Below are positions 1-64,000 of a stretch of 64,000 nt of DNA, piece after piece. Below the pieces are notes generated by a model. That model was not told where the DNA came from. It saw only the letters and a list, made by a program, of their open reading frames with translations, and ran no database searches. Origin of the DNA: Paracoccus sp. JM45 (GTDB lineage Bacteria; Pseudomonadota; Alphaproteobacteria; Rhodobacterales; Rhodobacteraceae); contig NZ_QQVY01000002.1 in NCBI RefSeq assembly GCF_003590715.1, positions 302,460 through 366,459 on the forward strand, read 5' to 3'. The stretch's first letter is position 1. Each line of letters opens with the position of its first letter. A program made the position numbers and the translations under genes.

Positions 1-1076
1 GCGGCGTGTTTTCGGCCATCACGCTTCAGGAAAGCGACAATCTGAATGCCGATGATTCACTTGATGTCGATCTGGCGGTGATTGAACAGAAGACGCGCCG
101 GATCGGGGCAGGGTTCGAAATTTCCAGCACGGACGGGGCGCAGGTGTCGGCCTATTGGTTGCACCGTAACCTGTTTGGTGGCGGCGAACGTCTGCGTATC
201 GACGGAGAGATCAAGGACGTCGGGTCCGACACCAGTGGCCGCGATGACGCCTTTACCATCCGTCTGGATCGCCCTGCGACGATCACCCCCGATACCACCG
301 CCTATATCGAGCTGGAAACCGAACGTAACCGCGAAGAGGATTACGACGAGGATACGGCCAGCATCGGGGTCGGTTTCAACCATATCTTCAACGAACAGCT
401 GACCGTGAACACCGAATTGGAATACCAGTATTCGCGTGTTTTCGACGATGGCGAAGAAACCGACTTCAATGTTCTTGCCCTGCCGACCGAGGTGACATGG
501 GACAAGCGCGAAGAACCCAATAACGCCAAGCGTGGCTTCTATCTGTCGGGCGAGATCGAACCCTTCATCGGCTTTGACGACACCGGATCGGGCGCAAAGG
601 TTCTGGGTGAGGGGCGCGTCTATAAATCCTTTGGCACGGATGACAAATTCACACTGGCCGGACGCGCCCGCTTTGGCAGCATTTTCGGCAGCGAGATCGA
701 GGAAACTCCGCGCAACTATCTGTTCTTTTCCGGCGGTGGCGGCACCGTGCGGGGGCATCCTTATGAATCACTGGGCGTCGATGTGATCGAAGGCACGGAT
801 GGCACCATCACCACCGGCGGGATGAGCGTGGCAAACGCCACCGCCGAAATCCGTTTCCAGGTCCGCGAAAAGATCGGCCTGGTGGCCTTTGCCGATTACG
901 GCGAGGTCTGGACCGAGGACGGTTTCGGCGGCGACAGCGGCAGCCAGTCAGGGGCCGGCGTCGGCGTCCGCTATGACACGCCGGTCGGGCCTTTGCGCTT
1001 TGACGTGGCAGGCCCCGTCAGCGGCGATACCGCTGACGGGGCGCAATTCTACCTTGGATTAGGGCAGGCATTTTGA
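1..1076 (+). CDS. tamA: TamA, outer-membrane subunit of the TAM complex (5' end missing)
   Basis: Omp85-family outer-membrane protein that works with TamB to move or insert proteins (and perhaps phospholipids) at the outer membrane. The reading frame is already open at the window edge, so the signal peptide and POTRA domains lie outside. The roughly 357 visible residues are the C-terminal beta barrel. They include a glycine-rich stretch followed by VRGH (near base 750), which matches the conserved VRGF-type loop-6 motif of Omp85 barrels, and a terminal phenylalanine typical of barrel assembly signals. Its stop codon overlaps the tamB start (TGATG), which implies translational coupling. The name rests on family architecture and on linkage to tamB. 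Confidence 0.9.
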   Translation, partial: GVFSAITLQESDNLNADDSLDVDLAVIEQKTRRIGAGFEISSTDGAQVSAYWLHRNLFGGGERLRIDGEIKDVGSDTSGRDDAFTIRLDRPATITPDTTAYIELETERNREEDYDEDTASIGVGFNHIFNEQLTVNTELEYQYSRVFDDGEETDFNVLALPTEVTWDKREEPNNAKRGFYLSGEIEPFIGFDDTGSGAKVLGEGRVYKSFGTDDKFTLAGRARFGSIFGSEIEETPRNYLFFSGGGGTVRGHPYESLGVDVIEGTDGTITTGGMSVANATAEIRFQVREKIGLVAFADYGEVWTEDGFGGDSGSQSGAGVGVRYDTPVGPLRFDVAGPVSGDTADGAQFYLGLGQAF

Positions 1077-4000
1077 TGCGCAAGTTCTGGATATACGCTT
1101 TCGCCCTTCTGTTTCCGCTGGCCATCATGGCCCAGAGCGTGGCCGAAATTTCCGAAGATACGGATGACGACAAAGGCTTTCTGACAAACCTTCTGGAAAA
1201 GAACCTGTCCGGCGATGGCCGTCAGGTGCAGATTGACGGCTTCGAGGGCGCATTGTCGTCCCGCGCCACCTTTACCGAAATCCGCATTCTGGATGACGAC
1301 GGCGCATGGCTGACGCTGAAGAACGGGGCCATCCAGTGGAACCGTTCGGCGCTTCTGCGCCGCCGCGTGGAAATTGCCGAACTCTCGGCCGAGGAAATCC
1401 TGCTGCCACGCAAACCCTCAAGCCAGGATTCGGACGTGCAGGCCGAAGCAACCGTTTTCGCACTGCCCGAATTGCCGGTGTCGCTGAACATCGAAAGCAT
1501 TCAGGCCGATCGGGTCGAATTGGGCGAACCTGTAATCGGGGTCGAAGGTGCCTTGCGCATCAGTGGCGGCCTGTCCCTTGAAGGGGGCGAAGGTAAGGCG
1601 CAGCTGACCATCGACCGCCTTGACGGCCCGCGCGGCCAGTTCGTTCTGGATGCAGGTTACGCCAATGAAACACAGGTCCTTAGCCTGAACCTTGCCTTGG
1701 ACGAGGCGAAGGACGGCATTCTGGTCAACCTCGCCAATATCTATGAAAAGCCCGCCGTGACCGCGCAGATCAGCGGAGAGGGCGAAATCAAGAATTTTGC
1801 CGCCGATATCCGCCTGTCCACCGACGGCACGCAGCGCATTTCGGGCCGCGTCAGTGCCAATGGCGAACAGCAGGACGGTACGGATGGCACCGGATTCCGG
1901 TTCCAGCTGGGCGGGGATGTCGCCAGTTTGCTTAGCCCCGAAAACGGTGCGTTCTTCGGGAAAAACACCCAAGTGCTGGCCGAAGGCTGGCGTGCCGAAA
2001 CCGGTCGTCTGGAAATTCCCGATCTGGACATCCAGACCGAGGCGCTGCGTATCAAGGGATCGCTGTCGACCAATGACCAATCCGCCCCGCAAAAGGCGGC
2101 ACTGCTGGTAACGCTTGGCCGTGATGCCGATGCACCGCAGGTTCCGGTCCAGATGCCCTTTGCGGGCGAAAACTCGACCGTGGAAAGCGGACGACTGTCG
2201 CTGGATTACGACGCGGCCCAAGGTCAGGGCTGGACGTTGGACGGGCGCGTCGGTGCGCTGAACACCGGACAGATGCAACTGGGTGATCTGGACCTGAACG
2301 GTTCGGGCGAGGTGGTTCTGGACAATGGCGCCCTGTCAGCTGTCACCGGCGGTATCGAATTTGCCGCCAGCAGCCTTGGCTTTGCCGATGCCGGACTGGC
2401 GCAGGCGATCGGCGATAAGATCGACGGCAGCGCCAATTTCGATTTTGCCCCAGGCAATGCGGTCGATATTTCGGATGTGACGATCAACGGGTCCGATTAC
2501 GGGGTCGACGGGAACTTCCTGATTTCGGGCCTGTCCAGCGGCATCACCCTGTCGGTCGATACCAATGCCCGATATTCCGATCTGGGACGGCTTTCGACGC
2601 TGGCCAACCGGCCCGTGTCGGGACGTGCCGATGCCTCGGTTACGGGGTATTATACGCTGCTGAACAACAGCTTCGATATTGATGCACAGGTGGTCGGCAA
2701 TGATATTGCGGTCGATGTGCCTCAGGCGGATCGCATGCTGGAAGGTCGGTCGACGATCGATCTGAAGGCCCGCCGCGACGAAATCGGCATCGAGATCGAG
2801 AATTTCGCCGTCAATGCCAAGCGCCTGACTGCCACAGCGCGGGGTCTGATCAGCAGTCAGTCCAGTGATGTGACGGCGCAAATCTCTATGCCGTCCTTGG
2901 CCGATGCCGATCCGTCCTATGGCGGGTCGTTGCAGGCTGATGCCCAACTAAGCGGTGCACAGAACGCACGACGTCTGACCATCACCGGTCTGGCCGATGA
3001 TCTGAAGATCGGGATCGAGGCGCTGGACAATGCTCTTTCGGGTACCACCAACCTGACCGTCGTGGCCGCAGAAAGCGACGATGGATACCAGTTGGAACAC
3101 TTCCAGCTGGCCAATCCGCAACTGAGCGCGGATGCCAGCGGCAGCTTTGCCGAAGGGGCACTGGACGCGATTGCCGAATTCGATCTGGCGGATCTCTCCT
3201 CGATCAAGCCGGAATGGTCGGGCAATTTCAACGCCCGCGCCACGCTGGGTGAACAGGATGGCGCAAGGGTGATCGATGTGACCGGCACGGGCCAGAACCT
3301 GTCGCTGGGACAATCGGGCGTTGACGGAGCCCTGACCGGCACCACGCAGCTAAGCCTGAAAGCGACCGAAAAAGACGGCGTTGTCACCATTCAGGACGGT
3401 GTTCTGAAGAACAACCAGATGAACGCCATCGTTGCAGGCACCTATGGTACCGGCGTTACGGATATTACAGGCAACGTCGATATTGCCTCGCTTGCGCCCT
3501 TCGGGGCTGGCTGGCGCGGTACGCTGAAAGCCGATGGCAGCTTCCGCGAGGCCGGCGACGGTATCCGCCAGCTGGAACTGAACGGCACCGGCAGCAATCT
3601 GTCATTCGGGCAGGCGCAGGTGGACGGAGCTTTGGCCGGCGAGACCCGTCTGCGGGTGACGGGCACCGAACAGGATGGCATCTTTACCATTCAGGACGCA
3701 GAGGTCGAAAACCCGCGGCTGACAGCCTCGGCCACGGGGCAGGTTGGCGTGGGGGCAACGGATGTCGATGCCACCATCAACGCCAGCGACCTGCGGTTTA
3801 TCGGCAATGGTATCCGCGGCGCGGTTACGGCTGATGCCCAGATCTCGGATGACGGGACGACGCGGCGCATTGCGGCCACAGGGACCGCGGATGGTTTGGC
3901 CATCGGACAGGACAAGGTCGATCCGGTTCTGGCAGGCCGGACCAGCTTTGATCTTGCGGCCAGCATGGATGGTCAGGGGCTGTCTGTGCAGCGGCTGAAT

Positions 4001-5554
4001 GTGCAGAACCCGCAGGTCACTGTCACCGCAGACGGATCGCCTGCGTCTGGGATCAATCTGGATGCGCGTCTGGCAAATCTGGGGGTGATCGTTCCGGAAT
4101 TCCCCGGTCCGGTGACGGTTGCAGGGACCGTCCGCGAACAGGGTGCCAATGTGGCGGTTGATCTGCGTGCCACAGCACCGGGGGATGCGGATTTGCGTAT
4201 TTCGGGAACGGCAGCACGGGATGGCTCGACCGTGGATCTGGCCATTAACGGCAGTGCGGATTCATCGCTGGCCAACAGCAGCCTGCGGACCCGCAGCGTG
4301 ACCGGCCCGCTGGCCATCGACCTGCGCGTTCAGGGGGCACCGTCGCTGCAGGCGCTGGCCGGTCAGGTCAGGTTGCAGAACGGCCAGATGTCCGATCCGG
4401 GTCTTGGCATGCGGCTTGAGGGGATCAATGTCACCGCCACCTTCAACAACGGTCGCATCAATGTCGATGGGGTGTCGAATGTGGCCGCTGGCGGCAGCCT
4501 GTCGTTGCAGGGGCCGGTTGATATTTCGAACCGGACCGTGGATATTGCGATCGGTCTGAACGATGTCACGCTGCGCGACCCGAACCTGTACCAGACCGAA
4601 CTGGCAGGCAATCTGCGGATTGCAGGTTCGATGACGGCGGGGCCACTGGTCTCGGGGCGTATCGATCTGGGCCAGACGGAAATCCGTATCCCCTCTACGG
4701 GTCTTGGGGGGGCGACGGCCATTCCCGACATCACCCATGTCGGCAGCCAGCGCCCGCCGGTGCGGGCCACGCGCGCGCGGGCAGGTCTGGACGGCTATCC
4801 CAGCAAGGCCGCATCCGAGGCGGGGCTGGCAGGTCCGCCCGCCACGCCGCCCGCCAATCCCCCGCGGCTTGATCTGGTGATCAACGCCCCCAACCGCGTG
4901 TTTATCCGTGGTCGCGGTGTGGATGCCGAACTGGGCGGCAGCTTCCAGATTCAGGGAACGACGCGCAATGTCATTCCTGTCGGCAATCTGGAACTGGTGC
5001 GTGGTCGGGTCGATCTGTTGGGCAACCGCTTCGATCTGACCGAAGGTCTGGTCGAACTTCAGGGCAGTCTGATTCCGGTTATCCGCCTTGTTGCCGAAAC
5101 GGAACAGGACAGCATCACCACGCGTATCATCCTTGACGGTGAAGTGACCGATCCTGTCATCACCTTCGAATCCTCGCCCGAACTGCCGCAGGAAGAGGTT
5201 CTGTCCCAGCTGTTGTTCGGCCGCGGTCTGGACAGCATCAGCGCCCTTCAGGCCGCGCAACTGGCCAATGCCATTGCGGTTCTGGCTGGCAAAGGCAGCA
5301 GTGGCATCATCAGCAATCTGCGCGACAGTGCGGGACTGGATGATCTGGACCTGACGACAGATGATGACGGTGACGTGCAGTTGCGTGCCGGACGTTATCT
5401 GTCAGAAAACGTCTATACCGATGTGCAGGTGGGTGAAGGGGGAACAACCTCGATCAACCTGAACCTTGATATCACCAAGACATTGCGCGCGCGTGGTTCG
5501 GTCGGAAGTGATGGAGACAGTTCGCTGGGGGTATTCTTCGAGCGCGATTACTGA
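1076..5554 (+). CDS. tamB: TamB, translocation and assembly module inner-membrane subunit
   Basis: Very large (1492 aa) protein with one N-terminal hydrophobic anchor (about residues 4-20) and a long repetitive beta-rich body, ending in the conserved DUF490/TamB C-terminal domain. TamB-like proteins form a hydrophobic groove spanning the periplasm and pair with TamA. The body carries repeated units resembling GTGSNLSFGQAQVDGAL (about residues 670-960), as expected for beta-taco proteins. The ATG at 1076 was chosen because it overlaps the tamA stop and is followed directly by the membrane anchor; the TTG one codon upstream is less likely. Transcription probably ends at the hairpin just downstream. 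Confidence 0.93.
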   Translation: MRKFWIYAFALLFPLAIMAQSVAEISEDTDDDKGFLTNLLEKNLSGDGRQVQIDGFEGALSSRATFTEIRILDDDGAWLTLKNGAIQWNRSALLRRRVEIAELSAEEILLPRKPSSQDSDVQAEATVFALPELPVSLNIESIQADRVELGEPVIGVEGALRISGGLSLEGGEGKAQLTIDRLDGPRGQFVLDAGYANETQVLSLNLALDEAKDGILVNLANIYEKPAVTAQISGEGEIKNFAADIRLSTDGTQRISGRVSANGEQQDGTDGTGFRFQLGGDVASLLSPENGAFFGKNTQVLAEGWRAETGRLEIPDLDIQTEALRIKGSLSTNDQSAPQKAALLVTLGRDADAPQVPVQMPFAGENSTVESGRLSLDYDAAQGQGWTLDGRVGALNTGQMQLGDLDLNGSGEVVLDNGALSAVTGGIEFAASSLGFADAGLAQAIGDKIDGSANFDFAPGNAVDISDVTINGSDYGVDGNFLISGLSSGITLSVDTNARYSDLGRLSTLANRPVSGRADASVTGYYTLLNNSFDIDAQVVGNDIAVDVPQADRMLEGRSTIDLKARRDEIGIEIENFAVNAKRLTATARGLISSQSSDVTAQISMPSLADADPSYGGSLQADAQLSGAQNARRLTITGLADDLKIGIEALDNALSGTTNLTVVAAESDDGYQLEHFQLANPQLSADASGSFAEGALDAIAEFDLADLSSIKPEWSGNFNARATLGEQDGARVIDVTGTGQNLSLGQSGVDGALTGTTQLSLKATEKDGVVTIQDGVLKNNQMNAIVAGTYGTGVTDITGNVDIASLAPFGAGWRGTLKADGSFREAGDGIRQLELNGTGSNLSFGQAQVDGALAGETRLRVTGTEQDGIFTIQDAEVENPRLTASATGQVGVGATDVDATINASDLRFIGNGIRGAVTADAQISDDGTTRRIAATGTADGLAIGQDKVDPVLAGRTSFDLAASMDGQGLSVQRLNVQNPQVTVTADGSPASGINLDARLANLGVIVPEFPGPVTVAGTVREQGANVAVDLRATAPGDADLRISGTAARDGSTVDLAINGSADSSLANSSLRTRSVTGPLAIDLRVQGAPSLQALAGQVRLQNGQMSDPGLGMRLEGINVTATFNNGRINVDGVSNVAAGGSLSLQGPVDISNRTVDIAIGLNDVTLRDPNLYQTELAGNLRIAGSMTAGPLVSGRIDLGQTEIRIPSTGLGGATAIPDITHVGSQRPPVRATRARAGLDGYPSKAASEAGLAGPPATPPANPPRLDLVINAPNRVFIRGRGVDAELGGSFQIQGTTRNVIPVGNLELVRGRVDLLGNRFDLTEGLVELQGSLIPVIRLVAETEQDSITTRIILDGEVTDPVITFESSPELPQEEVLSQLLFGRGLDSISALQAAQLANAIAVLAGKGSSGIISNLRDSAGLDDLDLTTDDDGDVQLRAGRYLSENVYTDVQVGEGGTTSINLNLDITKTLRARGSVGSDGDSSLGVFFERDY

Positions 5555-5576
5555 TCGTTTCTGTCACATGAATGCG

Positions 5577-5608
5577 AAAGGCCCGCACCTGATTGGTGCG
5601 GGCCTTTT
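5577..5608. terminator. Bidirectional intrinsic terminator between tamB and the PAS gene
   Basis: A perfect 10-bp GC-rich stem (GGCCCGCACC / GGTGCGGGCC) with a 5-base loop is followed by TTTT on the plus strand and preceded by AAA, so it can serve both converging genes. Confidence 0.85.
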
Positions 5609-5618
5609 CATATCCGGC

Positions 5619-7214
5619 TCAATCGACACCGATTGCATGGGCCAAAACCGACGACGGATCACCCTGCCCCAATGCGATCGGTTGCCCCGACCCCACCCGC
5701 AGTCGCAGCATCTTGCGACCGCCGCTTAGGTAATTAACGGTCCAGCCCAGCAACTGACCTTGTGGTCCCGCCATGGCGCCGCTTGTGGGTGTATGACCGG
5801 TGGTTTGCATCAAGGCGTCGCGCAGCGCCGCAAAGCCGGGACCTGTCTTGCCGGTAAGGCTGCATGCGGCCAAGGCATCGGACAAAGTGGTGGCAGGATG
5901 GTCCCACAGATCGTGATAGATCTGGTTGCCCAGAACCAGTTTGCCGTCCGGTGCAAAGACCGCAATGCCATCATCCAGCGCGTCCAGCACATGTGACCCC
6001 AGCAACAGGTCGGCCCTGAACTGGCGGGTCAGTGACATTTCCGATGTGATATTTTCGAACAGGAAGGCCACGGCCCCGTCCGGATGGGGCCGTCCGGTGA
6101 CGCGATAGGTCTGGCCGTCGGGCAAGGACCATGTTTCCAGATGGTGGCCGGTGGCGGCTGCATTTTCCAGATTGGCCATATGCTGGCGCCAGCTGCGATA
6201 ATCCTTGGGTTCAGGTACCATACGCTGTTCGCGCAGCTGGTCCAGAAAGTCGAACAGCGTCGGTCGGGCGGTCAGAAATCCGGTTGGCAGGTGGGTCAGA
6301 TCGATCAGAGCCGGATTGAACAGCTGCAATTTGCGGCTTTGATCGAAAATGGCCAGCCCGATGGGAAGATCGGCGAATGTCTTGGTCAGGGTCTGCACGA
6401 ATTCCCGCAAGGACCGTTCCGCACGAACGGCAGCATCGGCGGGCAGGGCGAACATCATCAGATGGTCACCGATCCGGTGGCTGTGACAGTCGTACCATGA
6501 CACGATGCCCTTATCCTCAAGCGCGGCGCGGCGGTTGCCGTGGCCTGCGCCCGGAACGGGGCGGGGGGTGTCCAGAAGTTTGGGCAAAGGCCAGCCAAGG
6601 GCCCCTTCGCTGCGCGCCTCGGCGCGGCGCAGATAGGCGGCATTGGCCCACGTGACCTGTTCATCCGCATCAAGACGCCAGACCAGCATGGGCGTCTGGT
6701 CCAAGGCACCGCGCAGCAGATGCAATTCCTCCTCCATCGCTTGCAGGGACATCGAATCGACGACCGTGCCACAATGCTGCGCTTCGGGGTCGGTGACGGT
6801 GACGCGCCACAGACCATCGCCCAGATCCTCGGCCAGCAGGCGCAGGGCGGCACTGCCCTGCCCCTGACGGCCCAGCATTTCGACCCGCCCCAGTTGCGCC
6901 AACTGTGACAAGCGCTCGGCGGCATTGTCAAAACGCGGCCCGATCCATTGCATCAGACGCAGCCAGTCGTCATCGGGCAATGCCACATGTTCCAGAAAGG
7001 CACGTGCGGGGGATGTCGCGTCGATCAGGCGGTTTTGCCGGAACAGGAAGACGACCGGCTGGACCTGACCGTCCATGGGGGCGGCAGGTCGTGTTACACT
7101 GCCCTGCCCTTGCCTGCGCCGGTCCCACATGCGGATCATCCCCACCGCCAGCAGCACTGAAACGGTTCCGCATGAAACCGCTGTCAGGACAAGTTGTGCG
7201 CCTTGCATATCCAT
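5619..7214 (-). CDS. Membrane-anchored PAS-domain protein without a kinase domain
   Basis: 531-aa protein with an N-terminal transmembrane segment (about residues 7-27) followed by a chain of PAS-like domains. Motifs such as QTPMLVWRLDADEQVTWANA, LAIFDQSRKLQLFNPALIDL and GIAVFAPDGKLVLGNQIYHD fit PAS/PAS-7 folds. No histidine-kinase H box or ATPase N/G boxes are visible, and the chain ends soon after the last PAS unit, so it may sense or scaffold but cannot phosphorylate by itself. It lies 66 bp downstream of regB on the same strand, so cotranscription with the redox sensor is plausible. A strong AGGGGGA ribosome site precedes the chosen ATG. The function is not known from sequence. Confidence 0.75.
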   Translation of the reverse strand: MDMQGAQLVLTAVSCGTVSVLLAVGMIRMWDRRRQGQGSVTRPAAPMDGQVQPVVFLFRQNRLIDATSPARAFLEHVALPDDDWLRLMQWIGPRFDNAAERLSQLAQLGRVEMLGRQGQGSAALRLLAEDLGDGLWRVTVTDPEAQHCGTVVDSMSLQAMEEELHLLRGALDQTPMLVWRLDADEQVTWANAAYLRRAEARSEGALGWPLPKLLDTPRPVPGAGHGNRRAALEDKGIVSWYDCHSHRIGDHLMMFALPADAAVRAERSLREFVQTLTKTFADLPIGLAIFDQSRKLQLFNPALIDLTHLPTGFLTARPTLFDFLDQLREQRMVPEPKDYRSWRQHMANLENAAATGHHLETWSLPDGQTYRVTGRPHPDGAVAFLFENITSEMSLTRQFRADLLLGSHVLDALDDGIAVFAPDGKLVLGNQIYHDLWDHPATTLSDALAACSLTGKTGPGFAALRDALMQTTGHTPTSGAMAGPQGQLLGWTVNYLSGGRKMLRLRVGSGQPIALGQGDPSSVLAHAIGVD

Positions 7215-7280
7215 TCGAAACGTCCCCCTGATGTCTGACGGAACATAGGACGGGCGTGATTAACAAGCTGTTAAGATGCG

Positions 7281-8633
7281 TCAGCTGTCGATGTTGGGAT
7301 TATGTGACAGTGCCAGCCGGTCCACCGAGCGGATGCGGTCTATGGGCCAGCGCACGGATACGATGGCCCCCGGCCCGCCGTTGGCAAAGGACAGCTTGGC
7401 CCCCGACCGTTCCAGCAAGGTCTTTGCGATGAACAGCCCCAGACCCATGCCTTCGTAACTGCCGCGCTGCGCCTCCGAGCGTCGGCTGAGGTAAGGGTCG
7501 CCGATCCGTGACAACAGATGTGGCGGATAGCCCGGACCATCATCGCGCACGGTAACCGTCAGCGTTTCCCGCGTGACCTGCGTTTCGATCACCACGCGGT
7601 TTTCGGCAAAATCCACGGCGTTCTGGATCAGGTTGCGAAGGGCGTGGATGATGGCGGGATCGCGGCGGATCACGGGGCCATCGGCGATAATTTCCACCAA
7701 GGGGCCGCGATCGGCGTGGGGGGCTGCGGCATCCTCCAGCACGGCGCGCAGGGGGGCGGCGCGCATATGCAGGTCGTCTTTGCCCGCGCGCCCCATGCTG
7801 CGCAGAATTGCAGCACAGCGGTCGGCGGAATTGCGCAGGGTAATCGCATCGGCGTGCAGGTCGGGATCGTCGCTCAGCTCATCGGCCAACTCTCCGGCGA
7901 TCAGTTTGATGGTGGCAAGGGGGGTGCCCATTTCATGCGCTGCTGCCGCGACAACGCCGCCCAGATGCTGCAGCCGCTGTTCGCGCGACAGCGCCATTTG
8001 CGTCGCAAACAGGGCGTTTGCCGTGTCCGACAGTTCTGCCGTGACGCGATGGGCGTAGCCTGCGAAGAATACCACCCCGATGACCAGCGCGACCCAATGG
8101 CCAAGCTGCAAGATCGGCTCCATCCGCAGGATATCACCGTCGGGTTCGCGCAACGACAGGCCAAACACCGCCGCGAACGAAATCAGCGCCACGGTGGCCA
8201 GTCCAAGCGCCAAGACCTGCCGCCCGTTCAGCGACGCTGCAGCAATGGTCACAGGTGCCAGCACCAGAAGCGCAAAGGGATTTGCCATCCCCCCCGTCAG
8301 CGCCATCAACGCTGAAATCTGCACCAGATCGAAGCTGAGCTGCAGCACCGCCCGATTGGGCGATGTCCGCTTGGGCGGACATAGAAACAGCCACAGGTTC
8401 ATCAGGATCGACGCTGCGATCAGCAAGATCACCGGCGTTTTGACAAAGCCCACACCCATGAACCATGCCACGATCACTGCCGCCATCTGTCCCGATATCG
8501 AAAACCAGCGCAACAGAACAAGTGTCCGCATGCGGATGGGTTCGGCATTGGGTGTGTTGCCGGTACGCATGGCTTTGGTCAGCGGGTCGTCGGCTGGGGG
8601 CAATTGGGTCATCATGAGCCTGTGCTGCGACAT
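7281..8633 (-). CDS. regB: RegB/PrrB redox-sensing histidine kinase
   Basis: Membrane sensor kinase of the global redox system RegB/RegA, which controls respiration, nitrogen and carbon genes in Rhodobacterales. The N-terminal half has about six transmembrane segments (residues 40-200), including the GGMANPF motif (114-120) linked to ubiquinone sensing in RegB. The H box AAHEMGTPLATIKL places the phospho-histidine at H233. A cysteine at C273 (DRCAAILRSM) sits where RegB carries its redox-active cysteine. N, G1 and G2 ATP-binding boxes follow (NLIQNAVDFA, DDGPGY, GMGLGLFIA). It is divergent from senC and regA, the usual arrangement of the locus. Confidence 0.95.
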   Translation of the reverse strand: MSQHRLMMTQLPPADDPLTKAMRTGNTPNAEPIRMRTLVLLRWFSISGQMAAVIVAWFMGVGFVKTPVILLIAASILMNLWLFLCPPKRTSPNRAVLQLSFDLVQISALMALTGGMANPFALLVLAPVTIAAASLNGRQVLALGLATVALISFAAVFGLSLREPDGDILRMEPILQLGHWVALVIGVVFFAGYAHRVTAELSDTANALFATQMALSREQRLQHLGGVVAAAAHEMGTPLATIKLIAGELADELSDDPDLHADAITLRNSADRCAAILRSMGRAGKDDLHMRAAPLRAVLEDAAAPHADRGPLVEIIADGPVIRRDPAIIHALRNLIQNAVDFAENRVVIETQVTRETLTVTVRDDGPGYPPHLLSRIGDPYLSRRSEAQRGSYEGMGLGLFIAKTLLERSGAKLSFANGGPGAIVSVRWPIDRIRSVDRLALSHNPNIDS

Positions 8634-8704
8634 AGGAAGCCTTGATACCCCTGACCCGATAAGCGATCAATGCGCGCATTTGACACTCTTAACAGGAGGC
8701 CAGC

Positions 8705-9334
8705 ATGGTCGACCGCAAAATCCTGCTGATCGGATCCGCAGCCACGATCGCCGTATTGCTGGCGGGCACTGTGATCGTGACACAAAGCCGTGGCGGGGAT
8801 GCATATGCCCAATGCACCAAAAGTGCTGTCGCGGGGGGTATGGACAGCTTTGGCACCGATTTCACCCTGACGCGTGATGATGGCGTCCGCGTTACCGCCG
8901 CTGATGTATTCACCAAACCGACGCTTCTTTATTTCGGATATACCTTCTGCCCCGATGTTTGCCCCTTGGACAGTGCACGCAACGCCGAGGCGGAAACCCT
9001 GCTGCAAGAACAGGGTAAAGATGTGCAGACCGTTTTTATAACTGTCGATCCAGCGCGTGATACTCCAGAAGTTCTGTCAGATTTTACCAGTTTGTTTTCG
9101 GATGATATGATCGGGCTTACCGGTTCCGAAGATGAAATCGCCGCAGTTAATAAAGGATGGCGAAACTACTTTAAATTGCAGAACGAAGATGAACCGGAAT
9201 ACTATCTGGTCGATCATATGACCAATACATATCTGGTTATGCCCGGCAATAAAACGGTTGAGTTTTATAACCGTGATACAACCCCCGAGGTTATGTCTGA
9301 AAGCGTAGGTTGTTTTATGGATGCCGCAGCCTAA
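8705..9334 (+). CDS. senC: SenC/PrrC, SCO-type copper chaperone
   Basis: 209-aa SCO1/SenC protein that delivers copper to cytochrome oxidase and modulates the RegBA response. It has a membrane anchor at residues 6-26, the copper-binding CPDVC motif (C82 and C86) in a thioredoxin fold, and the third ligand in VDHM (H171). AGGAGG precedes the ATG. It is the middle gene of regB-senC-regA. The 3' third is markedly richer in A and T than the core genes around it. Confidence 0.94.
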   Translation: MVDRKILLIGSAATIAVLLAGTVIVTQSRGGDAYAQCTKSAVAGGMDSFGTDFTLTRDDGVRVTAADVFTKPTLLYFGYTFCPDVCPLDSARNAEAETLLQEQGKDVQTVFITVDPARDTPEVLSDFTSLFSDDMIGLTGSEDEIAAVNKGWRNYFKLQNEDEPEYYLVDHMTNTYLVMPGNKTVEFYNRDTTPEVMSESVGCFMDAAA

Positions 9335-9418
9335 GCCAAATTGTCACAGAGGTTTGAAAACGGGCCTTTTAGCGCCCAAATTCAAATGAATTGGATAAAG
9401 AGCGCAAGGATGGATAAA

Positions 9419-9961
9419 ATGAATGTGAAAGTTGGTCCCGATCCCACGCTTTTACTTGTCGATGACGATGAAATATTCGTGACTCGCCTTGCGCGTGCGA
9501 TGGAAAAGCGGGGATTTCAAACCGAAACCTCTTTGACGGTGGCCAGTGCTTTAAAAAATATCCAGAAAAACGCTCCGGCCTATGCCGTGGTCGACCTGCG
9601 GCTGGAAGATGGTAACGGTCTGGATGTTGTCGAGACTTTGCGCGAAAAGCGCCCCGATGCCCGTATTATTGTTTTAACCGGTTATGGCGCGATCGCGACA
9701 GCCGTTGCTGCTGTTAAAATGGGGGCGACTGATTATCTGGCCAAACCGGCAGACGCAAATGACGTAACATCGGCATTACTTTCCAGTGGAGAATTATTGC
9801 CGCCCCCCCCTGAAAACCCGATGTCTGCTGATCGGGTGCGTTGGGAACATATCCAACGTGTATATGAGCAGTGCGACCGGAATGTCAGCGAAACGGCCCG
9901 TCGCCTTCATATGCATCGTCGGACGTTACAGCGGATTCTTGCCAAAAGAGGTCCGCGTTAA
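9419..9961 (+). CDS. regA: RegA/PrrA redox response regulator
   Basis: 180-aa two-component response regulator that receives phosphate from RegB. The receiver domain shows the acidic pocket DDD (15-17), the phospho-acceptor D59 (VVDLRL), LTGYG, and the conserved lysine in KPAD. Then come the polyproline hinge PPPPENP and the Fis-type helix-turn-helix NVSETARRLHMHRRTLQRIL, which is highly conserved in RegA proteins. The ATG at 9419 was preferred over 9410 because AAGGA lies 8 bases upstream of 9419 but directly abuts 9410. The open frame back to 9341 has no family support. Confidence 0.95.
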   Translation: MNVKVGPDPTLLLVDDDEIFVTRLARAMEKRGFQTETSLTVASALKNIQKNAPAYAVVDLRLEDGNGLDVVETLREKRPDARIIVLTGYGAIATAVAAVKMGATDYLAKPADANDVTSALLSSGELLPPPPENPMSADRVRWEHIQRVYEQCDRNVSETARRLHMHRRTLQRILAKRGPR

Positions 9962-10060
9962 TTGTTTCTTAGCATTTATATCCTAAGGGATATATTGAAT
10001 TAATATTATATGCTAATATATATAATGTTAATTATTCAGCGAATGTAAAGAAAAGCACAA
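9962..10060. promoter_or_regulatory. Strongly AT-rich intergenic region before hvrA with a palindrome
   Basis: This gap is mostly A and T in an otherwise GC-rich region and carries the inverted repeat TATATCC-TAAG-GGATATA (9977-9994). H-NS-type proteins such as HvrA prefer AT-rich curved DNA, so autoregulation is a reasonable inference. The palindrome could instead be a weak terminator for regA. Confidence 0.45.
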
Positions 10061-10372
10061 ATGAGCATTGATTTTGACAAGATGTCCCTGAAAGAAATGC
10101 AGGATCTGCGGACCCGTTTGGACCGCGCTATAAATTCCTATGAGGACCGTAAACGCCGCGAGGCATTGGTCGCGATCGAGGAAGCAGCGCGTGAACATGG
10201 TTTCAACCTGTCCGAACTGACCGGCAGCAAGCCAAGCCGTACGGGCACCGTTGCGCCGAAATACGCGAACCCGCAGGACCCGACGATGACGTGGACCGGT
10301 CGCGGTCGCAAACCGCGTTGGGTTCAGGAAAGCCTTGCCGAAGGTAAGGAACTGGACGACCTGCTGATCTGA
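10061..10372 (+). CDS. hvrA: H-NS-family nucleoid protein (HvrA/Spb-like)
   Basis: 103-aa protein with an N-terminal coiled-coil oligomerisation helix (residues 1-45, rich in K, E and R) and the C-terminal H-NS DNA-binding core with NPQDPTMTWTGRGRKPRWV. In Rhodobacter capsulatus the homologous gene hvrA follows regA and tunes light- and oxygen-dependent genes. Gene position and the core motif support the same identity here. The AT-rich upstream region could be its own target. Confidence 0.85.
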   Translation: MSIDFDKMSLKEMQDLRTRLDRAINSYEDRKRREALVAIEEAAREHGFNLSELTGSKPSRTGTVAPKYANPQDPTMTWTGRGRKPRWVQESLAEGKELDDLLI

Positions 10373-10398
10373 GGCATACCGATTTTGTGATTTTCTTC

Positions 10399-10421
10399 AA
10401 AGGGGGGCATTGCCCCCCTTT
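10399..10421. terminator. Bidirectional terminator after hvrA
   Basis: Stem AAAGGGGGGC / GCCCCCCTTT with a 3-base loop. The TAA stop of the converging HD-domain gene lies in the 3' arm, so the two transcription units share one terminator. Confidence 0.85.
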
Positions 10422-11025
10422 ATCTATTGTCGATCAATTTTAACAAATAGTCGAACTGACCCAGAAAGGCCTGCCGCGTTTCAGCGGGCGGTCGCAGGGC
10501 GATTGTCCAGTCTGTCTGCCCCAAGGCTGCAGGAATCGGAAAGAAACGCTTGGCTTCCGGTTCCGAAAATCCGGCAATGGAGGTCGCCTCAAGCCGTGCC
10601 GAGATACGATCCGCTGCTTTGATCCGTTTCTTGACGACAACAGGCAAGACCGCTGGCAATCCGAACCGGCGATGGATGGCAGATGCCAACCGTTCGTCCA
10701 TGGCACCGTATTCATGCCCAAGGGCGGCTTTGACGGGCGAGATCATGTCACCGATGACATATTCCGGTGCATCATGCAGCAACGCCGCCAGTCGCCACTG
10801 CGGTTCGGCTTCGGGGTGGTGGTGGGTAAAGATCTGTTCGACCAGCAAGGAATGCTCGGCCACGGAATAGGGCCAGTCACCATGCGTCTGGCCATTCCAG
10901 CGGGCCACAAAGGCCAGCCCATGGGCGATGTCGCCAATTTCGATGTCGAAGGGGGTGGGGTCCAGCAGGTCAAGCCTGCGGCCCGACAGCATCCGCTGCC
11001 AGGCACGCGTGGGCCGGGTGGCCAT
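10420..11025 (-). CDS. HD-domain phosphohydrolase (YfbR-like)
   Basis: 201-aa HD-superfamily metal-dependent phosphohydrolase, resembling the YfbR 5'-deoxynucleotidase group. Metal-binding residues appear in order as VAEHSLLV, LLHDAPEYVIGD (the HD pair) and a later aspartate in KAADRISARLEA. The exact substrate cannot be read from sequence. It is separated by only 6 bp from secB on the same strand, so it is likely the last gene of a secB-led unit. Confidence 0.8.
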   Translation of the reverse strand: MATRPTRAWQRMLSGRRLDLLDPTPFDIEIGDIAHGLAFVARWNGQTHGDWPYSVAEHSLLVEQIFTHHHPEAEPQWRLAALLHDAPEYVIGDMISPVKAALGHEYGAMDERLASAIHRRFGLPAVLPVVVKKRIKAADRISARLEATSIAGFSEPEAKRFFPIPAALGQTDWTIALRPPAETRQAFLGQFDYLLKLIDNR

Positions 11026-11031
11026 CAGGTC

Positions 11032-11556
11032 TTACGACAGACGCTGGTCAGCAGGGGGTTGGTTCTGCTGGGCGCGGCGCGCCAGTTCCTGACGGTACAA
11101 CGCCACAAAATCGACCGGATCCATGTTGAACGCGGGGAAACCGCCGTCGCGGGTCAGATCCGATACGATGCGACGCACAAAGGGGAACAACATGCGCGGG
11201 CATTCGATCATCAGGAAGGCATGCAGCTGGTCTTCCGGAACGCCGTCGATCTGGAAGACCCCGCCGTAATCCAGCTCGGCCAGAAACAGCGTGCTGCCTT
11301 CGGTCTTGTTGGTCGAGGTCACGCGGTATTTGGTGATCACCTCGAACTGGTTGTCACCACCGCGCTTGCGCGCATCAAGGCTGACCTGAACCGAGATTTC
11401 TGGTTGGACATCACCGCTGGGTGCGCCTTTCTGGGCGACCATATTCTCGAACGACAGGTCGCGGACGAACTGTGCCAAAATCTGCATACGGGGCTGTTGC
11501 TGCTGCTTGGGCTGCGGCTGTGCCTCGGCACCGTTTTGCGTGTCTTCGTCGGCCAT
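11032..11556 (-). CDS. secB: SecB, export chaperone
   Basis: 174-aa cytoplasmic tetrameric chaperone that keeps preproteins unfolded and hands them to SecA. The conserved core includes QFVRDLSFENM, VTSTNKTEGSTLFLAELDYG, CPRMLFPFVRRIVSDLTRDG and FNMDPVDFVALY. A glutamine-rich N-terminus and a variable C-terminus are normal in alphaproteobacteria. It is usually near fxsA and timA in Rhodobacterales, as seen here. Confidence 0.96.
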   Translation of the reverse strand: MADEDTQNGAEAQPQPKQQQQPRMQILAQFVRDLSFENMVAQKGAPSGDVQPEISVQVSLDARKRGGDNQFEVITKYRVTSTNKTEGSTLFLAELDYGGVFQIDGVPEDQLHAFLMIECPRMLFPFVRRIVSDLTRDGGFPAFNMDPVDFVALYRQELARRAQQNQPPADQRLS

Positions 11557-11617
11557 GTTCTTCCCTCAACGTTTATTTCTTAAATTAGCATGCTTGTATC
11601 AGGCAGCATTCACTCCC

Positions 11618-12127
11618 TCAATCCCGTGTCCAGCCCGAACTGCCCGGAGGGTCAAGTTCCTGCGGATTACGGGGACGGGTTGGCTGATCGGGATCGGTGA
11701 CGACGAATTCGCCATCAATGGTCCCGTCATCCCCACGCGGGCGATAGCCGTTGCGGTTCATCTGTGCACCCATCTGCGTCACGGTGACACGGCTGGCGAT
11801 CTGTTGCATGACCTTGTCACGCAATTTCGGGATCAACAGCAGCATGCCAAGGGTATCGGTGAAGAACCCCGGTGTCAGTAGCAGCATACCGGCCACCAGA
11901 ATCATCACGCCATGGGCCAGCGGTCGGGTCGGGTCGCGCATTTCGCTGAAGCTACGCTGGACTTCCTGAAAAGCCTGTGCCCCCTGACTGCGCATCAGAC
12001 TGGTGCCGACAATGGCGGTCAGAACCACGATGGCCAGCGTCGGCCACAGCCCGATCAAACCGCCGACCTGAATGAACAGGCCGATTTCGACGATGGGGAC
12101 CAGAAGAAACAGCCAGAACAGCCGCAT
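11618..12127 (-). CDS. fxsA: FxsA family inner-membrane protein
   Basis: 169-aa membrane protein of the FxsA family (named for suppression of phage T7 exclusion by F plasmids when overexpressed; normal role unclear). Hydrophobic segments lie at about residues 2-20, 24-45 and 77-99, with the family motif GFFTDTLGMLLLIP and a hydrophilic tail. The ATG at 12127 is chosen because a GGAAAGGG ribosome site lies 7 bases upstream; the longer frame to 12202 lacks family similarity. It is divergent from timA. Confidence 0.9.
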   Translation of the reverse strand: MRLFWLFLLVPIVEIGLFIQVGGLIGLWPTLAIVVLTAIVGTSLMRSQGAQAFQEVQRSFSEMRDPTRPLAHGVMILVAGMLLLTPGFFTDTLGMLLLIPKLRDKVMQQIASRVTVTQMGAQMNRNGYRPRGDDGTIDGEFVVTDPDQPTRPRNPQELDPPGSSGWTRD

Positions 12128-12235
12128 GGGAATTCCCTTTCCTTTCGGCGCGGAAACTGGACTTGCGCCTGTACCGTCCCTACATAATGGCCTAACCGCC
12201 ATTTACAAATCCGTATCGATCTTGAGGTTGCCCTT

Positions 12236-12892
12236 ATGTCCAACCCTTTGCTTCAGCTGCTTGTCCTTGCCGGCATCGCGATCTTCCTGATCCTGCGGCT
12301 GCGAAACGTGTTGGGCACCCGCGACGGTTTCGAACCGCCGAAGGTGGAAACCCCATCCTCTGCCCCTGCCAGATTCGAGGTGATCGAAGGATCGGCCGAT
12401 CAGGTGGATCACGACATTCAGGACCACGCCGAGGATGGCACCCCTGCCGCCGCTGCACTGGCCGCGATGAAGCAGGTAGAACCCTCGTTCGGTGTCCGCG
12501 ACTTCCTGTCGGGATCGCGTCAGGCCTATGAAATGATCCTGATGGCCTTCGAACGCGGTGACCTGTCCGATGTTCGCGCCTTTCTGTCCGAACCGGTCGC
12601 GCAGGCGTTCCAATCGGTGATCGACCAGCGTACCGCACAGGGTCAGACGGTTCAGGCGCAATATTTGGGCACCCGTGATACCGCCCTTGCCGCAGCCGAA
12701 TTCGATCACGCGACCGGTATAGCCGAAATCTCGGTCCGGTTCGTGGGGGAATTGATTGCTGCAACGATGGACGCAGATGGCAATGTCGTTGAAGGTGATC
12801 CCAAGGTTGCCCGCAAACAGAAAGACGTTTGGACCTTTGCCCGTCATATGGGCGAAGATGATCCCAACTGGCAGCTTGTCGCGACTGGCTGA
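12236..12892 (+). CDS. timA: TimA/Tim44-like membrane-associated protein
   Basis: 218-aa protein with an N-terminal membrane helix (residues 4-22), a charged linker and a C-terminal Tim44-like fold (about 80-215; FLSGSRQAYEMILMAFERGD is typical). Bacterial TimA is related to mitochondrial Tim44 but its role is unsettled. Its stop overlaps the start of the Smr gene (TGATG). Confidence 0.88.
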   Translation: MSNPLLQLLVLAGIAIFLILRLRNVLGTRDGFEPPKVETPSSAPARFEVIEGSADQVDHDIQDHAEDGTPAAAALAAMKQVEPSFGVRDFLSGSRQAYEMILMAFERGDLSDVRAFLSEPVAQAFQSVIDQRTAQGQTVQAQYLGTRDTALAAAEFDHATGIAEISVRFVGELIAATMDADGNVVEGDPKVARKQKDVWTFARHMGEDDPNWQLVATG

Positions 12893-13488
12893 TGCGGCGG
12901 CGCAAGGGTCTGACGGCCGAAGATAAGGAAATCTGGGCGCTTGTGGCCCGAACAGCCACGCCGATGCATAAGACATCGCTGCGGCTGCCAGGCGCGGCTG
13001 AAGAACATTCGGCTCAGCCCCGCACATCTGTGACGCCACCGGTTCCACAGCCCTTGCCCCGTTTCCGCGTCGGTCAGACAGCATCCCAGCAAGCACCGCG
13101 ACTGGCGAAACCCGTTTCCCCCGCCGAACGTCTGTCTGCGGCCGATCTGCGGATGGACGCGAAAACCCACCGCAAGATGAGTCAGGGCAAAATGCGGCCC
13201 GAGGCGCGGCTGGACCTGCACGGTATGACCCTGTCTGCGGCACAGCCCGAACTGATGCATTTTATCATGTCCTGCCATTCATCCGGATTGCGGCTGGTGC
13301 TGGTGATCACTGGCAAGGGGCGCGGCGATTATGGTCCGTTGCCGACGCGGCCGGGGGCCTTGCGGCATCAGGTGCCCTATTGGCTTCACAGCCCGCCTTT
13401 GTCGATGGTGGTCCAGCAGGTCACGGCCGCACATTACAAGCATGGCGGCGAAGGGGCCTATTACGTCTATCTGCGCCGGCATCCCTGA
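12892..13488 (+). CDS. Smr-domain protein
   Basis: 198-aa protein with a disordered basic/proline-rich N-terminus and a C-terminal Smr domain (about residues 100-195): DLHGMTLSAA and ITGKGRGDYG are the hallmark LDLHG and GKG motifs. Smr domains bind nucleic acids and often nick DNA or cleave RNA. The target here is unknown. It is translationally coupled to timA. A murein transglycosylase gene (mltA) often sits between these two in related genomes but is absent here. Confidence 0.88.
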   Translation: MRRRKGLTAEDKEIWALVARTATPMHKTSLRLPGAAEEHSAQPRTSVTPPVPQPLPRFRVGQTASQQAPRLAKPVSPAERLSAADLRMDAKTHRKMSQGKMRPEARLDLHGMTLSAAQPELMHFIMSCHSSGLRLVLVITGKGRGDYGPLPTRPGALRHQVPYWLHSPPLSMVVQQVTAAHYKHGGEGAYYVYLRRHP

Positions 13489-13494
13489 CCCATG

Positions 13495-13526
13495 AAAAAG
13501 CGCGCCCCGATCGGGACGCGCTTTTT
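13495..13526. terminator. Bidirectional terminator after the Smr gene
   Basis: AAAAAGCGCG pairs with CGCGCTTTTT around a short GC-rich inner hairpin, giving a U tract in both directions for the converging Smr and small PLDc_N genes. Confidence 0.85.
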
Positions 13527-13542
13527 GTCATATCAGTCGCGG

Positions 13543-13722
13543 TCAAAGCGGTTTGCTTGTCTTTGGCCCCGCGAAATACCAGATGATGAAACCAATCACC
13601 GGCAGCACAAGGATCAACAGGATCCACAACAGCTTTGCCTTGGTGCTGGTGTTCGTATTGATGATCTGCGCGATCGCCCAGACATCCAAAACGAAGATGA
13701 TGACGCTAAATAGCCAACCCAT
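13543..13722 (-). CDS. 59-residue two-helix membrane protein, PLDc_N-like
   Basis: Short gene encoding a two-helix membrane protein (MGWLFSVIIFVLDVWAI, then LLWILLILVLPVIGFIIWY, ending AGPKTSKPL). The second-helix pattern with a P-x-x-G-x-x-x-W-Y core matches the N-terminal domain of cardiolipin-synthase-type phospholipase D proteins (PLDc_N), which also occurs as stand-alone small proteins. No catalytic domain follows, so a structural or stress role is more likely than catalysis. It was found by translating the reverse strand. It lies between the Smr terminator and hslU. Confidence 0.75.
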   Translation of the reverse strand: MGWLFSVIIFVLDVWAIAQIINTNTSTKAKLLWILLILVLPVIGFIIWYFAGPKTSKPL

Positions 13723-13785
13723 GTGATCCGTCCTCTGTCAGAATTCACCAACCGAACACGGTCACATGGTATAGGTTCCCTTGCC

Positions 13786-15093
13786 TTACAGCACGTAGCG
13801 CGACAGATCGACCGAACGCGACAGATCGCCTAGATGCTTTTCGACGAAGGCATCATCGACGCTGATGGTTTCGCCTTCGCGGTCCGGCGCGTTGAAGGAC
13901 AGTTCCTCGAACACGCGTTCGATTACGGTATACAAACGCCGCGCGCCGATATTCTCGACCGAGCTGTTGACCTCGGCGGCGATGCGGGCAAGGGCGGCGA
14001 TACCGTCATCGGTAAAGCTGACCGTCACCTTTTCGGTGGCCATCAGCGCCGTATACTGGCGCGTCAGGGCGTTGTCGGTTTCGGTCAGGATGCGGACGAA
14101 GTCACCTTCGGTCAGCGCACGCAATTCAACGCGGATCGGCAGACGGCCCTGAAGTTCGGGCAACAGGTCCGACGGTTTGGCGACATGGAACGCCCCCGAG
14201 GCGATGAACAGGATGTGGTCGGTGCGGACTGCGCCATGTTTGGTGCTGACGGTCGTGCCCTCGATCAGGGGCAGCAGGTCGCGCTGGACGCCTTCGCGAC
14301 TGACATCACCGCCACGGCCTTCGTTCTTGGCACAGACCTTGTCGATTTCATCGATAAAGACAATGCCGCTTTCCTGGACATTTTCAAGGGCGGCAGCTTT
14401 CACCACCTCATCGTCCAGCAGCTTGTCAGCCTCTTCGGCGATCAGCAGGTCATAGCTTTCGGCGACGGAGACCTTGCGACGCACGCGACGCCCGCCGAAT
14501 GCCTTCATCAGGCCCGACAGGTCCATCATGCCGCCCATCTGCTGACCGGGCTGGCCGGGCATTTCCATCCCGCCAAGCGGGTTCGAATTGTCCTGCAATT
14601 CCAGCTCTATCACGGTGTCGTCCAGCTGGCCGTTCTTCAGCTTGTCCCGGAACATCTGGCGGGTGCCGTCGCGGGCATCCTTACCGGCCAGCGCCTCGAT
14701 CACGCGATCCTCGGCGGCTTGGCGGGCGCCTGCCTTGACCTCGTCGCGCATGCGTTCACGGGTGTCGATGACGGCGGCATCGACCAGATCGCGGATGATC
14801 TGTTCGACGTCACGACCGACATAGCCGACTTCGGTGAATTTCGTCGCCTCGACCTTGATGAAGGGGGCATTGGCCAGCTTGGCCAGACGGCGGCTGATTT
14901 CGGTTTTGCCGACACCTGTTGGTCCGATCATCAGGATGTTCTTGGGGTACACCTCGTCGCGCAGGTCATCGCCCAGTTGTTTGCGGCGCCAGCGGTTGCG
15001 CATGGCCACGGCCACGGCACGCTTTGCCTCTTGTTGTCCGATGATGAAACGGTCCAGTTCGGACACGATCTCGCGCGGGGTCAGGTCGCTCAT
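13786..15093 (-). CDS. hslU: HslU, ATPase subunit of the HslUV protease
   Basis: 435-aa AAA+ unfoldase that feeds substrates to HslV. Walker A is GPTGVGKTE (about 58-66), the pore-loop motif is GYVGRD, the inserted I-domain lies at about 110-240 with a glycine/methionine-rich stretch ([17 protein letters not shown]), Walker B is [10 protein letters not shown], sensor motifs follow, and the C-terminal DLSRYVL tail docks into HslV. It lies 39 bp downstream of hslV in the standard operon. Confidence 0.97.
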
Positions 15094-15132
15094 GGTGGGG
15101 AATCCTTTGTTGGCCTTGGGGCGAAACGGGTC

Positions 15133-15690
15133 TTAGCTGTCCGCGGTTTCGACGGTCAGACGGCCATTGGTGTAAACGCAGATGTCCGAGGCAATCGCCA
15201 TCGCCTTGCGGGCCACGGCTTCGGCATCCAGATCGGTTTCCAGCAGGCCACGCGCAGCCGCCAAGGCGAAATTCCCGCCCGAGCCGATGGCCGCCACGTC
15301 ATGTTCGGGTTCCAGAACATCACCCGCGCCTGTCACGACCAGCAGGTCGATGCCGTCGGTGACGATCAGCATGGCTTCCAGATTGCGCAGGTATTTATCG
15401 GTGCGCCAGTCCTTGGCCAGATCCACACAAGCACGCTGCAACTGGCCGGGCGCTGCCTCCAGTTTTTTTTCCAGCCGTTCCAGCAGGGTAAAGGCGTCGG
15501 CGGTCGATCCGGCAAAGCCGACAATCACATCGCGGCCACCGGGGGACAGGCGGCGCACCTTGCGGGCGGTGCCCTTCATAACCGTCGGTCCGACGCTGAC
15601 CTGACCGTCACCGGCCACAACCACCTTGCCGCCGCGGCGCACTGCCAGAATGGTGGTGCCGTGCCAGCCGGGGAATTTGTCATCTGCCAT
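15133..15690 (-). CDS. hslV: HslV, proteolytic subunit of the HslUV protease
   Basis: 185-aa Ntn-hydrolase. Alphaproteobacterial HslV has a short propeptide, and here [11 protein letters not shown] would be removed to expose T12 ([10 protein letters not shown]) as the catalytic N-terminal threonine. AGDGQVSVG, the GFAGSTADA loop and [15 protein letters not shown] are conserved. It is the first gene of hslVU. The short upstream gap is shared with a divergent gene and probably holds a heat-shock promoter, but no -35/-10 pair is clear enough to list. Confidence 0.97.
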
Positions 15691-15793
15691 GGGGCGCTGC
15701 TCCGAAAAGATTTACGTTATGTTGCAGATATGAGCGGCCCGCCCCGCTTGCAACCCGTTGAAAATCACGCATTCGCGCCCTAGCGTGACCGAT

Positions 15794-16696
15794 ATGGGCA
15801 TTGAAAAACTGCTGACCGTCTATCTGCACCAGCCGATCCTGCAAACCGCGCAGGCGGGCAAGCTGGGCTTTCTGAACCGGATGACGGCGTTGCTAAAGGC
15901 GCAAGGTTGGCAGGTCACGATCCGTCAATCGGGGGAAGCCGCGCGTGCGCAGGCCCCCGACCGGCCCGGCTATGCGCTGTTCAATATGGAAAAGCCGACC
16001 CATGACCGTGCTTTGACCTTCCGGCTGGCCTATCACTATCCCTTCTGGCGGCTGGAGCCTTTGGCCGAACGCTGGCGCTGGCCGGTGGCTTTGGCAACAT
16101 TTGACGGGGCGCAGATCGATCATGCGGCGTCGCGTGATTTCGCACAAAAGCTGCGCGACCGCGTTCTGCCGGGGCCTGATCCTGTGCGGGGCGACCATGT
16201 GCTGATCCCGCTGCAAGGCCATATACGCCGCCAGCGCAGCTTCCAGTCGGCCAGCCCGCTGCAGATGGTGCGTGACGTGGCCGAAACTAGGCGGCCCTGC
16301 ACTGTCACCCTGCACCCGAAAGAGGTTTACGACGATCAGGATATCGCCGCCCTGCATAAGGTCGCCAGCGCCCGTCCGAACCTGACCATTGGCGGTGATA
16401 CCAAGGCCCTGCTGCGCGATTGTGCCTTTGTTGTTACACAAAACAGCGGCGTCGGGTTTGACGGGTTAATTCTGGACAAGCCAGTAGTGCTGTACGGATT
16501 GTCCGATTTCCACCATATCGCGCTGAATGTGGCACAAATGGGGGCCGATAAGGCATTGGCCCGCGCGGCGGACCACAAGCCACCGACGGCCAAATACCTT
16601 GACTGGTTCCTGCGGCAGACCGGTCTGGACATGATGGCCCCTGATGCGGATGCCCGCCTGTTGGCAGCCATGAAAAAAGGCGGCTGGCCCGTCTAA
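15794..16696 (+). CDS. Capsule-polysaccharide-synthesis-like protein, function unassigned
   Basis: About 300-aa soluble protein. The middle and C-terminus (VTLHPKEVY, a run ending in VVTQNSGVGFDGLIL, and DKPVVLYGLSDFHHIA) resemble the nucleotide-sugar-binding half of KpsC/KpsS-type capsule and Kdo transferases. The family is not firmly recognised, so substrate and pathway are open. It is divergent from hslV. The start is uncertain: ATG 15794 was chosen, while GTG 15785 and TTG 15758 are possible and none has a strong ribosome site. Confidence 0.6.
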   Translation: MGIEKLLTVYLHQPILQTAQAGKLGFLNRMTALLKAQGWQVTIRQSGEAARAQAPDRPGYALFNMEKPTHDRALTFRLAYHYPFWRLEPLAERWRWPVALATFDGAQIDHAASRDFAQKLRDRVLPGPDPVRGDHVLIPLQGHIRRQRSFQSASPLQMVRDVAETRRPCTVTLHPKEVYDDQDIAALHKVASARPNLTIGGDTKALLRDCAFVVTQNSGVGFDGLILDKPVVLYGLSDFHHIALNVAQMGADKALARAADHKPPTAKYLDWFLRQTGLDMMAPDADARLLAAMKKGGWPV

Positions 16697-16711
16697 GGGG
16701 CCGCCGCCTTT
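16676..16711. terminator. Bidirectional terminator overlapping a gene end
   Basis: AAAGGCGGC pairs with GCCGCCTTT around a second paired segment (GGCCC/GGGCC). The stop codon of the upstream plus-strand gene lies in the loop. It also serves trxA from the other side. Confidence 0.8.
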
Positions 16712-16731
16712 CGTATTGCCTGATCAGGCGA

Positions 16732-17052
16732 TCAGATGGATTCGTCAATCCAGCTTTTCAGCGCCGCTTTGGGGGCAGCGCCCATGCGGTTGGATACGAC
16801 TTCGCCGCCTTTGAACATGAAAAGGGCCGGAATGCCGCGCACGCCCAACTGGGCCGCCTGTTCGGGGTTTTCGTCGACGTTGATCTTCACGATCTTGATC
16901 TTGCCGGCATATTCATCCGACAGTTCTTCCAGTGCGGGGCCGATCTGTTTGCAAGGGCCGCACCATTCGGCCCAGAAATCAACGATCACTGCGGTATCGG
17001 CCTGACGGACCTCGGCGTCGAATTCTGCGTCATTCACATGCACGGTTGCCAT
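16732..17052 (-). CDS. trxA: Thioredoxin
   Basis: 106-aa cytoplasmic thioredoxin that donates electrons to reductases and keeps proteins reduced. The active site WCGPC lies at about residues 30-34 in [14 protein letters not shown], the cis-proline is in [11 protein letters not shown], and the buried aspartate is in IVDFWA. It is the last gene of the addBA-containing string, 80 bp after addA, where it is commonly found in Rhodobacterales. Confidence 0.97.
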
Positions 17053-17132
17053 GCTCAGCTCCTATTTATTCCAGGGCCGGAGGGGACCGGCGATCGGGTT
17101 CCCCCAACAGCTAGGATCGGGGGGCGCTTTGG

Positions 17133-20100
17133 TCAAGGGGCGCGCATGACGCTATCTAATGCCTGATCCAGTATCGCATCAGGCAGCTCCATCATGTTTT
17201 GCGTCTGTGTCCACAGCACCGCGACCTTGACAGACCGGTCCGGCCAGATGCCCCGCAATGCCGTGCGATAGGCAGCCATCTGGCGCAAAATCCCTTCGGG
17301 CGTGGCCTCGGGCGTGTCGGGAACAGTGCTGTTGGTTTTGTAATCCACGGCCAGAACTTCCGTCGGGCTGATGACCAACCGGTCGATGATGCCGTTCAGG
17401 ATACGGCCATCGGGCATGGGGGTGGTGATTGCAACCTCGGCCAGAACCTGCGTGTCGGGGGCAGGACGCAGAACCTGATCCAGCGCGGGGGCGTCGATCA
17501 GCAGCGTCACCTCGGACAGCAGGTCGTCGATTTCACCAGCATCGGCCAGACCGCCTTCGGCACCCGACAGCAGGGTACGCGACAGGCCCGCCCATGTGTC
17601 GCGCGGATAGGCGGGCAGATGTTCCAACAGCAGATGCAGCCGCGTGCCCCGCAGCATTGCGGCATCACGGTCGCCCTGCGATGGTCCGCCGATGACCTTG
17701 GCCCCGCCCAGACCGGTTGCGGTCAGGACACTGACATAATCTGCCGGATGTGGCGGCATCCGCATGGCCCAGTCGGGCGGTGCTGTCGTGACCACAGGGG
17801 CGGTTTCGGCATCGACCGCCTGTTCGGGCCAATCGCCAAAGGACAGACGCAAGCCGTCGCCCAATCCGGCCACTGGCAGTTTGCTGCGGACCAGATCGGT
17901 GCGCGTGGCCCCGTCTGCAATCATCGAATACCAGCTTTCCAAAGCATCGCCGGTATCGCCCGCCGCGGCCACGACCAGCCAGCTTTCCGCACGCGTCATC
18001 GCGACATAAAGCAGGCGGCGGCGTTCCTCGTCCTGTTTCTGGTCCCATTCGGCGACGGCCAGTGCGACGGCGTCACAGCGTTCGGTGGCAGCCCCTTTCC
18101 AGACGGGCATATCATCGACGCGCACAATCCGCTGGCGGCTGTCGGCACGGCGCTTTTGCGTTTCGGGCAGGATAACCACGGGGCTCTCCAGTCCCTTGGA
18201 TCCGTGAACCGTCATCACGCGGATCAGGCCGCCCGCGCCGCTGGGCAGCTGGCGTTTGACCTGCACGTCATCGCTCTGCAGCCAGACCAGAAAACCGGTG
18301 AGCGAGGGCGTCTCGACCTCTTCATAGGCGATGGCTTGGGACAGCAGTTCGTCAATGCCGTCCTCGGCCTCGGGGCCAAGGCGGGCCAGAAGGGCGGCGC
18401 GACCGCCGTGGCGGGTCAGCAGGCGGGCGATGATGTCATAGGGGCGGACATAATCGGCACGGGCTGCCAGATCGTTCAGGATATCCAGCGTGGCCGTATG
18501 ATCCGATTCCCGCAAGCGTTTCCACAGGAATTCGCCCTTTTTGCGTTGGGACAGGCGGAACAGGTCGTTTTCGGACATGCCGAACAGCGGCGACCGCAGG
18601 GCGGCGGCCAGTGACAGGTCGTCTTCGGGGGTCGCCAGAACCGAAAGGGTGGCGGTGATGTCGCGCACGGCCAGTTCTGCCGCCAGTTTCAGCCGGTCGG
18701 CACCGGCCACAGGCAGGCCGGCGACCTTCAGTTCGGCAATCAGCGATGTGAACAGATCACTGCGTCTTTGCACCAGAATCTGCACATCTCCGGCCCCGAT
18801 GGCGCGCAGCTTGCCGGATTTTGCATCCAGAATGGGCGTGCCTAGCATGTCGCGGATCTGGCGGGCGACGATACGTGCCAGTTCGGTATTCGCATCGTTT
18901 TCGGCGGGCGCATCGACGGGTTGGGTCCAGTCGGGGCGGTCGGGCGTGTCGGGATCGGGCAGGGCGGGCCAGATGTCGACGCGACCGGGCAGGGTGCTGC
19001 GAAAGGCGACATGGCGGGGCGGATCGCCCAGACCCTGCGCTGCATCACCCTGAAACACCGCATCGACCAGCGACAGCACCGCGGGGGATGACCGGAAGCT
19101 GTGCGCCAGACCACGCCGCTGCATGGGTTGCTGGACAGCGTCGAAATCTTTGTCAAAGCTGTCGCGCATATCCTCGAAGACGGCGATATCGGCGCCTTGG
19201 AAGGAATAGATCGACTGTTTGGGATCACCCACCACGAACAGCGTGCGGGGGCGGTCCTGCGCGCCTTCGCCATTGGTGAATTCATCGGTCAGGCGGCGGA
19301 TCACGCGCCATTGGTCGGGGCTGGTATCTTGTGCCTCATCCACCAGAATATGGTCGATGCCGCCATCCAGACGCCACAGCACCCATTGCGCCATGCTGGA
19401 TTCTTCCAGCAGTTGCGCGGTGCGGTGGATCAGGTCATCGAAATCCAGCCAGCCATGGGCCGTCTTTTCCGCTGCCATACGGGTGGTAAAGGCATGGCCA
19501 AAGCGGTGCAACGCCAGCGTTTTTTCAGCGGTGGACAGGGCCAGCGCCTGCGGACGGGCCAGTTCGACGCGCACCATCAGGTCTTCGAAATCAGCCATAA
19601 AGGGCACGCAGGCTCCAAGACGCAGGTCTTTGGTGGGAATGCTGCCGGTCTTGGCGCTGAACGGAACCTTGGCGCTGCCGCCGGTCAGCAGACAGCCGCA
19701 CAGGCGCCACAGATCAGCCATCGACGGATCGCGCCATCGGCCTTGGGACAGGGTGGCGGCCAGTTTGGCATCGGTGGATTTACCGGTCCGCAGAACGGGG
19801 ATCAACGCGTCGAACAGATCGCCTTCGGACCCGGTAAAAACATCCGACAGCAGAGCGTCGGCGGTGACACCGCGCGGCAGGTCCAGCGCGGTCCAGATGG
19901 CATTGGCATCGGGGGGCGTCAGATAATCGCCTTCTGACAGGCCCGCCAGAAAGCCGTCCAGATTGTCGCCCGATTGCAGGCTGGTCAGATCGCGAACAGC
20001 CGGATCGTTCTTTTCGGCCATTTCATCCAGAATACGCGCACGCAGGGTGCGGGCGCTGCGATCATCCATTTCGCTGAAACCCATCGGCACGTTCGCCTCT

Positions 20101-20495
20101 AGGGGAAAGCGGCGCAGCAGAGCGGCGCAAAAGCTGTGGATGGTCTGGACCTTCAGCCCGCCGGGGGTTTCGATGGCACGGGCGAACAGACGCCGCGCCT
20201 CGGCCAGATCGGGGTCGCCGCCTTCACCCAGCTGCGCCAGTTCGGCCCGCAGATCGGGTTCGGGCAGCATTGCCCATTTGCCCAGACGCGACAGAAGGCG
20301 GTTCTGCATCTCGGTCGCGGCGGCTTTGGTATAGGTCAGGCACAGGATGCGTTCGGGCGCGGTGCCCGCCAGCAACAGGCGGGCCACACGATCGGTCAGC
20401 ACGCGCGTTTTGCCGGACCCTGCATTGGCGGTCAGCCATGTGGTGCGGGCCGGATCGGCGGCGGCAATCTGGTTCTGCGTGGCTTCATCCATCAT
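17133..20495 (-). CDS. addA: AddA, helicase-nuclease for double-strand-break repair
   Basis: 1120-aa UvrD-type helicase with a RecB-family nuclease domain. With AddB it resects broken DNA ends for recombination. Visible motifs are Walker A LTANAGSGKTRVLTDR (near residue 20), LTYTKAAATEMQNR, the Walker B region VDEAQDTSPDQW, VGDPKQSIYSFQGAD, VMTVHGSKGLE, VAMTRAE, and near the C-terminus the nuclease AVDYKTN. The start overlaps the addB end by 11 bp. AAGG lies 6 bases before the first of two adjacent ATGs. Confidence 0.96.
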   Translation of the reverse strand: MMDEATQNQIAAADPARTTWLTANAGSGKTRVLTDRVARLLLAGTAPERILCLTYTKAAATEMQNRLLSRLGKWAMLPEPDLRAELAQLGEGGDPDLAEARRLFARAIETPGGLKVQTIHSFCAALLRRFPLEANVPMGFSEMDDRSARTLRARILDEMAEKNDPAVRDLTSLQSGDNLDGFLAGLSEGDYLTPPDANAIWTALDLPRGVTADALLSDVFTGSEGDLFDALIPVLRTGKSTDAKLAATLSQGRWRDPSMADLWRLCGCLLTGGSAKVPFSAKTGSIPTKDLRLGACVPFMADFEDLMVRVELARPQALALSTAEKTLALHRFGHAFTTRMAAEKTAHGWLDFDDLIHRTAQLLEESSMAQWVLWRLDGGIDHILVDEAQDTSPDQWRVIRRLTDEFTNGEGAQDRPRTLFVVGDPKQSIYSFQGADIAVFEDMRDSFDKDFDAVQQPMQRRGLAHSFRSSPAVLSLVDAVFQGDAAQGLGDPPRHVAFRSTLPGRVDIWPALPDPDTPDRPDWTQPVDAPAENDANTELARIVARQIRDMLGTPILDAKSGKLRAIGAGDVQILVQRRSDLFTSLIAELKVAGLPVAGADRLKLAAELAVRDITATLSVLATPEDDLSLAAALRSPLFGMSENDLFRLSQRKKGEFLWKRLRESDHTATLDILNDLAARADYVRPYDIIARLLTRHGGRAALLARLGPEAEDGIDELLSQAIAYEEVETPSLTGFLVWLQSDDVQVKRQLPSGAGGLIRVMTVHGSKGLESPVVILPETQKRRADSRQRIVRVDDMPVWKGAATERCDAVALAVAEWDQKQDEERRRLLYVAMTRAESWLVVAAAGDTGDALESWYSMIADGATRTDLVRSKLPVAGLGDGLRLSFGDWPEQAVDAETAPVVTTAPPDWAMRMPPHPADYVSVLTATGLGGAKVIGGPSQGDRDAAMLRGTRLHLLLEHLPAYPRDTWAGLSRTLLSGAEGGLADAGEIDDLLSEVTLLIDAPALDQVLRPAPDTQVLAEVAITTPMPDGRILNGIIDRLVISPTEVLAVDYKTNSTVPDTPEATPEGILRQMAAYRTALRGIWPDRSVKVAVLWTQTQNMMELPDAILDQALDSVMRAP

Positions 20496-23421
20496 CGCCC
20501 ACCTTTTTCGGTTCTGCGGTATCGGTCAGCGCCCATTCGCCATAACGGGCCAGATGGTCATAATCACCGGCATAGGATGTTTTTTCGGGCGCGCGCATGG
20601 CGGTAAAACCTGCCTGACCGGTCAGATAGGCGGCGATCAGTTCGACAAAGCCGTCCCATGTTTCGCCTTCGATACCGTCGCTGTGGTCACGTTCGAATGT
20701 CTTTCCTTCACCGCCCAGCTGGATATAGCGGATGGCTGTTACCTCCACCGGCCCAAGGTCGGAAAAGCCGCCACGGCGGGCCATAGCGGCCTCTAGCATT
20801 AGCTGCTTGTCGAAATGGCGGATCTGGGCATCGGTGGGCGGGCTGCCGGATTTATAGTCATAGACCACGACCTGACCGTCATTCAGCAGATCGATGCGGT
20901 CGGGTTTGGCGGTCAGGGTAAACTCCATCCCCGGCACCGACACGCGGCCACGGTTTTCAATGACCGTCGGGCTGCCTTCGCCAAGGCGGGCCAATTCGTC
21001 GGCCACGATGCGGTCGGCGATGCCTTCGATCCGTGCCGCCCAGAAGGCGCGGGCGGTGGGCCATGGCACTTCCTGTTCAAGGGTCGCATGGGTGATGGTC
21101 AGAAATTGCGCCTTCAGAACCTCGGGCGGGGTGTCGGGGGCGGGGCGGGACTTCAGCAGCGCCTCGACGATGGCATGCAGGGTCTGGCCGCGCAGCGCCG
21201 CATCCGGTTCCGAGCGTAGGGGCGGCAGAGGGCGCAGGTTCAGCACGCGCTTGGCATAGACCGCATAGGGGTCGCGGATCAGCAGCGAGATATCCGTCAC
21301 CGGCAATTCGCCAAAGGGTGGCGCGGGCGGAATGGGGGATGGACGGCGCGCGGGTGCAATGGTTTCGGTCGGGCGTGCCACAGCGTCGGCCTTGGCCAGC
21401 CAGTCATTGCCACGCGCACGCATATCGGACAGCGCCTGCGGGCCGTTGCGTTCGGGCAAACCGCCCATCAGGTTCATCATCCGGTTCAACCAGCGTGAAG
21501 GGATGGTTTCCGCCTCGGCGTCGCGGCGGGCGCGGGTCAGGATGACGCGCTCGGCGGCGATCCCCTGTTGAAAGTCATGCGCCGCCAAACCGATCTGGCG
21601 TTCGGGCACCGGCAGACCAGCCGCCAGCCGCATCTGGCGCGACAGCCACGGGTCGGGGGTCAGGGGCTGCGGCCAGCCGCCTTCGTTCAGCCCCGACAGG
21701 ATCACGGTGCCATTGGCATAAAGACGCGCCTCGCGCGGGCCACGGATGCGCAGACTGTGCCAAGTGGCGATATCTTCGCGCACGGCCTTGGCTTGCAATT
21801 CGGTAATCAACAGCGACCGTAGATCGCTTGGCCCGATATCGGGGCCATGATGGGCATGTTCCAGCAGATAGTCCAACACGGCGCGCGACATAGTGCCCGC
21901 TTTGTCCTGCCACAGGCGCGACGTTGCCGGATCGCCATCGGGACCCGCGGCCAATGCCTCGGCCAGTGCAATCACATCGCGCAGGCGGTCGGCCAGAGGT
22001 CGGGGACCACGGTCCAGTTCCAATGGGGTGATGCGGTCTAGAATACCGGCCAGCCAGCCAGCCCAGACCTTGCGGCTGTCATCGCCCTTGGTGGCCCAAT
22101 CGGCCAATGTGTCGCTGTCGGGAAAGGCGGGGCCATGCTTACGCAACTGCAATTCCAGATCGCGGGTGTTGCGCAGGATGTCATTGCGGCCAATGACCTG
22201 CGATCCCGTGGCGGTCATCGGATGTTTCAGCAGGATCAGCAGGCGGTCAACGGTCAGCGCCTCGCCGAACAAGGATGCGATCTGGCGCAGGAACAGGCCG
22301 GGGGCGGTCAGCGACAGGGGACGGCCCGCGCTGTCATCGGGCATGATATGCCAACGGTCCAAAGCGGCGGCCACGCGGCGGATCAGCGAACTGTCGGCGG
22401 CCATCAGGGTGACGCATTCGTCGCGTTCGGCAGCATCGCGCATGACAAGGGCGATGGCTTCGGCCTCCTGGCCGGGCTGGTCGGCCTCGATCAGGGTCAG
22501 GTTTTGCGTGGCGGGGATCAGGTCGGGCAGGTCGGGACCTTCGGCAATCCATTGATCGGTCACGGGCGCGGGGCGCAGGGCCAGCGACATCAGCTTGTTC
22601 AGTTCAGGTGATGTCGGCTGGGCATCGGTCCAGCGCGTTGGATAGCCCGCATCACGAATCAACAGTGCAAACCGTGATTGCGGGTGGTCATCTGCCGCGT
22701 CGCCCAAGCTGTCCCAGACCGGTTGTGGCTGGTCGAAATCGAAACCGGGCAGGACGACGGCCCCCTGCGGCAGCGCGGCAACCGCCTGCATATACATCCG
22801 CGTCGCACCGTGGGACGCGGTCGATCCGGCGACAATCACCGGCCCGTCGGGAATGTTCAGCCCTTGCGCCCAATCGGTCAATGCAGCTTCGGCTGCGACG
22901 CGCTGGCGGGCGGCGCGGTCGCGCCATGGTTCGTCCAGATGGAATTTCGCAGCAATCGCCAGAAATCCCAATGCGTTTTGCCAGTGACGGGCGTGATCAC
23001 CGGTATCGATATTTTCCAAAACCTCGAAATCCAGCCCCTCGGTCTGCATTTCGGTCATCAGCTTGGACAGAGAATCTGCCAGAGCGGGGATGGAATGTCC
23101 CGCCCCCAGTTCGGGGCGCAGTTTGACAAAGCGGTCAATCAATTGCGCCAGCTGCAGGCGGCGCGCCAAAGGGGCCTCGGGCAGTTGCGGCATCAAGACC
23201 GGCCCCGGATCGACCGAGGTGATGGTCCGCAGCTTGGGCAGCAACAATGGCCCCGCGCGGTCGAACGCCAGACGGATTTCGCCCATCGTTTGCGAGGCAT
23301 TGACCAGAATGGTGACGCGGGCCAAAGCCTCGGGGGGGTGACCGGCCATGCGGGCCATCAGGCCACGGACGAATTCCTCGGCGAAATTGACACCGGGGGG
23401 CAGGGCGTAAAGGCCGCGCAT
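20485..23421 (-). CDS. addB: AddB, helicase-like nuclease subunit
   Basis: About 978-aa partner of AddA with a degenerate helicase body and a C-terminal RecB-type nuclease. The nuclease signature is VYDYKSG (near residue 905), preceded by SLLIRDPYAVYAKRVLNLRP, a typical AddB/RecB conserved block. No iron-sulfur cysteine cluster is evident, as usual in alphaproteobacterial AddB. ATG 23421 (MRGLYALPPGVNF) follows the murU stop by 4 bp. The ATG at 23433 overlaps that stop and is an alternative. Confidence 0.93.
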   Translation of the reverse strand: MRGLYALPPGVNFAEEFVRGLMARMAGHPPEALARVTILVNASQTMGEIRLAFDRAGPLLLPKLRTITSVDPGPVLMPQLPEAPLARRLQLAQLIDRFVKLRPELGAGHSIPALADSLSKLMTEMQTEGLDFEVLENIDTGDHARHWQNALGFLAIAAKFHLDEPWRDRAARQRVAAEAALTDWAQGLNIPDGPVIVAGSTASHGATRMYMQAVAALPQGAVVLPGFDFDQPQPVWDSLGDAADDHPQSRFALLIRDAGYPTRWTDAQPTSPELNKLMSLALRPAPVTDQWIAEGPDLPDLIPATQNLTLIEADQPGQEAEAIALVMRDAAERDECVTLMAADSSLIRRVAAALDRWHIMPDDSAGRPLSLTAPGLFLRQIASLFGEALTVDRLLILLKHPMTATGSQVIGRNDILRNTRDLELQLRKHGPAFPDSDTLADWATKGDDSRKVWAGWLAGILDRITPLELDRGPRPLADRLRDVIALAEALAAGPDGDPATSRLWQDKAGTMSRAVLDYLLEHAHHGPDIGPSDLRSLLITELQAKAVREDIATWHSLRIRGPREARLYANGTVILSGLNEGGWPQPLTPDPWLSRQMRLAAGLPVPERQIGLAAHDFQQGIAAERVILTRARRDAEAETIPSRWLNRMMNLMGGLPERNGPQALSDMRARGNDWLAKADAVARPTETIAPARRPSPIPPAPPFGELPVTDISLLIRDPYAVYAKRVLNLRPLPPLRSEPDAALRGQTLHAIVEALLKSRPAPDTPPEVLKAQFLTITHATLEQEVPWPTARAFWAARIEGIADRIVADELARLGEGSPTVIENRGRVSVPGMEFTLTAKPDRIDLLNDGQVVVYDYKSGSPPTDAQIRHFDKQLMLEAAMARRGGFSDLGPVEVTAIRYIQLGGEGKTFERDHSDGIEGETWDGFVELIAAYLTGQAGFTAMRAPEKTSYAGDYDHLARYGEWALTDTAEPKKVGDDG

Positions 23422-23425
23422 GTGA

Positions 23426-24100
23426 TCACCCATCCAGCAGCGCCTGTGCCATCGGGATGGCGGCGGGATAGCCGACATCACACCATCCGCCGTCATGGAC
23501 CATGCCAAAGACGCGCCCTTTGGTGATCAGCATGTCCCACAGGATGTTCAGCGAAAAGGCCGTGTCGGTAATGTCGGCCAGTAGGTCTGGCCGGATGATC
23601 TGGGCACCGGCATAGACGTAATCGCCCTTGCGGGTCAGGCCACCGGTGGCGTCCATGCTGAAATCGCCAGCACCTTTGCGGGCTGTTGCCTGTGCGATGG
23701 GGATCAGCACCAGCAGTGCGTCCATCCGGTCGCCGTCCCATGCCGATTGCAGCGTGGCCAGCGGGTTCGGTCCGGTCCAGACGACATCGGGGTTCAGCGT
23801 CATCACCGGCCCGCGGCCCAGCAAAGGCAGCGCCTGACGCAAGCCGCCGCCGGTATCCAGAATCAGGTCAGGTTCGGGGCTGATCGCCACATCCTGTCCC
23901 GCCAGATGCGCGGCAATCTGATCGCCCAGATAATGCGTGTTCACCACCACAGGCGCACAATCTGCGTCCCGCCCCAAATCCAGCGCGCGGTCCAGCAGGG
24001 TCCGGTCCCCGACCTTGACCAGCGGCTTCGGGCAGTTGTCGGTCAGCGGGCGCATGCGTGTGCCAAGCCCCGCTGCAAAGATCATCAGGGGCAAGGGCAT
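23426..24100 (-). CDS. murU: MurU-like N-acetylmuramate-1-phosphate uridylyltransferase
   Basis: 224-aa nucleotidyltransferase with the signature FAAGLGTRMRPLTDNCPKPL at the N-terminus (residues 8-27). MurU makes UDP-MurNAc from MurNAc-1-phosphate in a peptidoglycan-recycling route that bypasses fosfomycin-sensitive de novo synthesis. Its direct linkage to an AmgK-like kinase, which supplies MurNAc-1-phosphate, supports this assignment over other sugar nucleotidyltransferases. It overlaps the upstream gene by 16 bp. Confidence 0.85.
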   Translation of the reverse strand: MPLPLMIFAAGLGTRMRPLTDNCPKPLVKVGDRTLLDRALDLGRDADCAPVVVNTHYLGDQIAAHLAGQDVAISPEPDLILDTGGGLRQALPLLGRGPVMTLNPDVVWTGPNPLATLQSAWDGDRMDALLVLIPIAQATARKGAGDFSMDATGGLTRKGDYVYAGAQIIRPDLLADITDTAFSLNILWDMLITKGRVFGMVHDGGWCDVGYPAAIPMAQALLDG

Positions 24101-25479
24101 TTGGCGCGGGTCCTTTCGATCAGATCGGCATCAGGGGCGGGCAAGGCATTGACCTGCGCGGCCAGTTCGGCAAGCGCCGGATGTGCAAGGTTGCGTTGGA
24201 TGAATTCCCAGACGCGCGGCATGAAATCCAGATAGCGCGGCTTGCCGTCCCGCAGACACAATCGGGTAAAGATCCCCATGATCCGCAGGTTCCGCTGTGC
24301 GCCCAGCAGGGCATAGGCGGCGCGAAAGCTGTGACCATCATGGCCGGTGGCGGCAAGGTAACGGTCGATGCAGGATGCCTCGATTTCGGGGGGCACATCG
24401 CGGCGGGCATCTTGCAGGGCCGATACCAGATCATAGGCCGGATGGGCGGCCACCGCGTCCTGATAATCGATCAACCCAAGGGGGGCGGACCCGCGCCAGA
24501 TCAGGTTTTCGGCATGGAAGTCGCGCAAGGCAACGACGGGCGGCAGGGTTGCCAGCTGGTCATGAAGGCGGGCGATGATGGGGGCAATTTCCGCGCCACC
24601 CGTGATACCAGCCGCCTGCGGATACCATTCGGCAAACAACCCAACCTGATCGGCCAGTGCCGTCGCGTCCAGCGCGGGCATGAAATCAGGCACCGGCTGG
24701 CGGTGCAGATCGACCAGCAGATCGGTCACGCGGTCATAGACCGAGCGCGCGGCATCGGGGTCACGTTCCAGCACCCGCGCCACCAGATCATCGCCCAGAT
24801 CCTGCACCAGTGCCAGACCGTTGACCTGATCCTGTGCCAGAACAGCAGGCGCACCAAAGCCGTGGTCCGTCAGCCAATTGGTCATGGTCAAAAACGCAGG
24901 CATCGCACCTGCGGGATCATCCATCAAAATCGCCGTGCCCTGTGGCCCATGCAGCCGGAAATATCGCCGCGCCGAGGCATCGCCCGCCAGCGGCATCACC
25001 CGCGCATCGCCCCAACCGGCCTGCGTGACAAAGGTCGCGCGTGCGGCCATGCGGTCGGCACCCGCGAAATCCAGATCGATCTGGCGCAGGTCGGGGTCAG
25101 GGCAATTGGCAATGGCGATCCGCAAGGGGTCGGGCGGGGTTACGTCCAGCCGGTCGGGCCATTCGATCAGGCAGATGGCGTCCTGCATGGCGTCATCCAG
25201 ACCCAGCTCGAACAGCTCGGACGGGTCGGTCAGGCGATAGAGGTCGGCGTGCCAGATCTGGCTGCCCATCGGGTCGTCATAGGTCTGGACCAGCGTAAAG
25301 GTCGGGCTGGGCACATCCTCGGCCAGATCGCCTTGGCGGGCGCGGATAAAGGCGCGGGCGAAATGCGTTTTGCCCGCCCCGACAGGACCGTCCAGCAATA
25401 CGGTCTGACCGGGGTGCAGATCGGCGGCCAGCATACGGGCCAGCGCGGCGGTCAGGGTTTCATCGGCGATCAGGGTCAT
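24085..25479 (-). CDS. tsaE: Fusion of TsaE (tRNA t6A ATPase) and AmgK-like sugar kinase
   Basis: 464-aa two-domain protein. Residues 1 to about 140 are TsaE, the ATPase needed for N6-threonylcarbamoyladenosine in tRNA: Walker A LLDGPVGAGKTHFARAF (28-44), SPTFTLVQTY, WHADLYRL, LIEWPDRL. From about residue 155 it is an aminoglycoside-phosphotransferase-fold kinase (LAGDASARRYFRL; catalytic RDFHAENLIW; metal-binding IDYQDAV), matching AmgK, which phosphorylates MurNAc/GlcNAc at C1. The two domains serve unrelated pathways, yet the reading frame runs through without a stop. Such fusions are known in Rhodobacterales. dapB lies 24 bp upstream. Confidence 0.9.
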   Translation of the reverse strand: MTLIADETLTAALARMLAADLHPGQTVLLDGPVGAGKTHFARAFIRARQGDLAEDVPSPTFTLVQTYDDPMGSQIWHADLYRLTDPSELFELGLDDAMQDAICLIEWPDRLDVTPPDPLRIAIANCPDPDLRQIDLDFAGADRMAARATFVTQAGWGDARVMPLAGDASARRYFRLHGPQGTAILMDDPAGAMPAFLTMTNWLTDHGFGAPAVLAQDQVNGLALVQDLGDDLVARVLERDPDAARSVYDRVTDLLVDLHRQPVPDFMPALDATALADQVGLFAEWYPQAAGITGGAEIAPIIARLHDQLATLPPVVALRDFHAENLIWRGSAPLGLIDYQDAVAAHPAYDLVSALQDARRDVPPEIEASCIDRYLAATGHDGHSFRAAYALLGAQRNLRIMGIFTRLCLRDGKPRYLDFMPRVWEFIQRNLAHPALAELAAQVNALPAPDADLIERTRAKCPCP

Positions 25480-25503
25480 ATGTCGGCCTTTCGCAAGATT
25501 GGA

Positions 25504-26337
25504 TTACAGCCCCAGAACGTCGTTCATATCATATTCCCCCGGACCTTTGTCCTGCCCCCAGATGGCGGCGCGGATCGCACCACGGCCAAAGATCGCACGA
25601 TCGGTCGCCAGATGGCGCAGCACGACACGTTCGCCGTCGGCGGCAAAGATCACATCATGTTCGCCAACCACATCGCCGCCGCGAATGGCGGAAAAGCCGA
25701 TGCTGCCGGTGTCGCGCGCGCCGGTGATGCCTTCGCGGGCAGGGGTGCGCAGGTCGTCCAGACTGGCACCGCGACCTTCGGCGGCAGCTTCGCCCAGCAT
25801 CAGGGCGGTGCCGGACGGGGCATCGACCTTGTGGCGGTGATGGGCCTCGACAACCTCGATGTCCCAATCGGTTCCAAGGGCGGCGGCAACCTTGCGGGTC
25901 AGGCCGACCAGCAGGTTGACGCCAAGGCTCATGTTGCCGGCGCGGATGATGGGGGCGTGGCGGGCGGCGGCGGTCAGCTTGTCCAAGTGGTGCTGTTCCA
26001 TGCCGGTGGTGCCGATCACATGCACAGCGCGGGCCTGTGCGGTCAGTTCGGCAAAGGCGACGGTCGCATCAGGGGCGGTAAAATCAATCACGGCTTGTGC
26101 CTGTGCGATGGCGGTGACGGCATCATCGGTGACGGTAATCCCCACCGCATCACGGCCCAGCACCTGGCCGACATCGCGCCCGACCCATTCATTGCCGCTG
26201 CGTTCCAGGGCCCCTGCAAGGCGGACGTCGGGGTTGTCAAGAATCAGCCGGATCAGCATCTGGCCCATGCGTCCGGACGCGCCGGTGACCACAATTCCGG
26301 GGCGTGCCGGTGCGTCTGTGTTCTCAAAATCACTCAT
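25504..26337 (-). CDS. dapB: 4-hydroxy-tetrahydrodipicolinate reductase
   Basis: 277-aa NAD(P)H-dependent enzyme of lysine and meso-diaminopimelate synthesis. The Rossmann nucleotide motif is [16 protein letters not shown] (about 17-32). The catalytic block is [17 protein letters not shown], holding the active-site histidine and lysine. It heads the minus-strand run dapB-tsaE/amgK-murU-addB-addA-trxA and is divergent from rbfA. Confidence 0.96.
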
Positions 26338-26410
26338 CTGTCACCCCTGTTGGCTTTTACAGCGTCATATCCCGTTGCGGGCCGGCCCGCGACCCCCTAC
26401 ATCGGGGCAC

Positions 26411-26845
26411 ATGGCAGAGAACCGCAATTCCCAAGGTCGTGGCCCGTCGCAGCGTCAGTTGCGTGTGGGCGAATTGATCCGACGCACCCTATCCGACGTG
26501 CTTTTGCGCGCGGATGTGCATGACCCGGATCTTAACCGTCACTCTATCACCGTGGGCGAGGTTCGCATGTCGACCGACCTCAAGGCTGCGACAGCATATG
26601 TGCTGCCGCTTGGCGGGCGTGACGCGCAAGAGGCATTGGCCGCCCTGCGCCGTAACATCCCCGAGCTGCGCCATCTGGTGACCAAGAAGATGACGCTGAA
26701 ATATGCGCCCCAGCTGATCTTCCAGCTGGACGAAACCTTCGACCGCATGGACGAAACCCGCCGTCTGTTCGAGGATGAGCGCGTCCGCCGCGATGTCGAG
26801 ACACCCGATGAAGACGACATGCCCGAGGATGGCGATGACCGCTGA
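26411..26845 (+). CDS. rbfA: RbfA, ribosome-binding factor A
   Basis: 144-aa KH-fold factor for 16S rRNA and 30S subunit maturation, important in the cold. The RbfA core runs from [14 protein letters not shown] through [19 protein letters not shown], ending in an acidic tail. The ATG at 26411 ([20 protein letters not shown]) matches the family start; a much longer open frame upstream is antisense to dapB and has no support. Its stop overlaps the next gene. Confidence 0.95.
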
Positions 26846-27590
26846 TCTGCCCCGCCGCCTTGCGGTTGCGTTGGGGATGCTGGTCGCGTTGGCCCTGCCT
26901 GCGGGCGCGGCCACCTGTGATCGTGTCGAACATGACGGTCAGGGATATGTGCTGTGCACGGTCCCTGCATCCGAACAGGCTGATCTGCAGCTGTGGCAGA
27001 ACGGGGCCGATGACAAGCCGCTGCGTAACTTCAACAATGTTCGCCGGACGTTGGGCGACGGGCAGTCGCTTGGCTTTGCGATGAATGCGGGGATGTTCCA
27101 TCCCGATTATCGCCCCGTGGGCCTGCTGGTCATTGACGGTCAGGAACTGTCGCCCATTGTCACCGGTGCCAGCGACGGTAATTTCGGTCTGTTACCGAAC
27201 GGTGTGTTCTGTGCGGGCGGGGACCGTCCCTTTCAGGTGATCGAAAGCCGCGCCTTTGCGGCAGCACGTCCGCAATGCCGTCTGGCAACGCAATCTGGAC
27301 CGATGCTTGTGGTGGATGGTGAATTGCACCCGCGCTTTTTGGAAAACAGCGACAGCCGCTATATCCGCAACGGAGTTGGTGTGTCGCCCGACGGGCAGAC
27401 CGCATGGTTCGCCATTTCCAGCCGCCCCGTGACCTTCCATGAATTTGGCCGGATGTTCCGCGACAAACTGGGCGTGCGGGATGCGCTGTATTTTGACGGT
27501 TCGGTGTCGCGGCTTTACGCGCCTTCGGTCAATCGGGCAGATTTCGGACGCAGCATCGGGCCGATTATCGGACTGGTCGAACAGAACTAA
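26835..27590 (+). CDS. Exported phosphodiester-glycosidase-family (DUF2233) protein
   Basis: 251-aa protein with a clear signal peptide ([20 protein letters not shown], cleavage near PAGAA). The body fits the NAGPA/phosphodiester glycosidase family: [46 protein letters not shown] and [14 protein letters not shown]. Homologues act on glycans or glycolipids in the periplasm; the substrate here is unknown. The chosen ATG overlaps the rbfA stop and has GAGG 6 bases upstream. It lies between rbfA and truB. Confidence 0.82.
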
Positions 27591-27659
27591 GCCCTTGGCC
27601 GGTTGACGGCGGGCACGGGCGGGGCTATGCCCCCGCCCCTTGATTTTCAGGAGTATCGG

Positions 27660-28553
27660 ATGGCACGCAAAAAGGGCCGTGAGGTCAATGGCTGGCTGAT
27701 CGTGGACAAACCCGCAGGGGTCACCTCGACCGCGGTTGTGGCAAAGGTGCGTTGGGCACTGGATGCCAAGAAGGCGGGCCATGCAGGTACGCTGGACCCC
27801 GATGCGACGGGCGTTCTGGCCGTGGCACTGGGTGAGGCGACAAAGACCGTTCCCATCATCACCGACGCGCTGAAATGCTATGATTTTCTGGTCAACTGGG
27901 GGGGCGAAACGGCCACCGACGATGCCTCGGGCGAAGTGGTCAAGACCGCCGATGCCCGTCCGACTGAAGCGCAGGTGCAGGACGCCTTGGCCACCTTCAC
28001 CGGCGAAATCATGCAGATCCCGCCCGCCTATTCCGCCGTCAAGGTCGATGGCGAGCGCGCCTATGATCTGGCCCGCGAAGGCATTGAAATGGAATTGGCC
28101 GCCCGCCCCCTGTGGGTCGAAAGCCTGAAGTTGCTGGAGGCCGGTTCCGACACCGCGCGTCTGGAAATGGTGTGTGGCAAGGGCGGCTATGTCCGGTCCA
28201 TCGCCCGCGATCTGGGCCGTGCCTTGGGCTGCCTTGGTCATGTCGCGCATCTGCGCCGCACATGGTCCGGCCCGTTCGAGGCCGAAAACGGTGTTGCCTT
28301 CGACAAGGTCGACCGTGAAGGTCAGGAATGGCTGGAAAGCCAGCTTTTGCCACTGGAAACAGGTCTGGCCGACCTGCCCATGGTTCGCGCCACGACCGAA
28401 GGTGCCATTCGCATTCGCAATGGCAATCCGGGCGAAGTGACCAATGGTGCCGAATGGGGCGAACTGGTCTGGGTGTCCGATGCGACCGGTCCGGTTTGCA
28501 TTGGCCGCTATCAGGGCGGCATGGTCCAGCCGGAACGCGTCTTCAATCTGTAA
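27660..28553 (+). CDS. truB: TruB, tRNA pseudouridine-55 synthase
   Basis: 297-aa enzyme that makes pseudouridine 55 in the T arm of most tRNAs. The catalytic aspartate lies in [14 protein letters not shown] (about 40-53). Also visible are [35 protein letters not shown] and [12 protein letters not shown], plus a C-terminal PUA-like segment. AGGAG about 8 bases before the ATG at 27660 fixes the start. It follows rbfA as in many bacteria, with one gene inserted between. Confidence 0.96.
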
Positions 28554-28569
28554 AGCCGACCGGCGCGCG

Positions 28570-29382
28570 TCACCTTGGGCGGCGCGCGCCCTGAAACGGC
28601 CCGTGGCCCGCCGCATCGATGCGGGCAATCGCATCGGGGATGGATTCGCGGATCACCGCCATCTGCCATGCCGTTGCGTGGATCATCATGTCAGATGACA
28701 GCGCCACCGCCACATGCCCCGGCCAGAACAGCAGATCACCGCGCTGGATGCTGTCTGTCACCGGAAACGCATCACGTTGCAGATCGCTGTCACCGGGGCA
28801 GGAAATGCCGCATTCGGTCAGTGACAACTGCGCCAGCCCCGAACAATCAATGCCCGACCGGCTGTTACCGCCCCACAGATAGGGCGTCCCCAACAGCGTT
28901 TCCGCCACCTGCGCCGGATCGGTCGCAGGCTGGTTGCCGATATGCTGGGCGGGGATAAAGCCGCCGCCGGCCAGTTCGGCAAAGCCATCGGCAATCGCCA
29001 CAACTGACAGACGCGACCCGCGCGTCAGGGACATGCGTTCGGGCTGTTTCATATTCGCGACCGGATAGACATGCGTGGCAGGGGCCGTGACGCGATGGGT
29101 TAGCGTGGGCAGGTCATAGGTCAGCGCATCTGCGCGGACCCAGCCGCAATACCGGTCCAGTCCGGACTGGATAAAGGCAAAGCCGTCCTGTTCGTCGATC
29201 ACTGTCAGGTCAGTGCCAAACACCAGCTGCCTGTCGCGACGACCGTCGGGGGCAGTCAGGATATCGGTCAGCGGCACGACCAGCCGCGCAGGGCGTCCGG
29301 CGGTATAGGCGGGGCGGTCCAGCTGGCCGCGCAGGGTATCCAGCGCGACGCGGTCTGTGGCGGGGGTCAGACGGCGATCCAT
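28570..29382 (-). CDS. NlpC/P60 cell-wall peptidase with SH3-type domains
   Basis: 270-aa protein with two SH3-like targeting modules (residues 30-150) and a C-terminal NlpC/P60 domain. The catalytic cysteine is C180 in SRSGIDCSGLAQLS and the histidine is in WPGHVAVAL (about 223). These enzymes cut stem peptides of peptidoglycan. No signal peptide is evident, which is common in this subfamily. Its start overlaps the stop of the M17 peptidase gene by one base. Confidence 0.88.
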   Translation of the reverse strand: MDRRLTPATDRVALDTLRGQLDRPAYTAGRPARLVVPLTDILTAPDGRRDRQLVFGTDLTVIDEQDGFAFIQSGLDRYCGWVRADALTYDLPTLTHRVTAPATHVYPVANMKQPERMSLTRGSRLSVVAIADGFAELAGGGFIPAQHIGNQPATDPAQVAETLLGTPYLWGGNSRSGIDCSGLAQLSLTECGISCPGDSDLQRDAFPVTDSIQRGDLLFWPGHVAVALSSDMMIHATAWQMAVIRESIPDAIARIDAAGHGPFQGARRPR

Positions 29383-30755
29383 CAGGACAGGATCGCGGGC
29401 AGGGCGGCCAGAATGGCCCGCGATCCTTGGCCGACGCCACCCTTGGGGCGACCGGGGGCGGCGGTGGGTTGCCAGCCATAGATGTCCAGATGGGCATAGC
29501 GACCTGCGCCATCTGCAAAGCGCTTCAGGAACAGCGCTGCCGTGATCGACCCCGCCATACCGCCCGATGGCGCGTTATCCAGATCGGCGATGCCCGGTTC
29601 GATCAGACCTTCATAGGGTTCCCAGAAGGGCATGCGCCACAGCGGGTCATCGGCCTGCATCGCTGCCGATTGCAGCGCAGTGGCCGTCGCATCATCATCG
29701 CAATAAAACGGCGGCACATCCGGCCCCAAGGCCACGCGCGCAGCCCCCGTCAGCGTCGCCAGCGAGATCATCAGATCGGGGTTTTCCTCGGCCCCGTAAG
29801 TCAGGGCATCGGCCAGCACCAGACGGCCCTCGGCGTCGGTGTTGTTCACCTCGACCGACAGGCCCTTGCGGCTGGCAAGGATGTCACCGGGGCGGAAGGC
29901 ATTGCCCGCGACACTGTTTTCGACCGCCGGGATCAGCACCCGCAGCCGGATGTTCGCCGCCGCACCGGTTTTTACCAGCATTTTCAATAGACCAAGCGCC
30001 GTCGCCGCCCCGCCCATATCCTTTTTCATCAATCCCATAGAGGCACCGGGCTTCAGGTTCAGCCCGCCTGTGTCATAGCAGACGCCCTTGCCGACAATGG
30101 TCAGCATCGGTCCGGTGTCACCGATACGAATGTCCAGCAGGCGCGGCTCGGTTGCCGAGGCACGACCGACGGCATGGATCAGCGGGAAATTGTTTTTCAG
30201 CAGGGCGGTGCCGGTGGTTACCTCGATCTTGCCGCCCAGATCGTTGCAAAGGGCACGGGCGGCTGCCTCCAGCTTGTCGGGGCCAAGGTCGCTGGCGGGG
30301 GTGTTGATCAGGTCGCGGGTCAGGAATTCGCCCGCTGCAATGGCCAGCATGCGGTCCATATCCACGCCCTGCGGACAGACCAGACGCGGACCCTGCGGGG
30401 CCACACCGGCATAGCGGGTAAAGCGGTACTGGCCCAGCAGCCAGCCAAGCGTCAGCTGGTCGGGGGTCAGGCCGTCGGGCTGGTTGGCCAGATGCCAGTC
30501 GCCTTTCGGCAGCGCATGGGCGCGGGCCAGCTGGAAACGGTCACGTCCGCTGGAATTGCGGTCGCCCAGACCCATCAATGCCCCGCGAACCCCGCCATCT
30601 TCGGACGGCAACAGGCAGATCTGACCGGCCTTGGCAGTAAAGCCACTGGCGTCGGGCCATGCGCCTGCCTTTGCCTCGGCGGGCAGATCCTGACCGCTCC
30701 ACAGCAGCCACAGGGGGCGAGTGGTTTCGGAATCGGTGGCGAATTCGGGGGTCAT
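29382..30755 (-). CDS. M17-family leucyl aminopeptidase
   Basis: About 457-aa dizinc aminopeptidase releasing N-terminal residues from peptides in the cytoplasm. Signature residues are VGKGVCYDTGGLNLKP, MKKDMGGAA and NTDAEGRLVLADAL, which hold the metal ligands and catalytic residues. The ATG at 30755 was chosen because AAGGAA stands before it; the open frame continues to 30815 without family similarity. It is translationally coupled to the NlpC/P60 gene, so peptide cleavage and wall-peptide cleavage are encoded together. Confidence 0.93.
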   Translation of the reverse strand: MTPEFATDSETTRPLWLLWSGQDLPAEAKAGAWPDASGFTAKAGQICLLPSEDGGVRGALMGLGDRNSSGRDRFQLARAHALPKGDWHLANQPDGLTPDQLTLGWLLGQYRFTRYAGVAPQGPRLVCPQGVDMDRMLAIAAGEFLTRDLINTPASDLGPDKLEAAARALCNDLGGKIEVTTGTALLKNNFPLIHAVGRASATEPRLLDIRIGDTGPMLTIVGKGVCYDTGGLNLKPGASMGLMKKDMGGAATALGLLKMLVKTGAAANIRLRVLIPAVENSVAGNAFRPGDILASRKGLSVEVNNTDAEGRLVLADALTYGAEENPDLMISLATLTGAARVALGPDVPPFYCDDDATATALQSAAMQADDPLWRMPFWEPYEGLIEPGIADLDNAPSGGMAGSITAALFLKRFADGAGRYAHLDIYGWQPTAAPGRPKGGVGQGSRAILAALPAILS

Positions 30756-30824
30756 GATGTGTTCCTTAGCAGATCGGCGCCAGCCTACAGATCGTGCAAT
30801 TCGCTGCAACCCCAACCGCCGGTG

Positions 30825-31202
30825 TCACGATATGGCCGCCCGATCCCAGATAGCGGTCAGGGAAAGGTTGCCCACACGTTGCAGCCGCGCCCTGATGGCG
30901 GCCAATGCGGGCAGATCGCCCCGTTCGGCTGTGCTGCCCAGATCCATCGCCACGCCTGCCAGCGATAAAAGCCCGATCTGCCACGCCAGACGCGCCATAT
31001 GTTCTGAATCGGCCACGGTTCTGGCCAGATCACCTGCGGCCAAGGCTGCTTCGGTCGTGGTCAGGATGGTGGCCAGTTGTTCCAGCGCCAGCCCGATAAC
31101 ATGCTGCGCTGCCGTGTCGCCAAGTTCCGCCATGATGCCAGCGATGCGCTGGCTGTCCACCCGAACCGCCTCTGATACGGTCAAACTCAGGATTTCTGCC
31201 AT
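30825..31202 (-). CDS. 125-residue all-helical protein, Hpt-like, unassigned
   Basis: Small alpha-helical cytoplasmic protein. The pattern DSEHMARLAWQIGLLSLAGVA followed by ERGDLPALAAIRARL is reminiscent of histidine phosphotransfer (Hpt) four-helix bundles, with H68 where the phospho-histidine would be, but the usual HxLKG motif is absent. No firm family assignment is made. GGAG lies 6 bases before the ATG at 31202; another ATG is two codons upstream. The reading frame stays open through the divergent carbonic-anhydrase gene, but that part is only an antisense artefact. Confidence 0.6.
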   Translation of the reverse strand: MAEILSLTVSEAVRVDSQRIAGIMAELGDTAAQHVIGLALEQLATILTTTEAALAAGDLARTVADSEHMARLAWQIGLLSLAGVAMDLGSTAERGDLPALAAIRARLQRVGNLSLTAIWDRAAIS

Positions 31203-31343
31203 TCGCATCTCCGATGGGTGTTGCCCCGTTTCAGGGGGAACATGAGGGCAACCCGTGAAGAAAGCCTTGCCAGCCCGCGAAGAAAACGCTCGAATTTGTT
31301 TCAATCCGTGCCTATTACGCATGTTCAGAAAGTGAGGTTCCAG

Positions 31344-31991
31344 ATGCACAACCTGTCTCCGTTGCCGCAATATCTGATCAAGCGCTATCAGGGGTGGAAA
31401 GCCACGGCGCATGCCGAAAACCACGCATGGTACCGCCGCCTTGCCACCGAAGGTCAGCGCCCCCGCGCGATGGTGATTTCCTGCTGTGACAGCCGCGTGC
31501 ATGTCACCAGCATCTTCGGGGCTGATTCGGGCGAATTCTTTATCCACCGCAATATCGCCAATCTTGTCCCGCCCTATGCGCCCGACGGATTGCAGCACGG
31601 CACCTCGGCGGCGGTCGAATATGCCGTGGCCGCGCTGAAGGTCGCGCATCTGATCGTGGTGGGGCACACCCATTGCGGTGGCGTTGCGGGATGCCACGCC
31701 ATGTGTTCGGGTCACGCCCCCGAGCTGGAAGAAAAGACCAGCTTTGTCGGTCGCTGGATGGATATCCTGCGCCCCGGCTATGATCGCGTAAAGGAACTGC
31801 CCGAGGCCGAGCAGGTCGGCGCGCTGGAACAGGAAGCGGTTCTGGTGTCCATCGAGAATTTGATGACCTTCCCCTTTGTCCGCGACGCGGTCGAGGCGGG
31901 CACGCTGTCTCTGCACGGTCTGGTCCATGACATCAGCGAAGGTACGTTGTTGCAGGCCGAGGATGCAGGCAAGAAATGGGTCCTGATCTGA
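31344..31991 (+). CDS. Beta-class carbonic anhydrase
   Basis: 215-aa zinc enzyme that interconverts CO2 and bicarbonate. The ligands appear as CCDSRV (C47 with D49/R51) and GHTHCGG further on, and SIENLMTFPFV is typical of the bacterial group. GAGG lies 7 bases before the ATG at 31344, while the upstream open frame has no family similarity. It is divergent from the 125-aa gene and ends before two hairpins. Confidence 0.95.
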   Translation: MHNLSPLPQYLIKRYQGWKATAHAENHAWYRRLATEGQRPRAMVISCCDSRVHVTSIFGADSGEFFIHRNIANLVPPYAPDGLQHGTSAAVEYAVAALKVAHLIVVGHTHCGGVAGCHAMCSGHAPELEEKTSFVGRWMDILRPGYDRVKELPEAEQVGALEQEAVLVSIENLMTFPFVRDAVEAGTLSLHGLVHDISEGTLLQAEDAGKKWVLI

Positions 31992-32049
31992 CGGACGCCA
32001 TGAAAAAGGACGGCAAGGCTGATGCCTGCCGCCCTTCCTTATCTGTCTG

Positions 32050-32070
32050 AAAGGCTGATCAGCCTTTTTT
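32050..32070. terminator. Terminator between carbonic anhydrase and asd
   Basis: The perfect palindrome AAAGGCTGATCAGCCTTT is followed by TTT on the plus strand. The stop codon of the converging asd lies inside it. A second, imperfect hairpin lies just upstream (about 32003-32037). Confidence 0.75.
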
Positions 32071-33081
32071 CAGAATCTTGTTGCCCAGCAATTCCGCGAT
32101 CTGGACGGCGTTCAGGGCCGCGCCTTTACGCAGGTTGTCGCTGACGCACCAGATGTTCAGGCCATTGTCCAGCGTGCTGTCCTGACGGATGCGGCTGATG
32201 AAGGTCGCGTAATCACCGACGCATTCGACGGGCGTGGTGTATCCGCCGTCTTCGCGCTTATCGACGACCATGATGCCGGGGGCTTCGCGCAGGATGTCGC
32301 GGGCCTCGTCCTCGTCCAGGAAATCCTCGAATTCGATGTTGATCGCTTCGGAATGGCCGACAAAGACAGGGACGCGGACGCAGGTCGCGGTGACCTTGAT
32401 CGACTTGTCCATGATTTTCTTGGTTTCGGCGACCATCTTCCATTCTTCCTTGGTCGAGCCGTCTTCCATGAAGACGTCGATCTGCGGAATCACGTTAAAG
32501 GCGATCTGCTTGTGGAATTTGTTCGGGGCCACTTCCTGACCGGGGACATACATGCCCTTGGTCTGGTTCCACAATTCGTCCATGGCATCCTTGCCGCCGC
32601 CCGACACCGACTGATAGGTCGAGACGACGACACGCTTGATGCGCGCACGTTCATGCAGGGGCTGCAGCGCCACAACCATCTGCGCGGTCGAGCAGTTGGG
32701 GTTGGCGATGATGTTCTTCTTGGAATACTCGACGATGGCTTCGGGGTTCACTTCCGGAACGATCAGCGGGATATCGGGGTCATAGCGATAGAGCGAGCTG
32801 TTATCGATGACAACGCAACCGGCAGCCGCCGCGATGGGGGCGTATTTCTTGGTGGCGTCCGACCCGATGGCGAACAGCGCCATATCCCAACCGGTGAAAT
32901 CGAATTGTTCGATATCCTTGATCTTGAGAGTCTTGTCGCCAAAGCTGACTTCGGTTCCCTGACTGCGACGCGATGCCAGCACGGCAATCTCGTCAATCGG
33001 GAACTGGCGCTCATCAAGGATGTTCAGCATTTCGCGGCCCACGTTTCCGGTGGCACCTGCGACGACGACTTTATAACCCAT
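32059..33081 (-). CDS. asd: Aspartate-semialdehyde dehydrogenase
   Basis: 340-aa NADPH enzyme giving aspartate semialdehyde for lysine, threonine and methionine synthesis. The nucleotide-binding motif is VAGATGNVGREML (about 7-19). The active-site cysteine is in NPNCSTAQMVV (near residue 130), and GHSEAINIEFED matches the substrate-binding histidine region. The start at 33081 (MGYKVVVAG) fits the family and has AAGGAG upstream. The frame to 33117 is not conserved. Confidence 0.96.
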   Translation of the reverse strand: MGYKVVVAGATGNVGREMLNILDERQFPIDEIAVLASRRSQGTEVSFGDKTLKIKDIEQFDFTGWDMALFAIGSDATKKYAPIAAAAGCVVIDNSSLYRYDPDIPLIVPEVNPEAIVEYSKKNIIANPNCSTAQMVVALQPLHERARIKRVVVSTYQSVSGGGKDAMDELWNQTKGMYVPGQEVAPNKFHKQIAFNVIPQIDVFMEDGSTKEEWKMVAETKKIMDKSIKVTATCVRVPVFVGHSEAINIEFEDFLDEDEARDILREAPGIMVVDKREDGGYTTPVECVGDYATFISRIRQDSTLDNGLNIWCVSDNLRKGAALNAVQIAELLGNKILKKG

Positions 33082-33154
33082 TTTCCGGGGACTCCTTCTT
33101 CTGCGGTCGCAGGGCATTTACCGCAGTTGCAGGGTTATGGAAAGGGCTTGGCCC

Positions 33155-33796
33155 CTAGCGCCGCAGTCGCAGGCGTGAATCGCTGTGCAGCAGATCCTCG
33201 ACCCATGCGCCTTCGGCACCGAAATCATGGGGGACATCATCGGCACTGCGGCGACCCGACAGGCTGAGGCTGGCGAAAAAATCAAATCCGTAGAGCGTCA
33301 GCGATGCCAAGGGGGCCCGCAGCAACAGATCGATCATCATCGCGCCGGTGGTGGGCGGCGCGGCCAGCCGGTCGCGCAGGGCGTCGTAATCGGCCAAGGG
33401 GTGCAGATAGAACCCCGCGCCGCTGGCAGATTGCCAGTCCAGCCGCTTGCGCTTGGGCGACATCCACAGGATGCGGTCGGGGTCCAGACGTTTGCGATCC
33501 GCGTCAGGCAGGCGGGTGGCCAGCGCCAGCCAGTCGGTGCGGCTGCCATGACTGATGGGGCTTGGCATGGGCGCGCGGTTGATACGGATGACCAGATCGG
33601 CGGCGTCGATATCCGCGCCGTGCCGCGTTTCGGCCAGTGATCGCGCATTGCCGATCAGCGCGACATGCCGCCCGTCCAGATCGGCGAGCAGGTTTCCCTG
33701 CGGGATCGACATGCGGGCAATGCGACTGTCGTTGCGCAACAGTCGCGCGGCGGTGAAATCAAGCCGTGACAGGGCAGGGGCGTGGGGGTCGCTCAT
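33155..33796 (-). CDS. GT29 (sialyltransferase-like) glycosyltransferase
   Basis: 213-aa protein with two blocks like the sialyl motifs of glycosyltransferase family 29: VALIGNARSLAETRHG then DLVIRINRAPMP (resembling motif L), and PPTTGAMMIDLLL then LTLYGFDFF (resembling motif S). Bacterial members are little studied and may add sialic acid or Kdo-like sugars to surface glycans. The start overlaps the stop of the GT4 gene by 4 bp (ATGA), so the two likely act on the same glycan. Confidence 0.75.
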   Translation of the reverse strand: MSDPHAPALSRLDFTAARLLRNDSRIARMSIPQGNLLADLDGRHVALIGNARSLAETRHGADIDAADLVIRINRAPMPSPISHGSRTDWLALATRLPDADRKRLDPDRILWMSPKRKRLDWQSASGAGFYLHPLADYDALRDRLAAPPTTGAMMIDLLLRAPLASLTLYGFDFFASLSLSGRRSADDVPHDFGAEGAWVEDLLHSDSRLRLRR

Positions 33797-34833
33797 GATT
33801 TCGCCAGCAGGTCCTGATAGACGGCGACGATGGCACGGGCCTCGCCCTCGATCGCGTGGTTGGTGGCGACATGGGTGCGGGCGGCATGGCCTGCGGCTGC
33901 GCGGCCCGCATCATCATCCAGCCAGCGGCCAAGCGCGGCGGTCAGGGCAGGGGCGTCATCCTTGGGAACAAGACTGCCGGTTTCACCATCGCGGATCAGC
34001 GTTTCATAGGCACCGACGCGCGCAGCGACGGTAAGAACGCCGCAGGCCATCGCCTCTAGCGGAGTCAGGCCGAAGCCTTCCCACCGGGCGGGGGCTGCGA
34101 ACAGGTCCAGCGCCTGATAATGCCGCACGACCTGATCCCAAGGCAATTCGCCCAAGAAACGGATCCGGTTCGAAAGGCCCGCGGCCTTGATCTGCGCCAG
34201 CAGGTCATCGGTGAAGGCGCGATTGTCCTGCGTGATGCGGCCAGTGAAGATGATCTGGGCCTTTGGGTGCTTCGGCAGCAATTCCAGCCCCGCCTGCACC
34301 AGCAGATCGACGCCCTTTTGCGCACGCACCCGCCCGAAACAGCCGATCAGCACCGCGTCAGGGTCCAGCCCCAGTTCGGCCCGCAGGGCGGCGCGGTCGG
34401 GTGCGGGGTGGAACACCTGCGTGTCGACACCGTGCAGGATCACCGTCGCGGGGCGTTCCAGATAGCTGGCCGCTTGCGGCGATGTCGCGATCAGCGCGTC
34501 CTGTTGCCGGATCAGCCAGCGGGTAAAACCGGTGTGGCTGCGCTGTGCGGCCGATGTGAACAGCAGCCGATATTTGCGGCGCAGCACGCGGCGCAGGATC
34601 AGCCCAAGCGCCATCTCCGTATTGCGCCGCGCATGCCAGACGCGCCAGCGGTCGCGGGGCAGGGTGGCCGCGCGTGTCAGCGGGATATGCGGCACGTCAT
34701 CGGGCAGGCCCGGTCCGGTGGCGCGAATGGCGATCATCCCCGCCTGCACGGGGATCAGGCGGACCACGGTGGCGGTGACGCCGGACAGCCGGCGCTTCAG
34801 GTTCGGTGCCACGACCAGTGGGGTGTCATCCAT
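33793..34833 (-). CDS. GT4-family glycosyltransferase, probably surface-glycan (LPS core) synthesis
   Basis: 346-aa GT-B glycosyltransferase. The C-terminal nucleotide-sugar domain shows IGCFGRVRAQKGVDLLVQA, RIRFLGELPW and the EX7E-like site in APARWEGFGLTPLEAMACG. The N-terminus resembles LpcC/LpsB-type core mannosyltransferases, but substrate cannot be fixed from sequence. It overlaps the MFS gene by 8 bp and the GT29 gene by 4 bp. Confidence 0.8.
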   Translation of the reverse strand: MDDTPLVVAPNLKRRLSGVTATVVRLIPVQAGMIAIRATGPGLPDDVPHIPLTRAATLPRDRWRVWHARRNTEMALGLILRRVLRRKYRLLFTSAAQRSHTGFTRWLIRQQDALIATSPQAASYLERPATVILHGVDTQVFHPAPDRAALRAELGLDPDAVLIGCFGRVRAQKGVDLLVQAGLELLPKHPKAQIIFTGRITQDNRAFTDDLLAQIKAAGLSNRIRFLGELPWDQVVRHYQALDLFAAPARWEGFGLTPLEAMACGVLTVAARVGAYETLIRDGETGSLVPKDDAPALTAALGRWLDDDAGRAAAGHAARTHVATNHAIEGEARAIVAVYQDLLAKS

Positions 34834-36016
34834 TATCAGCCTCGGGCGTCAGGAAATACAGCAGGAACCCGACCACCAGCGGGATCAGGAAGAACAGCCA
34901 CAGCATAGCGAATGCCTGCGCCGAGGGGTAGGCCGCCTGCGCTGCCCCGAAAACCGGCCGCGAGGCAAACTGCATCACCCCCGCCCCGCCAATTGAAAAC
35001 ATATTGAGGAAGGTCACCCCGCGCCCGACAAGATGTTGTGGCAGAAAGGACTTTCCATGCGCCATCAGCAAAGGATAGCCGGACCCGAAAAATCCCAAGG
35101 TCATCAGCTGGATCACCGCCCAGAACGATCCCAGCCCGGGGGCCAGCCACATGGTCAGCAGGGCTGCGATCATCATGCAGGTGAAAACCATCATTGCCCG
35201 CCGCGCCCCGCCCAGCAACCTTGTCGCAGGACCGGCGCAAAAACTGCCCGCCACCATCGCTAATCCCATAGCCAGCGTATAGCGACCGATCTGTGTGGCA
35301 TCGGCGTGGTGGACCTGCTCCAGCCACGGCCCCGCCCACAGCCCGCGAATGGCCGCAGCCACGGCATAGTTCACAGCAAACAACGGCAGAATAAACCACA
35401 GCGCCCGCAGGCGGACGATCTGCCCCAGTGAACCCCGCGGCTGATCGTTCCCCAGGCGTGCAGGGTCGCGCACCTGCGCCAGTATCAGCCCAGCTGCGAA
35501 CAGGGTCACCACGACCAATCCCCAAAGGGTGGGCCGCCAGTCGAATGTCTGGACAATCCAGACCAACGGTGCCGCGCCCAGAATATTGCCAAGCGACCCG
35601 AAGCCTACCAGCATTCCCGCCAGTGTCCCGAAAGCCGACGCAGGATATTCGCGGGCGAAGATGTAATAGGGGCCCATCAGGGCGGGCGAACAGCCGACAC
35701 CCAGCATCGTCATGGCAAGATGCAAATGCCAAGGCGCTGCGGCCAGTGCAAAGACAGCTGCGCCACCCGCCCCGCCAACCGCCAGTAAAACCCCGACGGT
35801 GCGCCGCGGGCCCCAGCGGTCAAGCGCGGTTCCGACCGGCAGTTGCATGGCAGCGAATGCCAGAAACCATAGTCCTGACGACAGGGCCAGATCACCTGCC
35901 GTGGCACCCAGTTCCTGCCGCAGGGTGGGGGCAAGCACCGCCAGAAATGCCCGATAGAACTGGCTGAGCATATAGCCCAACACCAGACTGATAAGCCCCG
36001 CTGAAAATGCCGGCAT
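34826..36016 (-). CDS. Major facilitator superfamily transporter
   Basis: 396-aa transporter with about 12 transmembrane segments. The MFS loop motif appears as GTALDRWGPRRTVG between helices 2 and 3. GGAGGATCAC precedes the ATG. Its tight overlap with two glycosyltransferase genes suggests cotranscription, but the substrate is not predictable. Confidence 0.88.
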   Translation of the reverse strand: MPAFSAGLISLVLGYMLSQFYRAFLAVLAPTLRQELGATAGDLALSSGLWFLAFAAMQLPVGTALDRWGPRRTVGVLLAVGGAGGAAVFALAAAPWHLHLAMTMLGVGCSPALMGPYYIFAREYPASAFGTLAGMLVGFGSLGNILGAAPLVWIVQTFDWRPTLWGLVVVTLFAAGLILAQVRDPARLGNDQPRGSLGQIVRLRALWFILPLFAVNYAVAAAIRGLWAGPWLEQVHHADATQIGRYTLAMGLAMVAGSFCAGPATRLLGGARRAMMVFTCMMIAALLTMWLAPGLGSFWAVIQLMTLGFFGSGYPLLMAHGKSFLPQHLVGRGVTFLNMFSIGGAGVMQFASRPVFGAAQAAYPSAQAFAMLWLFFLIPLVVGFLLYFLTPEADNG

Positions 36017-36080
36017 GTGATCCTCCGTTCCCCGAAGGCAGGCTGTGGCATCGCAGCGGCGTCCGCAAGTCAGGACAAAC

Positions 36081-36527
36081 CTAGTTTGCGGCAGGCATCT
36101 GTTCGGCAGGTTTGGTGTCGCCGCCCATCGCGATCAGGCGATCGACAGTGCCCTGCACATCTGGACCAAGGGTCTGGCAGGCGTCGGCATCCTCCATCAC
36201 GCTGAAAGCGGGGCGGAAATATTCGCGGTCATAGGTGATGGGATCCAGCCCCAGCTTTGCCGTCAATGAATCGGTCGTGCCTGTCATCAGCTGCCATGCG
36301 CCATCGCTGACATCATATTCCGGACAGTTCGAGGTGATGACATTGGCCTGCGCCAGTTCACGGGCCAGATCCTTGGCCTGCGCGTCATCCAGCCCCGAAA
36401 TATCGGGCAAAGGCACAACCAGCCTGTCGCCTGGAACCCCGTCGGCCCCTTGTGCCCATGCCGTCGCACCCAGCAGGATCGTTCCTGCCGTTACCGTTGC
36501 GGTGATGATGACATTCCAGCTTTTCAT
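36081..36527 (-). CDS. Exported protein of unknown function
   Basis: 148-aa protein with a signal peptide (MKSWNVIITATVTAGTILLG, cleavage near AWAQ). The mature part has two cysteines (TSNCPEYD and ADACQTLG) that could form a disulfide. No recognised domain. It is divergent from leuB. Confidence 0.65.
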   Translation of the reverse strand: MKSWNVIITATVTAGTILLGATAWAQGADGVPGDRLVVPLPDISGLDDAQAKDLARELAQANVITSNCPEYDVSDGAWQLMTGTTDSLTAKLGLDPITYDREYFRPAFSVMEDADACQTLGPDVQGTVDRLIAMGGDTKPAEQMPAAN

Positions 36528-36679
36528 CGCAATTTCCCATCGGTCACTTTGCAGATAGCGTGGGCGAGGCTATGCGCATCTGCAAGGCAACTCACCGTGA
36601 TCGCCCTCGTGATCTTGACCATGCGACAGGGCACGTCTAACCCCGAAGGCACGCCGTGCCTGGCGTCAATGGAGGGATC

Positions 36680-37807
36680 ATGTCGGACCAATACTCGCTT
36701 CTTATCTTGCCCGGTGACGGGATCGGCCCCGAAGTCATGGCCGAAGTCGTCAAAGTGATCGGGTGGTTTGAAACCCATCGCGGGATGAAGTTCGATGTCA
36801 GCCACGATCTTGTCGGCGGTGCCGCCTATGACGCGCATGGCGCGCCGTTGTCGGATGCAACCATGGCCAGGGCCCAATCTGTCGATGCGGTGATGCTGGG
36901 CGCTGTTGGCGGCCCGAAATACGATGTGCTGGATTTCAGCGTCAAACCCGAACGCGGCCTGTTGCGCCTGCGTAAGGAAATGGACCTGTTCGCCAACCTG
37001 CGCCCTGCACAATGCTTTGACGCGCTGGCCGATTTTTCCAGCCTCAAGCGCGAAGTGGTGGCCGGTCTGGATATCCTGATCGTGCGTGAACTGACCAGCG
37101 GTGTCTATTTCGGCGAACCGCGCGGCATCCATTCCGATGATAACAACCCTGAAAACGAAGGCGGCCGCGTCGGCATCAACACCCAACGCTATACCAGCGG
37201 CGAAATCCGTCGCGTGGCCCGTTCGGCATTCGAACTGGCCCGCCGCCGCACCAATAAGGTCTGCTCGATGGAGAAGGCCAACGTCATGGAATCAGGCATC
37301 CTTTGGCGCGAGGAGGTCCAGTGGGTCCACGACAACGAATACCCCGATGTCGAACTGACCCATATGTATGCCGATAACGGCGCGATGCAGCTGGTCCGTC
37401 GTCCGCAGCAATTCGACGTCATCGTCACTGACAACCTGTTCGGTGACATCCTGTCGGACGCTGCCGCAATGCTGACCGGCAGCCTTGGCATGCTGCCTTC
37501 GGCCAGCCTTGGCGCGAAAATGGCCAATGGTCGCCCGAAGGCCATGTACGAGCCCGTCCATGGATCTGCCCCCGATATTGCCGGTCAGGGCAAGGCCAAC
37601 CCGATTGCCTGTATTTTAAGCTTTGCGATGGCTTTGCGCTATAGCTTCGACGAAGGCGACGCTGCGGCGGAACTGGAACGCGCTGTCGAGCATGTCTTAG
37701 CTGATGGAATACGCACGGCGGACCTGATGGGTCCCGAAGGCGGCACGCCGGTTACGACGGCGCAAATGGGTGATTACATCATCAAGGCTTTGTCACAGGA
37801 GAGTTAA
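36680..37807 (+). CDS. leuB: 3-isopropylmalate dehydrogenase
   Basis: 375-aa NAD-dependent enzyme of leucine synthesis. [11 protein letters not shown] opens the Rossmann-like fold; [10 protein letters not shown] carries active-site residues; [17 protein letters not shown] and the [12 protein letters not shown] box are diagnostic for LeuB and related decarboxylating dehydrogenases. GGAGGG precedes ATG 36680. The stop overlaps the next start (TAATG). Confidence 0.97.
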
Positions 37808-38766
37808 TGGCACTTTCAGGGAACGTAAAAGGAGCCCTGCTGCAGCTTGCAGCTATGGGGATCTATGCAACGCATGACGTGGTCATCAAAACGCTTGGGG
37901 AAACCTATCCGGCGCTTCAGATCCTGTTTTTCGCATCCCTTTTATCCTTCCCGCTGGTGTCCCTAATTCTGATGAGCGACCCCCAGCCCGGCACATTGCG
38001 TCCCAGTAATCCGGGCTGGGTGATCCTGCGAACAATCTGCGCGGTCATTTCGGGGATGGCAGGCTTTTATGCCTTTTCGAACCTGCCCCTGACACAGGTC
38101 TATGCGATCCTGTTCACCACGCCTTTGCTGATCACATTGCTCTCTATTCCGTTGTTGGGGGAACGTGTCGGTATCCACAGGCTGGCCGCCGTTGTCGTCG
38201 GCCTTTCGGGCGTCATGATCGTGCTGCGTCCGGGCACGCAGGAACTGCAACTGGGCCATCTGGCTGCCATGTGCAGTGCATGTGCCGGTGCAATTGCTGC
38301 TGTTATCATCCGCCGCCTTGGCCGTCGTGAACGCCCGATGGTGCTGATGATGTGGCCAATGCTGGGCAATTTCATGGCCACCGGTGCCGCGTTGACCATC
38401 AGCTATGAACCCATGCAGCTGATCCATTTCGGCATGACGGGCATCATTGCCAGCCTTGGCCTGATCGCCAGCTTTCTGGTCATCATCGCCTATCGTGCCG
38501 GAGAGGCAGCCATCGTCGCCCCCATGCAGTATTCGCAGATCCTCTGGGCCACCGGCTATGGCTGGTTCCTGTTCGGTGAAAGCCTTGATATGCCGACCCT
38601 TATAGGTGCCAGCGTGATTATCGGATCGGGCATCTATATCGTCGTGCGCGAAGCCCGCGGAGGCGTATCCACCAATCGCCCCGTCACATCATCCCGCATG
38701 CGCAGTGAAACCGTCACCGCCCCCAAATCGACAATCATGCAAAGAATGTGGCCCCATCGCCGCTGA
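37807..38766 (+). CDS. EamA-family (DMT) inner-membrane exporter
   Basis: 319-aa drug/metabolite transporter with two EamA repeats of five helices each (about residues 8-145 and 155-285). It is translationally coupled to leuB, so export of an amino acid or related metabolite is a possible but unproven role. Confidence 0.88.
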   Translation: MALSGNVKGALLQLAAMGIYATHDVVIKTLGETYPALQILFFASLLSFPLVSLILMSDPQPGTLRPSNPGWVILRTICAVISGMAGFYAFSNLPLTQVYAILFTTPLLITLLSIPLLGERVGIHRLAAVVVGLSGVMIVLRPGTQELQLGHLAAMCSACAGAIAAVIIRRLGRRERPMVLMMWPMLGNFMATGAALTISYEPMQLIHFGMTGIIASLGLIASFLVIIAYRAGEAAIVAPMQYSQILWATGYGWFLFGESLDMPTLIGASVIIGSGIYIVVREARGGVSTNRPVTSSRMRSETVTAPKSTIMQRMWPHRR

Positions 38767-38813
38767 ATCCGGCTTGCATCCCACCGTTTAGGGGTTTATT
38801 TCGCCCCTACGGT

Positions 38814-38890
38814 CGGAGCGTAGCGCAGCCTGGTAGCGCACCTGCTTCGGGAGCAGGGGGTCGGAGGTTCGAATCCTCTCGCTCCGACCA
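38814..38890 (+). tRNA. tRNA-Pro (anticodon CGG)
   Basis: Full cloverleaf: acceptor CGGAGCG/CGCTCCG with C1-G72 pairing typical of bacterial proline tRNAs, D arm GCGCAGCCTGGTAGCGC, anticodon stem CCTGC/GCAGG with loop TTCGGGA (CGG at 38848-38850, reads CCG), T arm GGAGGTTCGAATCCTC, and encoded CCA. It is the last core feature before the mosaic accessory DNA, where integrating elements commonly insert. Confidence 0.97.
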
Positions 38891-39541
38891 TTTTCCCGAT
38901 TGTAATTCGTCACTATAGTTGTCCTTTTTCGACAACTATTCTTCCTTTTTCGCCAGTTTGAGTTTCCTCAACCGGCCTGAAGACCTCTTTTGCATACAAG
39001 GCTGATGTTCAGACGGCATGTAAGAATTGAGGCGAAGGGGTCGCAGCAATCATGCGGCGTTGCGGAAAATGGACCGATGTCCCATGCAAACTAGCATGAT
39101 GCTTTCGGCCCACCGCCGAAATTCGCTATGGTAGTCATAGCTGCAACGCAGCTTCCCCGACCGACCTTTCGTGACATCGCGCAGCAAAATCGGGTGAGCT
39201 GAAGGTCTGCTGTGCGGGTGTGGTTTCAACTGATCACTGCAAGCGCGAAAATCAAACGAAGACCAGATTGGCATCAACAGAAACGGCGGGAAGCAGACAT
39301 TCTCTGCAGGTGCGAAACGGTCACTGCCACGCTGATGGTGCAGACATTCAGCAAGCGATTGTAGGCGGCTTGGCGGTGTGCCACACTCCAGATACAAGAG
39401 TTTACATTTTTTTGGGCATTAAAAAGCTTTGAGAACGTTGCACGAAATCCAGTGCCATCATTTTTGAAAGAATGGACAACGGACTTTAGCGGCGAATTCA
39501 CAAACCATAGTAGGCTGAAACCCTGACGCGGAGAATAAGTC
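38891..39541. other. 651-bp stretch with no convincing gene
   Basis: Follows tRNA-Pro. No reading frame has family similarity or a proper start. It includes one AAGCAGACATTC repeat (39291-39302) of the kind seen in later gaps, and becomes AT-rich near 39400, probably the promoter side of the PHP-ATPase gene. No integrase remnant or second copy of the tRNA end was seen. Confidence 0.6.
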
Positions 39542-42184
39542 ATGAGTGAAGCAGTGGGGGATTTCTTTGCCCACGGTACCAGATGGGTTCGAGCCGATTT
39601 TCACTTACACACGCGGGCAGACAAAGAGTTTAAGTTTGATGGCGAAGGAGATCGCTTCGTCTCATCCTACGTTGAGGGGTTACAGGCAGCGGGCATCGGT
39701 CTTGGCGTAATCACCAACCACAACAAATTCGATGTTGGAGAGTTCAAAGCGTTGCGTCGAAAGGCGCGCAAAGCGGGCATCGGGTTGCTTCCAGGGGTCG
39801 AGTTATCGGTCAATGATGGCTCGAACGGCGTTCATACTTTGATCGTGTTTTCAGATGAGTGGCTTGAAGGTGGAAACGACTATATCAATCAGTTTCTCGG
39901 GGTCGCATTTTCCGGCAAAGTCCCAAGTCAGTATGAGCAGGAGAACGGTCGTAGCAACGATGATCTTCTTGCTACACTGAAGAAGCTCGAAGCCTACGGG
40001 CGTGATTTCTTCATAAATTTTGCCCACGTAGAGGCCAATAGCGGCCTGTGGAAGGAGATCAGTGGCGGTCGCATGAGCGAGCTGGCAGCTCAACCGCTTA
40101 TTCAGAAATACACTCTCGGGTTTCAAAAAGTTCGAACACACGACAAGGCCGATGCTGCTTGTCGGACCAAAGTTCAAGGCTGGTGGGGGGATCAGTATCC
40201 CGCTGAAGTTGAGGGGTCTGATCCCAAGGCTGTCGAAGAAATTGGTAAGGGGCGAAAGAGCTATATAAAAGTTGGCGATCTAGGGTTTGATGCCGTCAAG
40301 TTTGCCCTTACCGACCACGGGTTTCGGGTTGCCCGTGAAGCGCCTACCGTCGAACACTCTCATATCAACGCTATCCGATTTGAAGGTGGGCTTCTGGATG
40401 GCAAGCGGGTGACGTTCTCACCCCATCTAAACTGCTTGATCGGCATACAAGGCAGCGGAAAGTCCTCGATCCTTGAAAGCTTACGCTATGCCCTAGACGT
40501 ACCATTCGGAGATAAAGCTCAAGATCAGGACTATAAGAAGGGCCTTTTGCCTTTCATCTTGAAGAGTGGTGGCAAGATCGTTGTGGAGGCTACCGATCGC
40601 CACGGTACGCGCTTCGAGATTAGACGCCTTCTCGGTCACGCGCATGAAGTCTACGTTGACGGTGTGCTCCGGCCCGGCGTTTCTATCCGTGAAACCATCA
40701 TCGCGAAGCCTCTTTACTTTGGCCAGAAAGACCTTTCTGCCGCAGGGAAAGGTTTTGGACACGATCTCGTCGAGAAGCTGATGGGTGATAGTTTGAAGGA
40801 CGTTCGGCAGAAAATTGAGGAGCGTCGCGGTGTGCTTGAGCAGGCCATCGACGCGCTGAAGTCCTTGCATAGCGATGTCGAAGATCAGGCCACACTGGAA
40901 GAGGAGCTCAAGGATGTCGAATTTCGCCTGGAGCAATTTGACAAACATGGCGTCAAAGAAAAGCTAGATAAGCAAATTGCCTTCAGTAGTGACTTGAGCT
41001 TCTGCGAGAGCGTCGATGAAATTGCCAAAGAATGGCACGGATCGTTGGATGAAGCGGTTACCGAGACCGAAGAGCAACTGGCTACGCTCGAAGCGCAGAA
41101 ATCAGATTACAATGCAGAATTCTTTGAACGATATGCCAAGAAGATCGAAGCGCTAAAGAAGAGCGTTAGCTATGCGCGTACGATCGTTGTTTCCTCAGGG
41201 ACCGTTAGCACCGATCTTTTGGAACTCCGAGAAGAATTGTCGGCTGTGAAAGACGGTCTCAAAGAAGAGTTTGCCGAAGTTGAGCGTGAGCTGGTTCAGG
41301 CTCTCGAAGAGCAAGGCGTAACGTCAATCGAGCCCGATGCCTACATCACGCTGACAGATCGAAAGAGCGAACTGGTTGCCGGGATCTCGGATCTCACGAA
41401 GAAGACTGCAAAAGCTCGCACTAGGCATGATGAGGTGCTTATGGCACTCGCTTCGTTGAACGACGCGTGGCACGAAGAATATAATCTGATCTCGAAAGCC
41501 TTAGAGACCATCAATGACTCGCAGGGCTCACTTAAAGTTGAGGGCGTCTTCAAGGGTGATAAGGCAACGTATAAGTCTCACATTGACGGTTTGTTCAAGG
41601 GGAGCGGTCAGCGTAAGGAGACGTATGATTCACTTGCGAAGGAGTACCCTGACTTTGGAGAGGTCTTTAAAGACCTAGAGGAAGCATCCAAGCACGCAAA
41701 GAGTAAGGCGACTGCGTTCCAGGAACTTTTCTTGGGCAGCATCAAGGAGCTTCTGACTTTCCAGATTCCGAACAGCTATGATGTGACATATCATGGTAGG
41801 CCTCTGCGCTTGCATTCACTTGGTCAGCGCGCCTCTGCGATGATGCTTTTCCTTTTAAGTCAGGTAGGAAATGACCTCTTGCTCATCGACCAGCCCGAGG
41901 ACGATCTGGATAGCCAGACAGTTTATGAGGAAGTCGTCAAAATTGTCAGAGCCATAAAGCCGAACCGGCAGTTTATCTTTGCAACCCACAATGCCAATTT
42001 TCCGGTACTCGGCGATGCGGAGACCGTTACAACATGTAGCGCCACAGATGAAGAAATAGCGGTCGCTGTAGGAAACATCGACGACCGGGCCTGCCAAGAG
42101 AAGGTCATCAAGATCATGGAAGGCGGTCCCGAGGCGTTCGAACGTCGAAAAACAATCTATCAAATCTGGAAGCCGTCTGCTTAA
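39542..42184 (+). CDS. PHP-domain/AAA (SMC-like) ATPase of the TrlF type, candidate defence protein
   Basis: 880-aa two-part protein. The N-terminal PHP phosphoesterase domain (about 14-290) has the metal-binding pattern DFHLHTRADKEF, VITNHNKFD, GVELSV and FAHVEANSGLW. The rest is an SMC/Rad50-like ATPase: Walker A LIGIQGSGKSSILESL (about 300-315), a long coiled coil (about 420-680), then Walker B and signature DLLLIDQPEDDLDSQ (about 779-793) and the H-loop ATHNANF. Proteins of this design cluster with mobile and anti-phage genes, so a DNA- or RNA-damaging defence role is inferred. GGAGAA lies 7 bases before the ATG. GC content is clearly below that of core genes. Confidence 0.85.
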   Translation: MSEAVGDFFAHGTRWVRADFHLHTRADKEFKFDGEGDRFVSSYVEGLQAAGIGLGVITNHNKFDVGEFKALRRKARKAGIGLLPGVELSVNDGSNGVHTLIVFSDEWLEGGNDYINQFLGVAFSGKVPSQYEQENGRSNDDLLATLKKLEAYGRDFFINFAHVEANSGLWKEISGGRMSELAAQPLIQKYTLGFQKVRTHDKADAACRTKVQGWWGDQYPAEVEGSDPKAVEEIGKGRKSYIKVGDLGFDAVKFALTDHGFRVAREAPTVEHSHINAIRFEGGLLDGKRVTFSPHLNCLIGIQGSGKSSILESLRYALDVPFGDKAQDQDYKKGLLPFILKSGGKIVVEATDRHGTRFEIRRLLGHAHEVYVDGVLRPGVSIRETIIAKPLYFGQKDLSAAGKGFGHDLVEKLMGDSLKDVRQKIEERRGVLEQAIDALKSLHSDVEDQATLEEELKDVEFRLEQFDKHGVKEKLDKQIAFSSDLSFCESVDEIAKEWHGSLDEAVTETEEQLATLEAQKSDYNAEFFERYAKKIEALKKSVSYARTIVVSSGTVSTDLLELREELSAVKDGLKEEFAEVERELVQALEEQGVTSIEPDAYITLTDRKSELVAGISDLTKKTAKARTRHDEVLMALASLNDAWHEEYNLISKALETINDSQGSLKVEGVFKGDKATYKSHIDGLFKGSGQRKETYDSLAKEYPDFGEVFKDLEEASKHAKSKATAFQELFLGSIKELLTFQIPNSYDVTYHGRPLRLHSLGQRASAMMLFLLSQVGNDLLLIDQPEDDLDSQTVYEEVVKIVRAIKPNRQFIFATHNANFPVLGDAETVTTCSATDEEIAVAVGNIDDRACQEKVIKIMEGGPEAFERRKTIYQIWKPSA

Positions 42185-42898
42185 CGCTAAGCAAATTGGA
42201 TAATTTTTGATATGTTTGATTTTAACGCCCTTTTGCTCGAGAAAGTTCAGAAAGTACCCAGAGAATTCGCTAAGCCCATCATGAATTAATAGCAGCTTCG
42301 TCAGCATAGCTGACGTCTACAAGTCTTCTGATAACGCGATCACGGCGAAAGTCTGGTTTGACGGGCTGCACTGCAGCATTGAGCTAACTGTGTGGATGGC
42401 AGCTTTGGGCCGGGAGTGACGCGCGCACCCGCGATGACTAGGCGCGACCTCTGCTGCACCGCCGAAAGTCCGCTCCGAGCCCATGCTGTTGAAAAACTCC
42501 TTCAATCCGCGTCGGCAGGCGCTGGATCAGAATTTTGTTCTGCCAGAGGGCGAATTTGCCTCTTGAACGGGGCGCTATCCTCGCTGGCGAAAACAAGCGT
42601 TCTGAAAATTCAGGCTGCTTTGAGCCCGCCCGACTTTTTCAACAAAATAAGCCCATCAGCGACATTGATGCCAGCTGCAGCGAATGCAGGCGCGGCAGGA
42701 ACGAACGACCCTTAGCTGCCTTTGACGCAAAGGAATGGTCGCTGCGGTGCGGGCCGCAAGATTCGTCATTCGCCGCGGTTGCAATATTGACAAAGGGCTA
42801 AGGTCGGCACTGCGGTAGGCGCGGTCATTTTCTTTACGTTTCGAGCCTATCAGGATCTTCCTTTTGCGGGCGCACATTATTCACCCTAAAGTGGACCA
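42185..42898. other. 714-bp gap with an IS-like remnant and diverged repeat
   Basis: No credible gene. It contains the inverted repeat pair listed separately and, at 42706-42755, a copy of a diverged intergenic repeat. The frames present are short and compositionally random. Confidence 0.6.
42488..42643. mobile_element. Possible insertion-sequence remnant bounded by inverted repeats
   Basis: GTTGAAAAACTC (42488-42499) and the inverse GACTTTTTCAAC (42632-42643) face each other 132 bp apart. Ends of the form GTTGAAAAAGTC are common in transposon termini. No transposase frame remains, so this would be a short non-autonomous or decayed element. Confidence 0.35.
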
Positions 42899-43558
42899 AT
42901 GACCCAAGATATTTTGACCACACCGCAACCGATCCTGTGGAGCTTTCGACGCTGCCCTTATGCAATGCGGGCGCGGATGGCAGTGTTGAGCGCGGGGCTA
43001 GAGGTAGAACTGCGCGAGATCAAATTGAAAGATAAACCGCAGGCGTTTCTTCAGGCCTCGCCCTCGGCCACGGTGCCGAATTTGCAAGCGAGTGATCTGA
43101 ACTTGGATGAGAGTCGCGACATCATGCGATGGGCGCTTGGGAAAAGTGATCCGCATGGGTTGTTGAACATGCCGAGTATTGGCGAAACCCTGATTGCCCA
43201 GAACGATGGGCCTTTTAAAGCTGCGCTGGATCACACGAAATATTCAGACCGCTATCCTGATCTGGATGCCAAATCCGAACGGGCGCAAGCATCCAACTTT
43301 ATTCAGTCTCTTGAGACACAGCTGGCAAAGTATCCTTTCTTGACGGGCGACAGGCCCACACTCGCTGACATTGCGATTTTTCCGTTTGTAAGGCAGTTCG
43401 CCCATATCGACCGTGCCTGGTTTGAAGCGCAGCCTTGGCCCAATGTGATCCTTTGGCTGGACAGTTTTATTCAGAGCGCCGACTTTCAGAAAGCCATGAC
43501 GAAAGTCATTGTTTGGGAAGAACACGCGAGTCCATATCTTTTTGGCCAAGCATCTTAA
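42899..43558 (+). CDS. Glutathione S-transferase-like protein
   Basis: 219-aa two-domain GST: a thioredoxin-fold N-terminus with the active-site region SFRRCPYAMRAR (about 16-27) and cis-proline TVPNL, then an all-helical C-terminus with DRPTLADIAIFPFVRQF. The substrate is unknown. It lies 8 bp from the DUF6880 gene and may share a transcript with it. Confidence 0.85.
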   Translation: MTQDILTTPQPILWSFRRCPYAMRARMAVLSAGLEVELREIKLKDKPQAFLQASPSATVPNLQASDLNLDESRDIMRWALGKSDPHGLLNMPSIGETLIAQNDGPFKAALDHTKYSDRYPDLDAKSERAQASNFIQSLETQLAKYPFLTGDRPTLADIAIFPFVRQFAHIDRAWFEAQPWPNVILWLDSFIQSADFQKAMTKVIVWEEHASPYLFGQAS

Positions 43559-43566
43559 TAGGTCTG

Positions 43567-45018
43567 ATGATGGCAGGAAAATCTCTTAACAAGAAGAACT
43601 TGGAAGCCTTGGGCGCCGAAGTTCTAGCTGAGCTGCTTATGGACGCTGTCAAAGGCGATGCGGCCCGGCAGCGGCGGGTGCGGATGGCATTGTCCTCAGA
43701 GCAAAGCCCGAAAGAGGCCGCCGCTGACATCCGCAAGCGGATGGCACAAATCCGGCGCGCCAAAAGCTGGATCTCCATGCGAGGGCAGCACATGTTGGCC
43801 AAAGAACTTAATGGTTTGATTGACGTTATTTTGAACCGCGTTGCATCTGAAGACGTGGGCCTTGGCTTTGATCTGCTTTGGTCGTTATTGCAACTTGCGC
43901 CCGACATTCATGCCCGTACCGACGACAGCAATGGTACAATCGGCGACGTCATGGATGCTGTGATGAACGCGATCCAAGCACTCGCCCCACGTCTTGATCG
44001 CAACGCCGAGCAGCTTGCGGATCAGGTGTTTGAGGCCCTCCAAGACAACGGCTATGGCGAATTTGATGGCGCTATCCCTGCGTTGTCGCAGGCATTGGGC
44101 GATCAGGGTTTGACAGCGCTTAGGGTACGTGCGGAAATTGCGATGGATGCGCCTGTCACCTTGGACGAAACAGAGTATTTCGGGGTTCTTATGAGCGCCG
44201 AACGTCGCCTTGAAATGGCAAAGGACAGTCAGAACAGAACGCTTAGAATGATCCTATCGGACATTGCTGATGCCCAAGGCGATGTGGATGCGTGGCTGTC
44301 GCAGTACAGCGCACAGCAATTGACGTATCACACGATTGCGCCGGATGCAGCGCGGCGGCTCTTGACGGCGGGCCGCGCCGAAGATGCCCTGCGGATCATG
44401 GACACCTGTATCGCCTCTGAGAAGGACAAAGACCGCACCTTTGATACGCCAGAAGTCGACAGCGCCCGTTTCGCCTGCCTCGAAGCCTTGGGCGACGAGG
44501 ACAGCCTGCGCAGCGCCATGTGGTCCCGGTTCGAAACGACGCTTTGCGCCGAGACCCTGCGCCGCTATCTCTCACGCCTGCCCGATTTTGACGATGATGA
44601 GGCGCTGCTGAATGCCCGCACCCATGTGCGCACCCACCCAGATCTTCTCCAGGTACTCATTTTTTGCATGAGTTGGCCCGATGCAAGGCTTGCCGCTGAT
44701 GTGATACTGTCGCGATACGCAGAACTGGATGGCAATACCTATGAACTCCTGACCCCGACATCCGAGTTTCTCAAGGCCGAACATCCCCTGGCCGCTACAC
44801 TGGCTTTGCGGTCGATGATAACCTTTTCCCTTCAAAACAACCGCGCCAAACGCTACCGCCATGCCGCCCGTCATCTCGCCTCCTGCGCCCAGGCCGATAT
44901 GGCTATTGCGGATTACGGTGCCTTTCAAAGTCACGATGCCTTTTTCAACGACCTACGCCGCAAGCATCCACGCAAACACGCTTTTTGGGACAAGGTCGAA
45001 CAACAGGGCCGGATCTAA
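43567..45018 (+). CDS. DUF6880-family protein, unknown function
   Basis: 483-aa, probably all-helical cytoplasmic protein. The N-terminal pattern KNLEALGAEVLAELLMDAV and the basic segment KRMAQIRRAKSWI are typical of DUF6880, whose function is not established. The body looks like helical repeats of the TPR type. The start is the first of two adjacent ATGs; a longer frame runs into the GST gene and is not supported. Confidence 0.75.
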   Translation: MMAGKSLNKKNLEALGAEVLAELLMDAVKGDAARQRRVRMALSSEQSPKEAAADIRKRMAQIRRAKSWISMRGQHMLAKELNGLIDVILNRVASEDVGLGFDLLWSLLQLAPDIHARTDDSNGTIGDVMDAVMNAIQALAPRLDRNAEQLADQVFEALQDNGYGEFDGAIPALSQALGDQGLTALRVRAEIAMDAPVTLDETEYFGVLMSAERRLEMAKDSQNRTLRMILSDIADAQGDVDAWLSQYSAQQLTYHTIAPDAARRLLTAGRAEDALRIMDTCIASEKDKDRTFDTPEVDSARFACLEALGDEDSLRSAMWSRFETTLCAETLRRYLSRLPDFDDDEALLNARTHVRTHPDLLQVLIFCMSWPDARLAADVILSRYAELDGNTYELLTPTSEFLKAEHPLAATLALRSMITFSLQNNRAKRYRHAARHLASCAQADMAIADYGAFQSHDAFFNDLRRKHPRKHAFWDKVEQQGRI

Positions 45019-45142
45019 AAGACGTATGAGAAAGTGGCTTCCGGCCCAAACCAGCCTGCAAGGTACTCTAGGAAGTTGCGAAGCAGCTTCAGCGAAGCAG
45101 AAATAGCTTTCGTTACAGAGCTGCGACAGAGGGGCCTTATGG

Positions 45143-46063
45143 TTAGCCGCTCTTCGCGAACAAGGACCGTTGGTTTTTGTTCATATAAGTCCAGGCCACA
45201 AAGCGACTTGTTTTTTGCCCCTGTGCCATATCGACGACTTTATACTCAGCAACCTTTGCTCTCTTTAAAATTCGACCGAGCGGCTGGAGGTTGTCCTTTT
45301 TCGACACAAGAGAGGTAAACCAAAGGCATTGGTCAGCAAACTCAACGCTCTGTTCAATCATACGAGCAACAAACTTTATCTCGCCGCCCGGATACCAGAG
45401 TTCAGTATTTTGCCCACCAAAGTTGAGTTTTGTTGAATGCCCTTTTCCAAGGTTCTTCCACTTTCGCTGGGTGCCCTTGTTTGCTTGCCCGATGGACGCA
45501 TGAAAAGGTGGATTGCACATAGTCAAATGAAAAGCCTCATTGAGCTGGATCACCCCGCGAAAAATATTCTCGGGTTTGCTCTGTTGCCTAAGGGTAATTC
45601 CCGAACTATTAAATTCACAGATTTTCCGTGCCGAGTTGATCGCTCCGGCGTCGATATCGACGCCTGTGAAGTGCCAGCCGTATTCGCTTTGCCCTGTAAG
45701 CGGATACACCAAGCTCGCACCAGTACCTATGTCTAAAACCTTTATATGACGCCCTCGCGGGGTCGTCCGGTCATTGCTCTCTGCAAGCAGATCCGCGAGA
45801 TAGTGGATGTAGTCGACGCGGCCCGGAATTGGTGGGCACAAGTAATTTGCGGGAATATCCCAATAATCGATATCGTAATGCGCTTTTAGCAACGCACGAT
45901 TTAGCATCCGGACCGCGTTCACGTTCTGAAAGTCAATCGTCGTCTGACCTGACGGGTTGCGGGTTGTAAATGCCTCCAGCTCGGGTGTCTGCGCCACCAG
46001 ACGAACGAAATCGTAGCCCTCTGAGTGTTGATTACGAGGGTGCAGCTTTGGTTTGGTGGCCAT
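45143..46063 (-). CDS. rlmF: RlmF-like 23S rRNA m6A1618 methyltransferase
   Basis: 306-aa SAM-dependent methyltransferase. The SAM-binding motif is VLDIGTGASLVYPL and the catalytic N6-adenine motif is MCNPPFHASIGQA. The basic N-terminus (MATKPKLHPRNQHSEGYDF) and the C-terminal block match RlmF, which methylates A1618 of 23S rRNA. RlmF is typical of gammaproteobacteria and unusual in Rhodobacterales, and the gene is AT-richer than core genes; lateral origin is inferred. GAAGG lies 7 bases before the chosen ATG. Confidence 0.85.
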   Translation of the reverse strand: MATKPKLHPRNQHSEGYDFVRLVAQTPELEAFTTRNPSGQTTIDFQNVNAVRMLNRALLKAHYDIDYWDIPANYLCPPIPGRVDYIHYLADLLAESNDRTTPRGRHIKVLDIGTGASLVYPLTGQSEYGWHFTGVDIDAGAINSARKICEFNSSGITLRQQSKPENIFRGVIQLNEAFHLTMCNPPFHASIGQANKGTQRKWKNLGKGHSTKLNFGGQNTELWYPGGEIKFVARMIEQSVEFADQCLWFTSLVSKKDNLQPLGRILKRAKVAEYKVVDMAQGQKTSRFVAWTYMNKNQRSLFAKSG

Positions 46064-46416
46064 GGAAACGCCTTCATCAAAGTTTGGTGGACGTCGCTCG
46101 CCAGACGGTTCCATCCTTGTAAGCTTTCATGCGTAAATAGTAAAATACAGAGCTGCTTGTGGGTCGCATGACCGGTCGCTCCGCGCGCGGAGGCTGGAGA
46201 TTTGGTCAGTAAGCTGATTTTCCCCAGCGCGCTGTGTTACTCAGTTCTAGTAGGTCAGTACGGAAACGGCCCTTAGCCGACCTTCGCCCCACGGTCCGAA
46301 TGCTGCGGTGCGGCCCGTCGAAGCAGCCGTTCGCGCATCGCGCAGCATTTTTCGACTAATACGTCGGTCTGCGGACGAAGCAGACCTTCACCGTGTCATC
46401 GCCGATGTCCGCTTCT
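46064..46416. other. 353-bp gap between rlmF and dmeF with a diverged repeat
   Basis: No gene seen. Contains the second copy (46267-46316) of the diverged repeat and AAGCAGACCTTC (46378-46389). It marks the junction to the metal island. Confidence 0.55.
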
Positions 46417-47376
46417 CTAGCTTTTCACACTGACAGCCTCGGTCTCGATGGTCACATGGGAAAGCTCTGCCAGATGAGCGAGTCGCTCACGGTATTCCGA
46501 CGGCTGGCGCGGCGCCTTGGCACGGACGGCGATGATTGCCCCGTGATGACCGGGGCCGAGTTGCCAGACGTGCAGGTCCGTTACCTGCTCCCCCTCGTTT
46601 TCGATGGCTTCGCGGATCCGGGCAGGAAGATCCTCGTCCTCGGGAAGGTAATCGACCAGGACGGCACCGGCGTCGGCAACAAGCCCCCAGGACCAGCGGG
46701 CGATAACCAGGGCGCCAACGATGCCGATTATCGGATCGAGCCACACCCAGTCGTAAGCGCGACCGGCCAGCAAGGCGACGATCGCGAGGACTGATGTAAG
46801 CGCGTCGGCGAGCACGTGAAGGTAGGCTGCGCGAAGATTGTTGTCGGTCCCGTGGTGGTGATCGTGCGCGTGGCCATGATGATGTCCGTGCCCGTCGTGC
46901 AGAAGTGCCGCGCAGCCGAGATTGACGATAAGACCGATGATCGCGACGACGGTTGCCTGTCCGAAGTTGATATCGACGGGGTTTGCCAGCCGCACCAAGC
47001 TCTCCCAGCCGATCAGCAGTGCGACGATGCCCAGCACCACCGCGCTCCCGAACCCGGCGAGATCCCCGACCTTGCCGGTGCCGAAGGTAAAGCGTGAATT
47101 GCGCGCGTGGCGCTTCGCATAGCGGTAAGACAGGGCCGTGATCATCAGGGCCGCAGCATGGGTCGACATGTGCCAGCCGTCGGCCAACAGCGCCATCGAG
47201 CCGTAATAGGTGCCGGCTGCGACCTCGACCACCATCATCGTGGCGGTGGTGGCGATGACGGCCCAGGTGCGTCGGGCGTTCCGGTCGTGCTGAGCGCCAA
47301 GAAAGACGTGATCGTGCGTTCCGTCTTGAGTCGCGTCAACTGCCGATGAGCCATGGTTGTGAGCGTGATCGTGCAT
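46417..47376 (-). CDS. dmeF: DmeF, CDF-family Co/Ni efflux transporter
   Basis: 319-aa cation-diffusion-facilitator protein with six transmembrane helices, an N-terminal HDHVFLG motif typical of DmeF, a histidine-rich cytoplasmic loop (HGHHHGHAHDHHHG, about 160-175) and metal-site residues in LADGWHMSTH and HVLADALTS. It exports divalent cations, in DmeF chiefly Co and Ni, from the cytoplasm. It lies directly downstream of dmeR. Confidence 0.9.
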   Translation of the reverse strand: MHDHAHNHGSSAVDATQDGTHDHVFLGAQHDRNARRTWAVIATTATMMVVEVAAGTYYGSMALLADGWHMSTHAAALMITALSYRYAKRHARNSRFTFGTGKVGDLAGFGSAVVLGIVALLIGWESLVRLANPVDINFGQATVVAIIGLIVNLGCAALLHDGHGHHHGHAHDHHHGTDNNLRAAYLHVLADALTSVLAIVALLAGRAYDWVWLDPIIGIVGALVIARWSWGLVADAGAVLVDYLPEDEDLPARIREAIENEGEQVTDLHVWQLGPGHHGAIIAVRAKAPRQPSEYRERLAHLAELSHVTIETEAVSVKS

Positions 47377-47388
47377 GATAATGTCCCT

Positions 47389-47661
47389 TTATTTCAGGTA
47401 GCTGCGCAGGACGGAGGACAGATCTTCGACGCCTTTTCGCCGCTCCTCTTCGTCATCGGCACCGAGCACGTGATGCTGGAGATGCGCCTCAAGAAGCTCA
47501 TTGGTCAGTCCGGCGATGGCGCCGCGAACGGAGGCAACGAGATGCAGGACCTCCCCGCATTCTTTCTCCTCGTCGACGGCGCGCTCGATCGCTTCCATCT
47601 GCCCGCGCAGCCGCCGGACCCGTCCGAGGAGCTTTGTCTTGTCACTGGTCAGATGGCTCAT
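47389..47661 (-). CDS. dmeR: DmeR, Ni/Co-responsive CsoR/RcnR-type repressor
   Basis: 90-aa all-helical repressor. With the start at 47661 (AAGGACA upstream) the metal ligands fall exactly at the RcnR positions H3, C35, H60 and H64. This favours nickel/cobalt sensing over copper (CsoR) or formaldehyde (FrmR). It presumably represses itself and dmeF through the G-tract site just upstream. An upstream in-frame ATG at 47706 would shift this numbering and overlap the operator. Confidence 0.9.
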   Translation of the reverse strand: MSHLTSDKTKLLGRVRRLRGQMEAIERAVDEEKECGEVLHLVASVRGAIAGLTNELLEAHLQHHVLGADDEEERRKGVEDLSSVLRSYLK

Positions 47662-47672
47662 CGGGTTGTCCT

Positions 47673-47698
47673 TATATAGGGTAGGGGGTATAGGTATT
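47673..47698. promoter_or_regulatory. Probable DmeR operator
   Basis: A GGGGG tract flanked by A/T-rich arms (TATAGGGTA and TATAGGTA) lies directly upstream of dmeR. RcnR/DmeR-type operators have G/C tracts within A/T arms, so this is the likely repressor site of dmeRF. Confidence 0.6.
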
Positions 47699-47809
47699 TT
47701 GAACACGTTCCCTGAAGAAGTTCAAGCGTGGAGCGCCAAGGCGCACTAACTGCTCATCAGACCTTGTTCCGCCGGAAAGCGGCGTTTCACCAATCGTCGG
47801 AGCCCATTA

Positions 47810-48700
47810 ATGTCGACAACCATCAAGCTCGCGATCGGGAGCATCTTCGTCGGCGTGATTGTCCTGGCGATCAAGATGCTCGCATGGTGGCTCACCGGAT
47901 CGGTGGCGCTGTTTTCCGACGCTCTCGAGAGCACCGTCAACGTCGCAACCGCGTTCGCAGCTCTGATCGCGATCCGGATCGCGGCGCGTCCGGCGGATGC
48001 GTCCCACCCTTACGGTCATGACAAGGCCGAGTTCTTTAGCGCGGTGCTTGAGGGCGTGATGATCATAATCGCCGCGCTTCTGATCCTGCGCGAGGCATAC
48101 CACGGGTTTCTGAATCCGGTGGCACTCGACCTGCCGATCGAGGGCCTCCTAGTGAACGGTGTTGCGACCGCCATCAACGCAGTCTGGGCGTGGATTCTCG
48201 TGAGACGTGGTCGCGCGGCGAAGTCGCCGGCACTGATCGCCGGTGGGAGGCACCTCTTTACCGACGTCATAACCTCTGCCGGCGTAGCGTTCGGGGTTCT
48301 TCTAGCGATCGTGACCGGGTGGTGGATACTCGACCCGATGATGGCAGCAGGGGTTGCGATCAACATCCTCTGGTCTGGGTCAAAGGTGGTGAAGGAATCA
48401 TTGAGCGGGCTGATGGACGAGGCCGTGCCGCAAAATACGCTTGAAACCATTCGCACTGTCATCTCGAGGGAAGCCGATGGAGCGATGGAAGCCCACGATC
48501 TGCGGACCCGGCATGCTGGCAGCTCGACGTTCATCGACTTCCATCTCGTGGTGCCCGGCGAAACGACAGTGTTTGATGCGCACGAGATCTGCGATCACAT
48601 CGAGGCTGCGCTTATGGAAAGAGTGCCTGGCGCGATGATCACCATACATATCGAGCCAGAGCACAAGCAGAAGCACTCTGGTATCGTCGTCTTGGCGTGA
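47810..48700 (+). CDS. CDF-family cation efflux transporter
   Basis: 296-aa transporter of the FieF/MMT branch: six helices, metal-site segments ALFSDALES and RHLFTDVITS, the HPYGHDKAEF motif and a C-terminal cytoplasmic metal-binding domain (HLVVPGETTVFDAHEICDHI). Likely substrates are Zn, Cd, Fe or Mn; specificity is not decidable. It is divergent from dmeR. GGAG precedes the ATG. Confidence 0.9.
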   Translation: MSTTIKLAIGSIFVGVIVLAIKMLAWWLTGSVALFSDALESTVNVATAFAALIAIRIAARPADASHPYGHDKAEFFSAVLEGVMIIIAALLILREAYHGFLNPVALDLPIEGLLVNGVATAINAVWAWILVRRGRAAKSPALIAGGRHLFTDVITSAGVAFGVLLAIVTGWWILDPMMAAGVAINILWSGSKVVKESLSGLMDEAVPQNTLETIRTVISREADGAMEAHDLRTRHAGSSTFIDFHLVVPGETTVFDAHEICDHIEAALMERVPGAMITIHIEPEHKQKHSGIVVLA

Positions 48701-49109
48701 AGGTGACGTCCGCTGAGGTTAACACTGCTTCTGGTGGATCATAGCGAACGTTCTTGGCTGTCCAGCCATATCAGCCATTCGCCACTTTACAGAAATTCGG
48801 CAAATTGGGCTCAAACCGGACTTGCGGCGGTGCGGCACGTAAACCTTGACCTTGCAGGCTTCGGTGCGACCAACCGGATGACCGGTTCCAGCCTTGAGCG
48901 GTCTCATGTTTTGTGACCAGTCAGTCGAGAGAGCACATGCAGGGAAGGCGAAAGCAGACACTCGCAGCCATCTACATCAGCGTCTGCTAAGCAGCACAAA
49001 GTATGAATTCACCGCGTTTGCGCCACTGGCCGTGTTCATCAAAAAGCTGTTTTTGTGTTATACGTCAAAGAGATTGCTGCATGTCTCAAACCATGCAGCC
49101 AAACCCTTA
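48701..49109. other. 409-bp gap with no gene
   Basis: Contains another AAGCAGACACTC repeat (48952-48963) and a CGGCGGTGCGGC stretch like the other diverged repeats. No coding potential or promoter could be singled out. Confidence 0.55.
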
Positions 49110-49568
49110 TCACTCGGCGTTCTCGACCAGCCAGGTGGCCATCTTTTCAATCTCACCAACCTGTGCGGCAATAATTTCGCCTGCAAGTTCGATCATCTGC
49201 GGGTCATCGCCATGCTCGAGCAGAACCTGCGCCATGTCGATTGCGCCTTGGTGGTGGGCGATCATGGCACAGGCGAATGCCACATCGGCATCCTCATGCA
49301 TAAGACCTTCTTCCATTGCTGGCATGGTGATTGCCATCCTGCGCATGTTTTCCCGCACATGTTCTGGCATTGAACCTATATTGGTGCTCTCGGGCACCGT
49401 ATCGTCCGCCTGACCACCGTGGCCCATTGCCGAATGATCCATTTCCCCTGATGCAGAGGCAGTCGTGCATTGTTCGGGAAGTCGGAACTCGGCATCCTGC
49501 GCAAGGGCCGGTGCTGAAAGTGCAAATGCCGCAATGGCAGCTGCGAAGGCGGTCGTCGTCATGTTCAT
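49110..49568 (-). CDS. Periplasmic DUF305 protein, metal-island type
   Basis: 152-aa protein with a signal peptide (MNMTTTAFAAAIAAFALSAP, cleavage near ALAQ) and a methionine/histidine-rich linker (MDHSAMGHGG). The DUF305 four-helix core is MIAHHQGAIDMAQVLLEHG. DUF305 proteins such as CopM bind copper or silver in the periplasm; the histidines and methionines fit. GGAGAG precedes the ATG. Confidence 0.88.
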   Translation of the reverse strand: MNMTTTAFAAAIAAFALSAPALAQDAEFRLPEQCTTASASGEMDHSAMGHGGQADDTVPESTNIGSMPEHVRENMRRMAITMPAMEEGLMHEDADVAFACAMIAHHQGAIDMAQVLLEHGDDPQMIELAGEIIAAQVGEIEKMATWLVENAE

Positions 49569-49618
49569 TTTAGAACTCTCCGGTTTTCATCGACATAAAA
49601 AATTTTGTGAGGGACGTT

Positions 49619-50434
49619 TCAGGCCAGGATCCACATCGCCAGCATCCAGAGCCCCATGCCGAGCATGATCAGGTTCTCGCTAAGTGAAATGAACCCAAGC
49701 GGCACATTCGATCCGCCGCCAACACAGGCGCATTTCAGGTCACGCTTTTCGATATAGACCGCTTTGATGACGCTCACCGCACCGATGGTGCCGATGAAGA
49801 TGCCAACCGGTGCCACCAGCCAGATCAAAGCGGAACTGGAGCCGATCAGAGCCATCATGCCCACGCCCGCATAGAGTTCGGCGAAAGGATAGGCAAAGCC
49901 GTAGGGGACGTATTTCTGGGCCAGCAGATCGTAGCCGAGAAAGCCATTCACGAAGCCCTCTACGTCCTGCAGCTTCTGGATCGCAAGAACGACCATCGAG
50001 GCGGCGAAAAGCCACTTGAGGAACGTGAGGAATGGAAAGCCGTCGTAAAGGTTCATCACGATGGCAAGCGCCATCAACGCCGTGGCGGAAAAGATCGCGA
50101 TGACGGGCGTATAGGTGGTGTCGTCCTTGCCCAGAACCTTATGGCCGAAATGTTTCTTCAGGTCGGTATAGCCGCCGACCTGTTCGCCGTCGATGAAGGT
50201 GATTGGCGTTGTAGCAACGCCATGCGCTTGCTTGAAGGCGTCCACTTCGTCGCGGGTCGTCAGCAGGTTGTCATCTACGGTATAACCTTTGCGCTGCAAC
50301 ATGGATTTGGATTTCAAGCCGAAAGGGCAAAGATGGCCTGGCATGACCATCCGATAGAGTGACGCGGTCTTTTCCGGGCCCTTGCTTTTGGCGCGGGCGG
50401 TCTCCGGACCATCGATCATATCTGCAGTCGGCAT
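49619..50434 (-). CDS. Glutaredoxin-MauE fusion membrane protein
   Basis: 271-aa protein. The N-terminal glutaredoxin domain has the site CPFG (C36-G39), lacking the second cysteine, and TTPITFIDGEQVGGYTDL. From about residue 105 a four-helix MauE/DoxX-like membrane domain follows (NLYDGFPFLTFLKWLF, FAYPFAELYAGVGM, ending with CACVGGG). It may shuttle electrons across the membrane; partner unknown. The start at 50434 has GGAGAA 8 bases upstream. It lies between two DUF305 genes. Confidence 0.85.
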   Translation of the reverse strand: MPTADMIDGPETARAKSKGPEKTASLYRMVMPGHLCPFGLKSKSMLQRKGYTVDDNLLTTRDEVDAFKQAHGVATTPITFIDGEQVGGYTDLKKHFGHKVLGKDDTTYTPVIAIFSATALMALAIVMNLYDGFPFLTFLKWLFAASMVVLAIQKLQDVEGFVNGFLGYDLLAQKYVPYGFAYPFAELYAGVGMMALIGSSSALIWLVAPVGIFIGTIGAVSVIKAVYIEKRDLKCACVGGGSNVPLGFISLSENLIMLGMGLWMLAMWILA

Positions 50435-50462
50435 GAGATGTTCTCCGTTTATCTGCTGTCGG

Positions 50463-51020
50463 TCACTTGTATTGTTCATCGCGGGGGGTGCCTGCAGGCG
50501 CATCTCCATTCGCCTCGATATCCGCGATGTAGAGCTTCATTTCCGCAATTTCGGCGCGCTGCGCGTCAATGATCGCATCGGCGAGTGCCCGCACGCGGGG
50601 GTCAGAGATATTGGCACGTTCACTGGTCAGGATCGCGATGGAGTGGTGTGGGATCATCGCTTTCATCCACGCCACATCGCTGACCGTCGCCTGTGACCGG
50701 ACCATCCCAAGGCCAAGTGCAAACGCAGCCAAGGCACCGACGAAGATCGCCACGTTCGCACGTCTGTTGGCATACATTCCCAGCATAAAGGCGAGCATGA
50801 TGATCGCCATGATGCCCCCCATGTAGAGGGCCATCCACATACGGGTCTGCGAGAAGAAAACATGATCAAGCGAATAGGTATTGAGATACATCAGCCCGAA
50901 CATCACGACCGTAGAAGTCATGATCATCCAAAGGAACCGTCCGTATCCGCCTCCCTTGCTGCCAGACCTATCGTGATGCGTCGCGCGTCGATCCACTGTA
51001 ATGTCTTCTTTCTGTGCCAT
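50463..51020 (-). CDS. Membrane-bound DUF305 protein
   Basis: 185-aa protein with three transmembrane helices (about 28-46, 64-82, 88-105) and a C-terminal DUF305 domain (MKAMIPHHSIAILTSERANI). It is the first gene of the operon that reads away from the CsoR-like regulator, with the shared operator before it. A role in handling copper at the outer face of the inner membrane is inferred from context. Confidence 0.85.
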   Translation of the reverse strand: MAQKEDITVDRRATHHDRSGSKGGGYGRFLWMIMTSTVVMFGLMYLNTYSLDHVFFSQTRMWMALYMGGIMAIIMLAFMLGMYANRRANVAIFVGALAAFALGLGMVRSQATVSDVAWMKAMIPHHSIAILTSERANISDPRVRALADAIIDAQRAEIAEMKLYIADIEANGDAPAGTPRDEQYK

Positions 51021-51034
51021 CGCTTGCCTCGCTC

Positions 51035-51055
51035 ATATACCCATATGGGGTATAT
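51035..51055. promoter_or_regulatory. Probable CsoR-type operator
   Basis: The near-perfect inverted repeat ATATACCC-ATAT-GGGGTATAT lies between the divergent DUF305 gene and the csoR-like gene. G/C tracts flanked by A/T match CsoR-family operators. Confidence 0.75.
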
Positions 51056-51102
51056 AACAAGAAAGTCGATGGCAGGTTCCAGAATGCAGGGAGACGCGAA
51101 AC

Positions 51103-51375
51103 GTGAAGGCAAATAAGGACAGGACGTTGGACCGGCTTTCCCGGCTGGAAGGACAGGTGCGAGGGGTCGCCGGTATGGTCGAGGCGGACCGCTACTGCAT
51201 GGACATTCTGGCGCAGACCGCGGCAATCCGTTCTGCGATCCTTGGTGTCGAAAAGCTTATCCTGGAAAACCACGCAAAGCATTGCGTCGAAACCGCCATC
51301 CAAAGCGGTGACCCTGAAGAACAGCGCGCGAAGTTTGCCGAGCTAATTGGGCTTCTGCAAAAGGCGTCGCGGTAA
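51103..51375 (+). CDS. CsoR-family copper-sensing repressor
   Basis: 90-aa helical repressor with C32, H57 and C61, the same spacing as the Cu(I) triad of CsoR (Cys-25-His-4-Cys). It should release DNA upon binding copper, thus inducing the divergent DUF305/glutaredoxin genes. The start codon is GTG. Confidence 0.88.
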   Translation: MKANKDRTLDRLSRLEGQVRGVAGMVEADRYCMDILAQTAAIRSAILGVEKLILENHAKHCVETAIQSGDPEEQRAKFAELIGLLQKASR

Positions 51376-51847
51376 AGTATCCGGTCAGGCTACTTTGGAG
51401 GCGTCAACATTCATCGTTTTTGAACACTGTGAGATAGGTGCAGGAGAGGCGGGCATTCAGTGATCCGCGTTACAGCTTTGGAACTGCCGCTTGTGAATGC
51501 GTTTGCCCGCCTGTGAAAGCAGTATGACCTTTTGGTCGGGCAAAAGGTCAAAATAGCGTTTTTGCTTGACACTCGCAGGCTGTCTTCGGGATCGGCAATT
51601 ACGGTTCTAGTATTGCCCGCCTGACAGTGGATTCCCCGTCTGGAATGTGTGGGCGACGCTCTAACAGTGTGCGGCGCAACGTTGCCGCTCCCCCGATGGG
51701 ATTCATGCGTCAGGTGTGGAACACTAGCTATAGTCACATCTCTTGGGCAAACTGTTTCACAGCTGTAGAACAGCATCGACGCGAAGAGACTATAGTCCGT
51801 TCATTCAGCGAGGGCCTTTGGCATCCTCCAGCATCAGATCGTCATGG
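51376..51847. other. 472-bp gap with no gene; one strong hairpin
   Basis: Between the converging csoR-like and CDF genes. It contains a perfect 9-bp hairpin GACCTTTTG-GTCGGG-CAAAAGGTC (51526-51549) and the direct repeat TTGCCCGCCTG (51503-51513 and 51613-51623). No T run follows the hairpin, so it is not a clear terminator. No coding frame is supported. Confidence 0.55.
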
Positions 51848-52780
51848 TCACGACGACAAGTCACCTTTCTCATGTCCAAACAGCTGAGCGCCCTGATGCG
51901 CGTGATCTGGCCTTTCGAACTCGAGGGTCGAATGCAAGATGGCAAACTGCTCACTCAGGCGGTGTTTGATCGCTGCCTTCACAGCCTCGATGCTGCGCCA
52001 TCCCTGGTCGGTCAGGATCACGTGGCAGTCGAGCGCGGCATCGTGTTCCTGCATCTGCCAGAGATGGACATGGTGGACATCCTGGACGCCCTCTGTTTCG
52101 CGAAGTGTGCGGACAACGGCATCTCCATCCATGTCCGGGGGGCTGCCCAGCATCAGCGTCCGGATCGGATCGCCAATTTCGGTCGCCGCCAGATAAAGAA
52201 TATAAAGAGCAATCCCGATCGTGATGGCCGGATCGACCCACCACAGGTCGTAGAGCAGGATCAATGTGCCACCGACTATGACTGCAACTGATGCAAGAGC
52301 GTCGGACAGGTTGTGCAGAAACAGTGCGCGAATGTTGACGCTGCCTTTTTGCATCGACCAGGTCAAAAAGGCCGTCAGCGTATCGATGACCAGCGCCACG
52401 CCACCGAGGATCACGACGGTCCAACCGGCCACCTGCGGCGGGTCGATCAACCGCATGCCGCCTTCGTAGAGCAGGTAGACCCCGATCAGGATCAGCGTCG
52501 TGTAGTTGATCAAGGCGGCGACGATTTCGATCCTGCCATACCCGAAGGTCATGGCAGCATCTGCTGGACGGCGGGCGATCTTGCGAGCGGCGAAGGCGAT
52601 GACCAGCGACGCCATATCCGAGAAATTGTGAAGCGCATCGGCAATCAGTGCCAGGCTGCCCGACAGAAGGCCGCCGATAATCTGAGCAACTGTCAGGAGG
52701 GCATTGGCCCATATCGCCAGCGATACGCGGCGATCGCCGCTGGAGGCATCGAGATGCGTGTGACCCTCACCATGTGGCAT
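51848..52780 (-). CDS. CDF-family cation efflux transporter (ZitB/CzcD-like)
   Basis: 310-aa CDF exporter with six helices. Metal-site segments are ALIADALHNFSD and LFLHNLSDAL, an N-terminal HGEGHTH, and a C-terminal domain with HHVHLWQMQEHDAALDCHV. The ZitB/CzcD type exports Zn and often Cd or Co. It lies 125 bp downstream of the SCO gene on the same strand. Confidence 0.9.
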   Translation of the reverse strand: MPHGEGHTHLDASSGDRRVSLAIWANALLTVAQIIGGLLSGSLALIADALHNFSDMASLVIAFAARKIARRPADAAMTFGYGRIEIVAALINYTTLILIGVYLLYEGGMRLIDPPQVAGWTVVILGGVALVIDTLTAFLTWSMQKGSVNIRALFLHNLSDALASVAVIVGGTLILLYDLWWVDPAITIGIALYILYLAATEIGDPIRTLMLGSPPDMDGDAVVRTLRETEGVQDVHHVHLWQMQEHDAALDCHVILTDQGWRSIEAVKAAIKHRLSEQFAILHSTLEFERPDHAHQGAQLFGHEKGDLSS

Positions 52781-52904
52781 GTTTCATCTCCAAGGCTGTT
52801 GTCGATGTCATTGCTGTTCGTATCCTGACCAAGCGCAAATCTAAAAACAATCGGAATTCATCGGGACAGGGTCCCATATCCGATCTATCCAACGCGAGAT
52901 CCTG

Positions 52905-53507
52905 CTATTCCAATGCGCGGCGGATCTTCGGCACCGCATAGCGATAGTCCTCATGATAATCGATGATGCTGACAAAGCGTCCATCAGCATCGAACAGGAA
53001 CACGCCCGCCGTGTGATCCATCGTGTAATCACCGTCATCCTGGGGCACTTTCCTGAATGACGCTCGAAACCCATCGACGGCCTGTTCAATCTGGGGCAGA
53101 GGGCCTGTCAGGCCGATGATCCGGGGATCGAAATTCGACAAGTAATCGCCCAGGATCTCAGGCGTATCCCGCCCCGGATCGACCGAAATCAGCACCGTGT
53201 TCATCCGGTCGGCCTCGGGACCGATCTCTTCCAGCCAGATCGAGATATCGCTCAACGTGGTCGGGCAGATGTCGGGGCACCAAGTAAAGCCGAAAAACAC
53301 CATCGTCGGACGGCCGAGCCAATCCTTGGGTTGAACCGTGTCGCCCGATTGGTCCGTCAGGGCAAAGGACATTTGATCGATCGGCAACGGCAGGATGCCC
53401 GCCGCCTGCCGATCCCCATCGCGTGTCTGCCACCAACCGAGAACGAGCATGAACAATACCGCGGCAACTGCTACGACGCCGACGCGCATCAGGGTTGGAG
53501 GCTTCAT
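52905..53507 (-). CDS. SCO1/SenC-type copper chaperone (second copy)
   Basis: 200-aa membrane-anchored SCO protein (helix at about 8-26). Copper ligands are CPDIC in FFGFTWCPDICPTTL and MDHTAG. Its start overlaps the PCuAC stop by 4 bp (ATGA). It probably passes copper to, or keeps reduced, a periplasmic target. Confidence 0.92.
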   Translation of the reverse strand: MKPPTLMRVGVVAVAAVLFMLVLGWWQTRDGDRQAAGILPLPIDQMSFALTDQSGDTVQPKDWLGRPTMVFFGFTWCPDICPTTLSDISIWLEEIGPEADRMNTVLISVDPGRDTPEILGDYLSNFDPRIIGLTGPLPQIEQAVDGFRASFRKVPQDDGDYTMDHTAGVFLFDADGRFVSIIDYHEDYRYAVPKIRRALE

Positions 53508-53977
53508 TCGTCGGGTGAGGGGCAGGTGGGTTCGCTGGCGCCGATATTCTGGATAGTGACAGGGATGGTCACCTTACCCGCATCTCGGAACGTCAGGGTC
53601 ACGGGAAAGGTCTCGCCCTCTTCCAATACCTGTGTCAGCTCCATCAGCATGGCGTGATAACCCCCCGGTTCCAGCGCGACCTGGCCCTCTGCGGGGACCG
53701 GAACCTCCATCGCATGGGGCATCGAGGCGACGCCGTCGGTCATGACCGTCTGGTGCAGCATGGGCATATCTGCTGCAGGTGTGGTGATGGACATCAGTGC
53801 ATCATCTGCCGTGCCGGAATTTCGGATGGTTAGATAGACCACGCCGGGCCGCGCTGTGCCAATGGAGGCACGGGACCATGCCTGAGAGACCTCCAGGGGA
53901 CCGACCGTCACGGTTTCGCAGGCCAGGGCAGGGCCCGCGGCGGCGATCAGGGCGAGGGTGGCGAAGATGCGTTTCAT
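53504..53977 (-). CDS. PCuAC periplasmic copper chaperone
   Basis: About 157-aa exported protein (signal peptide MKRIFATLALIAAAGPALA). The copper-binding pattern of histidines and methionines is visible: PMLHQTVM and, further on, GGYHAMLMEL. PCuAC proteins deliver Cu(I) to the CuA site of cytochrome oxidase, commonly together with SCO proteins, which flank it on both sides here. ATG 53977 follows the preceding SCO stop by 5 bp. Confidence 0.92.
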   Translation of the reverse strand: MKRIFATLALIAAAGPALACETVTVGPLEVSQAWSRASIGTARPGVVYLTIRNSGTADDALMSITTPAADMPMLHQTVMTDGVASMPHAMEVPVPAEGQVALEPGGYHAMLMELTQVLEEGETFPVTLTFRDAGKVTIPVTIQNIGASEPTCPSPDE

Positions 53978-53982
53978 GTGGG

Positions 53983-54576
53983 TCACAATCTGGCTTGAAG
54001 GTCGGCGACGATTTCGGATGCGGGCGTGCCGTAGGTGAACTGGCCAAGCCAGTCCCCCTCGGGGCTGATCAGATAAAGACCAGGGCTGTGGGACATGGCA
54101 TACCCATCAAGAGCCTCCAAATTGGCTTCACGCTCGTAATAGATGCGAAAACTGTCCGCCGCAGCGCGGGTTTGTGCCGCATCTCCGGCAAGGCCCAGGA
54201 TTGAGGGATGAAACGCCTCGGTATACTCGGCAAGACCCATTTCCCGGTCGCGCTCGGGGTCGATCGAAATGAACAGCGGCTGCACCTTGCCTGCCTGATC
54301 ACCCAGATCGTCCATGACCTGAGCCACCTCGGCCAAGGTGGTCGGGCAGATATCAGGGCAGTTCGTGAACCCGAAAAATACCAGAAGATGCTTGCCCTCG
54401 AAATCGGCCGGGGTGCGCAGACGTCCTCCCGCGTCGGGTAGGCTGAAGGTCGGACGAAACGCCGCCTGAGCGATCGGTTCGGGGCTGCGGTCGACGAGCA
54501 GAAAGACCGCGCCGACAGCCACCAGCGCCACGGCAACAGCCGCCCAGAGAAATTTTTGAAGCGTGGTCAGCCGCAT
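53983..54576 (-). CDS. SCO1/SenC-type copper chaperone (third copy)
   Basis: 197-aa SCO protein with one N-terminal helix (about 6-27) and the metal site FFGFTNCPDICPTTL plus MSHSPG. It is distinct in sequence from the other SCO proteins in the window. It heads the SCO-PCuAC-SCO set. The start at 54576 (MRLTTLQKFLW) directly precedes the membrane helix; the frame to 54624 is unlikely. Confidence 0.92.
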   Translation of the reverse strand: MRLTTLQKFLWAAVAVALVAVGAVFLLVDRSPEPIAQAAFRPTFSLPDAGGRLRTPADFEGKHLLVFFGFTNCPDICPTTLAEVAQVMDDLGDQAGKVQPLFISIDPERDREMGLAEYTEAFHPSILGLAGDAAQTRAAADSFRIYYEREANLEALDGYAMSHSPGLYLISPEGDWLGQFTYGTPASEIVADLQARL

Positions 54577-54673
54577 GTTGCCTGCATCCGTGATCGTTTC
54601 CCGAGGCCTAAAGCCTCTAGCCACATGAGCTTCAAGCGAGAAAGCCTGCCGTCACGCATTGGTGACACCAAAG

Positions 54674-55993
54674 TCAGCCCAGAACTGTCGCCAACAGGTT
54701 CACGTTCAGCACGATGATGGTGACGGCGATCAGGGCGCACAGGCCGGTCAGCCAGCGCGGGGATACCATCGGCCCCATCTTGGCGCGGCTGGCGGTGAAC
54801 ATCACCAGGGGCACGATTGCAAAGGGCAGCTGGAAGGACAGCACGACCTGACTAAGGATCAGCAATTGTCCTGTACCCTCTGTGCCGTAGATCAGGATCA
54901 CGACGGTCGCGGGCAGGATTGCGAACCCCCGGGTGATCAGGCGCCGCAACCAGGGTTGCAGCCTTAGCCGGACAAAGCCCTCCATGACGATCTGTCCGGC
55001 CATTGTGGCGGTCACGGTCGAGTTGAGACCCGAACACAGCAGCGCAATCCCAAACAGGACCGGAGCGATGGATGATCCCAGAAGCGGCTCCAGAAGCAGG
55101 TGCGCCTTGTCGATCTCGGTCACGTTGTTTTCCCCGGCCGTGTAAAAGGCTGCGGCGGCCAGGATGAGGATCGCGCAATTGATCAGCAGCGCGAACATCA
55201 GCGCGATGGTCGAATCCCAGGTTGCCAATCGCAGGGCCTCCCGTTTGGAGGGCAGGTCCAGCCCGTAGGCGCGTGTCTGCACGATCCCCGAATGCAGATA
55301 GAGGTTATGCGGCATCACGGTGGCCCCGATGATGCCAAGCGCCAGATACAGCATGTCGGAATTGCCGATGATCTCCCGGCTTGGTGCAAAGCCCGCGATC
55401 ACCGCACCCCATTCGGGGTCGGCCTGCGCGATCAGCACCCCGAAGCAGACAGTGATCGTTCCCAGCAAGGCGATGATGAAGGCCTCGACCCACCGGAAGC
55501 CCTTGTTCTGAAGCCACAGGATCAGGAACACGTCAGCAGCGGTGATGAAGATCCCGATTTCGAGGGGGATGCCGAAGAGTAGATTTAAGCCGATGGCGGT
55601 GCCGATGACCTCGGCCAGATCGGTGGCGATGATGGCCAGTTCGGCAAAGATCCACAGTGGGATCGACACCCACCGGGGATAGGCATCGCGGCACGCTTGC
55701 GCCAGATCGCGCCCCGATGCGACCGCGAGGCGGGCGCAAAGCGATTGCAGCAAGATCGCCATGATATTCGACAGGAGGGCTACGAACAGCAGCGTGTAGC
55801 CAAATGCAGCACCGCCCGCCAACGAGGTCGCCCAGTTGCCGGGGTCCATATATCCGACGGCGACCAGGTAGCCGGGACCGATAAACGATAGAAAGCGCCG
55901 GAAGCGGGTCGTGCCGCCGCCCACGGCGATCGTGCGGAACACTTCGGACAGGGACGGGGTGTCGCGCTCATGGCGCCAGGCAGAACGAGACAT
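54674..55993 (-). CDS. mntH: Nramp-type Mn(II)/divalent metal importer
   Basis: 439-aa proton-coupled transporter with about 11 helices. The metal-binding motif DPGNW lies in helix 1 ([16 protein letters not shown]) and MPHNLYLHS in helix 6, which are diagnostic for Nramp. Placement opposite mntR with a shared operator supports manganese as main substrate. Confidence 0.94.
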
Positions 55994-56020
55994 TCAGCGC
56001 GACCTTCTTCGAGAGGAAAA

Positions 56021-56036
56021 GTTAGCTAAGGCTAAC
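56021..56036. promoter_or_regulatory. Probable MntR operator
   Basis: The perfect inverted repeat GTTAGC-TAAG-GCTAAC lies between the divergent mntH and mntR starts, 28 bp from the mntH ATG. This fits a repressor site for manganese control of mntH. Confidence 0.75.
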
Positions 56037-56086
56037 AATCTACCCGCCGGCTTTACCCGTCAATCGATAAGTGCGACACTTGCCAG

Positions 56087-56539
56087 ATGACCGCAGATAT
56101 TCATGTAGCCGAAACCACCAGCGATCCTGTGCACCCGGACAATCGGGCGGAGGCCTTTCATGGCGTCCGTGCTGCCCGGCGCAACGAGCTGGCCGAAGAT
56201 TACGTCGAACTGATCGCAGAGCTGATCCATGAACAGGGTGAAGCCCGGCCGGTGGATATCGCGGCACGATTGGGGGTGCGCGCGCCGACGGTCACCAAGG
56301 CCCTGGATCGCCTGGCCCGTGAGGGACTGATCACGCGCGAGCGATACAGGTCCGTCTTTCTGACAGAAGAGGGACGACGACTGGCACTGGAATGCCGCCG
56401 CCGCCATGCCATTGTGCTGCGGTTCCTGATCCGCCTCGGCCTGGATGCCGAGACGGCGGAACGAGATGCCGAAGGGATCGAGCATCACGTCAGTGAGCGC
56501 ACACTGGCCTTGTTCGCGGCCTACGCCGATCGGGCCTAG
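56087..56539 (+). CDS. mntR: MntR/DtxR-type manganese repressor
   Basis: 150-aa regulator of the DtxR family. Winged-helix segment VDIAARLGVRAPTVTKALDRL (about 63-83), then the dimerisation domain with metal-ligand candidates in ECRRRHAIVLRFL and EGIEHHVSERTL. It senses Mn(II) and should repress mntH. Confidence 0.92.
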   Translation: MTADIHVAETTSDPVHPDNRAEAFHGVRAARRNELAEDYVELIAELIHEQGEARPVDIAARLGVRAPTVTKALDRLAREGLITRERYRSVFLTEEGRRLALECRRRHAIVLRFLIRLGLDAETAERDAEGIEHHVSERTLALFAAYADRA

Positions 56540-56548
56540 GCCGCCCGG

Positions 56549-57208
56549 TCAGGATGCCTCCACGGCACTGCGCACATCCGCAAGCAGGCTGTCCATGCTG
56601 ATATCCGTCATCTGGCGACCATTGAGAAAGAAGGTCGGTGTCTGGCGTACACCGATCGCCGCGATATCGGCCGCGTCCTGATTGAGGATGCCGACGATAT
56701 CGGGGGACAGACGGGCTGTCTGCGCCTTTTCCATATCCAGACCGGCCGCAGCCGCAATTTGCCATGCAAGGTCCATTCGCGGTGCGCCATGGACAGCCCA
56801 TTCCGGCTGCCGTTCCAACAGCGCATCGAGGACAGGCTCGAACTTGTCCTGCATACGCGCGGTCTCCAGGATGCGGACCGCCTCGTCGGACCCCTCGTGA
56901 AACACCGCATAGCGCATCACGATGCGGACCTGATCGGGAAATTGTGCGCGAATGTCCTGAACGACCGGATGAAAGGCGCGGCAAGCCTCGCAAGATGGAT
57001 CGAAGAACTCGACCAGCGTGACCGGAGCGTCTTCTGGTCCAAAGCTGGGCGCGTGACCGCGGACCAGCATGTCTGTTTCCACAGCCGGGGCAGCAGCGGC
57101 CAGGGTATCCGCTTCGGCCTGACGATTGCGCGTCAGCACGAGCGCGCCGCCGGCAAAGGCGGCAATCCCGATGGCAGATGTTCCGATGAGCACGGTGCGG
57201 CGGTTCAT
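56549..57208 (-). CDS. DsbA-like thioredoxin-fold oxidoreductase
   Basis: 219-aa protein with an N-terminal signal/anchor (NRRTVLIGTSAIGIAAFAG) and a DsbA/thioredoxin fold. The active site is CEAC (C73, C76) in FFDPSCEACRAFHPV, with cis-proline in RQTPTFFLNGR. It introduces or rearranges disulfides in the periplasm and should be recycled by the DsbB encoded 4 bp upstream (ATGA overlap). The start at 57208 has AAGGAAA upstream. Confidence 0.9.
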   Translation of the reverse strand: MNRRTVLIGTSAIGIAAFAGGALVLTRNRQAEADTLAAAAPAVETDMLVRGHAPSFGPEDAPVTLVEFFDPSCEACRAFHPVVQDIRAQFPDQVRIVMRYAVFHEGSDEAVRILETARMQDKFEPVLDALLERQPEWAVHGAPRMDLAWQIAAAAGLDMEKAQTARLSPDIVGILNQDAADIAAIGVRQTPTFFLNGRQMTDISMDSLLADVRSAVEAS

Positions 57209-57642
57209 GGGCGTTTTCCTTTCGACAAGATGAGGCAGGCCAGAACGGCTGCAAAGGCGGCGAATGCAAGATAGGGAATGGGCAGGTTCAGGATCGTCTG
57301 CGCCTGGTCGGTGCAGGACGGGCCGTCCTTGGTGCAAGGCGCGATGCTCTGCGGGATCAGTCCTGCGTAAAGTCCCGAATGCCAGCCGGAAAGGACCAGC
57401 CCGGCCAGCGCCAGTGGCAATCCGTAGAGACGTGCCAGACCGTCACCGCGCCACAGCGAGATTGCCAAGACAGGCACTAACGGAAACATGGAGATCCTCT
57501 GATACCAGCATAGGGTGCAGGGCATCTGCCCCAGTATCTCGCCGATGAACAGCGCGCCGAGCGTAGCGGCGAGTGCGACCAGAAAGGCAGTTGATATTGC
57601 AATATCATTCCGGGACAGGCCCCGGGGGTCAGGTGCGGTCAA
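57205..57642 (-). CDS. dsbB: DsbB, disulfide-bond formation protein B
   Basis: 145-aa four-helix membrane enzyme that passes electrons from DsbA to quinone. The two redox pairs are C42/C45 (MPCTLCWYQR) and the periplasmic pair in APCTKDGPSC. It overlaps lspA by 14 bp and dsbA by 4 bp. Confidence 0.92.
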   Translation of the reverse strand: MTAPDPRGLSRNDIAISTAFLVALAATLGALFIGEILGQMPCTLCWYQRISMFPLVPVLAISLWRGDGLARLYGLPLALAGLVLSGWHSGLYAGLIPQSIAPCTKDGPSCTDQAQTILNLPIPYLAFAAFAAVLACLILSKGKRP

Positions 57643-58114
57643 AAGAGAGTTCCTTCGAGCGGGAGGGACGGAGCATCGCTGTCAGCACAAGCAAGGCGCC
57701 GAGGCTGATCGCGATGTCGGCCCCGTTAAAGGTCGGCCAGTGCCAATCACGCCAGTAGACATCCAGAAAATCGGTCACGGCACCTTGCCGCAGGCGGTCG
57801 ATGATATTGCCCACAGCACCCCCCACGATCAGCGCGAGGCCTATGCCTTCGCGCTTCGTATCCGCCCGGAAGGCCATTCCCGCAAAGATGATCGCCAGGG
57901 CACCTGTCAGGGCAACCATCAGCAAGGGACGACCTGCCATTAGGTCGGACATCATGCCGAAACTCGCCCCTTCGTTGAAACCAAGCGTCAGATTGAAGCC
58001 GGGAGAGACGGAATAAATTTCCCCGGGAGACAAGCTCCGCAGGACCGCGAGCTTGGTGATCTGATCGGCAGCCGCAGTAGCGACGATCATCCCCAGGATC
58101 AGAAGCGACTTCAT
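57629..58114 (-). CDS. lspA: Lipoprotein signal peptidase (LspA), metal-island paralog
   Basis: 161-aa four-helix membrane aspartyl protease. The catalytic aspartates are D106 in GNIIDR and D133 in FNGAD, so it should be active. It cuts signal peptides of prolipoproteins. Placement inside a metal-ATPase operon suggests a paralog dedicated to a lipoprotein of this system, as known for the pbr lead-resistance genes. The start at 58114 overlaps the preceding stop by 4 bp. Confidence 0.92.
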   Translation of the reverse strand: MKSLLILGMIVATAAADQITKLAVLRSLSPGEIYSVSPGFNLTLGFNEGASFGMMSDLMAGRPLLMVALTGALAIIFAGMAFRADTKREGIGLALIVGGAVGNIIDRLRQGAVTDFLDVYWRDWHWPTFNGADIAISLGALLVLTAMLRPSRSKELSFDRT

Positions 58115-58734
58115 TGCAGTGACCTTTCCCGGATGCCGATCCAGCGCGGAACAAACTGGCAATATGTGTCGTAAGCAGGGCCAAGCGTCCGCCGCAATTC
58201 ACGTTCTTCTGAGCGGACCTGAACAAGCGCCGAGCCTGCAAACAGCAGGACCCCAAAAATTGTCGGGATGGAGGGCACGGCCAGAGCGGTTCCGAGCAGC
58301 AACATGAGCTGACCCACAAAAACCGGGTTGCGGCTGAAACCGAACAATCCAGCCGTGACAGGTGCGCCGGTCGCCCCCTCGGCCACCCCGATCCGCCATG
58401 ACGCAGCCATCGACATCTGGGCCGCGAATGCCAGCATCGCACCCAGGCTGGCCGTGAACAGTCCCGCCAGACCGATCCACACAGGATTTTGGAAGGACCG
58501 CAGGGGATCAAGATCGCCCATGCTCGGCATGAGACGCCATGCCAACGACCCAAGGAGGGCCAGAGCGAACGCAGCTCGGAAGCCTAGCGCTGCAAGACGG
58601 TCGCCGCCCGTGGCGTGACGGAACAACCAGACCGGACGATGCGCCTCCCGGGCATTGATCGCAGAGCCCCAGAAGAACAGGGCCAGATAGGCGCCAAGAA
58701 GAACCAGCGCTGCATTGCCCATTCCAGTCATCAT
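58111..58734 (-). CDS. Isoprenylcysteine-carboxyl-methyltransferase-like membrane protein
   Basis: 207-aa, about five-helix protein of the ICMT/PEMT group. The C-terminal SAM-binding pattern is GFSRNPVFVGQLML and EERELRRTLGPAYDTYCQFV. Bacteria lack prenylated proteins of the usual kind, so the acceptor is unknown. It lies between zntA and lspA, coupled to both. Confidence 0.82.
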   Translation of the reverse strand: MMTGMGNAALVLLGAYLALFFWGSAINAREAHRPVWLFRHATGGDRLAALGFRAAFALALLGSLAWRLMPSMGDLDPLRSFQNPVWIGLAGLFTASLGAMLAFAAQMSMAASWRIGVAEGATGAPVTAGLFGFSRNPVFVGQLMLLLGTALAVPSIPTIFGVLLFAGSALVQVRSEERELRRTLGPAYDTYCQFVPRWIGIRERSLQ

Positions 58735-58738
58735 CGCC

Positions 58739-60994
58739 TCAGCGCTTCTGTTCGGGATTGTAGCGCAAGAGGCGCAGGGCGTTCAGGGTCACCAGAACCG
58801 TCGCGCCCGTATCAGCCAGGATCGCAATCCATAGACCGGTCATGCCAAGGACGGTGGTGACCAAGAAAATAGCCTTTAATCCTAGCGCGATACTGACGTT
58901 CTGCCGGATATTGGCCATCGTGGCCCGCGCCAGCCGGATCTGGGCCGGAATATCAGTCACCCTGTCGCGCAGGATGGCAGCATCGGCCGTCTCCAGAGCG
59001 ACATCCGTGCCGGAGCCCATCGCGACACCGATGCTGGCCTGTTTCAGGGCAGGGGCGTCATTGATGCCATCCCCGATCATCATGACGCCACCTTGAGCGT
59101 TCATGTCGCGAATGGCGGCCAGCTTGTCTTCAGGCATCATCTCGGCCTCGAACCGGATATTGAGCCCCTCGGCGATGGCGGCAGCTGTGCGGGGGTTGTC
59201 GCCGGTCAGCATGATCGAGGAGATGCCCATTTCGGCCAGCTGGCGCACAGCCTCCGCCGCATCGGGCCGCAGCTCGTCACGCATGGCGATGAGACCGAGC
59301 GGGACGCCTTTGCGATAGACGGCGACGGCGGTCTTGCCCTCATCCTCGAAGATGGTCGCCTGACGCAGGCCAAGACTGTCCAGGCCATCGTTCTCCGACG
59401 CATGCCGGGGTGAACTCACCCATGCCAGGGCATCTCCCACGGTCGCCTCGACCCCTCGTCCGGTCAGGGCGCGTGCATCGCGGGCGGGCAGGGGAGTGAC
59501 GCCCGCCGTCTTGGCCCTGTCCAGGATCGCCACGGCGAGGGGATGGCTCGATCCGCTCTCGACGCCCGCGGCGACCTCCAGCAACTGCGCCTCAGTCGTG
59601 GTTCCGAACGTCACCAGGTCAGTGACCTGCGGACGTCCGTGGGTCAGCGTCCCGGTCTTGTCGAAGGCGACATGGGAAACCTTGGCCGCGGCCTCGATCA
59701 CTGCGCCGCCCTTCATCAGCATTCCCCGGCGCGCGCCGGTGGACAGGCTCGATGCGATCGAGGCCGGAACCGAAATCACCAGCGCACAAGGGCAGCCGAT
59801 CAGCAGGAGCGCCAGTCCACGATAGATCCAGGTATCCCATGACTGACCGAACATCAGCGGCGGGAGCACGATGACAAGCGCCGAAACCGCAACGATGGCA
59901 GGCATGTACCACCGGCTGAACCGGTCGATGAAGCGTTCCGTGGGGGCGCGGGCTTCTTCCGCTTCCTCGACCAGCCGGATAATCCGGGAAATGGTGTTGT
60001 CCTCGGCCGCCTTCGTCACAGTGACCCGCAGGACAGCTTCGGTGTTGATCGAACCAGCAAAAACATTTTCGCCCGGGCCACGTGTCCGGGGAATACTCTC
60101 ACCCGTGACCGGGCTTTCATCGATGCCCGATGTGCCTTCCGTTATCTCGCCATCTGCGGGAATGCGATCACCCGGCCGGACCAAGACGGTCTGGCCAATG
60201 ACGAGGCTGGATGCTGCAACCTCACGGGTGGCGCCGTTTTCTTCTAGCAATGCAGTCTTGGGGACGAGATCGGCCAAGGCCCGTATGCCGTCGCGTGCCT
60301 TACCCGCCGCCACACCCTCCAGCACCTCACCCACAGCAAAGAGAAAGACCACCAGTGCCGCCTCTTCGGCGGCATTGATGAACAGCGCGCCCAAGGCGGC
60401 GATGGTCATCAATCCCTCGATGGTGAAGAACTGGCCCAACCGTGCTGCGGCAAAGGCGCGACGTGCGACGGGGGCAACACCGATAAGGCAGGCCGCAACA
60501 AAGGCCCAGGTCCCGATCTGCGGGGCGATCAACTCCATTGCCCAAGCCGCAGCCAACAAGAGCCCGGTCAGGATGACCAACCTGCCCTTGCCGGTCTGGT
60601 ACCATGCCTTGCCGCGGTCGGCCGGGTCGTCATGGACGTGACCGGGGCTGCCATGGCCGGAGTGGTCGGTCTTCGCCACAGCGGGGTGATCGGCGTGACT
60701 GTGGCCATCATGGCTCTCCGGCCCACTCCCCGGGAGCACGAAATCCTTCTTGCCAGGTGCGCGCGGTGAAATGCCGTAACCGAGCGACCGAACGGTCTTT
60801 TCGATCTTGTCCTGATCGGTTTTGCGTTCATCGAGGGTCAGGCGCAAGCGTTCGGACATGATGCCGATCTCCACGTCACTGACGCCCGGCAGGCGGGACA
60901 CGGCGCCCCGCACCTTTGTCGCGCAGGAGGCGCAATCCATGCCGGACACCGTCCAGTCGCATGCCGTCGTGCCGGTTTCGTTCGTGGTCGTCAT
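58739..60994 (-). CDS. zntA: ZntA-like P1B-type Zn/Cd/Pb-exporting ATPase
   Basis: About 751-aa heavy-metal P-type ATPase. An N-terminal HMA domain has GMDCASC (residues 18-24); a histidine-rich linker follows (HDGHSHADH near residue 100). The membrane metal site is CPCALVIS, the phosphorylation site DKTGTLTHG, and the end carries the PIB-2 motif ADTGATVLVTLN, which favours Zn/Cd/Pb over copper. Of two adjacent ATGs, 60994 lies at better spacing from AGGAG. Transcription should start from the MerR-type promoter just upstream. Confidence 0.95.
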   Translation of the reverse strand: MTTTNETGTTACDWTVSGMDCASCATKVRGAVSRLPGVSDVEIGIMSERLRLTLDERKTDQDKIEKTVRSLGYGISPRAPGKKDFVLPGSGPESHDGHSHADHPAVAKTDHSGHGSPGHVHDDPADRGKAWYQTGKGRLVILTGLLLAAAWAMELIAPQIGTWAFVAACLIGVAPVARRAFAAARLGQFFTIEGLMTIAALGALFINAAEEAALVVFLFAVGEVLEGVAAGKARDGIRALADLVPKTALLEENGATREVAASSLVIGQTVLVRPGDRIPADGEITEGTSGIDESPVTGESIPRTRGPGENVFAGSINTEAVLRVTVTKAAEDNTISRIIRLVEEAEEARAPTERFIDRFSRWYMPAIVAVSALVIVLPPLMFGQSWDTWIYRGLALLLIGCPCALVISVPASIASSLSTGARRGMLMKGGAVIEAAAKVSHVAFDKTGTLTHGRPQVTDLVTFGTTTEAQLLEVAAGVESGSSHPLAVAILDRAKTAGVTPLPARDARALTGRGVEATVGDALAWVSSPRHASENDGLDSLGLRQATIFEDEGKTAVAVYRKGVPLGLIAMRDELRPDAAEAVRQLAEMGISSIMLTGDNPRTAAAIAEGLNIRFEAEMMPEDKLAAIRDMNAQGGVMMIGDGINDAPALKQASIGVAMGSGTDVALETADAAILRDRVTDIPAQIRLARATMANIRQNVSIALGLKAIFLVTTVLGMTGLWIAILADTGATVLVTLNALRLLRYNPEQKR

Positions 60995-61042
60995 CATTCT
61001 CTCCTCTGCGGAAAGCAGGGCGGTTGCCATCATCGATTCGGA

Positions 61043-61073
61043 GGTCTACGTCCTCTAGCAACTATAGGTTCAA
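61043..61073 (-). promoter_or_regulatory. MerR-type promoter/operator of zntA
   Basis: On the minus strand, -35 TTGAAC (61073-61068) and -10 TAGACC (61048-61043) are separated by 19 bp, the long spacer typical of MerR-activated promoters. The spacer holds the inverted repeat CCTCTAG-CAA-CTATAGG (61052-61068 on the plus strand). The adjacent regulator gene is the natural activator. Confidence 0.85.
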
Positions 61074-61084
61074 GGAGAATCTTC

Positions 61085-61522
61085 ATGCTGACCATCGGAA
61101 AGCTGGGAACGTCGACGGGGGTCAAGGTGCCGACGATCCGCTACTACGAGCAAATCGGCCTGCTGCCCGAAGCCGAGCGCAGCGCCGGTAATCAGCGCCT
61201 TTATACGCACAAGGCCCATGAACGACTGGCGTTCATCCGACACGCCCGCGAGCTTGGCTTTTCCCTGGAGGCGATCCGCGACCTTCTCAGTCTGTCGGAC
61301 GATCCTGATCAGCCCTGCGCCGCAGCCGACGCCATCGCCAAGGCGCAGCTTGCCGAAGTCGAAAGCCGCCTGGCCCGCCTGACAGCCCTGAAAACCGAAC
61401 TTGAACGCATGGTGGTCCAGTGCGCAGGTGACCGGATATCCGATTGCCGGGTCATCGAGGTATTGGGCGATCATTCGCTGTGCGTCACGAACCACCCCAC
61501 GATCGGCGATGCCGGTCAGTGA
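61085..61522 (+). CDS. MerR-family Zn/Cd/Pb-responsive regulator
   Basis: 145-aa regulator: winged helix GTSTGVKVPTIRYYEQIGLL, dimerisation helix, then metal ligands C78, C113, C121 and C133 with H130 near the C-terminus. This layout is like ZntR/CadR/PbrR. It is divergent from zntA and presumably untwists its 19-bp promoter upon metal binding. CAAGGAGAAT precedes the ATG. Confidence 0.9.
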   Translation: MLTIGKLGTSTGVKVPTIRYYEQIGLLPEAERSAGNQRLYTHKAHERLAFIRHARELGFSLEAIRDLLSLSDDPDQPCAAADAIAKAQLAEVESRLARLTALKTELERMVVQCAGDRISDCRVIEVLGDHSLCVTNHPTIGDAGQ

Positions 61523-61635
61523 ATGGCTGGCGATGACCGAAGCAGATGCTGGTGAGTGTAAGGCCCGAATGCAGCGGACATCCCGTCAGAGCATCCGGTG
61601 CCCTGACAAGACCGTGATCAAGAGGCATTTTATCT

Positions 61636-61660
61636 TGAACCTCTAGCTGCTTTAGGTCGC
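61636..61660 (+). promoter_or_regulatory. Second MerR-type operator upstream of the cell-wall block
   Basis: TTGAAC followed by an ACCTCTAG-CTG-CTTTAGGT-type inverted repeat (61640-61658). Compared over 25 bases with the zntA site, 20 positions are identical. The -10 is weak (CAAAAC after 19 bp), so strength is uncertain. It lies in the 204-bp gap after the MerR gene, which holds no other gene. Confidence 0.6.
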
Positions 61661-61726
61661 AAAACGCGCGTGTCGATGACGAGAGGCGAAAGACGGCATG
61701 AACCAACAAAAGCGGCGACAAATTCG

Positions 61727-61897
61727 ATGCTGACGGTCATTGCGGCCCTGATAGGCGGGGTGCGTGGGTTCCAGCGTGCTGGCGCCCTGGGTGGCACCCG
61801 ACTGGACAAGGCTCAATATGTGGTTGGATACGCGATCGCTTTTGGCCTGGCAGGAACATTTGCCGGTGTCTGCATCGCCCGCCTTTTCGAACTGTAG
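61727..61897 (+). CDS. Small two-helix membrane protein
   Basis: About 56-aa protein starting MLTVIAALIGGVRGFQ with a second hydrophobic segment (VVGYAIAFGLAGTFAGVCIA). It resembles short membrane proteins of Rhodobacterales sometimes labelled apolipoprotein acyltransferase, though it is far too short for such an enzyme. Function unknown. It is first after the second MerR-type operator. A longer frame from 61670 is possible. Confidence 0.55.
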   Translation: MLTVIAALIGGVRGFQRAGALGGTRLDKAQYVVGYAIAFGLAGTFAGVCIARLFEL

Positions 61898-61970
61898 ACG
61901 ACCTATCGATGCTGCGTGGGGGCCTGCTCCCCAATGCCAGACCTTATTGCCTGACGGGAAACCAGACCTG

Positions 61971-63149
61971 ATGATCTTGCAAGCCTTGCTGACTGCCGGC
62001 GCGATTGCCGTCACGACATCATCGCACGCCGAAACCCCGGCCGAACTGTCTCACCTCACCGAGGCAGTCGCCCCCATGTCGCGACATGAGGTCGTTCCGG
62101 GAGACACGTTGGATTCGATATTGTCGCATGCTGGTATCGGCGTGTCTCTCCGGACCGAGGCGGCGCTGGCGATTTCCGATGTTTTTGATCTCTCGACCCT
62201 CAGCCCTGGACAGATCCTCAGATGGAGCGTGTTTTCCGACGATCCCTGCCAGCTTGCCCGTCTTTCGCTTCTAACCCAAGACGGAACGGACATCGTTCTC
62301 GATTTCACGAAACCTCTCGAAGCATCCTTGATCAAGACGGAGATCCTTCTTCGGGACCGCCGGGAAACTTTTATTCTGGACAGCTCTCTCTTTGAGGCAC
62401 TCGCCGCCCGCAATGCGCCCGAAAGTTTCGCAGTTGACCTTGCGGCGCTACTGGCAGGCCAGATCGACTTTCGAGACCTTGAAGGAACCGAGCGCATCGC
62501 ATTGATGTGGAGCGAAAATATCTTGCCTGACGGAACGGTCGTGGGTGAACCGCAACTCGCCTACGCTCGGGTCGAAAAGAATACGGACATCTTCGAGCTC
62601 GTGACCGGCTCGGTTGAACAGCCTTTCATCCTGTTTCGGAATGGTGCGCAGGTCCAACAGTCCGCGCGGCCTGTCGCGGGAGCCCGGCTGTCTTCGGTCT
62701 TCGGCAAACGCCGGCACCCCGTGCTTGGCACGCAACGAATGCACACGGGGGTCGATTACGCCGCACGGACTGGAACACCCGTCAGCGTCACCGGAGCAGG
62801 AACGGTTGTTTTTGCAGGAACCATGCGGGGATATGGTCGGACGATCGATGTCGATCACGGCGGGGGCGTTTTGACGCGCTATGCGCATCTTTCGCGTTTT
62901 GCCGCAGGGATCGCTCCGGGTGTCGAGTTGAACGCCGGGGCCAGGATCGGTGACGTAGGCGCAACCGGCCTCGTCAGTGGACCTAACCTTCATTACGAAG
63001 TTCGCATAGACGGTAAGCCAACGGATCCCATCAAGGAAACACCAGCGCCCCGAACAGCGATCGCCAAACCGACTGACCGCGTCATGCTGACAGTAGCGCG
63101 TCTCTCCACCGGCTACTTTCTTCGCGACGACACGGGAACGGAAAGCTGA
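61971..63149 (+). CDS. M23-family peptidase with LysM-like region, altered active site
   Basis: 392-aa exported protein (signal peptide MILQALLTAGAIAVTTSSHA). An OapA/LysM-like N-terminal part (RHEVVPGDTLDSILSHAGI) precedes a C-terminal M23 (LytM/MepM) domain. Zinc ligands H258 and D262 (HTGVD) and H341 (NLHYEV) are present, and H306 is in RYAHLS, but the first histidine of the usual HLH motif is asparagine (N339). Activity may be reduced or altered. The ribosome site is weak; a longer frame to 61764 is not supported. Confidence 0.85.
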   Translation: MILQALLTAGAIAVTTSSHAETPAELSHLTEAVAPMSRHEVVPGDTLDSILSHAGIGVSLRTEAALAISDVFDLSTLSPGQILRWSVFSDDPCQLARLSLLTQDGTDIVLDFTKPLEASLIKTEILLRDRRETFILDSSLFEALAARNAPESFAVDLAALLAGQIDFRDLEGTERIALMWSENILPDGTVVGEPQLAYARVEKNTDIFELVTGSVEQPFILFRNGAQVQQSARPVAGARLSSVFGKRRHPVLGTQRMHTGVDYAARTGTPVSVTGAGTVVFAGTMRGYGRTIDVDHGGGVLTRYAHLSRFAAGIAPGVELNAGARIGDVGATGLVSGPNLHYEVRIDGKPTDPIKETPAPRTAIAKPTDRVMLTVARLSTGYFLRDDTGTES

Positions 63150-63191
63150 TGGCACTCAAACATCTTCATCGGCCGGATCGAGGGGCATAAA

Positions 63192-63659
63192 ATGATCAAA
63201 CTGACACGACGCGCCGTAATGATGGCAGCCGCAGCCAGCGGTCTGCCGTCTCTATCCTGGGCTGAAAGCCTTCCTACCATCCATGTCGTTGAGGGCCGCG
63301 GCTGCGAATGTTGCAAACAGTGGACCAATTATCTTCAGGAAATGGGTTTTCAGGTCACGAGTGAAGAGCGGTTTGGCACCTTGTTGATGCAGCACAAGAT
63401 CGATCTGGGCGTACCGATAGAACTGACTTCCTGTCATACCGGCAGCGTTGATGGCTACTTCCTGGAAGGACATGTCCCTGCTGACGATATCCGGCGCCTG
63501 CTCCGAGAGCGCCCAGAAGCTCTCGGTTTGACAGTTCCCGGAATGCCATACGGAAGTCCCGGCATGGGCCCGGAAACAAAGCGCGACGCATACGATGTTC
63601 TGCTTGTGCGCCGAGACGGTACCAGTGAAGTGTTTACCCGCTATCCTGAAGCAACATAA
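63192..63659 (+). CDS. DUF411 metal-binding exported protein
   Basis: 155-aa protein with a signal peptide of twin-arginine look (TRRAVMMAAAASGLPSLSWA). The DUF411 core has cysteines C38, C40 and C41 (RGCECCKQW), then C81-H82 and H94, which could bind copper or another soft metal. DUF411 proteins occur widely in metal-resistance loci. GAGGGG precedes the ATG. Confidence 0.88.
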   Translation: MIKLTRRAVMMAAAASGLPSLSWAESLPTIHVVEGRGCECCKQWTNYLQEMGFQVTSEERFGTLLMQHKIDLGVPIELTSCHTGSVDGYFLEGHVPADDIRRLLRERPEALGLTVPGMPYGSPGMGPETKRDAYDVLLVRRDGTSEVFTRYPEAT

Positions 63660-63686
63660 AAAAACATCCGAGCAGGAAACACATCG

Positions 63687-64000
63687 ATGACAAACTTCTC
63701 CCGGCGCCATGCCTCGCTAGCTTTGCTTGCTCTTCTCGCTGCATGTGGAAAATCCGGGCCGTCGACCACCCCGGCACGAGGAGCGATACCTCAGTTCAAA
63801 CGGTACTCAGGCCCCCCTGTCACTCAGGTCGTGGTCAACAAGGCTGAACGACGGATGTTTCTGCTGAACGGGCAGACCGTTCTGAGATCGTATAACTTTG
63901 GCCTCGGTAACCAGCCGCTCGGCCCAAAGCAATTCGAGGGAGACGGAAAAACGCCCGAGGGGCTATACTACATCGACCGTTTCAACCCACGGAGCCGATA
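63687..64000 (+). CDS. L,D-transpeptidase (YkuD) lipoprotein, 3' end missing
   Basis: Reading frame open to the window end, so only about the first 104 residues are visible. A lipoprotein signal peptide (LALLALLAAC, lipid cysteine C20) is followed by the start of a YkuD domain (VTQVVVNKAERRMFLLNG, GDGKTPEGLYYI). These enzymes make 3-3 cross-links in peptidoglycan or attach proteins to it. It would be a lipoprotein client of the LspA encoded upstream on the other strand. Confidence 0.8.
   Translation, partial: MTNFSRRHASLALLALLAACGKSGPSTTPARGAIPQFKRYSGPPVTQVVVNKAERRMFLLNGQTVLRSYNFGLGNQPLGPKQFEGDGKTPEGLYYIDRFNPRSR

Follow-up and report, generated by a model that had tools for sequence, protein, structure and literature searches.

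The closest precedents for the locus described here are pbrABC, czcN, lgt2/lit2 and scs (suppressor of copper sensitivity), the last denoting DsbA-fold proteins tied to metal tolerance. In the pbr system of Cupriavidus metallidurans pMOL30, according to the passages cited here, a divergent MerR regulator and a 19-bp spacer precede a P1B ATPase followed by LspA (PbrC), and pbrABCD is transcribed as one message (PMC3431237). It is also stated in those passages that the current model finds no role for the PbrC-type LspA; according to reports cited therein, the phosphatase may require it. ICMT-annotated genes have been described in metal-resistance clusters, namely czcN/nccN (passages of PMC7563307) and the Alteromonas MerR-ATPase-plastocyanin-ICMT clusters (passages of PMC8478169). 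In Listeria and Enterococcus, the passages cited report lit2, inducible by copper, and lgt2 on a mobile element, co-transcribed with copper resistance genes (PMC8275575). Zn-induced signal peptidase II was reported in Mesorhizobium, where ccdA after cadA was also induced (passages of PMC3668242), and a thiol-disulfide protein adjoins LspA on the Martelella metal plasmid pMM259 (passages of PMC5613091).

The window analyzed here, a 64,000-nucleotide stretch of Paracoccus sp. JM45 DNA, resembles pMOL30 pbr, as far as the latter is described in the passages cited, in its divergent MerR gene, its 19-bp spacer and the succession of ATPase and LspA. The ATPase, LspA and MerR proteins are 43%, 38% and 41% identical to their pMOL30 counterparts (for MerR, the Cd/Pb regulator); the pbr-like ATPase-LspA core recognized in the initial annotation is borne out. 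The window LspA (161 aa) lacks the PbrB phosphatase half and aligns with the C-terminal part only of the 358-aa pMOL30 protein, and none of the genes in the relatives' loci L032-L036 is annotated as PbrB, PbrD or PbrT. Unlike pbr, the window adds a methyltransferase and a Dsb pair to the unit, and two more operators to the island. The other systems differ further in the parts of the sources cited: czcN/nccN sit with Czc/Ncc efflux and the Alteromonas ICMT with CopA, the likeness to the window being one of annotation; lgt2-lit2 shares with the window the occurrence of second copies of lipoprotein enzymes with metal resistance, but the enzymes are Lgt and Lit, the hosts Gram-positive, the metal copper, and no Dsb protein is named; and neither ICMT nor a DsbB-DsbA pair is named for the Mesorhizobium locus or pMM259. 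The terms 'disulfide' and 'lipoprotein signal peptidase' do not occur in the Alteromonas text (PMC8478169), nor 'isoprenylcysteine' in the Mesorhizobium text (PMC3668242). Among the titles, abstract openings and cited passages of the open-access literature covered, no description of the five-gene set or of its regulon was recognized.

Organization of the Five-Gene Unit

On the minus strand, the unit comprises genes for a ZntA/PbrA-like P1B ATPase (58739-61033; CPC at 414, DKTGT at 458, HMA domain), an ICMT/PEMT-like membrane methyltransferase (58111-58734), LspA, or signal peptidase II (57629-58114), DsbB (57205-57642) and a DsbA-like thioredoxin-fold protein (56549-57208), and the MerR-family regulator gene (61085-61522, plus strand) is divergent. 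A likelier start of the ATPase is the ATG-ATG at 60997, which is preceded by AGGAGA and gives a length that agrees with the RefSeq homologue of locus L032. The ATPase and methyltransferase genes are separated by 4 bp, and the methyltransferase-LspA and DsbB-DsbA junctions are overlaps of 4 bp. LspA and DsbB overlap by 14 bp if DsbB begins at TTG 57642, and are 10 bp apart if it begins, like the RefSeq L032 homologue, 24 nt further in; thus, the initial statement that all junctions are overlaps or lie within 4-5 bp is right except for this choice of start. That the five genes are packed as one unit behind one MerR-type promoter was confirmed by the gene map, the 19-bp spacer and conservation in relatives, and the unit is probably co-transcribed.

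LspA matches Peptidase_A8 (3.3e-34) and TIGR00077 (109.7 bits, cut-off 73.95), and its D106 and D133, which we take to be the catalytic Asp pair, have a conservation of 1.00. The same value was found for C73, C76 and P191 of DsbA (Thioredoxin_4, 5.2e-20) and for C42, C45, C103 and C110 of the small, BdbC-like DsbB (Pfam DsbB, 3.8e-14), so the two proteins carry the residues of a predicted oxidative couple, i.e., a CxxC motif (CEAC) with cis-Pro and two Cys pairs. The best PDB match of DsbA is 3gyk, and weaker ones (4gxz, 6mhh and 6nen) are named copper or metal tolerance proteins; 4gxz, matched weakly (E 2.5e-4), is scs-named, but the window DsbA is paired, unlike scs, with DsbB, the oxidizing couple. 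Outside the unit, the 3.6-Mb genome of the strain encodes one additional LspA and one additional DsbB, together with three other Thioredoxin_4 proteins.

With regard to the names given initially, 'zntA' stands as a likeness: the protein is a P1B ATPase with CPC, DKTGT and HMA, but it falls below the NCBIfam ZntA equivalog cut-offs (861.9 of 1005 and 776.3 of 1240 bits), lies above those of the subfamily models TIGR01525 and TIGR01512, and just passes that of the copper subfamily as well (401.0 vs. 397). The regulator (Pfam MerR-DNA-bind, 4.8e-23) is likewise under its NCBIfam cut-offs (CadR-PbrR, 114.1 of 151.45; ZntR, 96.8 of 167.95; CueR also below), and its C78, C113 and C121 occupy the places of PbrR C79, C114 and C123. 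The Cys triad, the operator dyad and the ATPase motifs are those of MerR-controlled P1B efflux operons of the zntA/cadA/pbr kind. Because of the Cys triad and the ZntA-like pump, the regulated metal would be a soft one, most likely Zn, Cd or Pb; the assignment is weakened by the missed equivalog cut-offs of regulator and pump and by the copper-subfamily match of the latter. As for the name 'ICMT', the methyltransferase matched neither the Pfam ICMT model at E 0.001 nor any NCBIfam model, its sole Pfam match at that threshold being PEMT (PF04191; 3e-6, 28 bits, cut-off 25), but profile searches matched the ICMT structures 5v7p (2e-5) and 4a2n (0.0055), and Ma-ICMT 4a2n was the top Foldseek match of the predicted fold (probability 1.00, TM 0.65) at a weak E of 0.056, no fold match being found at E 0.001 with this model (pLDDT 77.5). 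ICMT enzymes methylate the carboxyl group of a prenylated cysteine, and this host would not be expected to prenylate its proteins.

Conservation and Rearrangement in Relatives

Among 80 relatives chosen by their methyltransferase, the five genes occur in order in 66 (58 clean loci plus eight by reading, in which the order is interrupted only by split or additional weak matches), and the remaining 14 loci are without some part of the unit. The initial annotation would have been contradicted had the five genes rarely been found together elsewhere; they are together in most of these relatives, but the form is uncommon when not conditioned on the methyltransferase (at least 6 of the 295 genomes in the family). 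The junctions, measured to the start codon nearest the stop, which favors small values, are constant in the clean loci (methyltransferase-LspA -4 and DsbB-DsbA -4 in 58/58, ATPase-methyltransferase +4 in 51/58 and LspA-DsbB -14 in 46/58), yet most methyltransferase copies are only 53-61% identical. The Cys triad of MerR is invariant in 59 distinct proteins of this architecture and in 15 of a second architecture, in which the same cast stands in another order and which was reached by a search independent of the methyltransferase (PF01252).

In P. yeei, P. halophilus and P. lichenicola, the Dsb pair lies across the MerR gene, together with SCO/PCuAC and away from LspA. The arrangement SCO-DsbB-DsbA-PCuAC-SCO occurs in 22 of 45 loci (40 from the second-architecture search and five plasmid loci reached via LPX, a lipoprotein family discussed below), 21 of the 22 having LspA and 16 Lnt. 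The most constant neighbors in the 42 long five-gene loci are MntR (42/42) and SCO-PCuAC (40/42), and of these two SCO-PCuAC alone shares the operator. The islands, which differ in LspA, Lnt, LDT and M23 content, are often plasmid-borne; five annotated plasmids were typed as conjugative, and IS66 and TniB/TniQ transposition genes lie near plasmid-borne islands.

Operator and Predicted Regulon

The operator of the five-gene unit (61043-61073, minus strand; 0 mismatches against a chance mean of 0.00; PWM score 39.3) consists of a -35 element, TTGAAC (61068-61073), and a -10 element, TAGACC (61043-61048), flanking a 19-bp spacer with the dyad CTATAG-TTGC-TAGAGG; the hairpin of the promoter DNA is weak (z -1.97), leaving a dyad only. 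A second operator (54605-54635, minus strand; 3 mismatches; PWM 25.3) forms the putative promoter of SCO-PCuAC-SCO, which on the same strand comprises a SCO1/SenC-family protein (53983-54576; SCO1-SenC, 4.9e-44), a copper chaperone PCu(A)C (53504-53986; 95% identical to an L032 homologue so annotated) and a second SCO-family protein (52905-53507; 75% identical to an L032 homologue annotated SCO). A third, with a weak -10 element (61635-61665, plus strand; 3 mismatches; PWM 18.2), lies upstream of plus-strand genes for an M23 metallopeptidase (61971-63149; Pfam, 4.8e-28), a DUF411 protein (63192-63659; 95% identical to an L032 homologue annotated DUF411) and an L,D-transpeptidase with a lipobox, LAAC (63687-64000; YkuD, 2.9e-18), whose gene extends 232 bp beyond the window end (L122:3147-3692).

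The PWM was built from 29 distinct operators of ATPase promoters only. In 2.42 Mb, it found 279 sites at threshold 14 against one in the reversed control, and 293 against eight at threshold 12; in the strain's own genome, six sites were predicted, three of them within the window, and none in the backwards control. At threshold 12, operators were predicted in relatives upstream of 71 of 78 ATPase heads, at 37 of 40 SCO heads and all 25 Lnt heads, and, in the second architecture, at 24 of 24 SCO and 12 of 12 LDT4 heads. None was found at this threshold before MntR (0/66) or MntH (0/38), nor before the inner genes for the methyltransferase (0/79), LspA (0/71) and DsbA (0/71). In the first architecture, operators precede some M23 heads (6/19) and DUF411 (2/12), one of 21 LPX heads, and no LDT4 (0/10), LDT2 (0/22), LDT1 (0/15) or LDTfam genes (0/7 heads, 0/11 inner). 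The operator is thus predicted to mark a regulon wider than the five-gene unit, including SCO-PCuAC-SCO, Lnt, LDT4 in the second architecture and sometimes M23.

Proposed Function and Alternative Explanations

We favor, with some reserve, the reading that the five genes are transcribed together within a MerR regulon carried on a Rhodobacterales metal-resistance island, and that they form part of a second set of envelope-maturation enzymes induced by metal. A soft metal would bind MerR and switch on the promoter with the 19-bp spacer, and the pump would move the metal from cytoplasm to periplasm, where it would block exposed thiols and metal sites; we propose that the same switch therefore raises second copies of those envelope-maturation enzymes that the metal endangers. 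Lipoproteins would be served by LspA (and by Lnt in relatives), disulfides by DsbB-DsbA, copper delivery to the oxidase by SCO/PCuAC and, in the second architecture, the wall by the L,D-transpeptidase. The methyltransferase would accompany the pump and has no place in this back-up idea. Further points against the reading are the scarcity of the five-gene form among family genomes, the 14 incomplete loci of 80, the changing LspA, Lnt, LDT and M23 content of the islands, and the near absence of own operators from LDT and lipoprotein genes of the first architecture. It was reported, in the passages cited, that copper inhibits lipoprotein acylation (PMC6593411) and LDTs (PMC8263019), effects that may apply to these islands if read across from the literature, and that in two mesorhizobia the metal-locus LspA rises more than 3-fold with Zn, the rise with Cd not being significant (PMC3668242). 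Taken as a whole, the arrangement suggests that the Paracoccus cell keeps spare envelope machinery for metal stress. With LspA, Lnt, DsbAB and SCO/PCuAC predicted to be governed by a single metal switch, the role of the PbrC-type LspA becomes testable, the operator motif is a tool for finding such regulons, and the question is raised whether metal toxicity falls largely on envelope maturation, with mobile islands answering by spare enzymes besides efflux.

A tentative and rather improbable extension is mobile target replacement, in which one metal switch would bring a parallel envelope assembly line of enzymes that withstand metal better than the resident ones do. A 100/99 branch of the LspA tree (first architecture thinned to 19 of 54; group labels rule-based) separates metal-associated LspAs, including that of the window, from nine housekeeping ones. 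Target replacement takes its structural hint from the loop that precedes the second catalytic Asp, in which a vicinal Cys pair occurs in six of nine housekeeping LspAs and in 10 of 11 readable loops of a second housekeeping set (two from genomes already counted), but Cys in 0 of 76 readable metal-associated LspAs (13 more being unreadable). Against it stand the housekeeping LspA of the strain's own genome, which is without the pair, and the 18 of 30 loci in the second set without a readable loop.

It was initially suggested that the ICMT and Dsb pair point to maturation of one specific thiol-rich lipoprotein, and that a cysteine-rich lipoprotein always present in such islands should be sought. 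In 42 five-gene loci longer than 17 kb (home-made lipobox rule, at most 10 kb on either side), none was constant; among families with an unambiguous lipobox, the lipoprotein L,D-transpeptidase and LPX came highest, at 11/42 each (LPX 9/42 by lipobox, 11/42 by profile), and PCuAC, with an ambiguous ALA-C site, reached 16/42. LPX is a new, uncharacterized family of ~90-aa two-cysteine lipoproteins encoded beside an L,D-transpeptidase in numerous islands of this kind, including that of the window. No fold match better than E 3.5 was obtained (model pLDDT 72), no Pfam family was matched, the best PHROGs match was 0.011, to a spanin family, and of three members searched against NCBIfam, one gave a single, unrelated match (E 0.07). 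That LspA and DsbAB would mature one disulfide-bearing island lipoprotein, with LPX or the lipobox L,D-transpeptidase as the best candidates, is unlikely. LPX is a named candidate substrate family: its lipobox Cys and two further Cys are invariant in 14 of 14 aligned members, 41 of 42 LPX genes have an LDT no more than 400 bp away (some regions counted twice), and LPX is present in 37 of the 41 genomes that have at least two LspAs, against 49 of 254 others, the genomes being related. However, those 49 genomes carry LPX without an extra LspA, its heads are without their own operator (20/21 in the first architecture, 13/13 in the second), and its presence in 4 of 10 genomes with a close ICMT rules it out as an obligate target. 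The idea of a dedicated target is weakened because no lipoprotein is constant and the Dsb pair parts from LspA in rearranged islands.

That separation, with the Dsb pair inside or beside SCO/PCuAC behind the same type of operator, fits a different account, in which the pair would control the redox state of periplasmic copper and of the SCO CxxxC, with LspA only a passenger of the pbr-like pump; the metal tolerance names among the weaker DsbA matches agree with it. This is still less probable, however, since the Dsb genes follow LspA directly (overlap or at most 10 bp) in 58 of 58 clean loci, and the presence of LspA with Lnt is left unexplained. Loose gathering of uncoupled genes near metal pumps on mobile elements, which the plasmid carriage, the nearby transposition genes and the variable LspA, Lnt, LDT and M23 content would fit, is the least likely explanation, given junctions that stay constant despite divergent methyltransferases, a single operator type that precedes scattered units but not MntR/MntH, and the recurrence of the same cast in different order.

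Cysteine Content of Island Enzymes

In the tree, residue-conservation, Cys-count and loop analyses, near-identical proteins were counted once, and matches with internal stops or below length limits were dropped. The notion that island enzymes in general have fewer Cys was rejected: it is true for LspA of the first architecture (mean 0.61 Cys vs. 1.78 in nine housekeeping LspAs, related sequences being treated as independent) and false for LspA of the second (mean 1.65) and for island Lnt (mostly 2-4 Cys vs. 2 in one chromosomal Lnt). The L182 LspA, labeled housekeeping by rule, groups in the tree with CDF-linked LspAs.

Organization and Distribution of the Five-Gene Unit

The assembly of the source genome comprises 3.60 Mb in 81 contigs, of which contig C12 holds the window (C12:302460-366459). 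Gene calling and domain matches in the window bore out, with small corrections, the initial annotation of five genes (ATPase, ICMT-like methyltransferase, LspA, DsbB, and DsbA; 56549-61033, minus strand) with regard to their identity, order, strand, and junctions. The claim that they form a conserved unit also held. Genome contigs were scanned with a methyltransferase alignment, giving 195 matches, and among the best 80 of these the five-gene order was unbroken in 58 loci and complete but interrupted by a split or an extra weak match in 8 more (L076, L081, L091, L093, L098, L099, L104, and L112), with junction distances nearly constant across the 58 clean loci. Part of the unit was absent from the other 14 (L048, L056, L072, L073, L075, L077, L087, L089, L096, L106, L107, L108, L109, and L115), among which L087 lies at a contig end, L108 and L109 have the Dsb genes moved, and L115 is a lone gene.

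Complete copies are annotated on plasmids of Paracoccus, Haematobacter, Martelella, and Gemmobacter. Coverage of the DNA query reaches at least 80% in 13 plasmid records, and the methyltransferase of P. aurantiacus TK008 is 100% identical to that of the window. Among 295 family genomes, a search unconditioned on neighbours gave 11 strong methyltransferase matches (E < 1e-40) in 10 genomes and a match at E 0.001 in 208. The five-gene order occurs in at least six of them (G000, the source genome, G010, G023, G111, G121, and G291), a minimum because G040 was the sole weaker match inspected. The five-gene unit is genuine, is carried on plasmids in several hosts, and has a narrow taxonomic range.

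MerR-Type Promoter and Predicted Regulon

The MerR-type promoter proposed for the unit is upheld at the sequence level by TTGAAC, a 19-bp spacer containing the dyad CTATAG-TTGC-TAGAGG, and TAGACC on the minus strand, with a divergent MerR gene (61085-61522, plus strand). Residues C78, C113, and C121 of MerR are invariant in 59 distinct proteins of the window's architecture (architecture 1) and 15 of a second architecture. In the light of CueR and ZntR, this cysteine triad may be read as a divalent-metal sensor. The PbrR cysteines named in PMC3431237 are the other basis for this reading. None of the NCBIfam equivalog cut-offs was reached by the window MerR.

Within the 64 kb of the window, the operator pattern is matched three times (chance mean, 0.00): before the ATPase gene (61043-61073, minus strand), before SCO-PCuAC-SCO (54605-54635, minus strand, ending 28 nt ahead of the ATG at 54576), and, with a poor -10, upstream of M23-DUF411-lipoprotein L,D-transpeptidase (LDT) (61635-61665, plus strand). 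The whole 3.6-Mb genome holds six matches at ≤3 mismatches, including these three, and no match to the backwards pattern. One of the others (2 mismatches) belongs to a second divergent MerR/ZntA-like pair on contig C45 near 47354 (L252), beside which no envelope genes were recognized within the 3 kb examined.

A weight matrix trained solely on 29 distinct ATPase promoters was then applied at threshold 12; since related loci are not independent, the fractions are not readable as probabilities. Predicted sites preceded SCO (37/40 heads, and 18/21 classed as inner) and Lnt (25/25); the second architecture had them before SCO (24/24) and LDT4 (12/12). In architecture 1, results were mixed for M23 (6/19), DUF411 (2/12), CcdA (3/5), and the lipoprotein family LPX (1/21), and sites were absent before the LDT reference groups LDT4 (0/10), LDT2 (0/22), LDT1 (0/15), and LDTfam (0/7). 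They were also absent before MntR (0/66), MntH (0/38), YnfA (0/42), and the inner genes ICMT (0/79), LspA (0/71), and DsbA (0/71); in a consensus scan, L037 and L164 were the only loci where DsbB came next after a site. The reversed-sequence control gave 8 sites versus 293 real ones at threshold 12, and 1 versus 279 at threshold 14. With sites predicted before genes that the matrix had not seen, the operator appears to mark a regulon beyond the five-gene operon.

A Second Architecture

LspA (Pfam PF01252) was found in 290 of the same 295 genomes, with at least two copies in 41 according to a tally of the search table. Forty loci around LspA copies of multi-copy genomes were taken from among the matches listed: 19 contain SCO-DsbB-DsbA-PCuAC-SCO, 8 lack any reference gene except LspA at most, and 13 are mostly CDF-, CcdA-, or M23-linked, one being a five-gene copy (L191). 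When five plasmid loci reached through LPX were added, the arrangement was present in 22 of 45 loci, of which 21 also have LspA and 16 also have Lnt. Five annotated plasmids (Leisingera, Celeribacter, Phaeobacter, Pseudosulfitobacter, and Sulfitobacter; the stretches of two are truncated on the SCO side) carry the SCO-Dsb operon, M23, DUF411, ZIP, lspA, lnt, two LDTs, a P-type ATPase, and LPX, the Leisingera stretch being without ZIP, lspA, and lnt. MerR and SCO-DsbB-DsbA-PCuAC-SCO-M23-DUF411-ZIP-lspA-lnt are found on conjugative Rhodobacterales plasmids (L165, L217-L220, and others), in some of which TniB/TniQ transposition genes lie near the set. A common cast in two gene orders argues for function, and demonstrates that the Dsb pair is not bound to LspA alone.

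Proposed Lipoprotein Target and Envelope Maturation

The single thiol-rich lipoprotein or membrane target suggested by the initial annotation is not supported; the search of 42 long five-gene loci gave no constant lipoprotein. A new uncharacterized lipoprotein family of ~90 aa, LPX, has a lipobox and an invariant Cys pair in CYWY...PIC, and falls into no known family. It occurs in 178 plasmid records (E 0.01) and 86/295 family genomes, including the source genome 2 kb right of the window (C12:368497-368775, or L122:5498-5776, minus strand). In the examined loci, some regions of which were counted twice, 41 of 42 copies lie within 400 bp of an LDT gene, 36 of these on the opposite strand. Because the lipobox Cys, C60, and C85 are invariant in 14/14 aligned sequences, LPX could require both LspA and DsbA.

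Instead of a single target, the five-gene operon is better described as one arm of an envelope-maturation regulon under a metal switch, and as a variant on the pbr/znt type. Metal would bind MerR, the pump would export the metal, and the same switch would raise LspA, DsbAB, SCO/PCuAC, and others. E. coli dsb mutants are metal-sensitive. Besides this sensitivity, a reason for raising envelope enzymes with the pump would be that copper stops lipoprotein acylation (PMC6593411) and LDTs (PMC8263019). Precedents with induction data are lit2/lgt2 (PMC8275575) and a Mesorhizobium signal peptidase II induced by Zn, the effect of Cd being not significant (PMC3668242).

The source genome also encodes a second LspA (35% identical), a second DsbB with a better Pfam-model score than the island DsbB, three further Thioredoxin_4 proteins, and one Lnt elsewhere; whether the second enzyme copies serve as back-up seems evenly balanced. 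In a midpoint-rooted tree of 63 LspA sequences with several long branches, a branch supported at 100/99 sets 9 housekeeping proteins apart from the metal-associated LspAs, PbrC among them, and architecture 1 (19 rows) forms one group (96/88). In neither architecture do the catalytic residues of LspA, DsbB, and DsbA vary. Most housekeeping LspAs read have a vicinal Cys pair in the loop before the second catalytic Asp, which is found in 0/76 metal-associated LspAs and is lacking in the housekeeping LspAs of G000, G010, and G023 (L196, L208, and L207).

Methyltransferase and Neighbouring Genes

Profile and fold suggest that the methyltransferase belongs to the ICMT/PEMT superfamily, with SRNPxFxG, Q172, and E176-E177 invariant in 26 aligned sequences. 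By annotation, its kin adjoin a Czc/Ncc exporter (PMC7563307) and CopA (PMC8478169). As kin lie beside several exporter kinds, we infer that the methyltransferase belongs with the pump. Phospholipid and small-thiol methylation are possible activities, neither favoured over the other by the evidence here. A further relative, a PEMT/ICMT-family gene on a Phaeobacter plasmid, directly follows a CDF efflux gene (L218:371-928).

In many islands, MntR (56087-56539 in the window) and MntH (54674-55993) separate the operon from SCO-PCuAC-SCO; among 42 long five-gene loci, MntR is present in all and MntH in 26, neither with the MerR operator. Further left, the window contains three cation diffusion facilitator genes (46417-47376, minus; 47810-48700, plus; 51848-52780, minus), a MauE-domain protein (49619-50509, minus), and a DUF305 protein (50463-51020, minus), so that the metal region begins well left of the operon.
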